From assembly GCF_000706765.1 (NCBI RefSeq), contig NZ_CP006018.1:186001-250000 (forward strand): 64,000 nt of DNA. Direction: 5' to 3'. Shown here one piece after another: positions 1-64,000 of this stretch. Position numbers and translations under genes: made by a program. The notes beneath the pieces are model-generated. The model was not told the DNA's origin, did no database searches, and was given only the letters and a program-made list of their open reading frames with translations. This DNA is from Bifidobacterium [indicum] DSM 20214 = LMG 11587. GTDB lineage: Bacteria; Actinomycetota; Actinomycetes; Actinomycetales; Bifidobacteriaceae. Numbering within the stretch: position 1 is the first letter of the stretch; every line of letters begins with the position of its first letter.

Positions 1-350
1 TCGGTGCGGATCGACCCGTGGCCCTCTGCCGGGAGTTGACCAAGGACCATGAGCAGGTTCGGCGGGGGACCCTTGCCCAGATTGTCGAATCCCTGACCCA
101 GGACCCGCCCCGGGGCGAGATGGTCCTGGTGGTGGCTGGTGCCGACCCCGACCAGGTCAGGGCGGAGAGTCCTGAAGTCCTCTCGGATCAGGCCCTGGCT
201 GTCTTGGCCAAGCGGCGGGCCGACGAGGAGGGGATCAGGATCAAGGATGCCATCGCTCGGGTGGTGGCCGAGCATCCACTGCCGGACGGTTCCCTTCCCA
301 ACCGCAAGAAGGTCTACGCGGCTACCCTGGATGACCGCCAGGAAAATTAG
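1..350 (+). CDS. rsmI: 16S rRNA 2'-O-ribose methyltransferase RsmI (C-terminal fragment)
   Basis: Only the last 115 or so codons are in the window; the open frame runs in from the left edge (codons in phase with position 3) and stops at TAG 348-350. The visible start of the fragment reads GADRPVALCRELTK followed by HEQVRRGTL, the block typical of the C-terminal half of the tetrapyrrole-methylase-fold RsmI enzymes, which use SAM to methylate the 2'-OH of C1402 in 16S rRNA. The remaining ~60 residues are a helical tail ending KKVYAATLDDRQEN. The SAM-binding N-terminal half is outside the window and cannot be judged. The gene converges on the minus-strand pair at 413-1524, with a perfect 10-bp hairpin between them. 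Confidence 0.85.
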   Translation, partial: GADRPVALCRELTKDHEQVRRGTLAQIVESLTQDPPRGEMVLVVAGADPDQVRAESPEVLSDQALAVLAKRRADEEGIRIKDAIARVVAEHPLPDGSLPNRKKVYAATLDDRQEN

Positions 351-381
351 GGAGCGGCGACCGTGGCTTGCGGTCGAAAGT

Positions 382-411
382 GATGCGGTCGGCGCCTGGT
401 ACGACCGCATC
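382..411. terminator. Bidirectional hairpin between convergent rsmI and the 413-802 gene
   Basis: A perfect inverted repeat: GATGCGGTCG (382-391), 10-nt loop, CGACCGCATC (402-411). It sits 31 bases after the rsmI stop and directly beyond the TAA (413-415) of the minus-strand gene, so it can serve both. There is no strong U-tract on either side. Confidence 0.6.
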
Positions 412-412
412 C

Positions 413-802
413 TTATGAGTTCCCGAGGAGGATATCAAGGGACCGTTTGACCCCAGGGCCTCCGAGCTGGGAAACGGTTTCCAGCAGTGCCGGGGTGGCG
501 GCCGGATTGGCGGCCAGCCAACGGCGTAGTTCGGGGTGATTCCGGGCTATGGACCAGAGGACCTCCGGTGGGGTATCCGGGTCGGTGGCCATGGCGGGAG
601 TGGGTACCAGAGGCGGTTCCGGAGGCCCGGGTCCGGGACTCCTGTCGGGTTGGGCGTAGGTGGCCCTGCCGACCGCTGAAATCCTCCCGGCCCTGTTCTG
701 ATGATTCCTCCCGCGACGGTTATTCAGGTGGCCTCGGCCCAAGAGGGTTGAGAGCGGGGTGGCCCGGCGACCGGACCCCTGCCGATGGTGGCGGCCGGAC
801 AT
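413..802 (-). CDS. Small protein with C-terminal variant leucine-rich-repeat-like segment
   Basis: 129 residues if translation starts at the ATG (802-800) that overlaps the stop of the upstream gene in a TGATG junction, which suggests translational coupling. Residues ~1-70 are basic and low in complexity (many R, G, P). The C-terminal ~55 residues, beginning ATDPDTPPEVLWSIARNHPE and continuing RRWLAANPAATPALLE, carry the pattern DPxTPxxxLxxIAxxxPExRxxLAxNPxxxxxLLE, like variant leucine-rich repeats seen in actinobacterial proteins often of unknown function. The frame upstream of the chosen ATG is open as far as 889 but overlaps the neighbour. Function unknown; a role together with the upstream AbiEi-like protein is only inferred from the overlap. 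Confidence 0.55.
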   Translation of the reverse strand: MSGRHHRQGSGRRATPLSTLLGRGHLNNRRGRNHQNRAGRISAVGRATYAQPDRSPGPGPPEPPLVPTPAMATDPDTPPEVLWSIARNHPELRRWLAANPAATPALLETVSQLGGPGVKRSLDILLGNS

Positions 803-1524
803 CAGAGGAGGTCCTTCAGGTCCGTGAAGATTCGCACTCCAGTGGCGTGGCCGGGCCATCGGGGGTTGGCGGACAACAGGTCCAGGCATTCCGGGCAGCT
901 GATCCGGTAACGGTCCATGAGTTCAAGAATCCGCTCCTTGCGGGAGAACCCGTTAAGGGGGTCGGCCTCCTCACAGGCCAGGTCACAGGCGGTCCATAAG
1001 GGGGAGGTCACCCAGAGTTCGCCCACCCGCATCAGGTATTGGGGGTTGAGCTTACGGTTGTGGGGCCGGAGGGGGCGTCCCAGGACTGGTGCGCGGAAGT
1101 GGGAGTTGGAGATGATGTCGAGTGCCTCAGGGAACTCTCCGCTCATCCAGACCCAGAGGGCCAGGGACCCGCAGGCGGCCGCCCCGAAGGGGAGTAGGGG
1201 GTTGACGATTGAGGCCCGACCGAAGATGCCACCTGCCGCCTCGTTCAGATAGCAGGTTGACCTGTCGAGGACGGTGACGATGCCAAGCCGGACAAGCAGG
1301 GCAAGGCTCAGTCGCCCAGGCAGGTCGTCAATGTGTATCAGCCCTGGCTGTGCGGGGAGAGCCGGCGTATCAGGGGGCGCGTCGGCAGGGCCGGTTGCGG
1401 TTCCCTGGTGTGCTCCTGTCCCCCTACCTGACCTGGTTGCCGTTCCGGTTGATTGGTTGGAGGCAAGATTCGCCCCGACTGGTGACAAGGTCCGGTTTCC
1501 CCCGAAAACGTGTTCGCGAGTCAT
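802..1524 (-). CDS. AbiEi-like (type IV antitoxin family) protein, divergent
   Basis: 240 residues from the ATG at 1524-1522. This start is preferred because a TAGGGT hexamer lies exactly 7 nt upstream, the spacing expected of a leaderless transcript, and no Shine-Dalgarno is present. The N-terminal ~60 residues are Gly/Thr/Pro-rich. The conserved-looking part is the stretch LWVTSPLWTACDLACE (about residues 175-190), the VTSPLRTACDLA-type signature seen in AbiEi-like proteins of actinobacteria. I see no recognisable winged-helix at the N terminus and no adjacent AbiEii nucleotidyltransferase toxin, so this may be an orphan or a repurposed relative. The frame continues open antisense to metG up to 3657, but that extension is a shadow. 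It overlaps the downstream gene by one base. Confidence 0.45.
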   Translation of the reverse strand: MTREHVFGGNRTLSPVGANLASNQSTGTATRSGRGTGAHQGTATGPADAPPDTPALPAQPGLIHIDDLPGRLSLALLVRLGIVTVLDRSTCYLNEAAGGIFGRASIVNPLLPFGAAACGSLALWVWMSGEFPEALDIISNSHFRAPVLGRPLRPHNRKLNPQYLMRVGELWVTSPLWTACDLACEEADPLNGFSRKERILELMDRYRISCPECLDLLSANPRWPGHATGVRIFTDLKDLL

Positions 1525-1531
1525 GGCCACG

Positions 1532-1537
1532 ACCCTA
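1532..1537 (-). promoter_or_regulatory. -10 hexamer (TAGGGT) for a leaderless AbiEi-like transcript
   Basis: TAGGGT on the minus strand ends 7 nt before the ATG at 1524. No ribosome binding site separates them. No convincing -35 element is visible. Confidence 0.4.
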
Positions 1538-1700
1538 CGGAGGATTACAGGGCGGTTCGAAGGTTGCTTGAGGGAAGGGCGGTTGTGGATAAGTCCGGCG
1601 GCAAAAGTGGCTGCGGTGTACGGAACGAGGCAGGGAAGAAACCGTGTGGATGAAAGGCTGAAACGCACGTCGGGACCGCCCGGTTGTAGGCCGAAAACGA

Positions 1701-1706
1701 TACCCT
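1701..1706 (+). promoter_or_regulatory. -10 hexamer (TACCCT) for a leaderless metG transcript
   Basis: TACCCT followed by exactly 7 nt (TGCAACT) and then the metG ATG. There is no Shine-Dalgarno in the 25 bases before the ATG, so translation from a leaderless mRNA is the simplest reading. Confidence 0.4.
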
Positions 1707-1713
1707 TGCAACT

Positions 1714-3588
1714 ATGAGTCATATTCTTGTTTCCGTCGCCTGGCCCTACGCAAACGGGCCCCGTCATATCGGTCACGTGGCCGGATTCGGCGTACCTTCC
1801 GATGTATATGCCCGATATGAGCGCATGAAGGGCAACGACGTCCTCATGGTCTCCGGGACCGATGAACACGGCACCCCCATCCTGGTCGAGGCCGATGCCG
1901 AGGGTGTGGGCCCCCAGGAAATCGCGGACCGTTACAACCGGGTCATCGCCAAGGACCTCTGCAACCTGGGTCTGAGTTATGACCTCTTCACCCGCACGAC
2001 CACGGGCAACCATGAGCATGTGGTCCAGGAGCTCTTCAAGCAGTGCCTGGAGAACGGATACATCTACGAGGGCACCCAGAAGGTCGCCATTTCGCCATCG
2101 ACCGGTCGTACCCTGCCCGACCGTTATATCGAGGGAACCTGCCCCATCTGCGGTGCCGATGGGGCCCGTGGCGACCAGTGCGACAACTGCGGCAACGAGC
2201 TGGACCCGGACGAGCTGCTCAACCCTGTTTCCAAGATCAACGGTGAGACCCCCCGCTTCGAGGAGAGCCGGCACTTCTTCCTGGACCTTCCTGCTTTGGC
2301 CGAGGCCAACCTTGCCTGGCTGAAGACCCGGGAGGGCTGGAGGAGCAACGTCCTCAACTTCTCCCTGGGGCTCTTCAAGGAGGTCAAGCCCAGAGCCATC
2401 ACCCGTGACATCGACTGGGGCATACCGGTACCCGTGGATGGCTGGATCGACAACCCCAACAAGAAGCTCTACGTCTGGTTCGATGCGGTCATCGGCTACC
2501 TGTCGGCCTCCATCGAGTGGGCCCGCCGCCAGGGTGATCCCGAGGCCTGGCGCAAGTGGTGGAACGACCCGGAAGCCCCCGGGTACTACTTCATGGGCAA
2601 GGACAACATCACCTTCCATTCCCAGATCTGGCCCTCCGAGCTTCTGGCGTACAACGGCAAGGGGTCGAAGGGAGGCGAGGCCGGCGGGTACGGCGACCTC
2701 AACCTGCCGGAGCAGGTGGTGGCCAGCGAGTTCATGACCATGGAGGGCAAGAAGTTCAGCTCCTCCCGCGGCATCGTGATTTACGTCAAGGACATCCTGG
2801 ACCGCTATCCGGTGGATGCGGTCCGCTACTACATCTCGGTGGCAGGGCCTGAAACCTCGGACTCCGACTTCACCTGGTCGGAATTCGTGCGCCACAACAA
2901 CGAGGAGCTGGCGGCTTCCTGGGGGAACCTGGTCAACCGTGTTGCCAACCTGCTCAACAAGGACTTCGGCTGCATCCCCGAGATTCAGGATTCCTGGCTG
3001 ACGGAGGAGGACCGGGCCCTCCTTGACAAGGGTCTGCAAGCCTTCGATACGGTCGGCGGGCTGATTGAACGCCACCGCCAGAAGGCGGCTCTGGGTGAGG
3101 CCATGGGCCTGGTGGGCGACATCAACAAGTACATTTCGGCCCAGGAACCCTGGAAGATCAAGGACGACCCCGACCGTCTGGCTACGGTGTTGCATACCGC
3201 CGCCCAGGTCGTCTGCGATGCCAACACCATGCTGGCCCCCTTCCTGCCCCATGCCTCCCAGAAGGTCTACGAGGCCATGGGCGGCACCGGTACCTTTTCG
3301 CCCCTGCCCCGGTTGGAAGAGGTGGAGGACCTGGATAAGCCGGGCTTCACCTACCCGATCATCACCGGTACCTATATATTGGGCGAGAATGTGCATCCCT
3401 GGTCCCGCGAGGACATCAAGGACGGTACTCCAATTGCCAAGCCCACCCCGATTTTCGCCAAGATTCCCAAGGAGGCCGTTCAGGAGGAGTTGGACCGCTT
3501 CCAAAACCAGCTGGATGAGCGCAAGGCGAAGGAACAGGCCAGATTCGAAGCCGAGCAGGCCAAGCTCAAGGAGCGGTCCGAAGGCTGA
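1714..3588 (+). CDS. metG: Methionyl-tRNA synthetase
   Basis: 624 residues; charges tRNA-Met with methionine in the cytoplasm (class Ia synthetase). The HIGH motif is at residues 18-21 within [11 protein letters not shown]; the KMSKS equivalent is KFSSSRG near residue 348. A zinc knuckle of the form CPIC...CDNC lies near residues 144-161, placing it with the MetG1-type enzymes that have a metal-binding insertion. The C terminus ends in a charged, lysine/glutamate-rich helix and there is no tRNA-binding OB-fold (EMAP) extension, which explains the modest length. No Shine-Dalgarno precedes the ATG; a -10-like TACCCT ends 7 nt upstream, so the message is probably leaderless. rsmI and tatD, common metG neighbours in actinobacteria, are both nearby. 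Confidence 0.96.
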
Positions 3589-3819
3589 TCGGGCATCCCT
3601 GTTTCGGGCCTCGGACGAGGGCATTCGGCTGAGGCCTGTACTGGCTCTGCACGCCATTTGGTCTTGCAGTCAAGGCTCAACCGCAGATTCACAGGTAACT
3701 TTTAGGTTTTAGGGGTCTTCCCTTAAGGTAGGGCTGCTTATTATAAGAACTGTCGGTTGAATTACTGGCCGATGGGGTTACTGCAGGCCCCATAATTGAA
3801 TCCCTTCTTCTCTCTTCTC

Positions 3820-3856
3820 ACCTGGCGGTCTTCCCCGGTCGCCAGGTTCTTTTTTT
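3820..3856 (+). terminator. Rho-independent terminator with U-tract
   Basis: Stem ACCTGGCG (3820-3827) pairs with CGCCAGGT (3840-3847) around a 12-nt loop, followed by a T-rich run with seven consecutive T. It is the most canonical intrinsic terminator in the window. It lies 230 bases past metG and 70 bases before the GH65 fusion gene. Confidence 0.75.
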
Positions 3857-3887
3857 GCCCGGCGAGGTCCAGATCCTGTTTTGTGGG

Positions 3888-3914
3888 CTATTGCTCGTCA
3901 CATGCGAGCAATAG
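3888..3914. promoter_or_regulatory. Perfect 10-bp inverted repeat overlapping the GH65 ribosome binding site
   Basis: CTATTGCTCG (3888-3897), 7-nt spacer, CGAGCAATAG (3905-3914). The right arm runs into the AGGA (3913-3916) that is the only candidate Shine-Dalgarno for the ATG at 3926. As DNA it could be an operator; as RNA it would form a hairpin that partly hides the ribosome binding site. Confidence 0.55.
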
Positions 3915-3925
3915 GATTGAGCTTT

Positions 3926-6900
3926 ATGAAAACCACCCGATTCGCCTGTGTCCTCTTCGACCTGGATGGGGTGCTCGTTCCCACCACGAAGCTCCACAAA
4001 GAAGCGTGGAAGCAGCTCTTCGATGCGGTCCTGCCTGCTGAATCCGAGCCCTACACCGAGCAGGACTACTACACCTACGTTGATGGAAAGCCCCGCTATG
4101 ACGGCGTTGATGCCCTTCTGAAAAGCCGGGGTGTGAACCTGGAATGGGGCAGCCCGGATGACGGCCCTGACGCCAAGACGGTCTGCGGGTACGGCAACCG
4201 GAAGAACACCACTTTTGAGCGCCTTCTCAATGAAGAAGGCATCCAACCCTACCCTGACACGGTGGATGTCCTGCGCCACCTGACCACCGGGGGAAAGCGC
4301 CTGGCCGTGGTCTCCAGTTCCAAAAACACGGCCACCGTTCTGGAGGCCGCGGGCATTGCCGGGTTCTTCAGCACCGTGGTGGATGGGAACACCAAGGCCG
4401 AGTTGGGACTCAAGGGCAAGCCCGCCCCCGATACCTATGCCTATGCGGCCAAGCTACTCGGCCTGCGTAACCAGGATGCCATTGTCGTGGAGGATGCCCT
4501 GTCAGGAGTGGCCGCGGGCCATGCCGGCAGGTTCGGTCTGGTGGTGGGTGTTGACCGGGGGGCTGGTCATCAGGACCTGCTGGAAGCGGGGGCCGATACC
4601 GTTATCGACAACCTGATCGAGCTGGTTGAGGATGACGGGGGTGAGCGCAGGCTCAAGGAAAACCCCGACCTGGACCCGGACCGGTACCCCATTGACGAGT
4701 GGAGCTTCACCGAGGTGGGCGACCCTGATGCGGTCAGCGCCACCAACTTTTCGGTGACCAACGGCAACATCGGCGTACGCGGGCAGGGCGACGACACCCG
4801 TTGTCTGGGCAGCGGCACCTTTCTGAGCGGCTTCCACGACACCTTCGACATCAACCATCCCGAGGGAGGATACGGGTATGCCAAGGTGGGTCAGCTGATC
4901 CAGGGTGTGCCGGATGCCTCCGACTTCACCCTGAAGGTCGACGGGATTCCCCTGACCCACCCCGAGGAGACCAGGCAGCGCCTGGACTTCCGCGCCGGCA
5001 TCTGCACCACCACCCACCTTTACCGGTTGGACGACGGCACCCGTCTCAAGGTCGATCTGGACCGGATGGCCTGTCTCTTCGACAGGAACCTGGCCGTGTA
5101 CACGGTCAAGGTGGATTCCCCCGATCGTGACATGACCGTGGTGGTGGACGGAGCCATCAATGCCGACATGCCCCGGCGTTCGGTGACCGACGACCCCCGC
5201 AAGTCCCAAATCGTCGACGGGTGCGGTGTGCATGAGGTCCTCGACAATGAGGTGTACCCGGAAGCGGACGGGGACTGCCGGGTTTACCGCTGCAACAACT
5301 CCCGCCTGAGTGTGGCCCTGGGTGTCCGGCAGACCCAGAACGGGCAGCCGGTCGATGGCCAGTCCTGGCGGCTGGACATAGGCAGGGGCGGCTCGGCCAG
5401 TCTGGTCCGATACGCCGTCTACCAGAGCCATCCCATCCTGCCCCAGGGCACCATCGGCAACGGTCTGGTTGTTCAGACGCGCGGGGAGGGCACCCGGAAT
5501 CTGGTCGAGGAGTGCCGCGACATCCTCGACAGGGTTGCAGTCCTGGACCTTCAGGAGATGAAGGACCGCCAGCGCGAGTGGCTCGACAGGTTCTGGGAAC
5601 GTGAGGACATCCGCGTGGGTGCCGGGGACCAGGGCCGCACCCAGCAGCTGGTGCACTGGGAACTTTTCCAGCTCGCCCAGTCCACCGCCCATATAACCAA
5701 TGGTGTCGGGGCCAAGGGGCTGAGCGGATCCGGATACAGCGGCCACTACTTCTGGGATACCGAGATCTACATTCTTCCCTTCCTGATTTACTCGGACCCC
5801 CAAAAGGCCAGGGAGGTGCTCCACTACCGCTACCTGATGCTGCCGGCGGCACGTCGCAGGGCCGCCGCGCTGAACCTGGGCGGTGGGCTCTTCCCGTGGA
5901 GGACCATAAACGGGGAGGAATCCTCGGCCTACTTCCCGACCGGTACGGCCCAGTACCATATCGATGCCGACGTGGCTTATGCAGTGGCCCAGTATGTGCA
6001 GGTGTGCGATGACCAGGACTTCCTGGAGACCGAGGGAATCGACATCCTGGTTGAGACCGCCCGTCTCTGGATGAGCCTGGGGCGCTACAAGGCCGATGGG
6101 CGCTTCCATATCCACTGTGTTACCGGACCGGATGAGTACACCGTCCTGGTGGATGACAATCTGTACACCAATGCGATGGCCAAATTCAATCTCATGGCCG
6201 CCTACCGGGCCTACGAGTACCTGCGCAGGAGCCGGGTGGAGATGATCGGTTCCATCCGCGCCCGTCTGCACTTCACCGACGAGGACGCCCAGGAGTGGCT
6301 CCGTGCGGCTGAGGCCATGTTCGTTCCCTACGACAACAACGAGGGGGTGCACGCCCAGGACGCCCAGTTCATGGAGCGCCCCATCTGGCACTTCGACCGG
6401 TTCACGGCCCGCCCTCTCCTGCTCTACTATCACCCGTTGGTCATATACCGGCACAAGGTGCTCAAGCAGACCGACGTGGTCATGGCCCTCTACCTGCTCA
6501 GCTCCTGGTTTACACCGGAACAGAAACGGGCCGATTTTGACTACTACGATCCGCTGACCACCGGGGACTCCACCCTTTCCGCCGCCTCGCAGTCCATAGT
6601 GGCCGCCGAGGTGGGCAGGGATGACCTGGCCATGCGCTACTTCCGTGAGTCCCTGTTCACCGACGTGTCCAACCTCCACGCCAATACCGCCGACGGGATT
6701 CACCTGGCTGCCTGCGGTGGGGTATGGTCCAGCCTGGTCTGCGGCTTCGGCGGCCTGCGCGACACCGGTGGAACCAGCCTGAGCATCGATCCCCACCTGC
6801 CCGAGGACTGGGATTCCCTGTCCTACCAACTGGCCGTGGGCGATACCCGGTTCAGGGTCTCCATAACCAGGCAGGGCGTGGACCTGGAAAGGCTCTCCGG

Positions 6901-6946
6901 ACCTGAAATCGTCGTCAAGGTGCAGGGCCACCCGCGGGCGGTGTGA
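3926..6946 (+). CDS. Beta-phosphoglucomutase / GH65 disaccharide phosphorylase fusion
   Basis: 1006 residues with two catalytic domains. Residues ~1-240 are a HAD-fold beta-phosphoglucomutase: FDLDGVLVPT at ~11-20 holds the nucleophile Asp and the DxD acid/base, and VEDALSGVAAG is the C-terminal metal motif. Residues ~255-1005 are a GH65 phosphorylase: a GHYFWDTEIY block and VTGPDEYTVLVDDNLYTN, whose Glu737 aligns with the general acid of maltose and kojibiose phosphorylases. A GH65 phosphorylase cleaves an alpha-linked disaccharide with phosphate to beta-glucose 1-phosphate plus glucose, and the mutase domain would convert the former to glucose 6-phosphate, so the fusion makes a two-step pathway in one chain. 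Substrate (trehalose, kojibiose, nigerose or maltose) cannot be read from sequence. The ATG at 3926 was chosen because the HAD motif starts at once and AGGA precedes it; the frame is open back to 3881. Confidence 0.88.
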   Translation: MKTTRFACVLFDLDGVLVPTTKLHKEAWKQLFDAVLPAESEPYTEQDYYTYVDGKPRYDGVDALLKSRGVNLEWGSPDDGPDAKTVCGYGNRKNTTFERLLNEEGIQPYPDTVDVLRHLTTGGKRLAVVSSSKNTATVLEAAGIAGFFSTVVDGNTKAELGLKGKPAPDTYAYAAKLLGLRNQDAIVVEDALSGVAAGHAGRFGLVVGVDRGAGHQDLLEAGADTVIDNLIELVEDDGGERRLKENPDLDPDRYPIDEWSFTEVGDPDAVSATNFSVTNGNIGVRGQGDDTRCLGSGTFLSGFHDTFDINHPEGGYGYAKVGQLIQGVPDASDFTLKVDGIPLTHPEETRQRLDFRAGICTTTHLYRLDDGTRLKVDLDRMACLFDRNLAVYTVKVDSPDRDMTVVVDGAINADMPRRSVTDDPRKSQIVDGCGVHEVLDNEVYPEADGDCRVYRCNNSRLSVALGVRQTQNGQPVDGQSWRLDIGRGGSASLVRYAVYQSHPILPQGTIGNGLVVQTRGEGTRNLVEECRDILDRVAVLDLQEMKDRQREWLDRFWEREDIRVGAGDQGRTQQLVHWELFQLAQSTAHITNGVGAKGLSGSGYSGHYFWDTEIYILPFLIYSDPQKAREVLHYRYLMLPAARRRAAALNLGGGLFPWRTINGEESSAYFPTGTAQYHIDADVAYAVAQYVQVCDDQDFLETEGIDILVETARLWMSLGRYKADGRFHIHCVTGPDEYTVLVDDNLYTNAMAKFNLMAAYRAYEYLRRSRVEMIGSIRARLHFTDEDAQEWLRAAEAMFVPYDNNEGVHAQDAQFMERPIWHFDRFTARPLLLYYHPLVIYRHKVLKQTDVVMALYLLSSWFTPEQKRADFDYYDPLTTGDSTLSAASQSIVAAEVGRDDLAMRYFRESLFTDVSNLHANTADGIHLAACGGVWSSLVCGFGGLRDTGGTSLSIDPHLPEDWDSLSYQLAVGDTRFRVSITRQGVDLERLSGPEIVVKVQGHPRAV

Positions 6947-6957
6947 GATTCGGGGAA

Positions 6958-7006
6958 GGGAAGTCGGTGCAGGGCGGTGAACTCGCCTTGCCTTACCGGA
7001 CTTCCC
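6958..7006. terminator. Bidirectional terminator between GH65 fusion and GH43 genes
   Basis: GGGAAGTC (6958-6965) pairs with GACTTCCC (6999-7006), and inside it GGT/ACC and GCAGGGCG/CGCCTTGC continue the pairing with one wobble, giving one long imperfect hairpin. It fills the 67-base gap between two convergent genes. Confidence 0.6.
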
Positions 7007-7013
7007 TCGCGTA

Positions 7014-8060
7014 TCAGCGCCTGAACGCCGCCTCCAGGGCCTGGTATTCGGCGGTGGTGATGGGCATGATGGCCCCGTGGCGTTTCTTCAGGTTGCCGTA
7101 GTCGATTCCATCCAGCACCTGCCAGTCTCGGGAATCGGTTGAGGCCAGGTTCGCCGACCTGAAAGTCAGATACCCGCGCGCCTCCTCGAACTGGTCGCAC
7201 ATGAGACCGAAGGGCATGGGGCCCCGATCGGGGTCGGCCGCGTCCCGTTCGTTGTACAGGAAGAGTTCCGGACCCTCCAGGTAGCGGGAGGAATATCTGC
7301 CGCGACCGAGTATGTCAGTCAGCGAACCCACGTACGACCACTGTTCCGAATCATCCGTGCGGATTACCTCGCCGCTGACGGCATAGGGGTTCCGTGTCCT
7401 TTCGATGCTGATCTGATCGTCCTTCGAGGCCCTGTACCACCAGCCGTCCTCGGTCTGGATCATGGTGGTGTCGATGATGTCGGCCCTGCGGTCGATCCAC
7501 TTGACCGGGGCGCTGAAGGTCCGCAGATCCTTTGAGACCGCATAGTACATGTTGACCGCTTCACCCAGGCTGTTGGCGAGGGGGTGGTCCGGCGGGTCCG
7601 AGGCCGCGCGGGTGGCCCAATAGACAATCCACTGTTGTTGCAGGCTGTCCCAGCTGGCCTCCGGTGCCCAGGCCATGCCTGCGCCGGGAATGGCTGAGGC
7701 AACGTCCACCAGGCGGGGCTCCCCCCAGTGGATCAGATCACGTGACTCCCATATGACCAGTCCTGTGGACCCGTCCACGGAGGCCTGCTCACTCCACCCG
7801 CCGCGATGGTATATGGACAGGTCGGTGGCCAGAATGTGGAAGACCCCGTCGGGCCCCCAGGTGATGAAGGGGTCTCGAACTCCCCGCTCGCCCTGGGTCC
7901 AGGTCAGGATGGGGTCCCCACGGCGGCGAAGATCGGTCCAATGGATGCCGTCACGGCTGAGGGCGAAATACAGCTGTTCATCCGTGGCCGCCTCTTCATC
8001 TCCTGTGAAATGAACGAATAGGTAGGCCTCGGTTCGGCAATCGGGATTTCCTGTGACCAT
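7014..8060 (-). CDS. Glycoside hydrolase family 43-like protein
   Basis: 348 residues from the ATG at 8060, chosen because GGAGAG lies 6 nt upstream; the frame is open 14 codons further without a ribosome binding site. The sequence has the five-bladed-propeller signatures of GH43/clan GH-F: YFALSRDGIHW, VRDPFITWGPDG, MAWAPEASWD, and YLEGPELFL, whose Glu is the likely general acid. It ends with the strand HGAIMPITTAEYQAL also seen in GH43 arabinosidase-like proteins. There is no signal peptide, so it should act inside the cell on imported arabino- or xylo-oligosaccharides. It is divergent from tatD across a 116-base gap holding a small inverted repeat (8123-8139) and is convergent with the GH65 fusion. 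The exact subfamily and substrate are unknown. Confidence 0.75.
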   Translation of the reverse strand: MVTGNPDCRTEAYLFVHFTGDEEAATDEQLYFALSRDGIHWTDLRRRGDPILTWTQGERGVRDPFITWGPDGVFHILATDLSIYHRGGWSEQASVDGSTGLVIWESRDLIHWGEPRLVDVASAIPGAGMAWAPEASWDSLQQQWIVYWATRAASDPPDHPLANSLGEAVNMYYAVSKDLRTFSAPVKWIDRRADIIDTTMIQTEDGWWYRASKDDQISIERTRNPYAVSGEVIRTDDSEQWSYVGSLTDILGRGRYSSRYLEGPELFLYNERDAADPDRGPMPFGLMCDQFEEARGYLTFRSANLASTDSRDWQVLDGIDYGNLKKRHGAIMPITTAEYQALEAAFRR

Positions 8061-8122
8061 CACTGTCTCTCCGACTTGTTGGCTGCGCATGTATCCGTGC
8101 ATCGCTGCACGTCATGATTCTA

Positions 8123-8139
8123 AACCACGACTTGTGGTT
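8123..8139. promoter_or_regulatory. Inverted repeat in the GH43/tatD divergent region
   Basis: AACCAC (8123-8128), 5-nt spacer, GTGGTT (8134-8139). It lies upstream of both the minus-strand GH43 gene and tatD and could be an operator. Short arms, so chance is not excluded. Confidence 0.3.
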
Positions 8140-8163
8140 CGCCCGACTGGCCGGGGCGGTTCC

Positions 8164-8169
8164 TAGACT
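8164..8169 (+). promoter_or_regulatory. -10 hexamer (TAGACT) for a leaderless tatD transcript
   Basis: TAGACT, then exactly 7 nt (GTGAACC), then the tatD ATG at 8177. No Shine-Dalgarno is present and no clear -35 is visible. Confidence 0.45.
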
Positions 8170-8176
8170 GTGAACC

Positions 8177-9133
8177 ATGAGCAAGCATCATCGTAATCGC
8201 AGCTGGGCACCGGCACCCGAGGCACTTCCCCAGGGAGTCGGCGTCATCGATGACCATACGCACATGTCTGCGGTGATTCCCTTCGCCAGGAGGATGGACC
8301 GGCAGGCCCGGGAGCGGGGACAGGATCCGGTCCCGGTCTATGGCGTGGATGAGCAGCTGGAGCAGGCTCGGGCCGTGGGTGTGGTCGGGGCGATCGAAGT
8401 GGGCTGCGAGCTGCCCAACCTACAGGCGGCGGTCGACCTGGCCAAGGCCCATCCGGGTGTGGTCCATGCCGCCCTGGCCATCCACCCCAACGAGGCCGTG
8501 CTCCACGGTCATCGTGGGGTGCCGGGGCCGGACGGGTTGCCCGTGACCTACAGGCCCTGGCACGATACCTCCTTCGAGGAGGCCATGGAGGAGGTGCGCC
8601 GCCTGGCCAAGGGCAACCCGGACCAGGTGGTGGCCATCGGCGAGACCGGTATGGACCTTTTCCGCACCGGGCGGGATGCCATGGATATCCAACGCCAGGC
8701 CCTGCGTGACCATATGGCCCTGGCCAAGGAGCTCGGACTGCCCATGCAGATTCATGACCGGGATGCCCATCAGGAGGTCATCGACACCCTCCTGGCTGAC
8801 GGGGCACCCGAGCGGACCGTCTTCCACTCCTATTCCGGCGATGAGGCCATGGCCCGGGTGGCGGCCGAGCAGGGCTGGTACTTGAGCTTCTCGGGAACGG
8901 TCTCCTACAAGGGGAATGAGGGCATCCGCCGGGCACTGTCCGTCGTGGGGCTTGACCACATCATGGTCGAAACCGACGCCCCCTACCTGACCCCGATGCC
9001 GTACAGGGGCCGGACCAATGCCCCCTATATGGTTCCCTATACCCTCCGTGCCATGGCCGATGCCCTGGACCTGCCCGTGGAGGAGGTCGCCCGGGCCACG
9101 AGGGAAACCACCAGGCGGGTTTACGGGATCTGA
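8177..9133 (+). CDS. tatD: TatD-family metal-dependent DNase
   Basis: 318 residues with the TatD amidohydrolase metal ligands in order: H27 and H29 in DDHTH, E156 in IGETGMD, H193 in MQIHDRDAH, H217 in FHSYSG, and D267 in VETDAPYL. Family members are cytoplasmic 3'-5' exonucleases or DNases acting on DNA and, in some cases, D-amino-acid tRNA. The length is about 55 residues over the usual 260, due to an N-terminal extension and an insertion near residues 110-130 (GHRGVPGPDGLPVTYRPW). TatD often follows metG in Gram-positive genomes; here two sugar genes have come between them. The ATG appears leaderless (TAGACT 7 nt upstream). Confidence 0.9.
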   Translation: MSKHHRNRSWAPAPEALPQGVGVIDDHTHMSAVIPFARRMDRQARERGQDPVPVYGVDEQLEQARAVGVVGAIEVGCELPNLQAAVDLAKAHPGVVHAALAIHPNEAVLHGHRGVPGPDGLPVTYRPWHDTSFEEAMEEVRRLAKGNPDQVVAIGETGMDLFRTGRDAMDIQRQALRDHMALAKELGLPMQIHDRDAHQEVIDTLLADGAPERTVFHSYSGDEAMARVAAEQGWYLSFSGTVSYKGNEGIRRALSVVGLDHIMVETDAPYLTPMPYRGRTNAPYMVPYTLRAMADALDLPVEEVARATRETTRRVYGI

Positions 9134-9272
9134 CCGGCAGGCGGACGGTGAAACGGCATCCAGGGGTGGAGGTCGGGTCCTTTCTGCGGGCGCTCGCTGA
9201 CACCTGAGCTGAAACCGTCGTGGAAGTTGCACCAAGCGAGGCAAAAGGTGCTACGGTAGTCGTCGCGGTATG

Positions 9273-9296
9273 CGCGGGAGCCCAGTGTTGCCCGCG
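9273..9296 (+). other. Stem-loop in the kup leader
   Basis: CGCGGG (9273-9278) can pair with CCCGCG (9291-9296) around a 12-nt loop, 38 bases before the chosen kup start. I looked for the conserved core of a ydaO-type c-di-AMP riboswitch and could not recognise one, so this is only a possible leader structure. Confidence 0.3.
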
Positions 9297-9334
9297 TGCG
9301 TTCGAGAAGAAGGCTTTGGCCTATGGAGGGCTGT

Positions 9335-11800
9335 ATGGCTAGTGAGCGGCATGAGATGTCGACCGAGGATGGGGCCGAGGGGGCCGAAGAAACCTCTGGC
9401 TTATCCGGATCGCCCGAGCGTGACGGCCGGTCGGATCGGATGTTGGAGAGGGAGGAAACCGGGGATATGACGTCCCGGACACCTTCCAGGTCCGATAAGA
9501 GGAATGAGACCGGCACGGACCACGAGACGGAGTCCGACAGGGCCGGTGGCGCCCGGCTGGCTTTCGAGCAGGATTCCATCCTTCCCCAGGAGAGCTTCAC
9601 CAAGGCCCCCAGAATTTCGGCCAAGGCCCGCACCCGCGAGGAGGAGGACGAGCTCAAGCGTGCCCGGCGTGAGGCACAGCGTGAGGCCGCCCGTCAGCAC
9701 ACCCCGCCGCGTGGTCCCCTGGGGCGCTGGTGGCGCAAGGTCCAGGCATCGCCCGACCGGATCAGCCTGGGCATGTGCATCGTGGCCCTGGGAGTGGTAT
9801 ACGGCGATATCGGTACCTCCCCCCTCTACACCTTCCAGACCTTCGTGGCCGGGCAGGGCGGCATCCAGCGCGTGGACCGGGCTGCGGTTCTGGGCATGCT
9901 CTCCCTGGTCTTCTGGTCCATCACCCTGATCACCACGGTCAAGTACGTTCTGGTGGCCCTACGGATCGACAACAAGGGGGAGGGCGGCATCTTCGCTCTC
10001 TACACCCTGGTCCGTCGCTACGGAAAGTGGCTGGCCATCCCCGCCATGCTGGGTGGGGCCGCCTTCCTGGCCGATTCGGTGCTGACCCCGGCGGTCTCCA
10101 TATCCTCCGCAGTGGAGGGTCTGAAGACCATACCCGTACTGGAGCCGGTCTTCCGTGAAAACGGGAACCTGACCATGGTCATCACCTTCGTGATCATCCT
10201 GGTCCTCTTCGCCGTCCAGTCGCGTGGAACCGAGCGAATCGGCAAGGTCTTCGGCAGTGTGGTCATGGTCTGGTTCGCCTTCCTGGCGGTGATGGGCCTG
10301 TACTGCATCGGCAATGACTGGTCCATCTTCGAGGCCCTGAACCCGGTCTACGGCATCCGCTTCCTCTTCAGCCCCCAGAATCCGGTCGGACTGACCATCA
10401 TGGGCACGGTCTTCCTTTCGACCACCGGAGCCGAGGCCCTCTATTCCGATATGGGGCATGTGGGCCGTGGCAACATCTACGCGACCTGGCCCTTCATCAA
10501 CATCGCCCTGGTCTGCAACTACTTCGGGCAGGGCGCCTGGCTCCTGCGCAACAAGGACAACCCGGCATTGCAGGGTGTGGACGGGCTCAACCCCTTCTTC
10601 CAGATGATGCCCACCACCGTGCGGTACGTGGCGGTCATCCTTTCGGTAACGGCCGGTGTCATCGCCTCCCAGGCCCTGATTACCGGTGCCTTCACCATGG
10701 TCTCCGAGGCGACCGGTCTGAACTGGATGCCCCACCTCCAGGTGCGCTACCCGGCCAGGACCAGGGGTCAGCTCTACATTCCGACCATTAACTGGGTGCT
10801 CTGCGTGGCCACCCTGACCGTCCTGGTCCTCTTCAAGGACTCCGAGCACATCTCGGCCGCCTACGGTCTGGCCCTGACGGTGACCATGATCACCACCACG
10901 GTGCTCCTGGCCGACTATCTCTGGCACGACAAGAAGCGGGTGGGGGCGGTTGTCTTCGCGGTGGTCTTCCTGGCCATCCAGATTCTCTTCTTCATGGCCT
11001 CCATGGCCAAGTTCATGCACGGCGGCTGGTTCACCATGCTCCTGACCGCGGCCATCCTGTACATCATGTACACCTGGGACCAGGGCACCAAGGTGGAGCG
11101 CTCGCAGCGTCGGCATATGACCGCCAAGGAGTGCCTACCCGCCCTGGACATGCTCCACAACGACTTCCGCATCCCCTACTTCGCCGACAACCTGGTCTAC
11201 CTGACCTCGGATGCGGAGATGCGGCGCTTGGATACGGACATCTTCTTCTCGATCTTCGCCAATCACCCCAAGCGTGCCCGGGCCTGGTGGGCCGTGTCGG
11301 TACAGACCACCGATGCGCCTTACACCCGCAAGTACTCGGTTGAGAACTTCGGTACCAACTACCTGTTCAGGGTCCGGATGAAGTTGGGCTTCAAGGTGGA
11401 TCAGAACGTGGCCACCTATCTCCACCAGATCATGCATGAGCTGATTGACAGTGGCGAGCTGCCCAAGCAGCCTTCGATCTACCCCAAGGTGGACGAGGAT
11501 CCCCAGATTGGGACCATCACCTACGTCCTGGTTCACAAGGCCCTGATGCCCGAGTCCAAGATCGACTCCCGTGGAGCCCTGTCGCTGAAGGTCAAGTACG
11601 CAATTAGGAAGCTGGCCGGTTCGCCCATCAAGTGGTTCGGTCTGGCCCCCTACAATCCGATTGTCGAGGTCCAGCCCCTCTTCGTCTCCACCCGATCGGT
11701 GCCCAAGCTGACCAGGGTCAGGCTGCATCCCCGCAAAACCAAGGCCTCCGACCACGCCGGGCATACGGAGCAAACCCAGGCCCAGCAGTCCGAGGAGTGA
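9335..11800 (+). CDS. kup: KUP-family potassium transporter
   Basis: 821 residues; a proton-coupled K+ uptake permease of the cytoplasmic membrane. The family signature GVVYGDIGTSPLYT lies near residue 154 at the start of the first transmembrane segment, and roughly twelve hydrophobic segments follow to about residue 610. The last ~200 residues are a soluble cytoplasmic domain (VERSQRRHMTAKECLPALDM onward). The ~140-residue hydrophilic, Glu/Arg-rich N-terminal tail is longer than in E. coli Kup. The start at 9335 was chosen for GGAGGG 6 nt upstream; in-frame ATGs at 9323 and 9296 are weaker alternatives. It is followed after 140 bases by gnd on the same strand, with no clear terminator between. 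Confidence 0.92.
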   Translation: MASERHEMSTEDGAEGAEETSGLSGSPERDGRSDRMLEREETGDMTSRTPSRSDKRNETGTDHETESDRAGGARLAFEQDSILPQESFTKAPRISAKARTREEEDELKRARREAQREAARQHTPPRGPLGRWWRKVQASPDRISLGMCIVALGVVYGDIGTSPLYTFQTFVAGQGGIQRVDRAAVLGMLSLVFWSITLITTVKYVLVALRIDNKGEGGIFALYTLVRRYGKWLAIPAMLGGAAFLADSVLTPAVSISSAVEGLKTIPVLEPVFRENGNLTMVITFVIILVLFAVQSRGTERIGKVFGSVVMVWFAFLAVMGLYCIGNDWSIFEALNPVYGIRFLFSPQNPVGLTIMGTVFLSTTGAEALYSDMGHVGRGNIYATWPFINIALVCNYFGQGAWLLRNKDNPALQGVDGLNPFFQMMPTTVRYVAVILSVTAGVIASQALITGAFTMVSEATGLNWMPHLQVRYPARTRGQLYIPTINWVLCVATLTVLVLFKDSEHISAAYGLALTVTMITTTVLLADYLWHDKKRVGAVVFAVVFLAIQILFFMASMAKFMHGGWFTMLLTAAILYIMYTWDQGTKVERSQRRHMTAKECLPALDMLHNDFRIPYFADNLVYLTSDAEMRRLDTDIFFSIFANHPKRARAWWAVSVQTTDAPYTRKYSVENFGTNYLFRVRMKLGFKVDQNVATYLHQIMHELIDSGELPKQPSIYPKVDEDPQIGTITYVLVHKALMPESKIDSRGALSLKVKYAIRKLAGSPIKWFGLAPYNPIVEVQPLFVSTRSVPKLTRVRLHPRKTKASDHAGHTEQTQAQQSEE

Positions 11801-11940
11801 GCAAAATCACTGCCTGACCTTCCGACACGGCCTCCCCGGTATGGAAACAAGCCCACCCATATCGGGGTTGAGCCATAGAATTGGCCTGGTGAAGAACCCA
11901 GACCCGGCCATGTCCGGGAGGTCGTTCGAAAGGTGAAGTG

Positions 11941-13407
11941 ATGACAGAAGCTCAAGCCAATATCGGTGTTGTGGGCCTGGCCGCCATGGGCGCCAGCCTC
12001 TCCAGGAACCTGGCCCGGCACGGCAACACCGTGGCCGTATACAACCGGCACTACTCACGCACCGAGACCCTGATCGGGGAGCATGGCGACGAGGGGAAGT
12101 TCGTTCCCGCCAAGACCCTTCAGGAGTTCGTCGGTTCCCTGACCAGGCCCCGCACTGCCATCATCATGGTCAAGGCGGGCGAGCCGACCGACCAGATGAT
12201 CAACGACCTGGCCGACCTGATGGAGCCCGGCGACATCATCGTCGATGCCGGCAACGCCTACTTCAAGGACACCATCCGCCGCGAGAAGGCGATTCGCGCC
12301 CGTGGTCTGCACTTTGTGGGCTGCGGCGTTTCCGGTGGCGAGGAGGGGGCCCTCCTGGGGCCCTCCATGATGCCCGGTGGCACCGATGAGTCCTGGCAGA
12401 CCCTGGGGCCCATTCTCAAGACCATTGCCGCCCAGGCGGAGGGCGAACCCTGCGTGACCCATATCGGCAGCGATGGGGCGGGCCACTTCGTCAAGATGGT
12501 CCACAACGGCATCGAGTACTCGGATATGCAGGTCATTGCCGAGTCCTACGACCTTATGCGCCGCGGCCTGGGCATGGAACCCCAGCAGATAGCCGACGTG
12601 TTCGACGAGTGGAACCAGGGCGACCTGAACTCCTACCTGGTGCAAATCACCGCCGAGGTGCTCCACCACACCGATGCCGCCACCGGCAAGCCCTTCATCG
12701 ATATCGTGACCGACCAGGCCGGCATGAAGGGGACCGGCACCTGGACCGTCCAGACCGCCCTGGACCTGGCCGTGCCTGTTACCGGCATAGGTGAGGCCGT
12801 CTTCGCCCGCGGGCTCTCCTCCTCGCCCGAGCTGCGCAAGGAAGCCGAGCAGAAGGGGCTGTCCGGCCCCGAGCCCCAGGCCATCCTGAGTGATCTGGCG
12901 GCCGATCCCGACCAGCGCAAGGCCTTCATCGAGGACGTGCGCCAGGCCCTCTACGCCTCCAAGATCGTGGCCTATGCCCAGGGCTTCAACGAGATGCAGG
13001 AGGGGGCCGATGTCTACGGATGGAAGCTCGACATGGGTGCCATCGCCCGCATCTGGCGCGGCGGTTGCATCATCAGGGCCAAGTTCCTGAACAGGATCTC
13101 GGATGCCTACGCCTCCGGTGATGAGTTCGGGTCCCTCCTCTTCGACCCCTTCTTCAAGAAGGCCGTGGAGGACGCCCAGGATGCCTGGCGTCGCGTGGTG
13201 GTCCGGGCCACCCAGGCCGGCATTCCGATTCCGGTCTTCGCCAGCTCCCTCTCCTACTACGACGGCCTGCGCTCCAAGCGGCTGCCCGCGGCCCTGATCC
13301 AGGGCCAGCGCGACCTCTTCGGTGCCCACACCTATGGGCGTGTGGACCAGCCCGGCGTCTTCCACACCCTCTGGGCCGGAGACAAGTCCGAGATCAAGCA
13401 GGACTGA
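11941..13407 (+). CDS. gnd: 6-phosphogluconate dehydrogenase, decarboxylating (long, NADP-type)
   Basis: 488 residues, full length for the homodimeric enzyme that oxidises 6-phosphogluconate to ribulose 5-phosphate and CO2 in the oxidative pentose phosphate pathway. Residues ~8-20 (NIGVVGLAAMGASLSRNLA) are the Rossmann motif, VYNRHYSRT lies at the NADP-phosphate-binding position, GCGVSGGEEGALLGPSMMPG and HFVKMVHNGIEYSDMQ are the substrate and catalytic blocks (Lys and Asn of KxVHN). The start ATG has AAGGTGAA 5-12 nt upstream; a GTG directly before it is a possible alternative. Upstream is kup; downstream are two hairpins before the convergent lacI. A second, shorter 6PGDH is at 19009-19887. 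Confidence 0.95.
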   Translation: MTEAQANIGVVGLAAMGASLSRNLARHGNTVAVYNRHYSRTETLIGEHGDEGKFVPAKTLQEFVGSLTRPRTAIIMVKAGEPTDQMINDLADLMEPGDIIVDAGNAYFKDTIRREKAIRARGLHFVGCGVSGGEEGALLGPSMMPGGTDESWQTLGPILKTIAAQAEGEPCVTHIGSDGAGHFVKMVHNGIEYSDMQVIAESYDLMRRGLGMEPQQIADVFDEWNQGDLNSYLVQITAEVLHHTDAATGKPFIDIVTDQAGMKGTGTWTVQTALDLAVPVTGIGEAVFARGLSSSPELRKEAEQKGLSGPEPQAILSDLAADPDQRKAFIEDVRQALYASKIVAYAQGFNEMQEGADVYGWKLDMGAIARIWRGGCIIRAKFLNRISDAYASGDEFGSLLFDPFFKKAVEDAQDAWRRVVVRATQAGIPIPVFASSLSYYDGLRSKRLPAALIQGQRDLFGAHTYGRVDQPGVFHTLWAGDKSEIKQD

Positions 13408-13430
13408 GCAGCCAGTCCCGGAACCCCTGA

Positions 13431-13450
13431 CGGCCGGGTGTTTCCGGCCG
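13431..13450 (+). terminator. Hairpin after gnd
   Basis: CGGCCGG (13431-13437) pairs with CCGGCCG (13444-13450) around a 6-nt loop, 24 bases past the gnd stop. No U-tract. Confidence 0.45.
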
Positions 13451-13499
13451 GCCCTGGCCGTAGGGTGTCGTCACGGTTTACGTGATAATGCGGTCGTGT

Positions 13500-13533
13500 C
13501 TTGCCCCGGTCCTCTTCTGGAGACCGGGGCAAG
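13500..13533. terminator. Strong hairpin between convergent gnd and lacI
   Basis: A perfect 12-bp stem, CTTGCCCCGGTC (13500-13511) with GACCGGGGCAAG (13522-13533), 10-nt loop. It lies 35 bases beyond the lacI stop on the minus strand and about 90 bases after gnd on the plus strand. No U-tract on either side. Confidence 0.6.
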
Positions 13534-13567
13534 GTCATATGTGCAGGGTCGTCCGCCCTCCTGCGGC

Positions 13568-14602
13568 CTATCGGCCAAGCATGGTGGATTCCCGCACGTC
13601 CAGTCTGAACCTGGCTGTCTGCCGCCTGGGCTTTGTGCGCCCGTCGGGTTGGTTGAGATCATCCAGCAGGATGGAGACGGCCTTGTGGGCCAGATCTTCG
13701 CGATCGGTGCTGATGGTCGTCAGTGAGGGGATGTACGAGGCGCTCTCGTTGATGCCGTCGAAGCCGATGACGGCCACGTCCCTGGGGACGGAGATTCCGC
13801 ACTCATGCAACCCGCGAATCATGCCCAGGGCCATGGAATCCGTGATGCAGAACACCCCGTCGAAGGGGAAGTCCCCCTGGGCGGCCAGGGAGTGGGCCAG
13901 GGACCGGGCGGAATCCTCATCCCAGGGTTCGAGCCCTATGAAGGAGTCCGGAGACAGGGTTCTCTTGCCCTCTTCAAGGGCCTCCAGGCATCCGCTCAAT
14001 CTCCTGGCTGCGACGGAGTTCTTCATGGAAGGTTCGTCGAGGATGGCCAGGTCGGATCCGACAACCCCGATGCGGTGGCACCCTTGGGCGAGCAGATGGG
14101 CAACGGCCGTTCTGGCCCCCTCCCGACTTGCGGTCATGACGCTGTCGAAGACCGGCCGGACCGAGGGGTCATCAAGCAGGACGATCGGCTTGCCGTGGGT
14201 GAGGGCCTTCATCTCCTCGTTGGAGACATTGCCCGGGCTGAAAATGGTCCCGTCGCAGAGCTGGCTGGTGACCCGCCGCAGAATCGAGACCTCGTCCTCT
14301 CGGGAGTTCATGGTCTGCTGGATGATGGCCTGCATGCCGTGGGCGTTGATCTCCCTGGAGATTGCCGCGCTCATCTGGGAGGGGTAGGGTTTGTCCAATT
14401 CGAAGATCGCCACCCCTATGACCCCGTTCCGCCCGGACCTGAGGCTCCTGGCCGAAAGGTTGGCGGAGTAGTTGAGCCTCTTCGCAGCTGCCAAGACCTT
14501 CGTCCTGGTTTTTTCGGCGATGCGGGTATCCCCCCTGAGGGCATACGAGGCGGTGGCCCGTGAAACATCGGCCTCCTTGGCCACGTCGCTCATTGTCACC
14601 AT
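13568..14602 (-). CDS. LacI-family transcriptional regulator
   Basis: 344 residues from the ATG at 14602 (GAGG about 8 nt upstream); a longer frame to 14632 lacks a ribosome binding site. The N-terminal helix-turn-helix SDVAKEADVSRATASYALRG (residues ~5-24) with the hinge helix NLSARSLRSG is followed by a periplasmic-binding-protein-like effector domain with family motifs DGVFCITDSMALGMIRGL and VAVIGFDGI near the C terminus. It is divergent from the ABC importer/GH43 operon, and three copies of a LacI-type operator (TTGAnnCGnnTCAA or close to it) lie in the shared intergenic region: two at the operon promoter and one in the regulator's own leader. It should therefore repress the sugar operon and probably itself, with an arabino- or xylo-oligosaccharide as the likely but unproven inducer. 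Confidence 0.9.
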   Translation of the reverse strand: MVTMSDVAKEADVSRATASYALRGDTRIAEKTRTKVLAAAKRLNYSANLSARSLRSGRNGVIGVAIFELDKPYPSQMSAAISREINAHGMQAIIQQTMNSREDEVSILRRVTSQLCDGTIFSPGNVSNEEMKALTHGKPIVLLDDPSVRPVFDSVMTASREGARTAVAHLLAQGCHRIGVVGSDLAILDEPSMKNSVAARRLSGCLEALEEGKRTLSPDSFIGLEPWDEDSARSLAHSLAAQGDFPFDGVFCITDSMALGMIRGLHECGISVPRDVAVIGFDGINESASYIPSLTTISTDREDLAHKAVSILLDDLNQPDGRTKPRRQTARFRLDVRESTMLGR

Positions 14603-14655
14603 ATCGTGCCTCGCTCCAATCTTCCTGCCCATGGATTCTGTGGCCGTGAAGAAAA

Positions 14656-14669
14656 GTGAATCGTGTCAG
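14656..14669 (+). promoter_or_regulatory. LacI-type operator copy 1 (in the regulator leader)
   Basis: GTGAATCGTGTCAG; matches the two other copies at 12 of 14 positions. It is 54 bases upstream of the lacI start and is consistent with autoregulation. Confidence 0.6.
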
Positions 14670-14700
14670 GTCACAACTCGATGGTAGTACATCGCTCGGT

Positions 14701-14714
14701 TTGACACGATTCAA
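14701..14714 (-). promoter_or_regulatory. LacI-type operator copy 2 (over the -35 element)
   Basis: TTGACACGATTCAA on the plus strand, the exact reverse complement of copy 3. The palindromic core is TTGAnnCGnnTCAA with the central CG typical of LacI-family sites. It contains the TTGACA used as the -35 element of the operon promoter, so binding would block RNA polymerase. Confidence 0.75.
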
Positions 14715-14729
14715 ATAGGGTGCTATATC
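14701..14729 (+). promoter_or_regulatory. Promoter of the ABC importer/GH43 operon
   Basis: Consensus -35 TTGACA (14701-14706), 17-bp spacer, -10 TATATC (14724-14729) preceded by TGC. Expected start of transcription is about 14736, leaving a leader of roughly 85 nt to the ATG at 14820. Operator copies 2 and 3 flank it. Confidence 0.75.
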
Positions 14730-14743
14730 TGAATACGGTTGAA

Positions 14744-14757
14744 TTGAATCGTGTCAA
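14744..14757 (+). promoter_or_regulatory. LacI-type operator copy 3 (just past the start of transcription)
   Basis: TTGAATCGTGTCAA, identical in inverse orientation to copy 2, with centres 43 bp apart (about four helical turns). The pair could be bridged by a LacI-family dimer-of-dimers or act as two independent blocks. Confidence 0.75.
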
Positions 14758-14819
14758 CTGAGTCGGTTTCGATGTCGAATACCGCAAGGAATTCAGAGGA
14801 TTGATTACAAGGAGGAGTC

Positions 14820-16073
14820 ATGAAGCTGAACAAAACACTGAAGAAGGCGGCGGTTGCGGCCATGGCCGGAGCCATGGTCGTGGCCATGGGGGCCTGTGGC
14901 GGGGGAAATGGCACCAATGCCGACAAGACCAAGCTGACCTTCCTTTCATGGAACAACGAGCAGACCATGAAGCCCTATCTGGACGAGTTCGAGAAGGAGA
15001 ATCCCGACATCGAGGTCGACTTCAGCTATTCGCCGCCGACCCCCGAGTACATCCAGACCCTACAGACCAGGCTGGTGGGCAACCAGGCCCCCGATGTGTT
15101 CATCATCACCTCCGAGAACAAGGCGGACCTGATCACAAACCAGTACGTGCGTGACCTGACCGATGAACCCTTCATGAAGAACATCTCGCAGGCCAACAAG
15201 GACTTCGTCAGCCGTGACGGGAAGGTCTACGGCATGTCCGTCTCCTCCTGGGCCTCGGGCATCATCTACAACAAGGACCTCCTGGCCAAGGTCGGTGCCA
15301 AGGGCGTTCCGGACAACTGGGACGACTTCCTCAAACTCTGCGCGAAGCTCAAGAAAGCCGGTGTGACCCCATTCCTGGAGACCGTGGCCGATGGCCCCAG
15401 CCGAATCCCCGATGCCTTCCTGGGCTCGCAGTTCGAGCAGGACAAGGTCGATGTCACCACCCTGGTGGACAAGCGCCCCCAGACCCCGGGCACCGATCAG
15501 AAAGAGGCCGTCAAGGCCTGGATGCGGCTCTACGACGAGGACCTGGTCACCAGAGACACGGTGGGCATCAGCGGGGATGACATGAAGACCCAGTTCATCA
15601 ACGGGCAGGTGGCGATGATCTGCACCGGTCCGTGGGATCTTCCCTCCTTCTCCGAGTCCTCCCTCGAATGGGGCATGGCCCCCATGCCCGTGCTCAGCAA
15701 GGGGCAGGTCAACTACGCCCAGGGATCCCCCTCGCCCGCCTACGCCATCTACTCCAAGCTCAAGGGTGACAAGCTCAAGGCGGCCCAGAAGTTCCTGACC
15801 TTCATGGATGGCGAGTGGGCACTCCAGAAGAGCACGGAGAACGGTGACGCCATCACCGTCGATGGATTCAAATCCAAGGTCAAGGATGAATACAAGACCG
15901 TCTACGAGGAGAACGTCAGGACGGGCCATTACTTCCTGGTCATGAACTTCTACGCCAAGCCCGATGTGCTGACCACGGTCCGGCAGTCGGAGACACAGCA
16001 ACTGGTGCAGGGCGCTGTATCCGTGGACCAGTGGGCCAAGGCCATCGACGACAAGATGGCTTCGGTGAAATGA
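14820..16073 (+). CDS. ABC sugar-binding lipoprotein
   Basis: 417 residues, preceded by a strong Shine-Dalgarno (AAGGAGGAG). A basic n-region, hydrophobic core and lipobox ending at C26 (VAMGAC) mark it as a lipoprotein anchored outside the membrane. The mature part is a family 1 extracellular solute-binding protein (CUT1 sugar importers): KLTFLSWNNEQTMKPYLDEF at the start, NQAPDVFIITSENKADLI, and MICTGPWDLPSFSES, the usual hinge/ligand-site block. It heads an operon with two permeases and a GH43 enzyme; no ATPase is encoded here, so a shared MsiK/UgpC-type ATPase elsewhere probably drives the importer. The ligand is likely an oligosaccharide of arabinose or xylose, judged only from the GH43 neighbour. 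Confidence 0.92.
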   Translation: MKLNKTLKKAAVAAMAGAMVVAMGACGGGNGTNADKTKLTFLSWNNEQTMKPYLDEFEKENPDIEVDFSYSPPTPEYIQTLQTRLVGNQAPDVFIITSENKADLITNQYVRDLTDEPFMKNISQANKDFVSRDGKVYGMSVSSWASGIIYNKDLLAKVGAKGVPDNWDDFLKLCAKLKKAGVTPFLETVADGPSRIPDAFLGSQFEQDKVDVTTLVDKRPQTPGTDQKEAVKAWMRLYDEDLVTRDTVGISGDDMKTQFINGQVAMICTGPWDLPSFSESSLEWGMAPMPVLSKGQVNYAQGSPSPAYAIYSKLKGDKLKAAQKFLTFMDGEWALQKSTENGDAITVDGFKSKVKDEYKTVYEENVRTGHYFLVMNFYAKPDVLTTVRQSETQQLVQGAVSVDQWAKAIDDKMASVK

Positions 16074-16120
16074 GGGTCAGACAGGGAACGTCGGACCTGA
16101 CTGGTCGGAAGGGGTGACAT

Positions 16121-17098
16121 ATGGCTGTTGACAGTGGAGTGCAAGGGGTGCCTACCGTGGCCGATAGGTCGAAGGCAGATGAATCGGGGGAGCGAGAATA
16201 CGCCCGCCGCAAGCGCCTTCGGGGGCTGAGGGAGGATCTGACCTCGTTCTGGTTCCTCCTGCCGATTCTGGCCGTCTTCGTCATCCTTTTCGCGGTGCCG
16301 TTGGTGCAGACCGCCATCTACTCGGTGACGGACTTCAACGGGTACAGCATGGACATGCACTATGTGGGATGGAGCAACTACCGTAGCGTGTTCACGGACC
16401 CCTCAACCATGCAGGGTCTTGTGTTCACCATCGTGTACGCGCTCGCCCAGACCATACTGGTCACCGTCTTCGCCATACCCCTGGCGGTGACCCTGAACAG
16501 GAAGTTCTGGGGGAGGAACTTCGCGCGCTCCCTGTTCTTCTTCTTCAGCGTGCCCTCGCTGGCCATCATGGGCATGGTCTGGAAGTACATCTTCTCGCCC
16601 ATGAAGTCGGGCGTGGTCAATACGGTCCTGGGTGCCTTCGGGCTCGGCCCGCTGCCCTGGCTCTCCAACTCGATTCTGGCCCGGTGCTGTGTGATCTTCA
16701 TAGCGGTCTGGGCCCAGATCGGATGGCACGCCACCCTTTACCTGGCCTTCCTGCAGTCCATTCCCGGTGACCTTTACGAGCAGGCCACCGTGGACGGTGC
16801 CACCAGGCGGCAGCAGTTCATCCACATCACCCTGCCCCAGCTGATTCCTGGCATCGTCACATCCAGCTTCCTACTCATGTCGGGAGGGCTGAAGGTGTAC
16901 GACCTGCCATACACGATGACCAAGGGAGGGCCCGGTTACTCGACCTATACGGTGACCCAGTCGATTATCCAGCAGGGCATAGGGCAGTCCCAGTACGGGT
17001 TGGGTTCGGCCCTGGCCGTCCTCTTCACCCTGGCGACGGCCCTGGTGGTCTTCACCCAGATGGGTGTGGCCGGTCTGATTTCCAGGAGGTTCCAATGA
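16121..17098 (+). CDS. ABC sugar permease, MalF-like
   Basis: 325 residues with about six transmembrane segments after a hydrophilic N-terminal ~45 residues. The EAA loop that contacts the ATPase reads EQATVDGATRRQQFIHITLP near residue 220, as in CUT1 permeases. GGAAGGGGTG precedes the ATG. Its stop overlaps the start of the second permease (ATGA), so the two subunits are translationally coupled and should form a heterodimeric channel. Confidence 0.92.
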   Translation: MAVDSGVQGVPTVADRSKADESGEREYARRKRLRGLREDLTSFWFLLPILAVFVILFAVPLVQTAIYSVTDFNGYSMDMHYVGWSNYRSVFTDPSTMQGLVFTIVYALAQTILVTVFAIPLAVTLNRKFWGRNFARSLFFFFSVPSLAIMGMVWKYIFSPMKSGVVNTVLGAFGLGPLPWLSNSILARCCVIFIAVWAQIGWHATLYLAFLQSIPGDLYEQATVDGATRRQQFIHITLPQLIPGIVTSSFLLMSGGLKVYDLPYTMTKGGPGYSTYTVTQSIIQQGIGQSQYGLGSALAVLFTLATALVVFTQMGVAGLISRRFQ

Positions 17099-17973
17099 GT
17101 GCCAGCAGTCAGCAAGTGGTATCGGGTGCGGGGAACGGCCCGACCCTGGAGCAGCGCGAGCGGCGTCGTTCCATCGTCAGAAGCATCGTGGTGCTGGTCA
17201 TAGCGCTCATCTGCGCCGTGCCCCTCTGGTACATCCTGATCAATACCTTTAAGACCGTGCCGGACATGGCCACCAATCCACTGGGTCTGCCGAAGGAGTG
17301 GACCCTGAAGAACTACAGCCATGCCTTTGCGACCGTGCCCATTGTGCGCAGCCTGGTCAACACCCTGATCGTCACCTTCTTCGGGGTGCTCTTCCAGGTG
17401 CTGATCGGAGCCCTGGCCGCCTATGGCATGATTCTGCGCAAGTCCCTGTTCACCTCGACCGTCGGGGTCGTTCTGATGATCGCCTTCGTCATCCCGGCCC
17501 AGTCGACGCTGATTCCCCTGTATCGAATGGAGTCGGCGGTCGGTCTGGTCAATACCCTGCTGGGCCTGATTGTCATGTACCTGGGCGGTGCGGTGTTCTG
17601 CTACTTCCTCATCGTCGGGTACATGCAGTCCCTCCCCTTCGAGGTGATAGAGGCCGCCCGCATCGATGGGGCAGGGCCCTTGAGGATATTCTGGAACATC
17701 GTTTTGCCCCTGATCAGGCCCATCCTGACCACGGTGATCGTCTTCCAGACCATGACCACATGGAATGACTTCATGACGGCCAACGTCTTCATCAGCAGTT
17801 CGGACCTGCGGACCATCGTGCTCCAGGTCTACAACGCGGTCGGTCAGTTCACCACGGATTGGCCGAGCTTCATGACCATCACGGTTCTGGCGCTCATACC
17901 GGTCTTCGTCTTCTTCATCTTCTGCCAGAAGTGGATCGTCTCCGGCCTGGTTGCCGGTGCCGTGAAGGGATGA
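17095..17973 (+). CDS. ABC sugar permease, MalG-like
   Basis: 292 residues, six predicted transmembrane segments and the EAA motif FEVIEAARIDGAGPLRIFWN near residue 185. The N terminus is short and cytoplasmic as in MalG-type subunits. It begins inside the stop of the MalF-like gene. An intergenic stem-loop (18012-18048) separates it from the GH43 gene. Confidence 0.92.
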   Translation: MSASSQQVVSGAGNGPTLEQRERRRSIVRSIVVLVIALICAVPLWYILINTFKTVPDMATNPLGLPKEWTLKNYSHAFATVPIVRSLVNTLIVTFFGVLFQVLIGALAAYGMILRKSLFTSTVGVVLMIAFVIPAQSTLIPLYRMESAVGLVNTLLGLIVMYLGGAVFCYFLIVGYMQSLPFEVIEAARIDGAGPLRIFWNIVLPLIRPILTTVIVFQTMTTWNDFMTANVFISSSDLRTIVLQVYNAVGQFTTDWPSFMTITVLALIPVFVFFIFCQKWIVSGLVAGAVKG

Positions 17974-18011
17974 CCGATACGCGTCGGGCCTTGCCGGCTT
18001 TGAAGGAATAC

Positions 18012-18048
18012 GGCGTTGCGCGACCGCCGGGTGCGGCCTCGCAACGCC
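18012..18048 (+). other. Compound stem-loop between permease and GH43 genes
   Basis: GGCGTTGCG (18012-18020) pairs with CGCAACGCC (18040-18048), and within it CCGC/GCGG can form an inner stem. There is no U-tract. Position inside the operon suggests an mRNA-stabilising or partial-termination element that sets GH43 expression relative to the importer. Confidence 0.5.
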
Positions 18049-18075
18049 CTTGACAAGAGAACTGGAGTCGATTGT

Positions 18076-19002
18076 ATGGATAAGGGATGTAGGGGAGAGT
18101 CGGAGGGGCAGAGGATTCAGGTTCCCACCAACCCCCTTCATGGGTACTGTGCCGATCCCGATCTCAAGATGGTGGACGGACGGTGGTATATGTACTGCAC
18201 CCAGGACGGTCTGCCCGGCTGGTCGTCCACGGTGATGAGCGTCTACGAATCCACTGACCTTTGCACCTGGCAGGAGCACAGGATTCTTGACCTGCACGAC
18301 GTTCCCTGGTGGGAGGGCAAACAGGGCGCCTGGGCGCCGTGCATGCTGGAGACCGCGAACGGGTTCGTGCTCTACTTCGTGGCGGACGGGCAGATAGGTC
18401 TGGCGACCTCCCCGACCCCCACCGGTCCCTTCACACCGGCCGCGACCCCCCTGATCCGTGCGGATGCATACGACTGCCAGACAATCGATCCCTCGATATT
18501 CGTGGACGAGGACGGTACCACCTACCTACTGTGGGGGAACGGCAGGGTCTACATGGCGGCCCTGAGCGACGACGGTACGGCCATAGTGGATGCAACCTTG
18601 AAAACCTGGGTTCCCGACAACTTCCGCGAGGCCATAACCATCAGCAGGCACGGGGGAAGGTACTACGCCTCCTGGTCCGAAAACGACACCAGGGATCCTG
18701 AATACAGGGTCCGGTATGCGGTCTCCCACTCCCTGGACGGACCATGGGGGCAGCCGCAGGTGCTGGTCGAGAAGGAGGAGGGCAAGGGAATCCTGGGTAC
18801 CGGTCATCATTGCATCCTGCAGGTGCCCGGCACGGACCAGTGGATCATCGCCTACCATCGGTTCGCCATGGATGGGCACGGTGACGGCTGCCATCGCGAG
18901 ATCGTCTGTGCCCCGCTGGCCTTCGACGACGAGGGGGGCATGAAGCAGATCCATCCGCAGGTTGGGTCGTATTGGTGCCCGGCACCATCGACGCAACGTT
19001 AG
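18076..19002 (+). CDS. Intracellular glycoside hydrolase family 43
   Basis: 308 residues from the ATG at 18076, chosen because GGAG lies 8 nt upstream; the open frame starts 20 codons earlier. The GH43 triad is visible: Asp in ADPDLKMVDGRWYMY (base), Asp in TIDPSIFVDEDGTTYLLWGN (pKa modulator), and Glu in FREAITISRHGGRYYASWS (general acid). No signal peptide, so it acts in the cytoplasm on what the preceding importer brings in. GH43 members are mainly alpha-L-arabinofuranosidases and beta-xylosidases; the exact activity is not readable. It is last in the operon controlled by the LacI operators and converges on the minus-strand 6PGDH with only 6 bases between. Confidence 0.85.
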   Translation: MDKGCRGESEGQRIQVPTNPLHGYCADPDLKMVDGRWYMYCTQDGLPGWSSTVMSVYESTDLCTWQEHRILDLHDVPWWEGKQGAWAPCMLETANGFVLYFVADGQIGLATSPTPTGPFTPAATPLIRADAYDCQTIDPSIFVDEDGTTYLLWGNGRVYMAALSDDGTAIVDATLKTWVPDNFREAITISRHGGRYYASWSENDTRDPEYRVRYAVSHSLDGPWGQPQVLVEKEEGKGILGTGHHCILQVPGTDQWIIAYHRFAMDGHGDGCHREIVCAPLAFDDEGGMKQIHPQVGSYWCPAPSTQR

Positions 19003-19008
19003 GGGAGG

Positions 19009-19887
19009 TCACTCCTTGACGATGGGGTGACCGCCAAAGGCGTTGCGCAGGGCCGAGACCGCCTTCATGGTCATGGGGTCCTGAATCTGCGAGGACTGGC
19101 GGGCGTACAGGGCCGAGGTGATGGCCGGGGTGGGGACGCCCAGCTCCAGGGCATCGCCAATCATCCACTTGGTCTCACCGGTCTCCTCGGCCTTACCGGC
19201 GATGTGTGCCAGGTGGGGGTCCTCCTGGAGGGACTTGGCCAGGAGGTCCAGGAGCCAGGATTGGATGACCGACCCCTTTCGCCAGGACTGGACGACCTCG
19301 TCTGGTTCCTGAATCAGATCGGAGGCCTCCAGGACGGCATAGCCCTCGGCCAGAGACTGCATCATTCCGTACTCGATGCCGTTATGGACCATCTTGGCGT
19401 AGTGTCCGGCGCCGGTGCCTCCTGCGTGAACCAGGCCGAACTCGCCCTCGGGCTTCAGGGTGTCGAGTATGGGCTGAATCCGGGCAACATCCTCGTCCGA
19501 TCCACCGACCATCAGGGCGTAGCCGTTCTCCCTGCCCCAGATGCCATTGGAGGTGCCCACGTCGACCAGGCCGATGCCCTTCGCTCCCAGGGCCTTGGCA
19601 TGTGCCTGGTCCTGGGTGAAGCGGGTGTTGCCCCCGTCGATGACCAGGTCGCCGCGGTCCAGCAGGTCGCCCAGCTGGTCAAGGGTGGACTCGATGGGTT
19701 TGCCTGCGGGCACCATGACCCAGATGGCCCGGGGTGCCTCCAGGGAGTCGACCAGGGCTTGGAGGCTGTCCACGTCCCTGCCCGACTCGGGTGATATGTC
19801 GTATCCGACGACCTGGTGACCACCTGTGCGCAGGCGGTCGGCCATGTTCTTGCCCATGCGGCCCAGGCCTATCATTCCAATCTTCAT
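19009..19887 (-). CDS. 6-phosphogluconate dehydrogenase, short (YqeC/GntZ-type)
   Basis: 292 residues, about 60% of the length of the enzyme at 11941, as expected of the short, often NAD-preferring 6PGDH class. The start shows the Rossmann motif MIGLGRMGKNMADRL, VDVGTSNGIWGRENGYALMV is the substrate-binding block and HYAKMVHNGIEYGMMQ holds the catalytic Lys and Asn. Residue patterns after the first beta-strand (GYDISPESGRDV, an acidic Asp at the ribose position) favour NAD over NADP; that is inference. It lies last in a gntP-gntK-gnd order on the minus strand (25 bases after gntK) and so would complete catabolism of imported gluconate to ribulose 5-phosphate. Confidence 0.88.
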   Translation of the reverse strand: MKIGMIGLGRMGKNMADRLRTGGHQVVGYDISPESGRDVDSLQALVDSLEAPRAIWVMVPAGKPIESTLDQLGDLLDRGDLVIDGGNTRFTQDQAHAKALGAKGIGLVDVGTSNGIWGRENGYALMVGGSDEDVARIQPILDTLKPEGEFGLVHAGGTGAGHYAKMVHNGIEYGMMQSLAEGYAVLEASDLIQEPDEVVQSWRKGSVIQSWLLDLLAKSLQEDPHLAHIAGKAEETGETKWMIGDALELGVPTPAITSALYARQSSQIQDPMTMKAVSALRNAFGGHPIVKE

Positions 19888-19911
19888 GATGTTGGTTCCT
19901 TCCTGCTTCGT

Positions 19912-20586
19912 TCAGTCTTGTTCGGTTTTTCTGGCGGCCTGACGGGCCCGCTCGGCCTTGACCTGCGTGGTGTGGGTCTTGACGTCGCACTGCAATCCCA
20001 GGGTGTCGATGACCTCCTCGGCCTCGATTTCGGGGGCCATGCGCAGGCCCACGTCGATGGTCATGTGAATCTCGTCCTTGCCCAGAGGTTCCAGGGTCTC
20101 GAACTGCGACTTGAGCATCCGGGGCTTCATGAAGTGCCCCTGGCGGTGCGAGAGCCGTTCCATGATGGAGTCGTAGTCACCGCTCAGGTGGATGAACACC
20201 ACCCCGGGCATTCGAATCCTGTCCCGGTAGGCCCGCTTCAGGGCCGAGCAGGTAACGGTGCCGGGTACCTTCCTGTCCATGTGGTCCTGAATCCAGTCGT
20301 GAATCTTGTCGAGCCAGGGCCAGCGATCCTCATCATTCAGGGGAATTCCGTGGGCCATCTTGTCGATGTTGGCCTGGGGGTGGAAGTCATCGGCCTCGGC
20401 CATGTCCCAGCCCAGCTTTTCGCTCAAGTGGGTGTTCATCGTGGTCTTGCCGCAGCCGGAGACGCCCATGATGACCAGGATTGGCGTGTGGTCCTTGAGG
20501 TAATCCGCGGGAACCGTATTCTCCACCGCCGAGGGAATGGAGTGTTCATCGAACCCCTTGGCGTTCGTTGACAGTGTGTCTACCAT
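19912..20586 (-). CDS. gntK: Gluconokinase
   Basis: 224 residues; phosphorylates gluconate to 6-phosphogluconate with ATP. The P-loop GVSGCGKT is at 41-48, followed by EADDFHPQANIDKMAHGIPL, the gluconate-binding block of GntK/IdnK-type enzymes, and CSALKRAYRDRIR. An N-terminal extension of ~35 residues and a basic C-terminal tail make it longer than the ~175-residue E. coli enzyme. AAGGAAACGC precedes the ATG. It sits between gntP and the short 6PGDH, forming a dedicated gluconate pathway. Confidence 0.93.
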   Translation of the reverse strand: MVDTLSTNAKGFDEHSIPSAVENTVPADYLKDHTPILVIMGVSGCGKTTMNTHLSEKLGWDMAEADDFHPQANIDKMAHGIPLNDEDRWPWLDKIHDWIQDHMDRKVPGTVTCSALKRAYRDRIRMPGVVFIHLSGDYDSIMERLSHRQGHFMKPRMLKSQFETLEPLGKDEIHMTIDVGLRMAPEIEAEEVIDTLGLQCDVKTHTTQVKAERARQAARKTEQD

Positions 20587-20622
20587 GCGTTTCCTTTCTG
20601 AATGAGTGCGCCGTGTTGGGGC

Positions 20623-22041
20623 TCAGCCTGCGATGGGGACGAAGATGCTGGCGATCATGACCAGAATCAGCACCACCACCGAGAGGAGGCACTCCAGTAC
20701 GGACCAGGTCTTCAGGGTGTCGCCCACGCTCATGCCGAAGTACTCCTTGATCAGCCAGAAGCCGGCATCGTTGAGGTGGGAGAGGAAGATGGACCCAGCC
20801 CCGATGGCGATGACCAGCAGTGTGGTGGCCATGGGGGTGGCATGCATCATGGTCATGGCGTTGCTGAGAATGCCGGCCGTGGTCAGGATGGAGACCGTGG
20901 CCGAACCGGTGGCTACGCGGACGAAGACGGCGATGAGCCAGCCCAGCAGGAAGATGGAGACGTTGGAGGTCTCGACGAAGGTGCCGATGATCTTGCCGAT
21001 GCCGGTGGAGACCAGGACGCCTTTGAAACCTCCACCTGCGCCGACGATCAGGAGGATGCCCGCCACGGCAGGGAGTGAGGCGCCCAGGGAGTCGTTGACC
21101 GTCTTCCAGGAGATGCCGGAGGCGGCCTTGAGGAGCAGCATGGAGACAATCAGGGCTATGGCCAGGGCCATGACCGGGTTGCCGATGAAGTTGATGGTCT
21201 GGGCGAACCCGTCGGTCCGGGTACGGAAGTCGGGTGAGGTTATCTCGAAAACGGAGGTGAGGAGCATGAGGATCGCCGGGAGGATGATGCAGAAGACTGA
21301 GAGTCCGAAGGAGGGGAGCCTGGCCTCCTCCTTGGCGGCTTCATCGCTTTTGGACACGAAGTCCGCCGGGGCCTCGATGGGAACCCAGCGAGCCGCCACC
21401 TTGGAGAAGAGAGGGCCCACAATGACCAGGGTGATCAGGGCTACGGGTATGCCGAACATCATGGTAAGGCCCACGTTGCCGGTTTCCTTGAACTGGCTCA
21501 GGGCGGCGAGGGGGCCGGGATGTGGCGGTACGCAGGCATGCATGATGGAGAGGCCTGCCAGGGTGGGAATGGCCACCCTCATCAGGGGGAGCTCGGTCTT
21601 GCGCGCTACCAGGATGATGACCGGAACCAGAATGACCAGCCCCACCTCAAAGAACATGGGCAGGCCTATCAGGGCTCCTATCAGGGCCATGATCCATGGA
21701 ATGGTGGCCGGTGACGATTTGGATACCAGGGTGTTGACCACCTGATCGGTGGCCCCGGTGTCCATCAGAACCTTGCCAATCATGGCTCCGAGACCAATCA
21801 GAATGCCGACCGACCCCATGGTGGAGCCGAATTCACCGGTGAAGCTGGTCAGTGTGGCCACTGGTCCGTAACCCGACCCGATGCCGACCACCATGCCGGC
21901 TGCCAGTAGGGACACGAAGGGGTGGAGTTTAACGACGGTGACCAGGAATATGAGCACCACCAGGCTGAGAACAAGACTGATGCCCAGTCGGGTGCTGTTG
22001 AGCTGTACGGCCTCTCCTGCCGCGAGCAGTGCTGTATACAT
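20623..22041 (-). CDS. gntP: Gluconate:H+ symporter, GntP family
   Basis: 472 residues from the ATG at 22041 (GAGG about 7 nt upstream); a longer frame reaches 22110 without a ribosome binding site. Many hydrophobic segments (about 12-14) with GntP-family blocks: HPFVSLLAAGMVVGIGSGYG early, FEVGLVILVPVIILVARKT, and VRVATGSATVSILTTAGI toward the C terminus, plus HLNDAGFWLIKEYFGMSVGDTLKTW near the end. It imports gluconate or a related aldonate for the kinase encoded 36 bases downstream. It is divergent from a FadR-like GntR gene, with a candidate operator between. Confidence 0.93.
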   Translation of the reverse strand: MYTALLAAGEAVQLNSTRLGISLVLSLVVLIFLVTVVKLHPFVSLLAAGMVVGIGSGYGPVATLTSFTGEFGSTMGSVGILIGLGAMIGKVLMDTGATDQVVNTLVSKSSPATIPWIMALIGALIGLPMFFEVGLVILVPVIILVARKTELPLMRVAIPTLAGLSIMHACVPPHPGPLAALSQFKETGNVGLTMMFGIPVALITLVIVGPLFSKVAARWVPIEAPADFVSKSDEAAKEEARLPSFGLSVFCIILPAILMLLTSVFEITSPDFRTRTDGFAQTINFIGNPVMALAIALIVSMLLLKAASGISWKTVNDSLGASLPAVAGILLIVGAGGGFKGVLVSTGIGKIIGTFVETSNVSIFLLGWLIAVFVRVATGSATVSILTTAGILSNAMTMMHATPMATTLLVIAIGAGSIFLSHLNDAGFWLIKEYFGMSVGDTLKTWSVLECLLSVVVLILVMIASIFVPIAG

Positions 22042-22138
22042 GGCTGCCTCTTCTCTGAGGATAGGAACGAAGTCAGGACGTACGCCCATGGCTCCTATTT
22101 TGCATGGCATAATATCGGCAGTGTGATATTACGTATGT

Positions 22139-22154
22139 CTTATACGTATACAAG
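22139..22154. promoter_or_regulatory. Candidate GntR operator between gntP and gntR
   Basis: CTTATACGTATACAAG, an imperfect palindrome (CTTnTAnnnnTAnAAG), followed at once by GTGTAC and preceded by ACGTATG, so the stretch 22131-22160 has overlapping TAC/GTA half-sites. It lies 98 bases upstream of gntP and 97 upstream of gntR, where a divergent regulator would be expected to bind. Confidence 0.5.
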
Positions 22155-22237
22155 TGTACACGGGATGACCTTCCGATTGGGGTTCCCCTGCCGTGTGGGC
22201 AGTGAGGTTACAGACAATTCCCGCCCTTGTGCATTGC

Positions 22238-22243
22238 TAGAGT
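22238..22243 (+). promoter_or_regulatory. -10 hexamer (TAGAGT) for a leaderless gntR transcript
   Basis: TAGAGT, exactly 7 nt (GGGATTT), then the ATG at 22251. No Shine-Dalgarno is present. Confidence 0.4.
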
Positions 22244-22250
22244 GGGATTT

Positions 22251-22970
22251 ATGAGTACAGAACCTTCGCTGCACGATAGGCTCCTGGAACAATGGGGTAT
22301 GGGCATCGTCACAGGGGAAATCAGCGAGGGGGAGCGTCTGTCGGTCCCGCCCCTGGATCATGAAGTGCCATCGCGTACGGTAACCCGCGAGGTGACACGG
22401 GTATTGGAATCCATGGGAATGGTGACCGTGAGGCGGAAGGCTGGGGCCACCGTGAACCCGATGACCGCCTGGAACATCTATGACCCCAGGGTGATTGAGT
22501 GGCGGCTGCGTGGCCCCGACAGGGACCGGGTCCTCCATGAGCTCTCGGAATTAAGGGCCAGCGTGGAACCCATGGCCGCACGCCTGGCCGCCACCAGGGC
22601 CAGGCCCGGGCAGTGGGCGGCCCTGACCCAGGCCGCCATCGACATGGTGGCCCACGCCAACCATGCCGACCAGGCGGATTATCTGCAGGCCGACGAGCGT
22701 TTCCGTCGGGCACTCCTGGAGGCTTCAGGGAACGCCATGTTCGCCGCTCTGGGCGACGTGGTTGCATCCGTACTGGCCGGTCGCACCCGGCACGAACTCA
22801 TGCCCCATGAGGCCAATGAACAGGCTCTGAGACTTCATGGCGACGTGGCGGCCTTGATACGCCAGGGTGACGGTGAGGCTGCCCGCCAGGCCATGACACG
22901 AATCGTCGATGAATCGGATCGGGCCATGACGCGGCGTCTGCGCTCGCGCTCGTCAGGGAGCCGGGACTGA
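22251..22970 (+). CDS. GntR-family regulator, FadR/FCD subfamily
   Basis: 239 residues. The N-terminal winged helix (LHDRLLEQWGMGIVTGEISEGERL through VPSRTVTREVTRVLESMGMV) is the GntR DNA-binding domain; the rest is an all-helical FCD effector domain with ELRASVEPMAARLAA and DYLQADERFRRALLEASGN, where FCD proteins bind a metal and a sugar acid. Divergent from gntP-gntK-6PGDH, so it is probably the gluconate-responsive repressor of that operon. The frame begins with a GTG at 22227, but the ATG at 22251 fits the leaderless pattern and the usual domain start. Confidence 0.88.
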   Translation: MSTEPSLHDRLLEQWGMGIVTGEISEGERLSVPPLDHEVPSRTVTREVTRVLESMGMVTVRRKAGATVNPMTAWNIYDPRVIEWRLRGPDRDRVLHELSELRASVEPMAARLAATRARPGQWAALTQAAIDMVAHANHADQADYLQADERFRRALLEASGNAMFAALGDVVASVLAGRTRHELMPHEANEQALRLHGDVAALIRQGDGEAARQAMTRIVDESDRAMTRRLRSRSSGSRD

Positions 22971-23020
22971 ACGGTTCAGAAACAGCCGGATTGTTGTAGT
23001 GCCGGTTTATGGTGTTGGGT

Positions 23021-23085
23021 GGAGGCGGCCCGATATTGGGATGTTGGGTGGGCCGCCTCCGGGTGGCCAGGGGTTGGGGACCCCT
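23021..23085 (-). terminator. Tandem trailer hairpins after the first giant surface gene
   Basis: GGAGGCGGCCC (23021-23031) pairs with GGGCCGCCTCC (23050-23060); next to the gene a second stem AGGGGT/ACCCCT (23069-23074 with 23080-23085). The same pair of hairpins follows the second giant gene (28635-28700) with a compensating change in the long stem (CCC/GGG becomes TCC/GGA), so the structure itself seems conserved. It also separates this gene from convergent gntR. Confidence 0.6.
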
Positions 23086-23096
23086 TATGTGGCCTC

Positions 23097-26000
23097 TTAC
23101 TCGTGTGAAGTATTGGTGGTTGTGGGTGGTACGCGTCGTTGTCGGTTGGCGTCGGATGTTGCGATGCCGAGCATGCCGGCGGTGATGAGGAGGATGATGC
23201 CTGCGCCTCCGGCGTTGGGCAGGCTGCCGGTGTGCCGGTAGGTGTAGGTGTTGCTGGTGTCGTCGGGCTGGGGTTGCCCGGCGAGGGTCCACCGGACGCG
23301 TGCGGGCGCGGTTCCGGGGTCGTGGGCGGTGGTGGTGGCCTGCCAGGTGCCCGCGCCGGTCTGCCTGAGGGGGAGGGTGTCGTTGTCGATGGCGAGGCCG
23401 GTGGGTGTGGGTTGCGGGGGGATGGAGGCCTTGCGTGGTGCGGGTGTGGGGTTGGTGTCGCCGTGGCCTGTCTGTCCGTTGGTGTTGTCTCCCCAGGCCT
23501 GGGTGCTGCCGTTGGTGTCGATGGCGATGGTGGTGTCGCCGCCTGTGGCGGTGAGGGTGGTGTTCAGGCCGGTTATGACGGTGGGTGTGCCGGGGGTGTC
23601 GGTGGTGTGGCCGAGCTGGCCTTGGGTGTTGTCTCCCCAGGTCCAGGTGCGGTGGTCCTGTCCGGTGGCGGCGCTGTGGTTGCGTCCGGTGGAGGTGTGG
23701 GTGAACCGGTACGTTTCGGCCGTGCCCGCGGGCTGGATGCGTGTGGGTGTGGTGGTGTCGGTGCCGTCGGCGAGCCTGCCCCAGGCCCAGAGTCGTCCCT
23801 GCCGGTCGATGGCGAGCGTGTGGTCGCCTCCGGCGCTGGCCTGGACGTAGCCCGCGGGCTGCTGTGGGTCGGCCGTGCCGGCGGTGGCTGCTGCGGCTGC
23901 GGGTGTTCCGGTGTCGTCGTGTCCGAGCTGGCCGTGGGTGTTCGATCCCCACGTGTAGAGCTGCCCGTCGGATCCGATTGCCGCGGCGTGCGTGTCGCCC
24001 GCCGCGATCTGCTCGTACCGGAACGCGGGGGGAGCGTCCTGGGGCAGGGCGACCCTGACGGGCCGGGAGCTGCCGGTGGTGTGTGCCGTGTCGCCGAGCC
24101 CTCCGGGCAGGCTGCCCCACGCGTAGAGGTTGTCGTCGGAGCCGAGGGCCATGGTGTAGCCGTCGCCCGCCGCGGCCCGTATCCAGGTGAACGTGCTGTC
24201 GGTGCCGGCGGGACGGGAGACCTTGACGGGCCTGGCGTGCCGGCTGGTGGTGCCGTCGCCGAGCTGGCCCTGGGTGTTGTCTCCCCATGCGTACAGGTTC
24301 CCGTCGCTTCCAACCGCGGCGCTGTGGGTGCGGCCGGCCGCGGCCTGCGTCCAGGTGAATCCGTCACCGGTGCCGTCGGGTTTGGCGACCCGGACCGGGG
24401 TGGTGCGTCGGGTGGTGGTGCCGTCGCCGAGTTGTCCGTTGGTGTTGTCTCCCCATGCGTAGAGTTGTCCGTCGGATCCGATGCCGAGGCTGGTGGTGCC
24501 GCCGGTGTCTATGGAGGCGAGGCGGATGTCGGGCGCGGCGGGTGCGGTGAGGGTGACGGTGTCGTCGCCGTATTCGCTGCCGTGGTCCGGGCTCAGGACC
24601 CACCGTCCGGTCCGGTGCCAGCGTGCGGTCACGGTCAGGTCGTGCTCCAGGGGGGCGGTGAAGTCGTAGGCGATGTCCCCGTTGAACCATCCGTCGAAGG
24701 TCCACCCGTTTTCGGACGGGTCTTCGGGCCGTCTGGTGGGTTCGCCTGTGGGGACCTGCTGCGTGTCGGGGGTGCGTCCGTGTTGGGTGGTGAAGGTGAG
24801 GGTGGCCATGTCGCCCGTGTACATGAATTGCAGGCTGGTGTCCTCGTCGCGTGCCTGCCCGGTGCCGGACCGGATGGTCAGGGGCACGGTCTCGGGCCGG
24901 TGCCTGGGGGAGGCCGCGTGCCACCCGTCCGTCCGGCGCCGCACCTCTCCCGCGCTCGGCTTGGCGCCGAACAGGACCCCGGTGACGGGGGAGCCGGCAG
25001 GGCGCGACACCATGGCCGGGTCCGGGTGGGCCGCGTCTGCATCGCTGGTGCCGGTGCCGAGCTGGCCGGTGCCGTTGGCGCCGGACGCGTACGTGTCTCC
25101 GTCGGAGCCGACGGCCAGGGTATGGGAGCCGACGGGTGACGTGCTGAGGCTCGTGTATGCGAACCCCGAGGGTGTTCCCCTGGGGTTGGGCACGCGGGCA
25201 GGTGTCACGCCGTCGCTGGTGCCGTTGCCGGTGGTGGTGCCCAGCTGGCCGTACTGGTTGCCGCCCCACGCCCAGGCCCCCGATCCGGTGAGGACGACGG
25301 AGTGGGTGCGTCCGGCGCTGACGCCGGTGGCTCCGGACGGGCCGGGGACCGGGCCCGGCCTGCCCGCGGGCTCGGCGCCGGTGGGGGTGCGGCCGAGCTG
25401 TCCGTTCTCGTTGTGTCCCCACGTGTAGACGGTCCCGTTCCGGGCGACGCCCACGCTGTGGTCTGCTCCGGCGCTGACGGCCGTGAGCCGCAGGCCGGTA
25501 TCGACAGGCGATGGAGTGAAGTCGGTGTGGCCGGTCAGGTCGTCGTCGTTTGTGTTGCTGGTGGTGTCGCGGCCGCCCCAGGTCCAGGCGGTCCCGTTCG
25601 TGTCCAGGCCGATGGAGTGCCTGGCGCCGGCGCTGACGGAGGCGAAGGCCGCCTCGGGCACGCCTACGCCCGTGGGCGTTGTGGTTGTTGTTTCGGTGCC
25701 TGTGCTGAAGCCCAGCTGACTGTATTGGTTGTCTCCCCAGGTCCAGATGTTGCCGTCCCGGTCCAGGGCCGTGCTGTGGTCGGTTCCGGCGCTGACGGCG
25801 ATGAACGTCATGCCGGCGGGGGTGGCGGCCTTGCCGGGCCTGTCGGCGGGGTTGTTGTCGTCTGGGGTGCGGCCGAGTTGTCCTTTTTCGTTGCTGCCCC
25901 AGGTCCAGATTCTGCCGTCCCGGTCCAGGGCCATGGAGTGGCTGCCTCCGGCGGCCGTCTGGATGAATCCTGTGCCTGTGGGTGTGGTGGCTTTGGTGGC

Positions 26001-28358
26001 GGTGGTCTGGTTTGTGGTGGTGCCGTTGCCGAGCTGGCCGTTCTGGTTGTTGCCCCATGCGTACAGGTTGCCGTCGCTGCCGACGGCAAGCGAGTGGGAC
26101 TGTCCGGCGGACATCTGGGCGAGTCTGACCTGTACGGTGGGGGTGTCGATGCGGACGTCGGTGCCGCCCCGCCAGGGCCCCTGGGCCGGGTCAGCCTTCC
26201 ACCGGCCCCAGCGCGCGGTCAGAATCGTGTCCCCGCTTACGGGCTTGGAGAAGTCGTAGGGCTTGTCGCCCTGGAACCAGCCGTTGAAGGTCCACCCGTC
26301 GTCCGTGGCGGGGTCGTCGGGCCGTCGGACGGTGTCGCCGACGATGACCTGCTGCGGGGGCGTGGGTGAGCCGTGTTCCGTTTTGAAGGTGACGGTGGCG
26401 GTGTCGCCGGTGTAGGTGAACCGCCGGCTGGTCTCGTCGGGCTGGGGTGCGCGGTTGGTGACGGCGGACTGGATGGTGAGGGTGACGGTGCCGAGGCTGT
26501 GCCTGGGGGAGGTGGCGTGCCACCCGTCGAACGCGCGGTATGGGCCGCCGATGTTGCGGGCCTCACCGAACAGCACCTTCGTGAGATCCCGGTCGACAGG
26601 ACGCCAGGTCCTGGCGGGCTGCGGGTTGGCAGGGTCGCTGTCGGTGGAGGTGCCGTTGCCGAGCTGGCGGAAGTGGTTCTGTCCGTACGTGTATGTTTCG
26701 CCGTCCGAGCCGAGGAGCACGGTGTAATTCTCGGCACCGGCTGCGATGCTGGTGTAGCGGAAGCCCGTGGGGGCCCCGGCGGGGGTTACCACCCGGGCTG
26801 GGGTGTCCGTGATCTTGCCTGTTCCGGTTCCGAGCTGGCCGAAATCGTTCGATCCCCACGCCCATACGCCTGTGTCGGTGATGGCGAGGGAGACGCCGGT
26901 GTCTGCGATTGCTTTACTGTTGCTGGTGTCGACTTGGGTGGCTCCGGTCAGGCCGGGGACCCGGCCGGGCTTGTCGGCGGGGTTGGCGCTGTCGGGGATG
27001 CGTCCCAGCTGTCCGGACTCGTTTCCGTTGTTCTCGACGTTCCAGGTCCAGACGGTCCCGTCCCGCGCGATGGCGATGAAATGGTCGTTGTCGTAGTCGA
27101 TGCTGTAGGCCTTGAACCTGACATCGGTCTCGACGGGGACAGGTTTGAATTCGGTCCACTGCCAGGTCCAGATTCTGCCGTCCGTGTCGAGGGCCGTATA
27201 TGCGTTTTTGCTGGGATTGCTTCCTGCTCTGATGGCGGTGAAGACGGTCCCCTCGTCCTGGTCAACCTTGTGGGGCGTCTTTTCGTCGAAGTATCCCCAG
27301 GTCCATGCCTGTCCATTGCTGTCGAGGGCCATGGAACTGTTATTGCCTGCGGAGACGGCGGTGAACGTCACCCCCTCCGGCACCTCGGCCAGACCGGGAG
27401 AGACTTGAAATATGCGGCCGGGGCGGCCGAGATTGCCGCCGAAGTCGAACCCCCAGGTCCAGATTCTGCCGTCCCGGTCCAGGGCCATGGCGTAGTTATA
27501 TCCGGCGGACACCTGGGTGAACTTCACGCCATCCGGCATGGCGGCCATCCGTGGTGCATCACAGTACAGGCTCCGGTCGCCTGTCCCCAGCTGTCCGGAA
27601 TAGTTGAATCCCCATCCGTATGCGTTGCCGTCGCTGCCCAAGGCAATGGAGAATCCACCGCCTGCGGATATATGGCTGAAGCGTACCTGGCTGCCGGGGG
27701 TGTCGATTTTGACGTTGGTGCCGCCGTGCCAGGGTCCTTTGTCTGGGCTGGTGGCCCATTTGCCCCATTTGGCGGTGAGGGTCAGGTCGGTGGTGACGGG
27801 CCTGGTGAAGTCGTAGGCGAGGTCGCCTTGGAACCATCCGTTGAAGGTCCATCCTGGCCTGGTGGGGTCGTCGTGGGGCCATGTGGCGGTCTTGCCGTCG
27901 GTGATGGTCTGGCTGGCCGGCATGCCCTGGGTGTCTGGCTGGGAGGTGAAGGTGACCGTGTGGCTGCCGGTCCTGGCCTGCGGCCCGGGGGCCTGCGCGC
28001 CGTCGGGTGCTGGTGTGGTGGCCTGTCTGGTGGTGAGTGGGTTTGGTGTGGCCAGGGTGGTGGGTGTCGCGGAGGTTGTCGTTGGCTGCGTCGCTGCTGC
28101 CGGGGACTGCGGTGTCGTGGTGGGTGACGGTGTCGCGGCCGGTGTGGTGGTTCCTGTGGGTGCGGTCAGGCCGTCATCCGCGGCTGCGGGTTGACCCCCC
28201 CCCCCGTTGATTTGGGAGTAGGGGGCGGCGGTCGTCTGGAGGGTGTCGGCGGCCTGAGCGCCCGCGGCCAGGCCGCCGCCCATGATGGACAGGGCCGCCA
28301 GGACCGCGACGGCAGGGCGCGCGAAACGACGACCATGGAACGTGTTCCAAGTGTGCAT
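23097..28358 (-). CDS. Giant RCC1/InlB-B-repeat surface protein 1, phase-variable candidate
   Basis: 1753 residues. A signal peptide (basic FHGRRFARP, hydrophobic core, AQA-A cleavage near residue 36) and a Pro/Thr/Ala-rich linker to ~130 precede three modules of ~520-530 residues. Each module has an InlB-type B-repeat (WTFNGWFQGD-like core near residues 173, 692, 1223), then GPxxGGTxVxI, the first strands of an IPT/TIG domain, seven RCC1 blades of ~50 residues (YAWGDNTNGQLGDGT-type), then VLFGxxx...DGWHATSPRHxxGTVTLTI, which looks like the rest of the TIG fold. The C terminus has LPNAG at 1713-1717, a membrane span and RQRR, a sortase-type anchor with Ala replacing Thr. Coded residues ~52-55 lie on an 11-G tract (28195-28205). 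GAGG lies 8 nt before the ATG. Role unknown; adhesion or host interaction is inference. Confidence 0.85.
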   Translation of the reverse strand: MHTWNTFHGRRFARPAVAVLAALSIMGGGLAAGAQAADTLQTTAAPYSQINGGGGQPAAADDGLTAPTGTTTPAATPSPTTTPQSPAAATQPTTTSATPTTLATPNPLTTRQATTPAPDGAQAPGPQARTGSHTVTFTSQPDTQGMPASQTITDGKTATWPHDDPTRPGWTFNGWFQGDLAYDFTRPVTTDLTLTAKWGKWATSPDKGPWHGGTNVKIDTPGSQVRFSHISAGGGFSIALGSDGNAYGWGFNYSGQLGTGDRSLYCDAPRMAAMPDGVKFTQVSAGYNYAMALDRDGRIWTWGFDFGGNLGRPGRIFQVSPGLAEVPEGVTFTAVSAGNNSSMALDSNGQAWTWGYFDEKTPHKVDQDEGTVFTAIRAGSNPSKNAYTALDTDGRIWTWQWTEFKPVPVETDVRFKAYSIDYDNDHFIAIARDGTVWTWNVENNGNESGQLGRIPDSANPADKPGRVPGLTGATQVDTSNSKAIADTGVSLAITDTGVWAWGSNDFGQLGTGTGKITDTPARVVTPAGAPTGFRYTSIAAGAENYTVLLGSDGETYTYGQNHFRQLGNGTSTDSDPANPQPARTWRPVDRDLTKVLFGEARNIGGPYRAFDGWHATSPRHSLGTVTLTIQSAVTNRAPQPDETSRRFTYTGDTATVTFKTEHGSPTPPQQVIVGDTVRRPDDPATDDGWTFNGWFQGDKPYDFSKPVSGDTILTARWGRWKADPAQGPWRGGTDVRIDTPTVQVRLAQMSAGQSHSLAVGSDGNLYAWGNNQNGQLGNGTTTNQTTATKATTPTGTGFIQTAAGGSHSMALDRDGRIWTWGSNEKGQLGRTPDDNNPADRPGKAATPAGMTFIAVSAGTDHSTALDRDGNIWTWGDNQYSQLGFSTGTETTTTTPTGVGVPEAAFASVSAGARHSIGLDTNGTAWTWGGRDTTSNTNDDDLTGHTDFTPSPVDTGLRLTAVSAGADHSVGVARNGTVYTWGHNENGQLGRTPTGAEPAGRPGPVPGPSGATGVSAGRTHSVVLTGSGAWAWGGNQYGQLGTTTGNGTSDGVTPARVPNPRGTPSGFAYTSLSTSPVGSHTLAVGSDGDTYASGANGTGQLGTGTSDADAAHPDPAMVSRPAGSPVTGVLFGAKPSAGEVRRRTDGWHAASPRHRPETVPLTIRSGTGQARDEDTSLQFMYTGDMATLTFTTQHGRTPDTQQVPTGEPTRRPEDPSENGWTFDGWFNGDIAYDFTAPLEHDLTVTARWHRTGRWVLSPDHGSEYGDDTVTLTAPAAPDIRLASIDTGGTTSLGIGSDGQLYAWGDNTNGQLGDGTTTRRTTPVRVAKPDGTGDGFTWTQAAAGRTHSAAVGSDGNLYAWGDNTQGQLGDGTTSRHARPVKVSRPAGTDSTFTWIRAAAGDGYTMALGSDDNLYAWGSLPGGLGDTAHTTGSSRPVRVALPQDAPPAFRYEQIAAGDTHAAAIGSDGQLYTWGSNTHGQLGHDDTGTPAAAAATAGTADPQQPAGYVQASAGGDHTLAIDRQGRLWAWGRLADGTDTTTPTRIQPAGTAETYRFTHTSTGRNHSAATGQDHRTWTWGDNTQGQLGHTTDTPGTPTVITGLNTTLTATGGDTTIAIDTNGSTQAWGDNTNGQTGHGDTNPTPAPRKASIPPQPTPTGLAIDNDTLPLRQTGAGTWQATTTAHDPGTAPARVRWTLAGQPQPDDTSNTYTYRHTGSLPNAGGAGIILLITAGMLGIATSDANRQRRVPPTTTNTSHE
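28195..28205 (-). repeat. Homopolymeric tract of 11 G (coding strand) inside giant gene 1
   Basis: Eleven consecutive C on the plus strand encode GGG GGG GGG GG(T) early in the 1753-residue protein. With 10 G the frame becomes VNPQPRMTA then stop; with 12 G it becomes STRSRG then stop. As given, the gene is in frame. Confidence 0.9.
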
Positions 28359-28402
28359 ACGACAAACCTCACCAACTCATATCCCCGCCCGGATGACAGC
28401 CG

Positions 28403-28424
28403 CCGAATCGCCCCCATGACGAAA
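28403..28424 (-). promoter_or_regulatory. Leader element of giant gene 1
   Basis: On the minus strand TTTCGTCATGGGGGCGATTC. It aligns in position and sequence with leader hairpins of the two other giant genes (34125-34148, 53407-53428) but its own stem is degenerate. Confidence 0.4.
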
Positions 28425-28458
28425 CCGGAACAGCCCGGACCGAGGATCACCCCTTCAA

Positions 28459-28472
28459 AAGTAAACTTACTT
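28459..28472. promoter_or_regulatory. Palindrome upstream of giant gene 1
   Basis: AAGTAAACTTACTT: arms AAGTAA/TTACTT around AC, about 100 bases before the ATG. It is a candidate operator in an otherwise G+C-rich stretch. Confidence 0.4.
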
Positions 28473-28634
28473 GACCCTACCATCCCCTAGTCCCCACGCG
28501 CAACATGGACCATGCACGGACGCAACCAGGCAAGTCAAAACAAGCGAACGTGGGCGCTCGCGACGCGGGCCGGCCCGGCCAATGGTATACACGCTCAGCT
28601 GCGAGGCGTGGGTCGGTTTGATGTGGAGGGGGGT

Positions 28635-28700
28635 GGAGGCGGTCCGTTGTTGGGGTGTGGGGGCGGACCGCCTCCGGTGGCCAGGGGGTTGGGACCCCTT
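28635..28700 (-). terminator. Tandem trailer hairpins after the second giant surface gene
   Basis: GGAGGCGGTCCG (28635-28646) pairs with CGGACCGCCTCC (28664-28675), 12 bp perfect. A second AGGGG/CCCCT stem (from 28683) lies nearer the gene. Counterpart of 23021-23085. Confidence 0.6.
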
Positions 28701-28729
28701 TTGGTGTGGCCTCTTACTCATGTGAAGTG

Positions 28730-31700
28730 TTAATGGTGTTTGGGGATGCGCCGCTGCCGGTTGGCTGTGGCGGCGGCAAGGATAAGGGTGCCTGCGATGA
28801 TCAGGAGGACGATGCCTGTGCCTCCGGCATTGGGCAGGGTGAAGATGTGCAGATAGGTGTACGTGTTGGAGGTGTCATCGGGCTGGGCCTGTCCGGCGAG
28901 GGTCCATCTGACGCGCACGGGCACAGCCCCGGGGTCGTGGGCCGTGGTGGTCGCCTCCCAGGTGTTCGGTCCTGTCCGGCGCAGGGGGAGCGTGGTGGAG
29001 TCGATGGTCAGGTCGGTGGGTGTTGGGTGAGGGGGAATGGCGGAGGTGCATGGCGTGGGGGTTTCGCCGGTGTCCCCGTGTCCGCCCTGTCCGTTGGAGT
29101 TGTTTCCCCATGCCTGGGTGTTGCCGCTAGTGTCGATGGCGATGGTGGTGTCGGCCATGCTGGCGGTGACGGTGGTGTTCAGACCGGGTATGACCGTGGG
29201 CCGCTTTGGGGTGCTGGTGGCGTGCCCGAGCTGTCCATTGGTGTTGTCGCCCCAGGTCCAGGTGCGGTGGTCTTCTCCGGTGGCGGTGTAGTGGGCGCGC
29301 CCGGTGGACGTGTGGGTGAACCGGTATGTATCGGTCGTGCCTGCGGGCTGGATACGTGCGGGGGTTGCGGTATCGGTGCCGTCGGCGAGGGTGCCCCAGA
29401 CCCAGAGACGTCCCTGCAGGTCGATGGCCATAGTGTGGTCGCCTGCGGCGCTGGCCTGAACATAGCCTACGGGCTGCTGCGGGTCGTCCCAGGCGGCCAC
29501 GGTGGGTGTGGCTGCGGCGGCAGGTACTCCGGTGTCGGCGTGGCCGAGCTGCCCATGTGTGTTCGATCCCCAGGTATACAGGTTCTCATCCGACCCGATC
29601 GCCGTGGCATGCCTGTCACCGGCAGCGATTTTCTCGAAGCGGAACGTGGGTGGCACGCCTTGAGGCAGGGCGACCATGACGGGTCGGGTGCTGGCGGTGG
29701 TGCCGTTGATGTCACCGAGTCCACCGGGCAGACTGCCCCAGATATACAGGTTGTCGTCTGACCCGATCGCCAAGGTGTATCCGTCACCGGCTGCGACCCG
29801 AATCCAGGTGAGCCCCTTCCCGCCAGGGAGGATGACCTTGACGGGTGTGGTGCGTTGGGTGTTGGTGCCGTCTCCGAGTTGCCCGCAGGTGTTGTCTCCC
29901 CATGCGTACAGGTTGCCGTCGGATCCGACGGCGGCGCTGTGGGTGCGTCCGGCCGCGGCCTGCACCCAGAAGAACCCGGTGTCGGTGCCGTCTGGGCGGG
30001 GAATCAGGGTGGGAGTGGTGTGCTGGCTTGTGGTGCCGTCTCCGAGTTGGCCGTCGGTGTTGTCTCCCCATGCGTACAGGTTGCCGTCCGAACCGACGCC
30101 CAGGGAGGACGATCCGCCCGTATCCACGGATGCCAGACGGAGGCCGGGTGCTGCGGGTGCGGTCAGGGTAAGCGTGTCACCACCGTGTTCACTGCCGTGG
30201 TCCGGGCTCAGGACCCATCGGCCGGTGCGGTGCCAGCGTCCGGTCACGGTCAGGTCGTGCTCCAGGGGCGCGGCGAAATCGTAGGCCACGTCCCCGTCGA
30301 ACCACCCGTCGAAGGTCCACCCCTCCTCGGACGGGTCCGCGGGGCGCTGGGTGGGCTCTCCCGCGGCAACCTGCTGCGCGGGTGTGGGGGCGCCGTGATC
30401 GGACACGAAGCTCAGAGTAACGATGTTGCCCGTGAAAGTGAACGTCAGACCAGTGTCCTCGGTTCTGACTGGGGCTGAGCGAATGCCGGTGGAGGACTTG
30501 ACGGTCAGGGAGACGGTCTCAGGCCTGTGCCGGGGCGAGACGGTAAGCCACCCGCCCGCTGTGCGCTGCACTTTGCCAATATTCGGTTTGGTGCCGAACA
30601 GAACACTCGTGATTGAGGCGCCCACTGGATGCCAGACCATCGTCGGTTTATTTGCCCCTGCCAGGCCAACAGTCGCTTCATTGATGGTGTTGTCTCCGAG
30701 CTGCCCGCTGGCGTTACTTCCGAACGCATATGCTTCGCCGTTGGAACCGATGGTCAGTGTGTGCTCGCCCGACATGCTGGCGACGGCGTTGGTATACACG
30801 AACCCCGCGGGTGTCCCCTCTGGTGCCGGTATGCGTTCGGGGGTGTCGACACCGCTGCTGGATCCGTTGTTGGTACCGGTGCCCAGCTGGCCCTGGGCGT
30901 TGAGGCCCCATCCCCAAACGTCGGTGCCGGTGATGGCGATAGAGTACCTGCGGCCGGCGCTGATGCCGGTTGCTCCGGTGAGGCCGGGGACCCGTCCGGG
31001 CCGGTTGGCGGGTGCGGTGGTGGTTGGGGATCGGCCCAGCTGCCTGGTCGACCAGTTTCCCCAAGACTGGACGGTGCCGTCCTGAGCGATTGCCAGGGAG
31101 TGGTAGTAGCCGGCGCTGACGGCTGTGAATCGTAGGTCGGTATCTACCGGGGCAAGATCGGTGCCGCCGGCGTGACCGAGTACGGTTTCGGTGCGGATGT
31201 GGCTGTTGTCGATGCCGCCACCCCAGGACCATGCGGTTCCGTCGGCAGATAGGCCTATGGAGTGCGTGAGGCCGGCACTGACCATAGTGAATGCGGTTCC
31301 CCTCGATGGCCTTATTTTCTCAGGTGTTGCATCGTTGGTACCGCTGGTGTCGCGCCCCAGCTGTTTGTAGGTGTTATTTCCCCAGGTCCAGATGTTGCCA
31401 TCCTGGTCCAAGGCTGCAGAGTGTGTCCGCCCGGCGCTGACGGCGATGAAACCTACGTCCTTGGGTGCGGCGACCAGGCCTGGTCGTCTTGCAGGGGTTG
31501 CCGCGGTGGGAGTGCGGCCCAGCTGTCCGTCCGAGTCGAATCCCCAAGTCCAGATTCTGCCTTCGCTGTCGAGAGCCATGACGTGATAAAAACCGGCGGA
31601 TACCTGAATGATTTTCGCACCCTCGGGCGTGAAGACCGGTATCGGGGCAGGCAGGTCGTTTTTTTCATATTCGGCTACTTGCGAGTAGTGGTTGTAACCC

Positions 31701-34075
31701 CATCCGTATACGTTGCCGTCGCTGCCGACGGCCAGAGAGCAGTTCCTGCCTGCAGTTATTTGGGCGTATCGTACCTCGGAGGTGCTTCGGCTAAGGTGCA
31801 CTTCGGTGCCGCCTTGCCATGGTCCTTGTGTGGGTGTGGTGGTCCATTGTGCCCATTTGGCGGTGAGGGTGAGGTCGTGGGTGACGGGTTGGGAGAAGTC
31901 GTATGGAGTGTCTCCTTGGAACCAGCCGTTGAAGGTCCATCCGTCGTGGGTGGGTGGGTCGTCGGGTCGTGGGGCGGTGTCGCCTTTGGGGATGGTCTGG
32001 GGTGGTGGGGGTGTGCCGTGGTCGGTGTGGTAGGTGATGGTGGCGGTGTCGCCGGTGTAGGTGAACCGGCAGCTGGTGTCGTCGGGTTGGGGTGTGCCGT
32101 GGTCGGTGTGTGTGATGGTGAGGGTGACGGTGCCGATGGGGTGTCTGGGCGAGGTGGTGTGCCATCCGTCGGGTTCGCGGTGGGGTGTGGCAAGGTTGTG
32201 TGACTGGCCGAAGAGGATGTCAGTGGGTTGCCAGTGGGTGGGCTGCCAGGTGGTGGTGGGCCGTGTGGTGGGGTTTTGAGTGTTGTCGCCGAGCTGGCCG
32301 GTGGTGTTGTTGCCGGTGGCGTAGGTGTGGCCGTCGTTACCGAGGAGGAGGGTGTGGGCCGGGGTGCCGGTGCCGGTGGTGGCGGGTGCGGCGGCGGTGT
32401 AGTGGAAGCCGGGTGCTGCCCTGTCGGGTGCGGGGATGGGTGCGGGCGTGGTGACGTCGTCGGTGCTGCCGCCGAGCTGGCCGTGGTCGTTGAGGCCCCA
32501 TGCCCATGCGGTGTCGGGGGTGATGGCGGTGCTGACACCAGTGCCGGCGTTGACGCGGGTGGCTTCGGTGGGTCCGGGAGCCTGTCCGGGCCGGTCGGCG
32601 GGGTTGGCGCTGTCGGGGGTGCGGCCGAGCTGGCCGTGGCTGTTGCGGCCCCAGGTCCAGACGGTGCCGTCGCGGGCGATGGCGATGGCGTGGTCGTCGC
32701 CGCTGCTGACGGCGGTGAAGCGTTGGGTGGTGTCGACGGGGGCGGGGGTGTCCCGGGGGCCGTCGTGGCCGACGGCGCCGGTGTCGGTGTCGGCCCAGGA
32801 CCAGATCCTGCCGTCGGTGTCGAGGGCCATGGCGGAGCCGGCGGAGGAGCTGACGGCGGTGAAGGCGGTGCCTGTGGGCATGGGGACCCTGGCGGGGGTG
32901 GCGCCGTTGCCGGTGCGGCCGAGGCTGTTGCGGCCCCAGGTCCATACCCCGCCGTCGGTGTCGAGGGCCATGGAGTGGTGGGGGGCGGCGCTGACGGCGG
33001 TGAACCTTACACCCGCGGGCGTGGCGGCGGGTCCGGGCCTGGAGGCCTGGCCTCCGGTGGTGCCGCGGCCGAGGGAGCCGTCGGTGTCGTCGCCCCAGGT
33101 CCATGCCCTGCCGTCGCGGTCGAGGGCGATGGCGTGGGAGTCGCCGGCAGCGATGGCGGTGAACCCGACCCTGTCGGGCATGGCGGCCATGGCGGGGGCG
33201 GCGCGGTGGGAGGGCGCGCCCTCGCCGGCGCCAAGCTGGCCGGTGGTGTTGTCGCCCCAGGTGTAGGCGTTGCCGTCGCTGCCGAGCGCGACGGAGAACC
33301 CGGCCCCGGCGGCGACCTGGGTGAACCTCACCCCGTCGGCCGCGTCGGAGATCCTGACGTCGGTGCCGCCCTGCCAGGGGCCCCGGTCGGGGGTCACGGA
33401 CCGGCGGCCCCACCGGGCGGTCAGCGTCACGTCGCCGGTCACGGGCGCGGAGAAGTCGTACGCGGCGTCGTCCAGGAACCACCCGTTGAACGTCCACCCC
33501 GGCCGGGACGGATCCTCACGCGGCCAGGACGCCGTGCCCCCGTCCGGCACCGACTGCGCCCCCGGCACGCCCGTGCTGTCCGCCTCCGACGAGAACGACA
33601 CCGTATGCACCACACCCGCGCGCACACCCACCGCCGTCTGCACGGAAGGGGCGTCCGCGGCGTGGGACGACAAGGGGCTCGACGTCGCCAACCCTGCCGG
33701 ACCCGAAGGCAACACCACACGGGACCGGCCGGCAGCCGACAAAGAGGACACACCCGAAACAGTGGGGCCACCCGACGAGGACACGCCGGAAGACAGGGAG
33801 CCACCGGACGAAGACGACGAGGCATCGGAAGAAGAGGACGACGAGGCGTCGGACGACGGGGAAGGGACCCGATCCGGACCATCCACCGGGACGGGGCGAG
33901 CCTGGCCGCTGTCGGCAGGGGCCAGGACCCCGGGTGCCGCCCCAGCGGACACCGGGGAATCGACCGCCTGCGCAATGGACACCAGGCCGGCACCCAAGAC
34001 CGCCATCACCGACACGACGGCAACCACCGGGCGAGCCAAACGACGACGGCTCTGGAACACGTTCCACATACGCAT
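28730..34075 (-). CDS. Giant RCC1/InlB-B-repeat surface protein 2
   Basis: 1781 residues, a tandem paralogue of the gene at 23097. Signal peptide in the first ~37 residues (FQSRRRLARP then hydrophobic core ending AQA), a Ser-rich, low-complexity linker, then three modules with B-repeat cores near residues 197, 715 and 1255, each followed by an IPT/TIG-like half, seven RCC1 blades and the other IPT/TIG-like half. The third module is close to that of protein 1 (both have RWHRTGRWVLSPDHGSE). LPNAG at 1747-1751, a membrane span and a short basic tail RQRRIPKHH end it. The tail is shorter than that of protein 1: a TAA occurs where DNA matching the last codons of gene 1 continues in another frame. 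GAGGA lies 9 nt before the first ATG; no homopolymer tract like that of gene 1 was seen. Confidence 0.85.
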   Translation of the reverse strand: MRMWNVFQSRRRLARPVVAVVSVMAVLGAGLVSIAQAVDSPVSAGAAPGVLAPADSGQARPVPVDGPDRVPSPSSDASSSSSSDASSSSSGGSLSSGVSSSGGPTVSGVSSLSAAGRSRVVLPSGPAGLATSSPLSSHAADAPSVQTAVGVRAGVVHTVSFSSEADSTGVPGAQSVPDGGTASWPREDPSRPGWTFNGWFLDDAAYDFSAPVTGDVTLTARWGRRSVTPDRGPWQGGTDVRISDAADGVRFTQVAAGAGFSVALGSDGNAYTWGDNTTGQLGAGEGAPSHRAAPAMAAMPDRVGFTAIAAGDSHAIALDRDGRAWTWGDDTDGSLGRGTTGGQASRPGPAATPAGVRFTAVSAAPHHSMALDTDGGVWTWGRNSLGRTGNGATPARVPMPTGTAFTAVSSSAGSAMALDTDGRIWSWADTDTGAVGHDGPRDTPAPVDTTQRFTAVSSGDDHAIAIARDGTVWTWGRNSHGQLGRTPDSANPADRPGQAPGPTEATRVNAGTGVSTAITPDTAWAWGLNDHGQLGGSTDDVTTPAPIPAPDRAAPGFHYTAAAPATTGTGTPAHTLLLGNDGHTYATGNNTTGQLGDNTQNPTTRPTTTWQPTHWQPTDILFGQSHNLATPHREPDGWHTTSPRHPIGTVTLTITHTDHGTPQPDDTSCRFTYTGDTATITYHTDHGTPPPPQTIPKGDTAPRPDDPPTHDGWTFNGWFQGDTPYDFSQPVTHDLTLTAKWAQWTTTPTQGPWQGGTEVHLSRSTSEVRYAQITAGRNCSLAVGSDGNVYGWGYNHYSQVAEYEKNDLPAPIPVFTPEGAKIIQVSAGFYHVMALDSEGRIWTWGFDSDGQLGRTPTAATPARRPGLVAAPKDVGFIAVSAGRTHSAALDQDGNIWTWGNNTYKQLGRDTSGTNDATPEKIRPSRGTAFTMVSAGLTHSIGLSADGTAWSWGGGIDNSHIRTETVLGHAGGTDLAPVDTDLRFTAVSAGYYHSLAIAQDGTVQSWGNWSTRQLGRSPTTTAPANRPGRVPGLTGATGISAGRRYSIAITGTDVWGWGLNAQGQLGTGTNNGSSSGVDTPERIPAPEGTPAGFVYTNAVASMSGEHTLTIGSNGEAYAFGSNASGQLGDNTINEATVGLAGANKPTMVWHPVGASITSVLFGTKPNIGKVQRTAGGWLTVSPRHRPETVSLTVKSSTGIRSAPVRTEDTGLTFTFTGNIVTLSFVSDHGAPTPAQQVAAGEPTQRPADPSEEGWTFDGWFDGDVAYDFAAPLEHDLTVTGRWHRTGRWVLSPDHGSEHGGDTLTLTAPAAPGLRLASVDTGGSSSLGVGSDGNLYAWGDNTDGQLGDGTTSQHTTPTLIPRPDGTDTGFFWVQAAAGRTHSAAVGSDGNLYAWGDNTCGQLGDGTNTQRTTPVKVILPGGKGLTWIRVAAGDGYTLAIGSDDNLYIWGSLPGGLGDINGTTASTRPVMVALPQGVPPTFRFEKIAAGDRHATAIGSDENLYTWGSNTHGQLGHADTGVPAAAATPTVAAWDDPQQPVGYVQASAAGDHTMAIDLQGRLWVWGTLADGTDTATPARIQPAGTTDTYRFTHTSTGRAHYTATGEDHRTWTWGDNTNGQLGHATSTPKRPTVIPGLNTTVTASMADTTIAIDTSGNTQAWGNNSNGQGGHGDTGETPTPCTSAIPPHPTPTDLTIDSTTLPLRRTGPNTWEATTTAHDPGAVPVRVRWTLAGQAQPDDTSNTYTYLHIFTLPNAGGTGIVLLIIAGTLILAAATANRQRRIPKHH

Positions 34076-34124
34076 ACGCGTTGATTCCTCATCAACTCAC
34101 ACCCTCGTCCGATCAACGGTGACA

Positions 34125-34148
34125 GATTCGCCTCCCCCGTGGCGAATC
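34125..34148 (-). promoter_or_regulatory. Leader hairpin of giant gene 2
   Basis: GATTCGCC (34125-34132) pairs with GGCGAATC (34141-34148), 8 bp perfect, with a loop that reads ACGGGGGA on the minus strand. It lies about 50 bases before the ATG and matches the leader hairpin of giant gene 3 in structure with different paired bases. Confidence 0.5.
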
Positions 34149-34225
34149 AGGACCGGATCAAGGGCTATCCCAACATCAGATTAGAGGTATACCGTACCAT
34201 TGCACCCTGCAGTCGACCCGCAGGA

Positions 34226-34242
34226 TGAAACAAATTGTTTCA
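34226..34242. promoter_or_regulatory. Perfect 17-bp palindrome upstream of giant gene 2
   Basis: TGAAACAA-A-TTGTTTCA, about 150 bases before the ATG. Perfect 8-bp arms in A/T-rich sequence suggest an operator for a dimeric regulator. Confidence 0.5.
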
Positions 34243-34405
34243 CGCTGGTAGTGAATTGTAGGTGCACCAGCCCTGTCGACGGTGAGTAGGGCTGAGTGAT
34301 GCCGCCAGAACGAGTGGTTGTAGCCGGAGCCAAGTCGTAATGCCGAATGAGGGGCGGATGGCCCCGGTCTGGCCGGTATACCCGTATCGGCTGGAATCGG
34401 TAGGC

Positions 34406-35206
34406 CTACACGTGCTGCAGTTCGCCAGCGGCGTCCTTATCCAGAAGCCAGAGCGTTTGTTCGGTGCCCCGTGCGAAGGAAGAGGGGACGTGCGGATTAT
34501 CCACGCCTGCCAGGGCCTGGCTCACCGCCCGGGCTTTTTCCTTGGTGGAAGTGAAGAGCCAGACCTTGGGTGTCCGGCGGATGAACGGGTTGGTCATGGT
34601 CAGCCGGAGCGGGGGGAGCTTGGGGGAGTGGCTCACTCCGACCACCAGCTTGCTCTCGTCGGTAATCAGGACCTCGGGTCGGTCAGGGAAGAGCGAAGCG
34701 TAGTGTCCATCGGGGCCTACCCCGAAGACGGCAAGGTCCATGTGTCCGTCAGGGCCGATTTCCTTGATGATCTCGTCCTGGTAGGACTGGGCGGCCCGAA
34801 TCAGGTACTCCTCGTTTTCCTCGTCGGTCGCGGAGGCAACCTGCTCGGGGGTGCGGGGGTCGGCGGGCATCTCGTGAATATGCCCCTCGGCCAGTGCATT
34901 GCCCTCACTGAAGACGTCCTTGTCGAAGCACTGTCGGGCCTGCAGGGAATTGCGTTCGCCATCCTCTGCGCTGATGAACCGCTCATCGCTCCACCATAAG
35001 TGGACCTTGCTCCAATCCAGCAGGTCCTTCTGGGGGAATGAGGCCATCTTGAGGTATATGTCCACGGAGTCTCGCCCGCCGGTCAGGGCCACGTCGACCC
35101 GTCCCCTCCTGGCGATGACATCGCCCATTTCCAGCACCGCCCGGTAGGCCACGGCACTGTTCATCGCATAGGTGTCCTTATAGACGATGACTTGACGCTC
35201 GTTCAT
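34406..35206 (-). CDS. pgl: 6-phosphogluconolactonase
   Basis: 266 residues; hydrolyses 6-phosphogluconolactone to 6-phosphogluconate, the second step of the oxidative pentose phosphate pathway. Family blocks of the DevB/NagB-like fold are clear: ALTGGRDSVDIYLKMA (in place of the usual LsGGstP), VHLWWSDERFISAEDGERNS, and LAVFGVGPDGHYASLFP. AAGGAGAATCGT precedes the ATG. It is third in zwf-opcA-pgl, 56 bases after opcA. Confidence 0.93.
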   Translation of the reverse strand: MNERQVIVYKDTYAMNSAVAYRAVLEMGDVIARRGRVDVALTGGRDSVDIYLKMASFPQKDLLDWSKVHLWWSDERFISAEDGERNSLQARQCFDKDVFSEGNALAEGHIHEMPADPRTPEQVASATDEENEEYLIRAAQSYQDEIIKEIGPDGHMDLAVFGVGPDGHYASLFPDRPEVLITDESKLVVGVSHSPKLPPLRLTMTNPFIRRTPKVWLFTSTKEKARAVSQALAGVDNPHVPSSFARGTEQTLWLLDKDAAGELQHV

Positions 35207-35262
35207 ACGATTCTCCTTATGGTCATTACCGACCGTGCGCGGGTTCCGGCTGCCTGAATGAA

Positions 35263-36294
35263 TCAGGGTTGGTCCTGGCTGTTGTGGTCGACCATGGGCC
35301 AGCCCTGCCGAATCACGTCCTGATAGACCTCGTCGGGGTCGAGACGGCCAAGTTCCTCGCTCATGCAGTCCACGGCCGTGCGCAGAGGCATGGAGATGGC
35401 CTGGCTGGCCTGGCCTGGCTGGTTGATCCTGGCCTGGTCCGTCTTGTGTCGTTCCATGCTCATGGTCCCGTCGCTGCGCTCGAAGTACACGCCTGTGATG
35501 GCACGGGCTTCAGGGTCCCGTTCCACGCTTACCGGCACATGGAGTTTCAGGGCCAGCCATGAGGCCAGGAGCTCCAAGGGCAGGTAGTGGGACTGGCCGG
35601 TCACCCGTGCGGAGGTGATGGGCAGGTGGGGCGGCTGGTCGACCATGGAGGCGAGCAGAGCCCGCCAGATGGTGGTTCTTGTCCAGGAAAGGTCCACGTC
35701 CTCCGCGCCGGAGTGCTCCAGAAGCGAGGCGAAGGCGGCCTGGCGGTCATCGGATCCCATCACATCGGTGATGCGGCTGGTTGCCATGGCCCCGATGGGG
35801 TCCTTGGATGGGTCCTGTGGCGGGTTTCCGGGCCACCAGACCACCAGGGGTGCATCAGGAACCAGGAGGGGGATGACCAGGGCATCGGAGTGGTCCAGGA
35901 GCGCTGTGACCGGCTTCAGCACCACCACTTCGCCCGCCCCGGCGTCCGAGCCGAACCGTATTTCGGCATCCAGGGTGTGCTCACCCCCGTGCTCGGTGGC
36001 CTTGTAGGAGATGCACTCGTCATCCGGGTCGATCTGACGGGCAGGCGCGGATTCCTCGGGGCCCGGCTCTGCGGTCGTGTGCCCCTCGGCATCGGTCACC
36101 ATGGCAATCACCCGGCAGGGGTGTTCCCGACTGGCTGAGTTGATGGTCTCCAGGGCGGTTTCCAGATGGGGGCCATCGGTGATGATGACCAGGGTCAGCA
36201 CTCTGCCTTGGGCGGCCTCGCCTCGTTCCACATGGAGTTCATCAATCTCGCGCGCTATTGCGGAGGTTGTGGTGTTGTTCAGCCTGACAATCAT
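35263..36294 (-). CDS. opcA: Glucose-6-phosphate dehydrogenase assembly protein OpcA
   Basis: 343 residues from the ATG at 36294, which overlaps the zwf stop as ATGA and has GGAGG 7 nt upstream. OpcA in actinobacteria and cyanobacteria allosterically activates or assembles glucose-6-phosphate dehydrogenase. Typical blocks are LTLVIITDGPHLETALETIN in the first third, HSDALVIPLLVPDAPLVVWWPGNPP in the middle and LDLSWTRTTIWRALLAS-like sequence after it (here VDLSWTRTTIWRALLASM). Its place between zwf and pgl is the usual one. Confidence 0.93.
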   Translation of the reverse strand: MIVRLNNTTTSAIAREIDELHVERGEAAQGRVLTLVIITDGPHLETALETINSASREHPCRVIAMVTDAEGHTTAEPGPEESAPARQIDPDDECISYKATEHGGEHTLDAEIRFGSDAGAGEVVVLKPVTALLDHSDALVIPLLVPDAPLVVWWPGNPPQDPSKDPIGAMATSRITDVMGSDDRQAAFASLLEHSGAEDVDLSWTRTTIWRALLASMVDQPPHLPITSARVTGQSHYLPLELLASWLALKLHVPVSVERDPEARAITGVYFERSDGTMSMERHKTDQARINQPGQASQAISMPLRTAVDCMSEELGRLDPDEVYQDVIRQGWPMVDHNSQDQP

Positions 36295-37883
36295 GGCATC
36301 CTCCAATGGTATCCATCTCGGGCGAGCATCCGGTCGGCCTCTTCAGGACCCCAGGTACCGGCCCGGTATGGCTGCGGTTGACCCTGCCCGGACCAGAATT
36401 CCTCAATCGGATCGAGGATCTTCCAGGAGAGGTTGACCTCCTCTGTGGTGGGGAAGAGGGGCGGGTCTCCCAGGAGTACATCCAGAATCAGTCGCTCGTA
36501 TGCCTCCGGGGAGGCCTCGGTGAAGGACCGACCGTAGGAAAAGTCCATGTTCACATCCCTGACCTCCATGGCCGATCCGGGGGTCTTGGCACCGAACCGC
36601 ATGGTGACGCCCTCGTCGGGCTGGACGCGTATCACCACGGCGTTGGCGCCGAGCTCCCTGGTCGCCGTGGCCTCGAAGGGGAGGTGGGGGGCGCGTTTGA
36701 AGACCACCGCGATTTCGCTCACCCGCTTGCCCAGCCGCTTGCCCGTACGCAGGTAGAAGGGGACCCCCGCCCAGCGTCGGGTGTCAACATCCAGGCGGAT
36801 GGCGGCATAGGTCTCGGTGGTGGAATCGGGGCTGATTCCCTCCTCATCCAGGTAGCCGGCCACATGCTGTGACCCCTGCCAGCCGGCGGCGTACTGCCCT
36901 CGGGCGGTATGGGCGGCCAGATCCTTGGGCAGGCGGATGGCCGAAAGCACCTTGGTCTTCTCGGCGGTCAGGTCTTCTGCCGCGAATGACACCGGCTCCT
37001 CCATGGCGGTCAGGGCCATGAGCTGCAGGAGGTGGTTCTGGATCACGTCACGGGCGGCGCCGATACCGTCGTAGTAACCGGCCCTGCCGCCGATGCCCAT
37101 GTCTTCGGCCATGGTGATCTGTACATGGGATACGTAGTTGGAGTTCCAGACCGGCTCGAACATCATGTTGGCGAAGCGTAGGGCGAGCAGGTTCTGCACG
37201 GTCTCCTTGCCCAGGTAATGGTCGATCCTGAATACGGAATCGGGCTCGAACACCTCGGAGACCACCCGGTCGAGTTCCTTGGCCGAGGCCAGGTCGCGGC
37301 CGAAGGGTTTCTCTATGATGACCCTGCGCCAGGCGCCCTCCTTGGAGTGGGAGAGGCCGGATTCGGCCAGCTGGCGGGCCACGATGGGGAAAGCCTTGGG
37401 TGGTACCGACATGTAGAAGGCGTGGTTGCCGCGTGTACCGCGCACCCTGTCGAGTTCGGAAACCGTGGCCGAGAGGTGCCGGAAGGCCTCCGAATCGTCG
37501 AAGGTCCCCTTGACGAACCGCATGCCCTGGCTCAGGTGCCGCCATGTGGACTCATTGAAGGGGGTCCGGCAGTATGCTCGTACGTTCTCCTCGGCGAAGG
37601 AGGCAAAGGCCTGATCGTCCCAGTCGCGTCGACCGAATCCGATCAGCCCGAAACTGGCGGGCAGGAGGCCCCTGTTGGCCAGGTCGTAGACGGCCGGTAG
37701 CAGCTTCTTCTTGGCCAGGTCGCCCGTAACACCGAAGATGACCAGCGAGCTGGGACCGGCGATACGGGGCATGCGCAGATCGCGCGGATCCAGCAGTGGA
37801 TTATGCCAGGGTTCCTGCATGGATGGACTGCCGCCGCTGTGGGCGGAATCCTCCATGGGGCGCCGGTTGGGTGTAGTGGCCAT
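36291..37883 (-). CDS. zwf: Glucose-6-phosphate 1-dehydrogenase
   Basis: 530 residues from the ATG at 37883 (GAGGAG 4-5 nt upstream; an in-frame ATG at 37895 is weaker). Oxidises glucose 6-phosphate to the lactone with NADP. VIFGVTGDLAKKKL at residues ~48-61 binds the nucleotide, RIDHYLGKETVQN near residue 218 is the active-site signature with catalytic His and substrate Lys, and FEPVWNSNYVSHVQITMAE follows. It has a Ser/His/Pro-rich N-terminal extension of ~40 residues. First gene of the zwf-opcA-pgl operon. Confidence 0.95.
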   Translation of the reverse strand: MATTPNRRPMEDSAHSGGSPSMQEPWHNPLLDPRDLRMPRIAGPSSLVIFGVTGDLAKKKLLPAVYDLANRGLLPASFGLIGFGRRDWDDQAFASFAEENVRAYCRTPFNESTWRHLSQGMRFVKGTFDDSEAFRHLSATVSELDRVRGTRGNHAFYMSVPPKAFPIVARQLAESGLSHSKEGAWRRVIIEKPFGRDLASAKELDRVVSEVFEPDSVFRIDHYLGKETVQNLLALRFANMMFEPVWNSNYVSHVQITMAEDMGIGGRAGYYDGIGAARDVIQNHLLQLMALTAMEEPVSFAAEDLTAEKTKVLSAIRLPKDLAAHTARGQYAAGWQGSQHVAGYLDEEGISPDSTTETYAAIRLDVDTRRWAGVPFYLRTGKRLGKRVSEIAVVFKRAPHLPFEATATRELGANAVVIRVQPDEGVTMRFGAKTPGSAMEVRDVNMDFSYGRSFTEASPEAYERLILDVLLGDPPLFPTTEEVNLSWKILDPIEEFWSGQGQPQPYRAGTWGPEEADRMLARDGYHWRMP

Positions 37884-37998
37884 AGTGCTCCTCATGAATA
37901 TGTGCTCACCAGTCTAGTATTTGCTCCCCCAAGGGAAAGGATATGTTCGTGAATGTAGGGCAACAGTCGGTAAAGTCACATTTCCCGGCCGACCTCCC

Positions 37999-38004
37999 TA
38001 GAAT
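37999..38004 (+). promoter_or_regulatory. -10 hexamer (TAGAAT) for a leaderless HD-domain gene
   Basis: TAGAAT, exactly 7 nt (GGTCCTT), then ATG at 38012. A weak -35 (TCACAT, 37976-37981) lies 17 bp upstream. This supports the start at 38012 over the upstream ATG at 37943. Confidence 0.45.
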
Positions 38005-38011
38005 GGTCCTT

Positions 38012-38704
38012 ATGGTTCCGAATGTTGAAATGGCCGAGGCGCTGCACCGCAAGGTGGCCCCCTCGCAGGCCGCCTACGATCTGATACACACCCACTGCTC
38101 GATAATCTCCACCATCGCCGTGGGAATCACCGATCGGGTCAATGCCCTTTTCCTCAAACAGTGCACCCTGCCACAGGATGCGCCCGAGCGTGACCCGGCA
38201 CATGGCGGGGGAAGCATCCCGCCCCGTCTCCTCAACCGCGACCTGGTGCAGGTCGGTGCCCTGCTGCATGACATCGGCACCTACCTGATACTCAAGGATG
38301 ATGGTGCCGAGGGCCGCCCCCTGACCTTCCAGGGTGAGCGCTACATCCAGCACGGCCTGGAGGGATACAGGCTCCTCATCGACGAGGGGGTCGACGAGTC
38401 CGTGGCCCAGTTCGCCCGGAACCATACCGGGGTCGGGCTGACCCGTCGGCAGGTCGAGGAGGAACATCTGAACCTTCCTCCTGACGATTACGTACCCGTC
38501 AACCTGGAGCAGGAGGTGGTCATGTACGCGGACAAGTTCCACAGCAAACGCCAGCCTCCCATATTCGTCTCGGAGGCCACGGCCGCCAGGCGCACCGCCA
38601 AGTACGGACCGGACAACCTGAAGCGTTGGCAGGACCTGGTCGCCAAGTACGGGGTGCCGGACCTGAAACCCCTCGCCGATCACTACGGCATGGAGATTGT
38701 CTGA
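38012..38704 (+). CDS. HD-domain metal-dependent phosphohydrolase-like protein
   Basis: 230 residues from the ATG at 38012, where family-like sequence begins (VPNVEMAEALHRKVAPS) and a leaderless -10 fits; a longer start at 37943 is possible. The HD-type ligands are HTHCS near residue 31, LLHDIGTYL near residue 87 (the HD pair), QHGLEGYRLL and FARNHTGVG, and MYADKFH near the C terminus. HD proteins of this kind are phosphohydrolases of nucleotides or other phosphoesters; the substrate is unknown. It is convergent with the ATP-grasp gene with 3 bases between and divergent from zwf. Confidence 0.8.
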   Translation: MVPNVEMAEALHRKVAPSQAAYDLIHTHCSIISTIAVGITDRVNALFLKQCTLPQDAPERDPAHGGGSIPPRLLNRDLVQVGALLHDIGTYLILKDDGAEGRPLTFQGERYIQHGLEGYRLLIDEGVDESVAQFARNHTGVGLTRRQVEEEHLNLPPDDYVPVNLEQEVVMYADKFHSKRQPPIFVSEATAARRTAKYGPDNLKRWQDLVAKYGVPDLKPLADHYGMEIV

Positions 38705-38707
38705 GAC

Positions 38708-39634
38708 TTAGGCCTTGCCCCAGTAGGACCGATACCGATTGCGGAATTGGTCGGCCATCCAGGGATCCGGATTGTAGGGGACTGCGCCCGCAAGGTGCGT
38801 GCCTTCGGGTCTGCGTCCGGCTGCGATGGCGGCCAGAAATCCGGCCATGCCCGCCTGTCCGTAGTCATAGGGGGAGCAGCACCAGGCGGGATTGACCTCC
38901 AGCACGAACGGGTGCATCAGCTCGGGCGCCCGGTTCGGAGAGGAACTCGCAGGGAAGGCCAGGTCGATGCAGACCGCGTCCATGCCCCCGAGTGCTGCCG
39001 CGTGAACGGCTGTCTCCTCGGCCGGCGCACGCAGGTTCGGATCGAAGGAGGCCTCATCGAAGACCGTGATGATGTCGTGGTCATCCGATCCGATATGGCG
39101 GCAATATCCACTGGAGGCCACGGCGCGACCACCCAGGACCACCACCCGCCACTCCTGGTCGATGTCATCAATATGCCGGCTGATTTGAATCCGTGCATCA
39201 TCGGGAGCCTCGGCCAGGTCCTGGCGCAGTTGAGACAGAGTCCGGCGTGCGGCACGGAATGCCGGTACCCTGCCGCCGGCAATCTGGGACCAGGGTCGGT
39301 CCCCCAAGCCTGCGGGAGGGTGCCGCCACTGCCGAACCTCTCCGGCGCAGGCCACCATGACCCTGCGCCCCAGCAGACCCTCGCCCAGTCCGCCCAGACA
39401 GTCGGCTGGCGGGGCCATCAGGGTCATGGGAGGCCGCCCCAGGGATTCCAACCAGGCGTTTTGCGCAATCAGCAGCCCGGGGTCTATCCAAAGGGCGTCA
39501 TTGTCGCCCAGGTCCCGCGTCGGCGCCAGGCCATCATGCCGGACCAGGTCCCAGGCGGTATCCGAGGGGAGGGCCTGGCGGATGGTCCGGGCAATCCACC
39601 CGTCATGCGAAACGACGTGGCAGGTTGACCGCAC
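38708..39634 (-). CDS. ATP-grasp domain protein resembling the R2K / DUF4343 group
   Basis: 308 residues starting at a GTG without a clear ribosome binding site, so the start is uncertain. The central part, IQISRHIDDIDQEWRVVVLG followed by GRAVASSGYC, and the C-terminal VLEVNPAWCCSPYDYGQAG match the pattern of small ATP-grasp proteins (R2K clade, DUF4343), which are thought to ligate or modify peptides or amines using ATP. The C-terminal Glu/Asn pair in VLEVNPA is the usual Mg-ATP site. It lies 34 bases after the degenerate ABC ATPase on the same strand and probably belongs to that operon. No substrate can be named. Confidence 0.65.
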   Translation of the reverse strand: MRSTCHVVSHDGWIARTIRQALPSDTAWDLVRHDGLAPTRDLGDNDALWIDPGLLIAQNAWLESLGRPPMTLMAPPADCLGGLGEGLLGRRVMVACAGEVRQWRHPPAGLGDRPWSQIAGGRVPAFRAARRTLSQLRQDLAEAPDDARIQISRHIDDIDQEWRVVVLGGRAVASSGYCRHIGSDDHDIITVFDEASFDPNLRAPAEETAVHAAALGGMDAVCIDLAFPASSSPNRAPELMHPFVLEVNPAWCCSPYDYGQAGMAGFLAAIAAGRRPEGTHLAGAVPYNPDPWMADQFRNRYRSYWGKA

Positions 39635-39668
39635 GGCGGTACCGGGCCCGGGTGGGAGCCTGTTCGGC

Positions 39669-40556
39669 TCAGTCGACGATGAAGCGATCGTCGTAGGTCC
39701 ACTCCTCGGCCGTATCGGTGCTGTCGGAGGTGACGATGACCACAGAGCAGTCGTTTCGGCGCGAGACCTTCTTCAAAGTTGCCAGGATGGTGTCCCAGTC
39801 TCCGGGTTCCAGGCCTTCGGTAGGTTCGTCGGCAATCAGCACATCGCACTCGCAGCACAGGGCGCGGGCCACGGAGGCCAGACGGTAGTTCAGGCCGTCG
39901 AGGTCCTTGGCGGGCTTGGATTGAAGGTTGTCGGGGAACCCGACCCTGTCGAGCATGTGCCGGGCCAGGTTGTCCTTGGGGCCCAGGAAGGTCCTTCCGC
40001 TGGCGTCCATGGTGTAGACCAGGTTCTCCACAGCGGTCAGGTCGTCCCTTAGGGCGTCGGTGCCGAATATGACCCCGATCTGGTGTCCGCGGTAGTCCGA
40101 GGCCTCCAGCTGCCGCAGGTCGGTGCCTCGGAAGAGCACGTTGCCCTCGGTGGGTGCGCGGAGCCCGGTCATCAGGGCCATCAGGGCGGCCTGCTTGGCG
40201 GGTGACCTGGTCACGACCGAGTAGAGGCGGCGCATCTGGAAGTCGAGGTTCACGTCATCAAGGATCAGCTCGGTCTGCCCCTTGACCTTTCTGGTGAACT
40301 CCACATGCCTCAGGGAGAGTACGGGGTATCCGCCGGGTACCAGGACGGTCCCGTCCATCTGCCCGAGGAGGGGGTCTTCGGCCGTGTCCGTATCCTCGTC
40401 CCCGTCAGGGGCCTTCTGCTCGATGACCACATCAAAGGTCATCTCCTCCACGTCCTCTTCGGGCGCCCCAGCAGCCTCAGCGGCATCCGACTCTTCGCGG
40501 AGCATGTCCTCGTCCATCTCGTCCTGGTCGTCACGGTCCTGCTTCTGGTCGCTCAT
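39669..40556 (-). CDS. Degenerate ABC transporter ATP-binding protein (MacB/LolD-like)
   Basis: 295 residues; the ATG overlaps the permease stop (ATGA). Residues ~1-75 are strongly acidic, with runs of D and E, which is unusual for the family. The ABC fold follows, but the P-loop position reads VVTRSPAKQAALMALMTGL: aligned to GxSGxGKST, the Walker lysine is Gln and the glycines are lost. The signature LSGGQ is replaced by LDGLNYRLASVARAL, while Walker B (CDVLIADEPTEGLEP) and the following TSD switch region are kept. ATP binding in the usual way therefore seems unlikely or altered. The partner is the FtsX-like permease just upstream. Confidence 0.8.
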   Translation of the reverse strand: MSDQKQDRDDQDEMDEDMLREESDAAEAAGAPEEDVEEMTFDVVIEQKAPDGDEDTDTAEDPLLGQMDGTVLVPGGYPVLSLRHVEFTRKVKGQTELILDDVNLDFQMRRLYSVVTRSPAKQAALMALMTGLRAPTEGNVLFRGTDLRQLEASDYRGHQIGVIFGTDALRDDLTAVENLVYTMDASGRTFLGPKDNLARHMLDRVGFPDNLQSKPAKDLDGLNYRLASVARALCCECDVLIADEPTEGLEPGDWDTILATLKKVSRRNDCSVVIVTSDSTDTAEEWTYDDRFIVD

Positions 40557-41788
40557 GCGCGCTCCTCCAGGTCGTTGGTGTACAGCTGTGAGGTCTTGAA
40601 TGCAGCCACCCGTAGGGAGGCCACCAGGGCCATGACCGCACAGACGGCCATGCCGATCAGTGCCACCCGCCAGACCAGGCTGATGTCGGCCGCGACGGCC
40701 AGCTTGCCCAGGTCGAACCTTGCCTGGATCAGCGGCTTGCTGACCAGTGCTCCCAGCCCCAGGCCCAGTCCCAGACCGGGGATGGAGAGGAGGAGGGTCT
40801 CCAGGGCGAACTGCCATCCCAGGCGTGCCTTGTGGATGCCGATGGTCACGGCCATTCCGATTTCGTTCCTACGTGATTTCAGCATCAGGAACAGCGAGAC
40901 CAGAAGAATCAGCCCGCCCAGTATCGAGACAAGGATGATGCCGGTCCTGGCCTGGTCGGCGGCCTGGTGCACGGGCTGGAGCTGCTTCTCGTACCGGTCC
41001 AGGCTGGGTGAGGATATGTCGTATTTGGACTCCTTGAGCCCGTTTTTACGCATGGCCTTGATGAACTCTCGGTAGTCCGAGGGGGAGGAGAGCACAAAGG
41101 CCACATGCAGGTCATGCCCTTCGGATCCGGGTTCGCTGGCCGTATCCAGCTCAAGATTGGCGAAGACCGGGTAACCGGTGTAGATGGTGTCGTATGCGGA
41201 CTCGGGTACGGACCGCTTGCCGTAGGTGTAGATTCCACCCACCTTCACCTGGGTGGTCAGGTCGGTCTTGAAGGGGTTGGTCAGCGACACCTTGTCGCCC
41301 ACCTTGGCCTTGTTGGCCCTGGCGGTCTTTTCGGATATCAGGATTGATTGCACACCGGAGTTGTCCTGGGAGGTGTAGTCGATTCCCTTGCCTTCGATTA
41401 TCCGGAAGGTCCCGTAGGGCAGGCTGGGTTCGGCATCCTTGCTCGAAATTCCCAGGACCGAGAAGGTCCCCTTGGTGGTGAGTCCCTCGACGTCCACCCG
41501 CGAGGTTTCGGTGAAGTAGGCCTTGTACTGCAGGGTGGGCTGGAGTTGCTGTGCGTACTTGGAGTACTCCTCCCAGCCCAGGGGCTTGGCCTTGGAACCT
41601 TTTTTGGGGGTGATGACCGCATCGGCCGTCTGGGCCTCATAGCCGCTGGTCCTGGCCGTGCGGTCGATCTTGACCACGGTGGCTCCGACCAGGGTCAGGG
41701 CGGCCACAGCCAAGCAGGCCAGGAAAAAGACGAGGCTGCGGGCCAGATGCCGCCTGATGGTGAGCCAGGCGTTCTTGAGAACGAACAT
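40553..41788 (-). CDS. FtsX/MacB-like ABC permease
   Basis: 411 residues from the ATG at 41788 (GGAAGGG 4-5 nt upstream). One transmembrane segment near residues 18-40 is followed by a large extracytoplasmic domain of ~230 residues, then three transmembrane segments (ILVSILGGLILLVSLFLMLK; ETLLLSIPGLGLGLGLGALV; VALIGMAVCAVMALVASL), the FtsX-type topology. The Arg-rich loop SRRNEIGMAVTIGIHK is the typical coupling region. Such type VII ABC proteins do mechanotransmission or extract lipids and peptides rather than move solutes through a channel. It starts a three-gene unit with the degenerate ATPase and the ATP-grasp protein. Confidence 0.85.
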   Translation of the reverse strand: MFVLKNAWLTIRRHLARSLVFFLACLAVAALTLVGATVVKIDRTARTSGYEAQTADAVITPKKGSKAKPLGWEEYSKYAQQLQPTLQYKAYFTETSRVDVEGLTTKGTFSVLGISSKDAEPSLPYGTFRIIEGKGIDYTSQDNSGVQSILISEKTARANKAKVGDKVSLTNPFKTDLTTQVKVGGIYTYGKRSVPESAYDTIYTGYPVFANLELDTASEPGSEGHDLHVAFVLSSPSDYREFIKAMRKNGLKESKYDISSPSLDRYEKQLQPVHQAADQARTGIILVSILGGLILLVSLFLMLKSRRNEIGMAVTIGIHKARLGWQFALETLLLSIPGLGLGLGLGALVSKPLIQARFDLGKLAVAADISLVWRVALIGMAVCAVMALVASLRVAAFKTSQLYTNDLEERA

Positions 41789-41965
41789 TGCACCCTTCCT
41801 GATTAGCACCCGGATGCGGTCGGGGCCGACCGCCCGGGGTTCGGGTCGGTCCCTCAGGTCAGGGCGGCCAGGGGTACCGATTCGCCGAATTCCAGTCTAG
41901 CGAAAGACGGTGCCAAGAGTAGGGAGTCAATCATGGAGAAAGCTGAATGTCTGCTGAACAAAGTC

Positions 41966-42015
41966 GGGCGCCCGCCCCTGGCTGGGAATCGCTTCCCGCA
42001 GGGGCCGGACGCCCG
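41966..42015 (-). terminator. Hairpin after the DHA2 exporter gene
   Basis: GGGCG...CCCCTG (to 41980) pairs with CAGGGG...CGCCC (from 41999), with an inner GGGA/TCCC stem, 26 bases past the stop of the minus-strand exporter gene. Weak T content follows. Confidence 0.45.
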
Positions 42016-42041
42016 GAAGATGGACGAAGGCCGGACCTGGG

Positions 42042-43478
42042 TCAGGCCTCCTGATCGTCCGCGTGAGAGAATCTACGCACCTTCAGCGAGATGACCAGGG
42101 CGATGACAATCAGGACGATGGTGAACCAGATGCCATAGTGGGTCCCGTTGGTGAAGGCCGCGGCCTTGTCGGTGGTACTTGCGTGGGATTCGCCAATGGC
42201 CAGGAGCGAAGTCGCCACAGCCGTCGCCACTGCACCGACGATCTGCTGCATGGTGTTGATGATGGTGCTGCCGTCGCCGGACTGGGCACCGGTCAGGGAA
42301 TTCAAGGCATAGGTCTGAGCCGGTGACATGGCCAGGGGGCAGCCGATCATCAGGATGACGTGGGCCGCCACCACGAAGAGGGCCGGGCTGTTCGGGGTGG
42401 CGAAGAGCAGCATGACGCCGCCGATCAGAGCCACGATGAAACCGACCCTGACGGGGATACGGGCGCCGAATCCGTCATAGAGCCTGCCTGCGAACGCCGA
42501 GACCAGGGCGTTGATGACCCCTCCGGGGAGCATCAGGATACCGGTCATGGCCACCGGCAGGAGGAGTCCGCGCTGGAGGAACTGGGGCAGGATGTACATG
42601 GACGAGAGGATGACCGCGAAGTCCAGCATGACCAGGGTTGCGCCATAGCGGAAGGCCGGGATGGAGAAGATGCGCAGGTTCAGCACGGGGTTCTCCATGC
42701 CCAGCTGGCGGCGCACATAGAGCACCAGGGCGATGATGGCCACAACCAGCACAGTCAGGGTGACAAGGGAGTCCCAGCCGTACTTGCTGGCCAGGCTGAC
42801 ACCCGCCACGAGGCCGCCGAAGCCGATGATCGATTCCAGAATGGAGAGGAAGTCGGGCTTCTGCCTGGTGATGGTTCCCACATTCTTCAGGAAGAAGATG
42901 GCGAAGATCAGGGCAACGACCAGGAAGGGGGTGAAGAGCCAGAAGACCCAGCGCCAGGAGAAGCTGCCCAGGACCAGGCCGGTCAGGGTGGGGCCAATGG
43001 CCGGAGCGAACATGATGACCAGGGCGCACATGCCCATGACCGTGCCCAGCTTGGCCGGGGGGAAGATCAGCATGGCCACCGTGAACATGAGCGGCAATAT
43101 CAGACCCGTGCCGATACCCTGAATCAGCCTGCCGGCAAGGAGGATGCCGAAGTTGGGTGCCAAAGCGGAGATAACAGAGCCCACCAGGAAGGCGGCCAGC
43201 CCGAAGATTACGGTCTGCCGGGTCGTGAACCACTTGGAAATCAGGCTGGAGAAGGGCAGGACGATGCCGATCACCAGCATGTAGCCGGTGACCAGCCACT
43301 GGACCGTGGCACCGGGTATGTGCAGGCTCTCCATCAGGTTGGGCAGGGCGATGTTGAGCGAGGTCTCACTCAACATGCCCACGAATGCGCCTATCATCAA
43401 GGCGGCGATGGCGGGCCAGGGGTGGTCGACCTGGACCCTCGATTGTGTCGGGGCTGCAGGCTTGGACGGTTCTTCCAA
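42042..43478 (-). CDS. MFS multidrug exporter, DHA2 family
   Basis: 478 residues if translation starts at the TTG at 43478, which has GGAGAGG 3-4 nt upstream; the frame has no ATG before the first membrane segment. About 14 transmembrane segments, with DHA2 signatures: SLNIALPNLMESL and WLVTGYMLVIGIVLPFSS near the first two segments, GRLIQGIGTGLILPLM (motif for drug:H+ antiporters), and CALVIMFAPAIGPTLTGLVLG (motif C, antiporter). Exports an unknown drug or metabolite. The neighbours give no further clue. Confidence 0.9.
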   Translation of the reverse strand: MEEPSKPAAPTQSRVQVDHPWPAIAALMIGAFVGMLSETSLNIALPNLMESLHIPGATVQWLVTGYMLVIGIVLPFSSLISKWFTTRQTVIFGLAAFLVGSVISALAPNFGILLAGRLIQGIGTGLILPLMFTVAMLIFPPAKLGTVMGMCALVIMFAPAIGPTLTGLVLGSFSWRWVFWLFTPFLVVALIFAIFFLKNVGTITRQKPDFLSILESIIGFGGLVAGVSLASKYGWDSLVTLTVLVVAIIALVLYVRRQLGMENPVLNLRIFSIPAFRYGATLVMLDFAVILSSMYILPQFLQRGLLLPVAMTGILMLPGGVINALVSAFAGRLYDGFGARIPVRVGFIVALIGGVMLLFATPNSPALFVVAAHVILMIGCPLAMSPAQTYALNSLTGAQSGDGSTIINTMQQIVGAVATAVATSLLAIGESHASTTDKAAAFTNGTHYGIWFTIVLIVIALVISLKVRRFSHADDQEA

Positions 43479-43645
43479 TGTTCCTCTCCTTCTCAAAGCA
43501 AACAGGTTGTCATATTAGGGAGTGAAACGACTTTTCGTAAGTCGGCATGTCTATTGAAGCCCCGGGCTTTTCCTGAGAACGCGTGGGCAGGGCGCTGAAT
43601 CACATCGCCGCCGAACGGAGGAACTCCGTGACCTCTGACGGGTTC

Positions 43646-46165
43646 CTATCCGGCCAGGTAATTCCTCCACCCTCCATGGCGCTTCAGGAAGAGATTCGTC
43701 AGGAAGATGGAGGTTCCAAGAAGGGAGGCTCCCGCCAGCAGCGATCCGATGATGGCCTTGGTTGGATCTCCTCCTGCCAGCGGCAGTTGGTAGGAGGACG
43801 CTACGATGGTGAAGGTGGCGTCGTTCATGCTGTAATCGACATCGAACCACTTGGTGCCCACGTGGTTCACATCCAGCTGGCTGACGATGTGGGCCTTTCC
43901 CCGTGCACTCAGTCTGACCTGGTAGGTCCCCACCGCGGTGGCCCCCTCGCCCAGAACGGTACCGTCATCCTTCTGTACCTGCAGATCGCCTGAGGTCAGG
44001 GAGAGGTTGGCCGGGTAAACGGTGGTCCCATCGGTATCGTAGATGGTCACGGAGTACTTCCCGGTTTCGGGTTTCAGCATCTCCCCGGTCCTTGCTACGG
44101 ACGAGCTTCCGGTGAGCTTCGCCGTGAGATGGTGCGTGACGTTGATATTGGCATCGCCGATTAGAAGAGCACTGGTGCTCCCCCTGGGGTATCTGAACTG
44201 GACGTGCCAGGCACCCTCCCCGTTCAGCGTCTGCGACATGTTGCTGTGATCCGGGCTGCTATTGGACTGCACCACGCCTTGGGGGTTGGTCAGGATGATG
44301 TCGAGGTCGTCGAGGGTCAGGTGGTTTCCGTTCCCATCCGTGGCCGACATGAGGTTCTCATAGGGCGTCCACCTGGCTCCATAGGAGCTGTAGGAGTCAC
44401 GGACCCTGATTCTGTCCGCGTTCAGATATACCTGGTAGTAGCCATTGAAGACGGACCGCCCGTTCATCTCCATGTCCCAGGCGAAGCGGAAGCTGCTTGT
44501 GCCATGTGGAACGGTGAACTTCCCGTCCGTCGGGGAGTATGAGACCCCGGTGGAAGACCACACGTTGTTGGGATTGATATCGATATGGTCCAGCTTCTGT
44601 CCGGCGACATCGGTTTCGCCGAAGAGCTCACTAAAAGTGATGCTGGGCTTGTTGGGAGCGAAGTAGATGGTGGCGTTCTCGATATTGGCCGGCGAGGTGC
44701 CACTCAACCGGGCCGAGGGGAGAAACAGTTCGGAGATGTTGTTGTAGTCGAAGGCATGGTCGCCGATGCTGACGGGTTTGGTGGAATGCACCGATGTGAT
44801 CAGGTTGCCCACGAAGGCGAGTTGGCCGATGTTGGTCAGGTTGTCGGGGAATATGAGGTCCTTGGAATTCGCGCCCCCCATGATGCGGTTGTAGGCGAAG
44901 GCGGAATTGCCGATGGTCTGCAGTGCGGAGGTGGCCGGTAGATCCAACCTGCTGATGAGATTGCCGAAGAAGGCTCTGTCGGCGATGGTCTTCAGGTTTG
45001 GCGGAAGGGTGATGCTGTTCTGGATCCTGCCGTATATGAAGGCCTCCGTGCCGATGCTGGACAAGGAGTCCGCCCCGCTCATGTCCAGCTGAGTCAGGTT
45101 CGATATGCTGCCGAAGGCGTTGTCGCCGATGGTCTCCACCTTTGGGGGTATCGCGACCGAGGTCAGGTGGGTGTTCCAGAAGGCGCTCTTCCCGATGCTG
45201 GTCAGGGAGGTGGCCTGGCTGAAGTCAACGGTGGACAGTGCGGATGAATTGTTGGGGCTGTGGGAAAAGGCGTTGTCGCCGATGGTCTTTACCTTGCCGG
45301 GGATGGCTACCGAGGTCAGACCGGATCCGTAGAAGGCGTAGGCTCCGATGCTGGTCAGGGAGGTGGCCTGGCTGAGATCGAGGGTGTTGAGCCTGTTGGC
45401 GTGGGTGTCATTGTTGAGGAAGGCCGAGTTCCCGATGGTTTCCACCTTGCTGGGGATGGTGATTGAAGGGATGTCGCTGTATGCGAAGGCCTGTTCGCCG
45501 ATGGTCTTCAGATTTGAGGACAGGTGGATGTCGGCGATCTTCGTGTTGTAGAAGGCTTCGGTCTTTATGGTCTCCACCGTGTCCGGCATGCAGAGATGGT
45601 TGATGACAAGGCTGCCGGGTTGATATATCAAGGCCTGTTCGCCGATGGAGGTCACCGTATAGGTGTTCCCGTTCTTGGTGAAGGTGCCGGGCAGGCGGAC
45701 CTCGCCTCCGGCCGGGATCCACCCCCAGTTGGGAATGTACTTGCCGAGTTCGGCGGTTTTGTTGGCCTCGCTGGTGATGGTCCAGTTCCACTTATCGGGT
45801 TCGGCCGCGACGGTGCATCCACCGTCTCCGGAGGTCGTGGTCGTCTGGGTTTCCTGGCTCTGTACCTGGTTTCCCTGCTCCTGCCGGGGTTGTGGGTTCG
45901 GGGTCTGCCCTGATGTCTGGGTCGGTGTTGACTGGTCCGGTTGCGGCTGGCCAGGTGATGGCTGACTCGAGGTCTGTGTCTGCTCAGGTGTCTTCGTGCC
46001 GCCGGCTTCGTCTGCCTGGGCGCTCTGCGGCACGCCCAGGAGCGTGAGTGTGCCCAGTAGGCCGATGACCAGCAGATTCGTTATACAGGTCTTGGCGCGG
46101 GACGTAAAGTCCCCAGAAGACAGGGAACCGCAACCTGTCCCTTTACCGCCCAACCTGTATGTCAT
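43646..46165 (-). CDS. Leucine-rich-repeat (BspA-type) surface protein with LPLAG anchor
   Basis: 839 residues. A long n-region then a hydrophobic core (NLLVIGLLGTLTLLGV) ending SAQA marks secretion, cleaved near residue 51. A Gln/Thr/Pro-rich linker (to ~110) precedes BspA/LRR_5 repeats of ~23-25 residues (pattern SIGxxAFxxxxLTSVxIPxxVxTIGDxAF) over residues ~150-510, then ~250 residues of beta-rich sequence including SGxLQVQKDDGTVLGEGATAVG, an MBG- or SpaA-like part. LPLAG at 794-798, a membrane span (IIGSLLAGASLLGTSIFLT) and KRHGGW end it, a sorting signal with Ala in place of Thr. GAGG lies 4 nt before the ATG. Likely displayed on the wall; role unknown. Confidence 0.85.
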   Translation of the reverse strand: MTYRLGGKGTGCGSLSSGDFTSRAKTCITNLLVIGLLGTLTLLGVPQSAQADEAGGTKTPEQTQTSSQPSPGQPQPDQSTPTQTSGQTPNPQPRQEQGNQVQSQETQTTTTSGDGGCTVAAEPDKWNWTITSEANKTAELGKYIPNWGWIPAGGEVRLPGTFTKNGNTYTVTSIGEQALIYQPGSLVINHLCMPDTVETIKTEAFYNTKIADIHLSSNLKTIGEQAFAYSDIPSITIPSKVETIGNSAFLNNDTHANRLNTLDLSQATSLTSIGAYAFYGSGLTSVAIPGKVKTIGDNAFSHSPNNSSALSTVDFSQATSLTSIGKSAFWNTHLTSVAIPPKVETIGDNAFGSISNLTQLDMSGADSLSSIGTEAFIYGRIQNSITLPPNLKTIADRAFFGNLISRLDLPATSALQTIGNSAFAYNRIMGGANSKDLIFPDNLTNIGQLAFVGNLITSVHSTKPVSIGDHAFDYNNISELFLPSARLSGTSPANIENATIYFAPNKPSITFSELFGETDVAGQKLDHIDINPNNVWSSTGVSYSPTDGKFTVPHGTSSFRFAWDMEMNGRSVFNGYYQVYLNADRIRVRDSYSSYGARWTPYENLMSATDGNGNHLTLDDLDIILTNPQGVVQSNSSPDHSNMSQTLNGEGAWHVQFRYPRGSTSALLIGDANINVTHHLTAKLTGSSSVARTGEMLKPETGKYSVTIYDTDGTTVYPANLSLTSGDLQVQKDDGTVLGEGATAVGTYQVRLSARGKAHIVSQLDVNHVGTKWFDVDYSMNDATFTIVASSYQLPLAGGDPTKAIIGSLLAGASLLGTSIFLTNLFLKRHGGWRNYLAG

Positions 46166-46238
46166 CAGTCCTCATCTCACTACCCCTACACCCTGCTGCA
46201 GGCTCCATGCGCACAAAGTGATCAGGGACTGCTTCCAC

Positions 46239-46268
46239 CTTATAATACGAATCCCGAAAAAGAATCAA
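46239..46268 (-). promoter_or_regulatory. Candidate promoter of the LRR surface gene
   Basis: On the minus strand TTGATT (46268-46263), 18 bp, TATAAG (46244-46239), about 75 bases before the ATG. The stretch is A/T-rich and stands out from its surroundings. Confidence 0.45.
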
Positions 46269-46341
46269 AAAAAGACGAAAAGTCCATAGATAGTCCGTAA
46301 GACCCAACGTGTGGTTCCAACTTCCTTTCAGGCTCTCAGAT

Positions 46342-46385
46342 TGCAATTAAGGGGCGGCAGGACATCCTGCCGCCCCTTAATTGCA
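46342..46385. terminator. Perfect 21-bp inverted repeat after giant gene 3
   Basis: TGCAATTAAGGGGCGGCAGG plus A (46342-46362), 2-nt gap, exact reverse complement (46365-46385). It starts 17 bases after the stop of the minus-strand giant gene. G+C-rich stem with A/T-rich feet (TTAATTGCAA) makes it a very stable, bidirectional intrinsic terminator. Confidence 0.75.
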
Positions 46386-46402
46386 TGCCCTTCCGGGTTG
46401 TT

Positions 46403-49400
46403 CTACTCCCGGGGCCTCTTCAACTGTCGTTGCCTTGCCGCGGCAGCCGCCATGGTCAGCAACCCTACGACCAGCAGGAGGACGATGCCGATGCCGCCTG
46501 CGTTTGGGAGCCTGGCAGTGTGCTGGTAGGTGTAGGTGTTGGAGGTGTCGTCGGGTTGGGGGTACCCGGCGATGGTCCACTGGATGCGGGCGGTGGTCGA
46601 TCCGGGTTCATGGGCAGGTGTGGTGATCTGCCAGGTGCCGTCGGGTTGTTGACGGATGTTGGTGCTGTCCTGCCCGTCGAAGGAGATTCGGGTGGGTACT
46701 CCGTCGGCTGGAATGGTGATGGGGGTTGCTTCGGTGAGGTCGGCGGATCCGGCTCTTGTGCCACCCTGGTGGTTGGTGTTCTGCCCGAATCCATAGGCCG
46801 TCCCGCTGGTTCCGATGGCCAGGCTGTGGTCACCTGCGGCGCTGATGGCGCGGGCGGTGAGTGCCTGATTGGGGGTATCAGGGTTCTTGGCCTGTGCGGG
46901 TTGCTGTGAAGCGCGCCCGTCGGCGAGCTGGCCGTGGGTGTTGTCGCCCCATCCGTAGACCACCTGATTGGTTCCGATGGCCAGGCTGTGGCTTCCCCCT
47001 GCCGCCAGCTGGGTGTAGGCGAACCCTTCGGGTGCGCCCTGGGGGAGCGGTACCTGGACGGGTACGGTCTGGTCTCCGCTCAAGGCAGGGGTGGTCTGTC
47101 CGCTGTTGTTGCGGCCCCAGGCCCAGGCGTGTCCGTCCTCGTCCAAGGCCAGGGCATGATAGGCACCTGCGCTGATCTGGGTGAAGACGGGGGCCTTGTC
47201 GGCTCCTGCGGGTGTGGCAATGGGCCCGGGCAGTCCGCTTCCGCTGCTCGTGCTGCCTTGGCCGAGCCTGCCGTTGGAGTTGGATCCCCAACTGTATACC
47301 TGCCCGTCATTACCGAGTGCCAGGGCGAATCCGTCTCCAGCGCTGATGCGGGTGTACCGGAATTCCGGTGCGGCTCCGGTTGGGGCGGCGACCCGGACGG
47401 GCAGGGCGGAGGAGGTGCTGGTGCCGTCGCCGAGGCCGTTGGTGTTGGATCCCCAGGCGTAGACGTTGCCGTCGCTGCCGAGTGCCATGAGCTGCTGACC
47501 GCCGACTGCGACCTGCGTATACCGGAATTCGGGTGCGGTTCCGGTTGGGGTGGCGACTCGGACGGGCAGGGCGGAGATGGTGCTGGTGCCGTCGCCGAGG
47601 CCGTTGGTGTTGGATCCCCAGGCGTAGACGTTGCCATCAGAGCCCAGGCCGATGCCCATGGATTCACCGGCCTGGACCTGGGTCCAGGTGAATCCGTTGC
47701 CTGCTCCGGTCGGAGTGGCGACTCTTACGGGGGTGGACCGGTCGGTGCGGGTCCCGTCGCCGAGCTGACCACTATCGTTGGATCCCCAGGCGTAGGCGTT
47801 GCCGTCTGAGCCGATGCCCAGTGAGTTTCGACTTCCTGCGCTGACCTGGGCCAGGCGCATGCCGCCTGGTGCGGGAGGGGTCAGGGTGACGGTCTCGCCG
47901 CCGGAGTCAATGCCATGATCCGGACTCAGCGTCCAGTGGCCGGGCTGGTGCCAGTGGGCGGTAAGGGTCATGTCCCGGTCGATGGGCTGGGTGAAGTCGT
48001 AAGCCGTATCTCCGTCAAACCATCCGTCGAACACATGGTCCGCTCGTGTGGGGTCGGAGGCGGGCCGTGACGTGGTCCCATCCTCGTCCACTGTGGCATC
48101 GGGAGGGACGGGTGTCCCTCCGTTGGTGTCGTAGGTGACGGTGTACCGGCTCGGGGCATAGGTGTAGTCCAGGTCGGTGTCGGGTTGTGGTTTGCCGTTC
48201 AGACTCCATCGGATGGTCAGGGGTACCTGGCCGGGCCGGTGCTTCCTCGCTGGTGCAGTGACCTGCCAGGAATCGTCGGTTTGTGGGCTGGGGTTTCCGC
48301 CAGGTCGAGCCCCGAATGCGGTCGAGGTGACCTGCAAGGCGGGGAAAGTGGTCTTTCCGGGTCTGGATCGGGGCGTGTCGGTTCCTTCGCCGAGCTGACC
48401 GTGGGTGTTGTCGCCCCAGGTATGCAGGGTACCTGCCGAGTCGATGCCAAGGGTGTGGCTCATCCCCACTGCGGCCCGCTTCCATGTGAAGTTCGCCCGG
48501 CCCGGGGTGGTGATGGCGACTGGCAAGATCTTGTCGGTATTGGTGCCGTCGCCGATCTGGCTGTTTGTGTTGCTTCCCCAGGTGTAGAGAGCTCCAGTGG
48601 AGATGATGGCCTGCGAGGTCTGACCCCCGGCGGAGACTCTCAAGATATCGGCACCGTAGGGCAGATTGGACTTGGTAGGCAGGGGGTTGTCGGCCTTTGC
48701 AGAGTAACTACCGATTTGGCCGTGCCGGCCGGAGCCGAATGCGTACACGGCGGTGGTGTCGGCGGTGGTGTTGGTTGCGATGGCAAGGGTGTGGTCCTTG
48801 CCTGCGGCCAGATACAACCAGGTGAAGCTTGGGGGCGCGCCGGTCGGGGTGCGTACGGGAGAGGGGGTGGCCGTGGTGGTGCCGGTCTTATTGTCTCCCA
48901 GCTGGCCGTAGGTGTCGTCGCCCCAGGCGTACAGGGTGCCGTTGTTGGCTATGGCGAGGGAGTGATTGCCGCCGGCCTGTATCTGTGTGTAGACCAGCCC
49001 GGGCGGCGTACCTTTGGGCATCGGGCGTATTGCGGGTGTGCCGGTGGCGCTGCCTGCCGTTCCGCGTCCGAGCTGGCCGTAGGTGTCGTTGCCCCAGGTC
49101 CAGACGTGTCCGGTCGTGTCCAGGGCGATGGTATGGTCGTCGCCGGTATTGATCTGAGTGAATCGTGTATCGCCAGTGGAGGCAAGCCCGGGTGTGGAAT
49201 CATCTCCGCCGACCGTTCCGCGTCCGAGCTGTCCGTCCGAGTTGTCGCCCCATGTCCAGATTCGTCCGGTGGTGTCGAGGGCTGCCGTGTGGTTCCTGCC
49301 TGCCGTCGCCTGGGTGAAGCGCACATCCGCAGGTGCGGCGGTGCCGGTGGGGAGGGTGCGTCCGGTGTGGGTGCCGTCGCCGATTTGGCCGTGGGTGTTG

Positions 49401-52400
49401 TCACCCCACGCGTATACCTGTCCGTCACTGGAAACGGACACGGAATGGGAGCCGCCTGCGTTGATGCCGGCTAGGCGGGCGCCTAGTGCTCCGGAGGGGG
49501 CGGTGAGGGTTACGGACGTCCCGCCTCCGGTGGGGCCGGATGCGGGTGACCGTGACCAGGAACCGGGACGGCTCCATTTGGCCGTCACAGTGGTGTCTTC
49601 AGAGATGGGCTGGGTGAAATCGTAGGCCGCTTCGCCCTGGAACCATCCGTCGAACTGGTATCCGGCACGGGTCGGATCCGTGTCAGGCCGGCTGGCAAGT
49701 CCCCACTCATCCACGGTCTGGACGATAACCGGGTCCCCGTTACCCGGGTCGAACCTGACCTGGTTCTTCAATGGCAGATATGTATAGGACAGGATTTCCA
49801 CACCCTGGTTTAGATCCGTCCGTGTCCATGGCACCCGTAGCTCCACCTGTCCCGGCGAATGGGCAGGAGGGCGCGCAATCCAGGAACCATCCGTCTGTCG
49901 CGTCACCACGCCCTGGGCCGGTACTCCGTCGAAGGTGACGCTGGACAGGGTCAACGGCCACGGAAACCATACGCTAGCGGGCTCGTAAGTGGTAACTGGC
50001 CCCTTTGGACCGCGTCCGAGCTCGTCGGCTGCGTTGTAGCCGAAACCGTAGGTGGAACCATCGGAGCCGATGATCAGCGTGTGACCACTGTAGCTGGAGG
50101 AGTTTGCTTGTAGGGTGTGGTAGGAGAAACCGTCGGGTGCGTCCTTGGGTGTAGGTATGAGGGTAGGCATGGGCACGCCCTTGCTGTTATCGCCGGTGCT
50201 GGTGGAGATGCCCAGCTGTCCAGAGTGGTTGCGGCCCCAGCCCCATGTACCTGTGGAGTTGATGGCGACGGAAGAGAGATTTTGCGAGGCACTGATGTCG
50301 GTGACCCCAGACAGGTTATCGACACGTCCGGGCCTGCCGGCGGGGTTGGCACTGTCGGGTGTGCGACCTAATTGGCCATAACCGTTGAGGCCCCAGCTCA
50401 GGACGGTACCGTCTGAGGCAATGGCCAAGGAGTAATCACCTCCTGAGCTGACTTTCGTGAACTTCAAATCACTGTTGACCGGACGGGGGCCTGGTCCTGG
50501 CAATGAGTCAGTACTTCCGGCACGCCCGGACCGCTCGTCAAAGTAACCCCAGGTCCAGGCGGTCCCGTCGTCGGTCAGTGCTGTGGAGTGCCGGTCGCCA
50601 GCACTGATGGCAACGAAGGTGGCTCCACTGGACATTGCCACTTTTGCGGGAATACCGTATTCCGCGGAAGAGGCGTACCGTCCGAGCGTGTTCCAGAAGT
50701 TTTCTCCCCATGTCCAGATGTTTCCGTCCTGGTCCAAGATCACCGAAAAGTCTTGGCCGGCGCTGACGGCAATAAACGTTACGCCTGTCGGCACGGAGAT
50801 TAAACCAGGCTTGTTGTTCGGGTTTGCAACGTCCGGTAAACGGCCGAGCTTGCCTTGACTGTTGTCTCCCCATGTCCAGACTCTGCCCTCGCTGTCCAGG
50901 GCCAAGGCATGTTTGCTGCCTGCGGATACCTGAGTGAATTTCACGCCTTCGGGCGCGGATACCTTCACAGGGGCGTTGGCTCTAGGCGATGTGGTACCGT
51001 CGCCCAGTTGGCCGCAAGAATTGGTTCCCCAAGCGTATACGTTCTGGTCGCTTCCCAGTCCCAACGAGAACCAACCGCCCGCTGCCACTTGGCTGAAGGC
51101 GATACGACTTGGTGGGTCAAGCCGTATATCATTGCCGCCTGTCCGCGGGCCTGAACTGGGATGGACAGACCACTGGCCGTTCCCGTATGTCCACCGGGCT
51201 TTCAACGTGATGGGGCTGGTAACGGGAGTGAAGAAGTCGTAGGCGACATCGCCCTGGAACCATCCGTCAAAGGTCCATCCATCCTCGGAGGGATCGCTTG
51301 GGCGCTGGGCTATGTCACCGACTACGACCTCCTGCTGGGGTATGGGGGCTCCGTGTTCGGATTGGAAGGTCACGGTGGTAGAGGTGCCGGTGTACGTGAA
51401 CTGATGGCCGGTCTCGTCGGGTTGCGCGATGCCGTCGATGGTGGATTGAATGGTGAGGTCGACGGTGCCGGGGCTTTGCCTGGGGGCGGTGGTGTGCCAC
51501 CCGTCGGCCCGACGGAACATGCCGGTTGCGTTGTTCTTGGCTCCGAATATGACGGTAGTGACCTCCCTGCTGATGTGTCTCCAAACCATACCCATCTTGA
51601 GGGAGCTTTTTATTTTGTTCTTGCCAAGCTCTCCAGCACCTTCATTTCCAGTGCCGTAGGCATTGCCGTCGGACCCGATTGCCAAGGTCCTGAAGTCGTT
51701 TTGGTTTGCAACATTAGGCGCGAAGCTGATGTACTTGAATCCGTCGGGAGCCCCATCGGGAGCAACCATGCGTGTTGGTGTGGCTGAGTCGGTGGTGGTG
51801 TTTATGCCGAGCTGTCCTTGATTATTCCGTCCCCAGGCCCAGCTCCCGATGCTGGAGGTGGCTGTTGAATATCGGGTTCCTGCGCTAATAACGCTGATGT
51901 CGGTCAGGCCGGGGACGGGCCCTGGTCGATTGGCCGGGTTGCGTGTTGTGGGCATGCGTCCCAGCTGGCCGTAATCATTGCTTCCCCAAGTTTGGAGGGT
52001 GCCGCCCGTGTCCACGGCCATGGAGTGATCTCCGCCGGCGCTGATATCTGTGAATTTCAGATTGGTATCGACCGCGGCGGGTGCGGTGCCGGTGTGGCCA
52101 ATCCAGTCCCCGTAGGTGTCTGCCCAGGTCCAAACGGTCCCGTCAGCTGTCAGGGCCATGGAGTAGTTTCTGCCCGCACTGATGGCTGTGAAAACGGTAT
52201 CTGCAGGGAGCTGCGCCTTACCAGGTATATCTGAGGGGTTGGAGCTACTGTTGGGGCGTGCAAGTTGATTGCCCCATGCAGGCCCCCAGGTCCAAACTTC
52301 GCCATTCTGGTCCAGAGCCATGGCAAAGTTTTGTCCGGCGCTGATGGAAGTGAATGTCACGCCTGTCGGCATGGTGACCATGCCGGGTCTGTTGGCGGGG

Positions 52401-53350
52401 TTGGCGGCATCGGGGCTGCGACCCAGTTTTCCATAATTGGCGTTACCCCAAGTCCATACCCTGCCCTGACTGTCCAGGGCCATGGAAAACATGTAGCCTG
52501 CGGATACCTGGATGAATTTCACGCCCTCGGGCATGGAAACCATTCGCGGGACCGTGGAGTAGGTTATGTCAACGATTCCCAGCTCGCCGTTAGAGTTGTT
52601 TCCCCATGTGTATACGTTCCCGTCGCTGCCCACCGCTACGGAGTGCGAATGGCCTGCCGAAACCTGAGCAAACCGATTCTGATCCGTGGGCAAACTCACC
52701 TGAACGTCGGTGCCGCCCCTCCAGGGTCCCTGGGTCGGGCTGATGGACCACTTGCCCCATTTGGCAGTAAGAGCCGTGTCCTTCGTTACCGGCCGGGTGA
52801 AGTTGTAGGCGACGTCGCCCTGGAACCATCCGGCAAAGGTCCACCCAGGCCGGGTGGGATCGCTGAGAGGCCGGGTGGCGGTCCTTCTGTCGGCGACCGT
52901 CTGGGCGGCAGGCATGCCTTGGGTGCCGGCCTCGGAGGTGAATGTAACGGTATGGCTGTCACCGGATCTGGCCGCCGGTTCACGGGATTTTGCGGCCTCC
53001 TGGTCTGAGTCCTCGCTTGACAGTGGATTGGGAGTCGCCAGCTGGGATGGTCCGGAATCGGATTGCGGGGTGGCAGTGGTTGACGATGGTGCCGGTTCAG
53101 CGGGCCGTGAGGCAGACGGTGTAGGGAGCGGTGATGAAGGCGTATCCGAGGGAGACAAGGTGGAACCCTTGCCGGGGTTCAGGGTCTGAAGACCTGTGTC
53201 TTCTCCCGTCCGGGACAGTACGGACTGGTCCGCCGACTGTGCGTCAGCCGGGTCGGAACCTGCCATCAGACCAACCCCCATGGCGGCCAGGACGGCAAGC
53301 GCGCCTATGATCGGCCTGGCGATGTGCCTGGATACGCTGTTATTGTGCAT
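46403..53350 (-). CDS. Giant RCC1/InlB-B-repeat surface protein 3
   Basis: 2315 residues, the largest gene here. Signal peptide (SRHIARPIIGALAVLAAMGV, likely cut near residue 38), a Ser/Thr/Pro-rich linker to ~130, then four modules with B-repeat cores near residues 175, 695, 1233 and 1774. Each module has the IPT/TIG-like first half (GPxxGGTxVxL), an RCC1 propeller and the second half: VIFGAKNN..., VTFDGVPAQG..., TAFGARPGG..., ISFDGQDST..., each followed by DGxW...P.HxPGxVxLxI. I count seven blades in module 1. LPNAG at 2281-2285, a membrane span and a basic tail RQRQLKRPRE end it. GGGGAG lies ~8 nt before the ATG. Unlike genes 1 and 2 it has its own terminator, and no long G tract inside the coding start. 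Function unknown. Confidence 0.85.
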   Translation of the reverse strand: MHNNSVSRHIARPIIGALAVLAAMGVGLMAGSDPADAQSADQSVLSRTGEDTGLQTLNPGKGSTLSPSDTPSSPLPTPSASRPAEPAPSSTTATPQSDSGPSQLATPNPLSSEDSDQEAAKSREPAARSGDSHTVTFTSEAGTQGMPAAQTVADRRTATRPLSDPTRPGWTFAGWFQGDVAYNFTRPVTKDTALTAKWGKWSISPTQGPWRGGTDVQVSLPTDQNRFAQVSAGHSHSVAVGSDGNVYTWGNNSNGELGIVDITYSTVPRMVSMPEGVKFIQVSAGYMFSMALDSQGRVWTWGNANYGKLGRSPDAANPANRPGMVTMPTGVTFTSISAGQNFAMALDQNGEVWTWGPAWGNQLARPNSSSNPSDIPGKAQLPADTVFTAISAGRNYSMALTADGTVWTWADTYGDWIGHTGTAPAAVDTNLKFTDISAGGDHSMAVDTGGTLQTWGSNDYGQLGRMPTTRNPANRPGPVPGLTDISVISAGTRYSTATSSIGSWAWGRNNQGQLGINTTTDSATPTRMVAPDGAPDGFKYISFAPNVANQNDFRTLAIGSDGNAYGTGNEGAGELGKNKIKSSLKMGMVWRHISREVTTVIFGAKNNATGMFRRADGWHTTAPRQSPGTVDLTIQSTIDGIAQPDETGHQFTYTGTSTTVTFQSEHGAPIPQQEVVVGDIAQRPSDPSEDGWTFDGWFQGDVAYDFFTPVTSPITLKARWTYGNGQWSVHPSSGPRTGGNDIRLDPPSRIAFSQVAAGGWFSLGLGSDQNVYAWGTNSCGQLGDGTTSPRANAPVKVSAPEGVKFTQVSAGSKHALALDSEGRVWTWGDNSQGKLGRLPDVANPNNKPGLISVPTGVTFIAVSAGQDFSVILDQDGNIWTWGENFWNTLGRYASSAEYGIPAKVAMSSGATFVAISAGDRHSTALTDDGTAWTWGYFDERSGRAGSTDSLPGPGPRPVNSDLKFTKVSSGGDYSLAIASDGTVLSWGLNGYGQLGRTPDSANPAGRPGRVDNLSGVTDISASQNLSSVAINSTGTWGWGRNHSGQLGISTSTGDNSKGVPMPTLIPTPKDAPDGFSYHTLQANSSSYSGHTLIIGSDGSTYGFGYNAADELGRGPKGPVTTYEPASVWFPWPLTLSSVTFDGVPAQGVVTRQTDGSWIARPPAHSPGQVELRVPWTRTDLNQGVEILSYTYLPLKNQVRFDPGNGDPVIVQTVDEWGLASRPDTDPTRAGYQFDGWFQGEAAYDFTQPISEDTTVTAKWSRPGSWSRSPASGPTGGGTSVTLTAPSGALGARLAGINAGGSHSVSVSSDGQVYAWGDNTHGQIGDGTHTGRTLPTGTAAPADVRFTQATAGRNHTAALDTTGRIWTWGDNSDGQLGRGTVGGDDSTPGLASTGDTRFTQINTGDDHTIALDTTGHVWTWGNDTYGQLGRGTAGSATGTPAIRPMPKGTPPGLVYTQIQAGGNHSLAIANNGTLYAWGDDTYGQLGDNKTGTTTATPSPVRTPTGAPPSFTWLYLAAGKDHTLAIATNTTADTTAVYAFGSGRHGQIGSYSAKADNPLPTKSNLPYGADILRVSAGGQTSQAIISTGALYTWGSNTNSQIGDGTNTDKILPVAITTPGRANFTWKRAAVGMSHTLGIDSAGTLHTWGDNTHGQLGEGTDTPRSRPGKTTFPALQVTSTAFGARPGGNPSPQTDDSWQVTAPARKHRPGQVPLTIRWSLNGKPQPDTDLDYTYAPSRYTVTYDTNGGTPVPPDATVDEDGTTSRPASDPTRADHVFDGWFDGDTAYDFTQPIDRDMTLTAHWHQPGHWTLSPDHGIDSGGETVTLTPPAPGGMRLAQVSAGSRNSLGIGSDGNAYAWGSNDSGQLGDGTRTDRSTPVRVATPTGAGNGFTWTQVQAGESMGIGLGSDGNVYAWGSNTNGLGDGTSTISALPVRVATPTGTAPEFRYTQVAVGGQQLMALGSDGNVYAWGSNTNGLGDGTSTSSALPVRVAAPTGAAPEFRYTRISAGDGFALALGNDGQVYSWGSNSNGRLGQGSTSSGSGLPGPIATPAGADKAPVFTQISAGAYHALALDEDGHAWAWGRNNSGQTTPALSGDQTVPVQVPLPQGAPEGFAYTQLAAGGSHSLAIGTNQVVYGWGDNTHGQLADGRASQQPAQAKNPDTPNQALTARAISAAGDHSLAIGTSGTAYGFGQNTNHQGGTRAGSADLTEATPITIPADGVPTRISFDGQDSTNIRQQPDGTWQITTPAHEPGSTTARIQWTIAGYPQPDDTSNTYTYQHTARLPNAGGIGIVLLLVVGLLTMAAAAARQRQLKRPRE

Positions 53351-53406
53351 AGCGAGAACTCCCCAATAATCCCGCCTCTTGCAACTGGGAGACTATCGGT
53401 CTCCGC

Positions 53407-53428
53407 ACTCGCCACCCCAATGACGAGT
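53407..53428 (-). promoter_or_regulatory. Leader hairpin of giant gene 3
   Basis: ACTCGCCA (53407-53414) pairs with TGACGAGT (53421-53428) with one G-U on the RNA strand; the loop reads TTGGGG on the minus strand. Equivalent to the hairpin at 34125-34148. Confidence 0.5.
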
Positions 53429-53444
53429 CAGCACAAAAGGTGGT

Positions 53445-53451
53445 CCCCCCC
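53445..53451 (-). repeat. Run of 7 G upstream of giant gene 3
   Basis: Seven C on the plus strand, 95 bases before the ATG and outside coding sequence. Length changes could alter promoter spacing, but seven is short for slippage. Confidence 0.3.
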
Positions 53452-53629
53452 TCATGATGAAACTTCCAAAGACCATATCATACGGCGACAAAGAAAACAT
53501 ATGGTTTTTTCAGAATCATCGGTGTGTCTCGCTTGGTAGACTCGGAACGTTGTCTGTGGGCTCTTGGAGAGACGAGAAGTCTTGCCCCCTCTCCCCTAAG
53601 TATGATGGTCAGCAGAGGAGGTCCTGGGT

Positions 53630-56600
53630 TTGGATTGGCATGCGGCGGTCTACGGGGGAAGGTCCGGCAGGGATAACGATTCCGGGTTCTTTGATGTAGG
53701 CGGTGATGACGACTCAACCACCTACGGCAGTCTGGACACCATAGCGGATTCCACCTTGCGCCGTCTGGGCGGGAGGGCCTACTTCCGCGCCCACGAGATT
53801 CTGGATGCCCACCGCATGACCGATTTGAAGGTCCGTGAGGAGGGCGATATCCTCACCCTCTCGGCCAGGATCCGTTCCACGTATGACCTGACCGATGACT
53901 ACCTGGTGCAGACCCGGCTTGACCAATCCGCGGGCGAGGTCGTCGGCTCATCCTGTACCTGTCAGGCCTTCGGGAGGCAGGGTTCCGTATGCAAACACGT
54001 GATTGCGCTGATAATGGCCTACAACGAGAACCCGGACCGATTCGACCATAGGACGGTCCAGGGCGCTCGCAGGACCGGCACCCGCAGAACCTCCCATGCC
54101 CTGGGTGCCTATATGCTCCGGGAGGACGGGAACATCAGGCGCTCCTATCGGGAAAGGCAGCTCAAACTCCTTCGGGAGGTCGGTACTCGTGCCGAGGGCC
54201 AGGCCATTCCCTCCACTGACCAAAAGCGTCATCTGCCGATCGGGTCGGTGGGGCTCAGACCCGACCTGTCCGACCTGGCCGGCGGGTGGGAAATTCGACT
54301 CCATATCGGTATGGCCTCCAGGGGCGTCGCCTACCTGGTCAAGGACATTCCCGCCCTCCTTCGGGCCGTGGACCAGACCGAATTCGTTTCTTACGGTCGG
54401 CGCCTGGCCTTTGTGCATTCCCGGGACACCTTTGACCAGCGTTCGCTCTCCCTGCTTGGGCTGATTGAGCGGGCCGCAGCCATCCGCAGGAGCCTGGCCG
54501 CCCAGCAGGACCCGTTTGGCCGACACGTGTCCAGGTCGTCCCTCGGACGGATGACCCTTACCGACGACGAGGTGGCCCAGCTTCTCGAGCTCTACCTGGA
54601 TTCCGATCTGACCCTGGACTACACGCCTTCCGAACGCTTCCTGCGTCAGACCTTGCCGGCTCGGGTGGTCGACGGGGACCCGGACCTGGGAATCCGCATC
54701 AGCTCCGCCGGATCCGGTGATGCCGGTTCCGGCGGTTATGTGATTGAGCACAAGGCATCGGTGGAGCGGTTCATTCCAGGCCAGGCCGCCTCGTTCGTGG
54801 TGGTCAGGTCCGCCGCTTCGAGCGGGATTCAGGATGCCGCCCCCTTATTCCACAGGTGTTCTCCCGGATTCATCAGGGACCGGGAGCTTATCGAGACCCT
54901 ATGTGGGGGCCAGGAGGATTCCCGGCTCTACCTGGGTCGGGACGACCTTGAACTCTTCACCCGGACCGTACTGCCCGAGTTGGGTGGGCCAGGTGCCGAG
55001 CCCAGGCAGGGTCGCGGTGGGCTGCGCAGCCCTGCCCTGACCGCCAGCCTCCCACCCGAACTGGTGGAGTTGCGCCGTCCCCCATGCCAGATCGAGTTCT
55101 ATCTGGACCGGGACCAGGAGGGGATCAGCTGCGATCTGGAAGCCAAGTATGGGGAGCATCGGTACCCTGTGTTCCAAGACCTTCCCACAACAGCCGATGC
55201 TGTGCGAGACCTGGACAGCGAGCGCCTGGCCAGGGAGGCGGTCCGTCAGTACTTCCCCGCTCCCCAGGAGGGCGTGGCCAGGATTCCGGAGTCTGACGAA
55301 AAGGCCATCTATGCCTTCCTGACCCAGGGGTTGCCTCTTCTGCGCGGCATGGGTCATGTCTTCTCCACCCCCGCCTTCGACGGCCTGACCGTAACCAGTC
55401 ATACCCAGATAAGGGTGGGGGTCAGACTCAAGTCGGGTCTGGTTGAAATATCTCCCATCGCCAAGGAGATCGACCCGGACGAGGTGCCCGAGTTGCTGGC
55501 CCAGTACCGTAAACGTCGGCGATTCCACCGGTTGCGTAGCGGGGCCTTTGTGGATCTGACCACCCTGGATGCCGGCCAGGTCGATGCCGTGGCCTCGGAC
55601 CTGGGCATTCCTGTTGCGACTCTGGATGCCGGACAGGTGCCGGTGCCTGCCTACCAGTCCTACTATCTGGATGACCAGGTGGGGGAGGACGAGCGGGACC
55701 AGGACTTCAGTTCCTATCTGGAGGGGTTCAAAGCCGTGGACCCCCAGGCCTACCGGGTGCCGGAGACCCTTCACGGGCAGCTCAGGCCCTACCAGATTGA
55801 GGGGTTCCGCTGGCTTAATACGGTGAGTGACAGGGGGTTCGGCGGCATTCTGGCCGACGAGATGGGTCTGGGCAAGACCGTGCAGATGCTTGCCTACCTG
55901 CTCTCCCGTCATGATCGGACACTCGGCGATTCCGAGGAGGTCCTGCCCTCCTTGATTGTCTGCCCTGCCTCCCTGGTCTATAACTGGGCTGCCGAAGCCA
56001 GTCGCTTCGCGCCCGAATTGAAGGTTGGTATCCTGGCCGGGCGCAAGACCGACAGGCGTTCCATGCTTGAGGGCAGTGGATCCTATGACCTCCTGATCAC
56101 CTCCTATGACCTGCTCCGTCGTGACATCGAGGACTACCAGGGATCTTCCTTCGATACCCTGGTTCTGGACGAGGCCCAGTACATCAAGAACCACGCCACC
56201 AAGGCCTCCCGGGCCGTGAGAACCGTGGATTCTCGCCATCGATTTGCCCTGACGGGTACGCCCGTGGAAAACCGGCTCTCCGAACTCTGGAGTATCTTCG
56301 ACTTCCTCATGCCCGGAATCCTGGGGCCGTACAGCCACTTCCGCGACAGGTTCGAGATGCCCATCCTGAGTGGCGACCAGGACGCCCAGACCAGACTCCA
56401 GGCCCTTGTCGGTCCTTTCATTCTTCGCCGGCTCAAGTCCCAGGTCCTGACCGACCTGCCGGAGAAGATTGAGAATGTCATCACTGTTCCCCTGGAGGGG
56501 CGCCAGCGCAAGCTTTATGCCGCTCTCGAACAGGAACTCCGCTCCACCCTGAACCGCGAGAAGGACCGGGAGTACGAGACCGGGAAGATTCAGGTTCTGG

Positions 56601-57223
56601 CCCAGCTGACCAGGTTGAGACAGGTCTGTTGTGATCCGAGGCTGGTCTATGAAGCCTTGCCGGAGGGCGGAACCCAGTCCGAAACCGACCGGCATGGTCA
56701 GTCGGCCAAGCTCGATGCCATCGAGGACCTGGTCCTTTCCTGTCAGGACGCTGGCCGGAAGATGCTGATCTTCTCCCAGTTCACCTCGTATTTGGACCTG
56801 ATTGCTCAACGCCTGCGTGGTCTGGGCGTGGGGTACGACATGATAACCGGCGCCACCTCCAAGAAGCAGCGCCTGGAATTGGTCGATCGGTTCAATCAGG
56901 ACCAGACCCCCGTCTTCCTGATTTCCCTGAAGGCCGGCAACACGGGCCTCAATCTGACCGGGGCCTGTGTGGTGGTTCACGCCGACCCCTGGTGGAACGC
57001 GGCCGCCCAGGAGCAGGCCAACGACCGTGCCCACCGGATTGGACAGGTTCAGGACGTCAATGTGTATCAGATTGTGGCGAAGGACACGATTGAGGAGCGG
57101 ATTCTTGGTCTCCAACACACCAAGAGCGATCTGGCCTCCCGGTTCGTCGATTCCGCAGCGGTCACCGGCGCCTCCGATATCGGCCGTCTGAGCCGCAGGG
57201 ACCTCCTTGCCCTCCTGGGCTGA
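53630..57223 (+). CDS. SNF2-family helicase with SWIM zinc finger
   Basis: 1197 residues from a TTG with GGAGG 8 nt upstream; no in-frame ATG fits better. A SWIM zinc finger (SCTCQAFGRQGSVCKHV, residues ~106-123, CxCx8CxH) lies in the N-terminal part, followed by ~550 residues of bacterial SNF2-associated region. The SNF2 ATPase core has Walker A DEMGLGKT near 743, motif II DEAQ at 847, LTGTPVENRLSELWSIFDFL, and the C-terminal helicase lobe with LIFSQFTSYLDLI, SLKAGNTGLNLTGA and DRAHRIGQ. Such enzymes translocate on double-stranded DNA or remodel RNA polymerase (compare RapA). A TATGAT hexamer at 53601-53606 may be its -10. It is divergent from giant gene 3. Confidence 0.92.
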   Translation: MDWHAAVYGGRSGRDNDSGFFDVGGDDDSTTYGSLDTIADSTLRRLGGRAYFRAHEILDAHRMTDLKVREEGDILTLSARIRSTYDLTDDYLVQTRLDQSAGEVVGSSCTCQAFGRQGSVCKHVIALIMAYNENPDRFDHRTVQGARRTGTRRTSHALGAYMLREDGNIRRSYRERQLKLLREVGTRAEGQAIPSTDQKRHLPIGSVGLRPDLSDLAGGWEIRLHIGMASRGVAYLVKDIPALLRAVDQTEFVSYGRRLAFVHSRDTFDQRSLSLLGLIERAAAIRRSLAAQQDPFGRHVSRSSLGRMTLTDDEVAQLLELYLDSDLTLDYTPSERFLRQTLPARVVDGDPDLGIRISSAGSGDAGSGGYVIEHKASVERFIPGQAASFVVVRSAASSGIQDAAPLFHRCSPGFIRDRELIETLCGGQEDSRLYLGRDDLELFTRTVLPELGGPGAEPRQGRGGLRSPALTASLPPELVELRRPPCQIEFYLDRDQEGISCDLEAKYGEHRYPVFQDLPTTADAVRDLDSERLAREAVRQYFPAPQEGVARIPESDEKAIYAFLTQGLPLLRGMGHVFSTPAFDGLTVTSHTQIRVGVRLKSGLVEISPIAKEIDPDEVPELLAQYRKRRRFHRLRSGAFVDLTTLDAGQVDAVASDLGIPVATLDAGQVPVPAYQSYYLDDQVGEDERDQDFSSYLEGFKAVDPQAYRVPETLHGQLRPYQIEGFRWLNTVSDRGFGGILADEMGLGKTVQMLAYLLSRHDRTLGDSEEVLPSLIVCPASLVYNWAAEASRFAPELKVGILAGRKTDRRSMLEGSGSYDLLITSYDLLRRDIEDYQGSSFDTLVLDEAQYIKNHATKASRAVRTVDSRHRFALTGTPVENRLSELWSIFDFLMPGILGPYSHFRDRFEMPILSGDQDAQTRLQALVGPFILRRLKSQVLTDLPEKIENVITVPLEGRQRKLYAALEQELRSTLNREKDREYETGKIQVLAQLTRLRQVCCDPRLVYEALPEGGTQSETDRHGQSAKLDAIEDLVLSCQDAGRKMLIFSQFTSYLDLIAQRLRGLGVGYDMITGATSKKQRLELVDRFNQDQTPVFLISLKAGNTGLNLTGACVVVHADPWWNAAAQEQANDRAHRIGQVQDVNVYQIVAKDTIEERILGLQHTKSDLASRFVDSAAVTGASDIGRLSRRDLLALLG

Positions 57224-57444
57224 CCCGGACTGTAGGTCTGCCGGGAAGGTGGCGGTATCTCCCCGGTTGTGCAGGAGTACCCTGTTCCGGCTACGCTTAA
57301 TGGTCTGATGCTATCCGGCGGTTGCGCCGCATAGGGTTGACGGGTGCCTTACCGGTACCTGCCGGGCTGGTCGTTGTTGACCGTCCGGGTTACGGGGGTG
57401 GCTGCACTCCGCGCGTTCGATTACGAGAAACGATGAGGTCAGGC

Positions 57445-58215
57445 ATGATGAGCGGCATTGAGATGTTCGGTTCGGAGTTTCTGGGAACGGCCGTCATGAT
57501 GGCCATCGCCTGCATGGTCTCGGCCAGCAGGTCACTGTCCAAGAGCGCCGCCTTCAGGAGCGACTGGATCAACGCGGCCCTGGGCTGGGGGCTTGCCGTC
57601 TATGTCGGTGTCTATGTGGGCTGGCGGACCGGAGGCCACCTCAACCCTTCGATCACCCTGGCAAGGGTGGTCAACCATTGGTTCAATCCGGGCGCCACCC
57701 TGAACGGGATGCCCATGGGGAAGGGCGGCATACCTGTCACGGCCACCAATGTCGGTATCTTCATCCTGGCCCAGTTCCTGGGTGCCTTTGTGGGATGCTG
57801 TATCGGATACCTGGCCACCCGCAAACACTTCGACCTGCACACCGACCCTGATGTGAAACTCACGGTCTTCTGCACCAAGCCGGGCATCAGGTCGAATTTC
57901 TGGAATGTCGTATCCGAGATTGTCGGTACGGCCGTCCTGGTCACCTGGGTCTTTGTCAATGGCGGAACACCCACCCAGGTCGGTCCGCTCGGGGTCGCCC
58001 TGGTCATTACGGTTCTGGTTCTGGCCCTGGGTGGCATCTCCGGTGCCGCCTTGAATCCCGCCCGTGACTTCTCCGCCCGGGTGGCGTATGCGCTCCTGCC
58101 CATGGCCGACAAGCGGGACGCGGACTGGGGGTACGCCTGGGTTCCCTTTGTAGGCCCCTGCATCGGTGCAGTGATTGGTGTGGTTCTTCCCGGCATCTTC
58201 GGATTGGTCTCCTGA
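57445..58215 (+). CDS. Aquaglyceroporin (MIP family; glycerol facilitator-like)
   Basis: 256 residues from the ATG at 57445 (GAGG with 6-nt spacing); an ATG at 57433 is possible and the open frame extends to 57322. Six transmembrane segments and two half-helices carrying the pore motifs: NPS at 67-69 (GGHLNPSITLA; Ser replaces the usual Ala) and NPA at 204-206 followed by Arg and Asp207 (ALNPARDFSAR). The Asp after NPAR is typical of glycerol-conducting members. It should let glycerol, water or small polyols pass the membrane. Upstream 220 bases contain no gene; no clear promoter was recognised. Confidence 0.9.
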   Translation: MMSGIEMFGSEFLGTAVMMAIACMVSASRSLSKSAAFRSDWINAALGWGLAVYVGVYVGWRTGGHLNPSITLARVVNHWFNPGATLNGMPMGKGGIPVTATNVGIFILAQFLGAFVGCCIGYLATRKHFDLHTDPDVKLTVFCTKPGIRSNFWNVVSEIVGTAVLVTWVFVNGGTPTQVGPLGVALVITVLVLALGGISGAALNPARDFSARVAYALLPMADKRDADWGYAWVPFVGPCIGAVIGVVLPGIFGLVS

Positions 58216-58284
58216 CCCTCCGACCCTGCCGAGTTCCCGGGGATTATCCGGAGCGTGGGGCGGGGCTGAGTTTCCGGGAACAGG

Positions 58285-58319
58285 CGATGCCCCGGAAGGT
58301 TTGGCCTTCCGGGGCATCG
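58285..58319. terminator. Strong bidirectional hairpin after the aquaglyceroporin gene
   Basis: A perfect 15-bp stem: CGATGCCCCGGAAGG (58285-58299) and CCTTCCGGGGCATCG (58305-58319), 5-nt loop. It lies between the convergent aquaporin gene and the 58335 gene. No U-tract. Confidence 0.7.
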
Positions 58320-58334
58320 GTGTGAGGCAGCGAA

Positions 58335-58751
58335 TCAGTAGCTGGTTGAGGTGGGGCCTTCGAAACGCACCGTCAGGCCGCGGCCATGGTGGAGGAACAT
58401 CTCGGCGCCGTGGCGGTCCAGGTCGCGGTGGGTGAAGAGCATGCGGATGGCGAAGGCCGTCTGCACGTCGTCAGGCAGATCCAGGAAGGCCTTGTGGGCA
58501 TCCCACCCGTCGGCCGCCACCGCTTCGTCCGGCACGTAGGCGTAACCATAACCATCCTCGTCCACATATCCCAGGAAGGGGAGGTCCCATGCCTGGTGAT
58601 AGCTCAGCTGGTCCTTGTAGTCCTCGACTTGCTTCAAGGCCTCATCGCTGATCCCGAACTTTTTGGCCACCTCGTTGGCCTTGGCCGTCTTTGATACAGC
58701 GTCCTTTGCAAACATGGACGTATCGACGACGATGAGTGTATCTTCTGCCAT
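58335..58751 (-). CDS. Hypothetical 138-residue protein
   Basis: Starts at the ATG at 58751 with AAAGG 8-9 nt upstream. The N terminus EDTLIVVDTSMFAKDA resembles the first strand of a PIN-like or actin-like fold but no further motif supports that. A helical middle (EVAKKFGISDEALKQVEDYK) is followed by an acidic, aromatic segment VDEDGYGYAYVPDEAVAADG and LFTHRDLDRHGAEMFLHHG, with several His that could bind metal. No signal peptide or membrane span. It stands alone: convergent with the aquaporin gene, and 247 bases from the deacetylase gene on the same strand. Codon use is like that of the housekeeping neighbours, so it is probably a real gene. I cannot name a function. Confidence 0.7.
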   Translation of the reverse strand: MAEDTLIVVDTSMFAKDAVSKTAKANEVAKKFGISDEALKQVEDYKDQLSYHQAWDLPFLGYVDEDGYGYAYVPDEAVAADGWDAHKAFLDLPDDVQTAFAIRMLFTHRDLDRHGAEMFLHHGRGLTVRFEGPTSTSY

Positions 58752-58998
58752 GACTGACCTTTCTGATTGGTCCGCCTGCACGGGGTCAAGCAGATGTCAT
58801 GGCCGTGCAGTGCCATGACAAGTGGCTGGCCGTCAATTTCTGACGACCCGCCTGGATGCAACAGTGCTTCCATTTCTTACGTTAGCAAATTCCGGGGCGG
58901 AAAGTGGGATGGTGGGCGAGGAAATGTCGCGGTCGAAAACCACGCGACAATTGGGATTGCCTCAGGTTGGCATACGAAGTGGTCGCAGGTTCTGTCTG

Positions 58999-60333
58999 TC
59001 AGGGTCTGAGGATGTTGGTGCGGGAGATATAGACCGCCCCGGCGCGAGGGTATTCCCCGGTCAGCTCGGGTATGGTGACCGGGCGGTATCCCTTTCTGCG
59101 CAGGTCATCCAGCAGACCGGGCAGGGCCTGTGCGGTGTGGGGCTGGATGTCGTGCATGAGGACGATGGAGCCGGGCTGGAGTTCGGCCTTGATCTTTCCT
59201 GTGATCGAGCCGGGGGAGGCGCCACGGGCCCAGTCGTAGGAGTCCGCGTTGTACGAGGCGATGGCCGCCCCGAGATGATTGCCGATGTATGACCTGCTGG
59301 CCTCGTCCACCCTGCCATGGGGAGGTCTGACCATCGTGACGGCCCGCTTGGCCGCATTCCGGATTACCTGACCGGACTGAGCAATCTGCAGTTCCTCCTG
59401 ATGCCTGGCCATGATGTCGGGGAGGTCCTGGTGGCTCCAGGTGTGGTTGCCGACCGGGTACCCTTTTTGGGTCATCCGCTCCAGGATCCTGGTGGTCCGA
59501 GGGCCGACCTTTTGCCCTATGGGGAAGAAGGTCGCGGGTGACTGGCTGTCGATCAGGTCATCAAGTATCTGGTTGGTGAGCTTCGTGTCGGGTCCATCGT
59601 CGAAGGTCAGGGCAAGGCAGGACTGCTGGGTGCAGTCGATGCCCTTGCGGTTGTTCCCGGCCCGAACCAACCGGTCGGCGTCTCTGTAGAGGGTCTCTTC
59701 CAAGGTCCTGGCGTTGTACGGGTCCGTCTGATTCTCCGCGACCTTCAGGTCCTCCACCAGGGTCAATCGGTCGGCATTGTTCCGGCCGACCAGGGCCTTG
59801 GAGTCCTCGGCGAACTCGGCCATACCGGGCATGATTGCCCTGAGCCGGTCCAGGTCGTCCGCCCGGGGAGGCAGGCGGGAATCCAGCTTGTGCAGGTCGA
59901 CGATGGCCCGCTCGGATTTAGCTGTCAGACCGCTCAGGGTATCGGCCATCCTGTGCCGGTGGCTGGGCATCTGCCGGGCCGTGCATCCGTCCTGGCCGAA
60001 CGCGCCCGTCTGCATGGCCTGTTTGCGGTCCCTGCCTTCCTGAAGCCGTATCCTGTCCAGGATCTTCTGTGTGGATGCCGGTGGCTGGGCCCCGCCCTGA
60101 CCTGCTTCCCTGGCATCCAGGAGCCTGTTCAGGTGGGCATCACTGATTCTCCAGGCGTTACCCCATTCCATGCACCTGGAGATGCTCGATCTGTAGTGGT
60201 TGTAAACGGGTCTGTAGGCGGCCAGCCCGGAGACCAGGGCAAGCGGGACCAGCAGGGCCACAGACAGGGCAACCCTTTTCGGTCGTCGGAGTTTGTGCCC
60301 CCGGGTGTCCGAGGTGCCTGCGCCTTCAGCCAT
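58999..60333 (-). CDS. Membrane-anchored polysaccharide deacetylase (NodB-type)
   Basis: 444 residues from the ATG at 60333 (AAGG 7 nt upstream). A single N-terminal membrane span (VALSVALLVPLALVSGLAAY) places the enzyme outside the cell. Residues ~50-220 are a helical region of unknown role with two Cys (CMEWGN, DGCTARQ). The C-terminal NodB domain has TFDDGPD (catalytic base and metal Asp), NHTWSHQDL (HxxxH metal ligands), VRPPHGR and IVLMHDI. This carbohydrate esterase family 4 fold removes acetyl groups from GlcNAc or MurNAc in peptidoglycan, which commonly gives lysozyme resistance. The paired CIDCTQQSC-type cysteines before the domain (IDCTQQSC) could form a disulfide. Confidence 0.9.
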   Translation of the reverse strand: MAEGAGTSDTRGHKLRRPKRVALSVALLVPLALVSGLAAYRPVYNHYRSSISRCMEWGNAWRISDAHLNRLLDAREAGQGGAQPPASTQKILDRIRLQEGRDRKQAMQTGAFGQDGCTARQMPSHRHRMADTLSGLTAKSERAIVDLHKLDSRLPPRADDLDRLRAIMPGMAEFAEDSKALVGRNNADRLTLVEDLKVAENQTDPYNARTLEETLYRDADRLVRAGNNRKGIDCTQQSCLALTFDDGPDTKLTNQILDDLIDSQSPATFFPIGQKVGPRTTRILERMTQKGYPVGNHTWSHQDLPDIMARHQEELQIAQSGQVIRNAAKRAVTMVRPPHGRVDEASRSYIGNHLGAAIASYNADSYDWARGASPGSITGKIKAELQPGSIVLMHDIQPHTAQALPGLLDDLRRKGYRPVTIPELTGEYPRAGAVYISRTNILRP

Positions 60334-60351
60334 ACTTGAACCTTGTGATAG

Positions 60352-60388
60352 AGAGACGCCATCTCTCCTGTGCAAGGATGGCGTCTCT
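60352..60388 (-). terminator. Second hairpin after the SDR gene
   Basis: AGAGACGCCATC (60352-60363) pairs with GATGGCGTCTCT (60377-60388), 12 bp, 13-nt loop. It lies between the SDR stop and the deacetylase start and is tandem to the hairpin at 60402-60428. Confidence 0.55.
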
Positions 60389-60401
60389 GGTCGGGTTAGG
60401 T

Positions 60402-60428
60402 GCCTGGGGGCCGATCTGGCCCCCAGGC
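60402..60428 (-). terminator. First hairpin after the SDR gene
   Basis: GCCTGGGGGCC (60402-60412) pairs with GGCCCCCAGGC (60418-60428), 11 bp perfect, 5-nt loop, 7 bases beyond the stop of the minus-strand SDR gene. Confidence 0.65.
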
Positions 60429-60435
60429 GGTCGAA

Positions 60436-61176
60436 TCACTGGGCGATGAATCCGCCGTCGACCACGAACTCGGAGCCCAGGGCGAACTTGGACTCATCCG
60501 CGGCCAGGTAGACGCAGATCTCGCCGATGTCGCGGGGTTCGCCGATGTGCCCCAGGGGGGTCAGCTTGCTCATACGATCCTCAAGGTCCTGGCTGATCAA
60601 CGGCGTCTTGATGAAGCCGGGGTGGACCGAGTTGATTCGGACCTTATAGTCGTTGTTGGCCGAGTCCAGGGCAGCCGACTTGGTCAGGATCCTGGTGCCG
60701 CCCTTGCTGGCGTTGTAAGCACCGGCCCCGCTCAGGCCCACGAATCCCTCGATGGAGGAGATGTTGATGATGGAGCCGCCGCGGCCCTTCATCACCCGCA
60801 TGCCGTGCTTGGTGCCCAGGAAGGTGCCGTTCAGATTGATGTCGATGACCTTCTTCCAGTCCTCGTACTTCTCCTGGTCCAGAGTGGCACCGCTGCCGCC
60901 GATGCCTGCATTGTTGACCACAGTGGTCAGCTCGCCGAGTTCGGCCTGGACCTTGTCGATGGCCTCGATCCACTGGTCTTCATCGGTCACGTCCAGGGGG
61001 GTGAACATGACCTGGTCATGGTACTTGTCCATAAATTCCCTGGATGCGTCGCTCTCCTTGATGTCGGTCAGGGCCACCTTGGCTCCCTCCCGTACGAAGC
61101 ACTCAGCCACACCCAGTCCGATTCCGCCGGTTCCGCCGGTGATGATGGCAACCTTGCCATTGAGACGATCAGTCAT
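60436..61176 (-). CDS. Short-chain dehydrogenase/reductase, R-alcohol-dehydrogenase-like
   Basis: 246 residues. TGGTGGIG at 13-20 binds the cofactor, NNAG lies at 88-91, and the catalytic set is Ser140/141, Tyr154 and Lys158 (YNASK). Asp38 after the second strand (LTDIKE) favours NAD(H). The C terminus VVDGGFIAQ is close to that of the Lactobacillus R-specific alcohol dehydrogenases, whose final Gln binds Mg. It likely reduces ketones or acetoin-type compounds; the real substrate is unknown. GGAGAG precedes the ATG. Two strong hairpins follow it, so it is a single-gene unit. Confidence 0.9.
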   Translation of the reverse strand: MTDRLNGKVAIITGGTGGIGLGVAECFVREGAKVALTDIKESDASREFMDKYHDQVMFTPLDVTDEDQWIEAIDKVQAELGELTTVVNNAGIGGSGATLDQEKYEDWKKVIDINLNGTFLGTKHGMRVMKGRGGSIINISSIEGFVGLSGAGAYNASKGGTRILTKSAALDSANNDYKVRINSVHPGFIKTPLISQDLEDRMSKLTPLGHIGEPRDIGEICVYLAADESKFALGSEFVVDGGFIAQ

Positions 61177-61329
61177 ACTACTCTCCTTTGATAGAACGAA
61201 CTGACGGTCCTAAGTGTACAGAAAGATGGTCGGGCCTGCACGGATAGATTCGTGCGGGTCCCGCCGTGGTCCCCATAGGGTGTGAGGATGGAAACAGCTC
61301 GCTGGGGAGAAGAGGAAAGAGAGGATTCG

Positions 61330-62541
61330 ATGGCTGTCAATACCGGTCGGCGCAATGTGCGCGAACGTCTGGCCACCTTCGGGTTCTTCATCTTCATGGG
61401 GACGGGAACCTCTGCCTGGTTCTCCCGTCTGCCGTCGGTCAAGGAGATACTGGGGTTGCAACCCTCCTCCCTGGCTTTGATGACCATCCTTGGCGGGTGC
61501 GGCGCCCTGGTGGGCATGGTGGTTTCCGGCGTTCTGACCAACCGCCTGGGTGTGCGTCGTGCCATGCTTCTGAGTGCTTCTACCTGGTGCCTGGGCATGC
61601 TGGTGGCCTCGTTTGCCATTTGGCGGCTCTCGCTGCCTGGCGTGGTCTTGGGACTTCTCTTCAATTCGGCGGGAATCAGCCTCTGGGGAACGGTCAACAC
61701 CGTCGAGGCCGGAGCCGTTGAGCGCAACGCCGAGCACTCGGTCATGGCCAGGTTCCATGCCTCCTATAGCCTCGGCATGTTCCTGGCCTTGGGGTTGGGT
61801 TCTTTGATTTCCCACCTGGGCATACCGGTGGAGGTCCACCTGGCGGCCAATGCTCTGGTGACCCTGGGTCTGATGGCCTGCTGTCTTCTTGTTTGCCCGG
61901 CCAATCCCCAGGGCGATGACACCGGCCCCGTCGGAGATTCAGGTGCTGATTGCGCTGGCGACGACCGTAGCCCCATGCGCAAGCAGATGGCGGCCTGGGG
62001 GGACTCCCTGGTGCTGATGCTGGCACTGATCAATGTGGCCCTGGAGGCCAGCGAAGGTGCCGTCAATGACTGGAGCAGCATCGGATTGGTCGATTCCTTC
62101 AGCGCGCCGGAATCCATGGCCAATCTGGCTCCAACGGTCTTTGCGGCCGCGATGATCATCTCCAGGATGCTGGGCCCCTGGGTTATCGAGCGGCTGGGCA
62201 ATACGGTCAGTCTCTATCTGACCCTCTTGGTTTCGGCTCTGGGCATCCTGGTCTACTCCCTTTCGCCGTTCCTGGTGGTCTCCCTCGTGGGGACCTGCAT
62301 CTGGGGCATCGGTGCGGCCTTGGGCGTCCCCATCGTCACCACCCTGGCTACGCGGGACCCGTCCATGGCGGCCCAACGGGCCTCGGTCATCTCGACCGCC
62401 TATTACGGGGTTTCGTGGATCATCCCGCCTGCCATCGGCTTCCTGGCCGACCATACCGGTGTCCGGCCCGCCCTCCTGCCCCTGGCGCTGGTCCTGGTTC
62501 TGGTCACCCTGCTGGTCAGGCCGGTCAGCAGAAAAGGCTGA
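61330..62541 (+). CDS. MFS transporter, YbjJ-like
   Basis: 403 residues from the ATG at 61330 (AGAGG 6 nt upstream; the frame is open from 61282). Twelve hydrophobic segments in two sets of six, split by a hydrophilic loop near residues 195-220 (GDDTGPVGDSGADCAGDDRS). The motif GVLTNRLGVRRAMLLSA follows the second segment as in MFS motif A, and EASEGAVNDWSSIGL is the block seen in YbjJ-type permeases. Substrate unknown. It is divergent from the SDR gene across 150 bases. Confidence 0.82.
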   Translation: MAVNTGRRNVRERLATFGFFIFMGTGTSAWFSRLPSVKEILGLQPSSLALMTILGGCGALVGMVVSGVLTNRLGVRRAMLLSASTWCLGMLVASFAIWRLSLPGVVLGLLFNSAGISLWGTVNTVEAGAVERNAEHSVMARFHASYSLGMFLALGLGSLISHLGIPVEVHLAANALVTLGLMACCLLVCPANPQGDDTGPVGDSGADCAGDDRSPMRKQMAAWGDSLVLMLALINVALEASEGAVNDWSSIGLVDSFSAPESMANLAPTVFAAAMIISRMLGPWVIERLGNTVSLYLTLLVSALGILVYSLSPFLVVSLVGTCIWGIGAALGVPIVTTLATRDPSMAAQRASVISTAYYGVSWIIPPAIGFLADHTGVRPALLPLALVLVLVTLLVRPVSRKG

Positions 62542-62562
62542 CCGCCTGTTGTCGAGGCGGCC

Positions 62563-62949
62563 TTATGCTGCGTGAAGGTTGTCCGGGCCGATGATGATGC
62601 CCTTGCCTCTGAGGTTTTCCAGGCACTCCTCCAGATAGGCCTCATCGTGCTCCGGATAGATTGGCGAGGTGAGTCGGACGGCCTCCAGATGTTCATAGGG
62701 GTCGCAGTGCCTGCCGCGATAGAGGGGATCGCGCCAGTCCGGATCCGGATGGTATCCCCTGGCCGCCATCTCATCCATGACCAGGATGTGGAATTGATAG
62801 AGCTTGTATGGCGAGTGGGAGAAGACGTAATCCACGGTGGCATGCTTGCGGCCCCAGCCAAGCCCCCTGAGGGCGGTGATTTCCCTATGCTGCCCCAGGA
62901 GCTGTTGCCGGGGCAGTGCCCCAATCAGGTCCTGATGCCACAGCCGCAT
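62563..62949 (-). CDS. Pyrimidine dimer DNA glycosylase-like protein (TIGR02328-type)
   Basis: 128 residues from the ATG at 62949, chosen because the family starts MRLWHQDLI; the open frame runs to 63195 through nhaA territory. The blocks MRLWHQDLIGALPRQQLLGQ, HREITALRG and GWGRKHATVDYVF are typical of the TIGR02328 group related to T4 endonuclease V-like enzymes, and DEMAARGYHPDPDWRDPLYRG is the usual later block. The exact activity of this group has not been settled to my knowledge, so DNA repair is a family-based guess. It converges on the MFS gene with 21 bases between and lies 52 bases after nhaA. Confidence 0.8.
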   Translation of the reverse strand: MRLWHQDLIGALPRQQLLGQHREITALRGLGWGRKHATVDYVFSHSPYKLYQFHILVMDEMAARGYHPDPDWRDPLYRGRHCDPYEHLEAVRLTSPIYPEHDEAYLEECLENLRGKGIIIGPDNLHAA

Positions 62950-63001
62950 ACCTGCCCCCGATCCTGGACCGTCACTCCTCGTGGTTTCCCAAGCATAGTC
63001 T

Positions 63002-64000
63002 TCAACCGCGGCTGGTGGTCTCTCTTTTTGTGAAGGCGATGGTGACGGCAGCCAGAAGGAAGGAGAGTGCGGATCCGGCCAGGACCGCCACAAGGGCCAT
63101 GCTGATGTGACTTGTGCCGGAGTAAGCAAGGTCGGCGATGAGGAAGGACATTGTGAACCCAATCCCGCACAACTGGGCCACTGCGCCCAGGTCAACCGTA
63201 CGGATTCCGGAGGGGAGTCTCAGTCCCAACCGCGAGCAGACCAGAACCACGGACATGATCCCCAGTGGTTTGCCTAATGCCAACCCGATGGTAATCCCCA
63301 GGAAAATGGGACTCGTCAGCCAGGTGGGGCTGAAGTCGCGCAGAGGTATCCCCATGGATAGGAAGGCGAACAAGGGCAGTGCCAGCAGCGCGGATAGGGG
63401 GGTGAGATTCCTGCTCAGGCTCTCCGCTCTCGATTCCTTGCCCTGAAGCGAAGACCTGCCCGGAGTGAGCAGCCCGAGAGCCACGCCTGACAGGACCGGA
63501 TGAATCCCTGCACGAAGAAACCCGTACCAGGCGCCCAGGGCGGCAAGTAGGGCGATTGGGCGGAGGACTCGCCTCATCCGCATAAGCAGATACCATCCCC
63601 CCAGACAGAGCATGGCGGGGAGCAGCATCCAGGGCTGAGAAAGGTGTGAATAGCCTATGGCAATCAGCAGTACGCCGATGATGTCGTCGAATACGGCCAG
63701 GGTCATGAGGAATGACTGGCGTCCTGCACCGGTGCCGGGGGCGAGTATCCGCAGGGCCGTCAGGGAGAACGCCACATCTGTTGCAGTCGGTATGGCCCAG
63801 CCCCGTAGTCCTGTAGGGTCGGAGTGGTTGATGGCCCAGTATATGCCGATGGGGGCGATCACCCCTCCGATTGCCGCAAGCATCGGGGTCAGGGCCTGGC
63901 GTGGGTTGCGCAGTGTTCCTGTCGACATCTCCTGCCGGAGGTCCAGGCCGATGACCAGAAAGAACAGGGTCAGCATGCCGTCCTGCACCCATTCTTTGAC
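63002..64000 (-). CDS. nhaA: Na+/H+ antiporter NhaA (N-terminus cut by window edge)
   Basis: The last ~332 residues of the protein; the frame continues past 64000 (the visible start reads VKEWVQDGM). Matches NhaA: DGMLTLFFLVIGLDLRQEM, the helix IV block GWAIPTATDVAFSLTALRIL, and LAVFDDIIGVLLIAI, whose two adjacent Asp bind Na+ and protons. Eight or nine membrane segments are present. It exports Na+ in exchange for protons and helps pH homeostasis. The first two segments lie outside the window. Confidence 0.93.
   Translation of the reverse strand, partial: VKEWVQDGMLTLFFLVIGLDLRQEMSTGTLRNPRQALTPMLAAIGGVIAPIGIYWAINHSDPTGLRGWAIPTATDVAFSLTALRILAPGTGAGRQSFLMTLAVFDDIIGVLLIAIGYSHLSQPWMLLPAMLCLGGWYLLMRMRRVLRPIALLAALGAWYGFLRAGIHPVLSGVALGLLTPGRSSLQGKESRAESLSRNLTPLSALLALPLFAFLSMGIPLRDFSPTWLTSPIFLGITIGLALGKPLGIMSVVLVCSRLGLRLPSGIRTVDLGAVAQLCGIGFTMSFLIADLAYSGTSHISMALVAVLAGSALSFLLAAVTIAFTKRETTSRG

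Follow-up and report, generated by a model that had tools for sequence, protein, structure and literature searches.

Does a run of guanines near the start of a giant surface-protein gene act as an ON/OFF switch? The original prediction proposed this for an 11-G tract in the 64-kb window, meaning the whole stretch of DNA analysed here, and the claim can be followed from the gene itself to its paralogues, its relatives across the genus and known systems of the same kind.

The window gene and its G tract

The gene (23097..28358, or 209-214 kb in genome coordinates; it and all features given below by window position lie on the minus strand) starts with ATG, is in frame and hence ON as assembled, and encodes a giant RCC1/Listeria-Bacteroides (InlB-type) repeat protein of 1753 amino acids. 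Matches to PF25390 (3.1e-237), PF00415 (1.4e-149) and PF09479 (3.3e-23) in Pfam point to a putative RCC1-propeller fold, and TIGR02543 matches at 3.8e-07. RCC1 and Listeria-Bacteroides repeats thus occur together, as in the RCC1/Flg_new/LPxTG surface proteins of bee bifidobacteria, for which each genome has 7-24 genes that mostly form tandem clusters (Ellegaard 2015, PMC4449606; Bottacini 2012, PMC3447821). The likeness to that family extends to the placement of Flg_new before the RCC1 domains and possibly to the LPxTG-like end.

A Sec signal peptide is predicted at residues 1-36 (28251..28358); it ends in AQA, the cleavage site having been placed by eye on the translation. The ATG is preceded at a distance of 8 nt by GGTGAGG (28367..28373), judged by eye to be Shine-Dalgarno-like. 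Also by eye, an LPxTG-like motif, LPNAG (23208..23222), precedes a hydrophobic segment and a basic tail (RQRR); no anchor model in NCBIfam or Pfam matched this C-terminus. Three sortases are encoded in the genome, at 84, 360 and 380 kb, none of them beside the gene. The protein would probably be exported and attached to the cell wall by a sortase. A promoter scan found no sigma-70-like promoter, and a terminator scan returned eight terminator-like matches versus an average of 4.4 in shuffles.

The tract lies exactly where it had been placed, at 28195-28205, as C11 on the plus strand and G11 on the coding strand. Predicted at about 50 codons into the gene, it starts at nucleotide 154, that is codon 52, and spans codons 52-55 (N-GGGG-Q), 15 residues beyond the predicted cleavage site and directly after TACTCCCAAATCAAC (28206..28220), which encodes YSQIN. 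The frames read by hand in the original prediction proved exact. Lengths of 8, 11 or 14 G keep the frame; 10 G would give nine codons (VNPQPRMTA) and a TGA at 28166..28168, for a product of 63 residues, and 12 G six codons (STRSRG) and a TGA at 28174..28176, for one of 61, both stop positions being derived from the sequence. A homopolymer of at least 8 in the 5' coding region, at which a change of a single base in either direction truncates the product, is therefore present. After truncation the next in-frame start is ATG 146, about 90 codons downstream; it lies beyond the signal peptide and lacks a clear ribosome site.

Only one long homopolymer had been noticed inside a coding region, and indeed no G or C run in the window other than G11 exceeds 7. 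How surprising this is depends on the model: 0.72 G/C runs of at least 11 are expected per 64 kb under an order-1 Markov model, 0.05 under order 3 and none under order 5 (200 simulations), the order-1 model fitting poorly, with 16.7 runs of at least 8 predicted versus one observed.

Tracts in paralogues, a second genome and the genus

The window holds two paralogues, of 1781 (28730..34075) and 2315 amino acids (46403..53350). As predicted, both are free of the tract, their coding strands having no G run of at least 6. The further claim, of a switch in just one gene out of three, holds for the three genes in the window and fails beyond them: two more paralogues with a tract lie elsewhere in the genome, and likely orthologues of the gene at 46403 in three other genomes (G025, G011 and G017) carry G15, G13 and G14 after the signal peptide.

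Genome-wide there are 18 G tracts of at least 8, 14 of them of at least 10. Three of the 18 share one position within giant RCC1 genes, in frame in the window copy and out of frame in two paralogues, at 335 kb (G12, 335142-335153) and 403 kb (G14, 403050-403063); both follow the same YSQIN residues, and signal and body are out of register as assembled. The other 15 lie outside full-length RCC1 genes, most of them intergenic, so that a long G tract alone is no mark of a switch in this genome, which counts against the switch reading. In one paralogue the tract is interrupted, AATGGGGGAATG, which suggests that it can be lost.

Comparison with a second genome of the species (G014), in which YSQIN likewise precedes the tract at three sites, gives RCC1 tract lengths of 11, 12 and 13 G there and 11, 12 and 14 here. 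The window tract is 11 G in both, which counts against a switch, two genomes being too few to refute it. The 335-kb paralogue has 12 G and is OFF in both, and the 403-kb paralogue has 14 G here (OFF) and 13 in the second genome (ON), within 300-base flanks that are 99.0% and 99.7% identical. Across all paired tracts, 8 of 12 differ in length, versus 3 of 145 five-base and 2 of 24 six-base control runs with unchanged flanks. In the paralogue that is OFF in both, the body stays open over 1720 and 1719 codons and is constrained (dN/dS 0.40 at dS 0.215). The body of the window copy shares only 81% protein identity between the two genomes, which are thus not near-clonal, a further point against the switch reading.

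Tracts of at least 9 occur in all 27 genomes of the genus, with 4 to 103 in each, and MutS_V was found in none of the 27 (controls, 11 of 14). In G025, G011, G017, G008, G022, G002 and G021, some tracts follow the signal peptide of a related giant gene or fall within it. Every listed tract was read in the present genome and in G002, where 37 of 80 follow or interrupt signal-peptide-like starts, 8 in frame and 29 not; among its 25 tract genes with RCC1-like motifs, 18 have 11 G and are out of frame and 7 have 10 G and are in frame, a near-uniformity that might reflect assembly. Against the switch reading, 22 of 30 genus loci read have no tract of at least 8 nearby, many of these loci being internal domains and not gene starts. 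A scan of genome contigs gave nine loci, seven of them bifidobacterial and none from B. indicum or B. coryneforme, near records possibly having been omitted; no tract is present at five of the seven named bifidobacterial loci, again counting against a switch, and two have one. A scan of viral contigs for the YSQIN tract gave no matches.

Precedents for intragenic G tracts

Classical poly-G contingency loci include meningococcal hmbR/hpuAB (PMC3786947). In such loci poly-G lies within the open reading frame and sets ON or OFF by frame. The window gene shares the placement and would share the effect, and it differs in its protein and organism. The closest precedent is the pili of B. breve UCC2003 (bbr_0113, bbr_1889), for which an intragenic G-tract switch was shown experimentally (PMC9187656). 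There, too, a G10-G11 tract sits near the 5' end of the coding sequence for a large protein that is secreted and anchored by sortase, and the OFF state puts signal peptide and body in different frames; the genus, in the older sense, is the same. At the G11 pilus locus, one culture contained 37% G11, 59% G12 and 3% G10 (PMC9187656). The systems differ in that the pilin operons have a dedicated sortase, whereas the three sortases of the present genome do not lie beside the RCC1-propeller gene, and in that slippage was measured in B. breve, whereas the tract here is known from assembled sequence. The window locus works like the G-tract pilus clusters of Penno 2022 and is not a member of that class, as no sortase gene accompanies it.

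In Gardnerella, also of the Bifidobacteriaceae, variable homopolymer tracts are tied to open reading frames with InlB B-repeats and LPXTG sites, and one tract varies 9/10 among colonies (PMC11287997). The pairing of tract and InlB repeats, and possibly the LPXTG-type end, is shared with the window gene; about 70% of the Gardnerella G/C tracts, in contrast, lie upstream of open reading frames, and proteins and host are others (PMC11287997). G tracts of human bifidobacteria are mentioned in PMC10757668 and PMC12104195. The terms 'phase variation', 'homopolymer' and 'poly-G' are absent from the main texts of PMC4449606 and PMC3447821 by word search, open-licence literature yielded no RCC1 surface protein with phase variation, and the papers it yielded on phase variation in honey-bee Bifidobacterium do not, by title and abstract opening, deal with such a switch. 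On these searches, a poly-G switch of RCC1 genes has not been described before in the open-licence literature.

Probable slippage, its alternatives and what a switch would mean

The predicted ON/OFF switch is supported by the two same-place paralogues out of frame, the 14/13 difference, the constrained OFF body and the B. breve precedent; its kind is already known from the B. breve pili, and the window gene would be a further case. Slipped-strand phase variation during replication is very probably the right reading of the G11 tract. The ribosome would start at the ATG, synthesise the signal peptide and then traverse the tract. With 11 G (or 8 or 14) translation would continue into the RCC1-propeller body, and the protein would be exported and sortase-anchored (ON); with 10 or 12 G it would halt after 63 or 61 residues (OFF). 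Slippage presumably occurs at the window tract itself, and OFF cells would lose the surface protein. The tracts would slip independently of each other in an organism without MutS to stabilise them, so that one population would contain cells that differ in which giant-family proteins they display.

Without mismatch repair, long G tracts could also appear and drift at any site, and the ones within surface genes would be tolerated accidents. Such a neutral hotspot fits the presence of tracts in every genus genome, and, as placed with a home-made gene caller, 11 of the 14 tracts that lie in neither RCC1 genes nor their relics fall outside called genes. We consider it unlikely, since the site after YSQIN is kept in three paralogues and two genomes despite diverged bodies, nearly half of the G002 tracts follow signal-peptide-like starts, and the interrupted tract suggests that loss is possible. 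RNA polymerase can also slip on G runs this long. Slippage in transcription, or a frameshift of the ribosome, would yield full-length and short products from one genotype and make the tract a dosage device, not an inherited switch; the constraint on the body of an out-of-frame copy would then be accounted for. Yet DNA tract lengths do differ between genomes, and in B. breve a tract change at the DNA level decides pilus formation and transcription drops after the stop of the upstream frame (PMC9187656). As the main explanation we give it a slim chance; it is compatible with a replication-slippage switch.

The tract may also be real and its lengths miscalled, with all copies in frame and both the OFF states and the 14/13 difference produced by sequencing or assembly. 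Assembled lengths of G10-G15 can be wrong, which counts against the switch reading: such homopolymers are error-prone, Penno et al. caution against wrong assembled lengths for G tracts, and their B. breve population differed from the annotated length (PMC9187656). The G002 pattern could come from a systematic miscall, and how the present genome was sequenced was not found in open-licence literature. The error would, however, be needed at many loci and in many species across different assemblies, including Bifidobacterium sp. B4142, with 15 G out of frame on contigs whose names follow the short-read NODE pattern. Were the lengths wrong, true G10-G15 in a coding start would still be expected to slip, as in B. 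breve. Of the explanations considered, this is the least probable.

Beyond the single locus, we lean slightly towards a combinatorial surface repertoire in bee-associated bifidobacteria. In each genome, giant propeller (and other) wall proteins, numbering from several to several dozen, would be switched individually, each by a G tract behind or directly within its signal peptide. A clonal gut population would be a surface mosaic, and the window gene would be one member of the repertoire. The benefit may lie in varied adhesion in the bee hindgut, or in avoiding recognition by phage or host. In bee-gut bifidobacteria the RCC1 giants rank among the surface proteins with the greatest diversity (PMC4449606), and the literature searched assigns them no function. 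If they are phase-variable, annotation of a single genome hides which are made, and an out-of-frame copy may pass for a pseudogene. Knock-outs and proteomics could then mislead when done in one culture, and strains may differ in bee colonisation or phage sensitivity through their switch states, not their gene content. If true, this would extend Neisseria-type contingency loci to a beneficial symbiont of an insect, in a host that is simple and amenable to experiment.

A poly-G tract in a giant RCC1 gene and its paralogues

The giant RCC1 gene of the window (23097-28358, minus strand; the window copy) carries a G11 tract at window 28195-28205, with minus as the coding strand (C11 on plus), at codons 52-55 of its 1753-aa ORF. 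Judged by eye, the predicted Sec signal peptide spans residues 1-36 and ends in AQA, and the tract lies 15 residues beyond this putative end in the context PYSQIN-GGGG-Q. Pfam searches revealed RCC1 repeats (PF25390, 3.1e-237; PF00415, 1.4e-149) and three stretches of Listeria-Bacteroides repeats (PF09479, 3.3e-23). The C-terminus consists of LPNAG, a hydrophobic stretch and RQRR, in this order, and matched no anchor model in profile searches. The original prediction, which regarded the tract as a switch, held that 10 G would leave nine codons before a stop and 12 G six; both counts proved exact on recomputation. The sole in-frame start codon from the tract up to codon 200 is ATG 146, downstream of the signal peptide and lacking a Shine-Dalgarno-like sequence.

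No other G/C run in the 64-kb window exceeds 7. Simulated sequences contain 0.72 (order-1), 0.05 (order-3) or, in 200 runs, no (order-5) expected runs of at least 11 per 64 kb, so base composition alone leaves room for a chance origin. Most of the case against chance lies in the conservation of the tract site. Counts of tracts of at least 9 G range from 4 to 103 per genome among the 27 genus genomes.

A scan of the same genome, one contig of 1,734,546 bases, yielded 18 G tracts of at least 8, of which 14 are at least 10, and long RCC1 matches at nine loci besides weak fragments, for example at 73 and 1500 kb. Three giant genes have a tract after YSQIN: the window copy (G11, in frame) and two copies named by contig position, the 335 kb copy (G000:C1:335142-335153, G12; L037) and the 403 kb copy (G000:C1:403050-403063, G14; L039), both of which are assembled out of frame. 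In a fourth, closely related copy at 392-398 kb (L038, G000:C1:392431-397614, 81% identical) the form is SYTQVNGG and the run, AATGGGGGAATG, is short and broken; this copy is in frame and possibly a switch locked ON. At G000:C1:73346-73356 (L033), where one Listeria-Bacteroides repeat remains, a G11 is read as GGGQTPRVAEQ, similar to the G12-RQTPRVAKQ of two other genus genomes (G008 and G022); by sequence, the locus appears to be the remnant of an RCC1 gene that bore such a tract. The other 14 tracts, as placed by a home-made gene caller, comprise 11 outside called genes, two touching a called-gene end and one within a called gene whose start is uncertain.

The two tract-less giant paralogues of the window contain tandem repeats. 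Units of 33 and 24 bases (window 33744-33856, about codons 74-111) fall in the serine-rich N-terminal part of the 28730 paralogue, and 165-base units, each about one RCC1 repeat by length, occupy window 47270-47812 within the 46403 gene, where recombination could add or remove units.

Comparison with a second genome of the species

G014, the other genome of this species, comprises 1,755,151 bases; the hosts of B. indicum and B. coryneforme are given as Apis cerana and Apis mellifera (PMC10092428). The YSQIN-tract pattern occurs in two of the 27 genus genomes, at three sites in each. Tract lengths, own genome versus G014, are 11/11 in the window copy, 12/12 in the 335 kb copy and 14/13 in the 403 kb copy, whose frame runs from signal peptide to body in G014 and stops at once in the own genome. 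Flanking sequence paired 12 of the 18 tracts, leaving six unpaired, including 1237337 with a partial flank match. Lengths differ in eight pairs (14/11, 10/15, 11/12, 14/13, 10/12, 11/10, 9/11, 8/11) and agree in four (11/11, 12/12, 10/10, 9/9).

Among runs with three unchanged bases on each side, the two genomes differ at 3 of 145 runs of five bases, 2 of 24 runs of six, 0 of 2 runs of seven and 6 of 9 runs of at least eight; changed flanks removed a further 68, 15, 3 and 3 runs from these classes, respectively. This trend cannot tell real slippage from sequencing error, because both increase with length. Two of the tracts are intergenic and lie upstream of minus-strand called genes: G000:C1:250368-250377 (L035; 10/15) by 131 bp, and G000:C1:138663-138676 (L034; 14/11) by 64 bp, the latter before a gene with a sirtuin-like start by eye. 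Both are possible promoter-spacing switches.

The sequences of the OFF copies do not look like those of dead genes. The 335 kb copy is OFF in both genomes, and its bodies stay open for 1720 and 1719 codons, with dS 0.215, dN 0.085 and a ratio of 0.40; dN/dS is 0.62 for the window copy and 0.36 for the 403 kb copy, ratios that recombination among paralogues may affect.

Tracts across the genus

The first body domain, used as a protein query, matched 24 of the 27 genus genomes, and 30 of the resulting loci could be read. Eight have a tract of at least 8: two of the own species, one each in G025, G011, G017, G008 and G022, and L115, where 8 G immediately precede the start of another gene. The remaining 22 have none of this length, many being internal domains and not gene starts. 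Likely orthologues of the tract-less 46403 gene carry G15 (G025) and G14 (G017) after the signal peptide, out of frame, and G13 (G011), likewise placed and in frame at the tract, with an open frame of only 717 codons; G008 and G022 each have G12, out of frame. The compared locus is 100% identical between G025 and Bifidobacterium sp. B4142 and between G017 and MAG SRR11267074_bin.3, and 96.2% identical between G025 and G011. Five of seven named bifidobacterial loci (12.5 kb read) lack a tract of at least 8: two of B4142 and one each of B. asteroides ESL0199, B. apousia and B. mizhiense.

In G002 all 80 tracts of at least 9 were read, and 37 lie behind a signal-peptide-like start and ahead of a frame of at least 130 codons (8 in frame, 29 out), typically 18-19 residues after the start and thus, by eye, inside the signal peptide. 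RCC1-like motifs follow in 25 of the 37, seven in frame (10 G) and 18 out of frame (11 G), and the downstream frame reaches at least 460 codons in 26 of the 29 out-of-frame cases. Long bodies also occur at 64893, 800597 and 1279932, all rejected by our home-made signal-peptide filter. Large surface-type genes, RCC1 and non-RCC1, form arrays in G002, such as G002:C1:794000-813999 (L123) and 1690000-1709999 (L126), in which most members have a tract of 10 or 11 G within the signal peptide.

One of seven tracts read in G001 (57957, 11 G) is apparently of the signal-peptide type, out of frame. Of the 15 tract loci read in G021, out of 51, the filter picked 11, and inspection by eye places 10 in this type (7 in frame, 3 out). 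Fifteen of 103 loci were fetched from G026 and 14 read, leaving out one at a contig end; the filter flagged two, one of this type by eye (L143, 14 G, out of frame). The longest runs seen, 17 and 28 G close together near G026:C1 299542-299569 (L147), are possibly an assembly fault. Six G021 loci match G002. Four differ, 10 versus 11 G (identity 90.6% over 382 bases, 93.3%/326, 78.9%/759 and 78.2%/614), the 10-G copy of G021 being in frame and the 11-G copy of G002 out of frame; two weaker pairs are equal (11/11, 10/10). Assembly bias may contribute to tract lengths being almost uniformly 11 in G002 and 10 in G021.

Probable mechanism and possible switch repertoire

The own genome has three sortases. 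MutS_V was found in none of the 27 genus genomes (controls positive in 11 of 14), which fits unstable tracts. Since MutS is, to our knowledge, generally absent from Actinobacteria, this absence is permissive and not special. Switching by poly-G is already known in bifidobacteria. One culture of B. breve UCC2003 held 37% G11, 59% G12 and 3% G10 at a G11 pilus locus; in-frame strains formed pilus-like structures, and mouse passage enriched a pili-permitting length (PMC9187656). In Gardnerella, tracts are tied to InlB-repeat and LPXTG proteins, and one varied between 9 and 10 among colonies (PMC11287997). Together with the missing MutS_V, these cases make replication slippage, which would produce heritable ON/OFF states, the most likely mechanism for the tract genes described here.

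The RCC1 giant protein family of bee bifidobacteria has likewise been described (PMC4449606, PMC3447821); its combination with poly-G switching was not found among the matches listed in open-licence literature. The wider and more interesting claim, to which the sequences lean somewhat, is that bee-associated bifidobacteria may carry a repertoire of switches at many loci, the tract being placed within the signal peptide.
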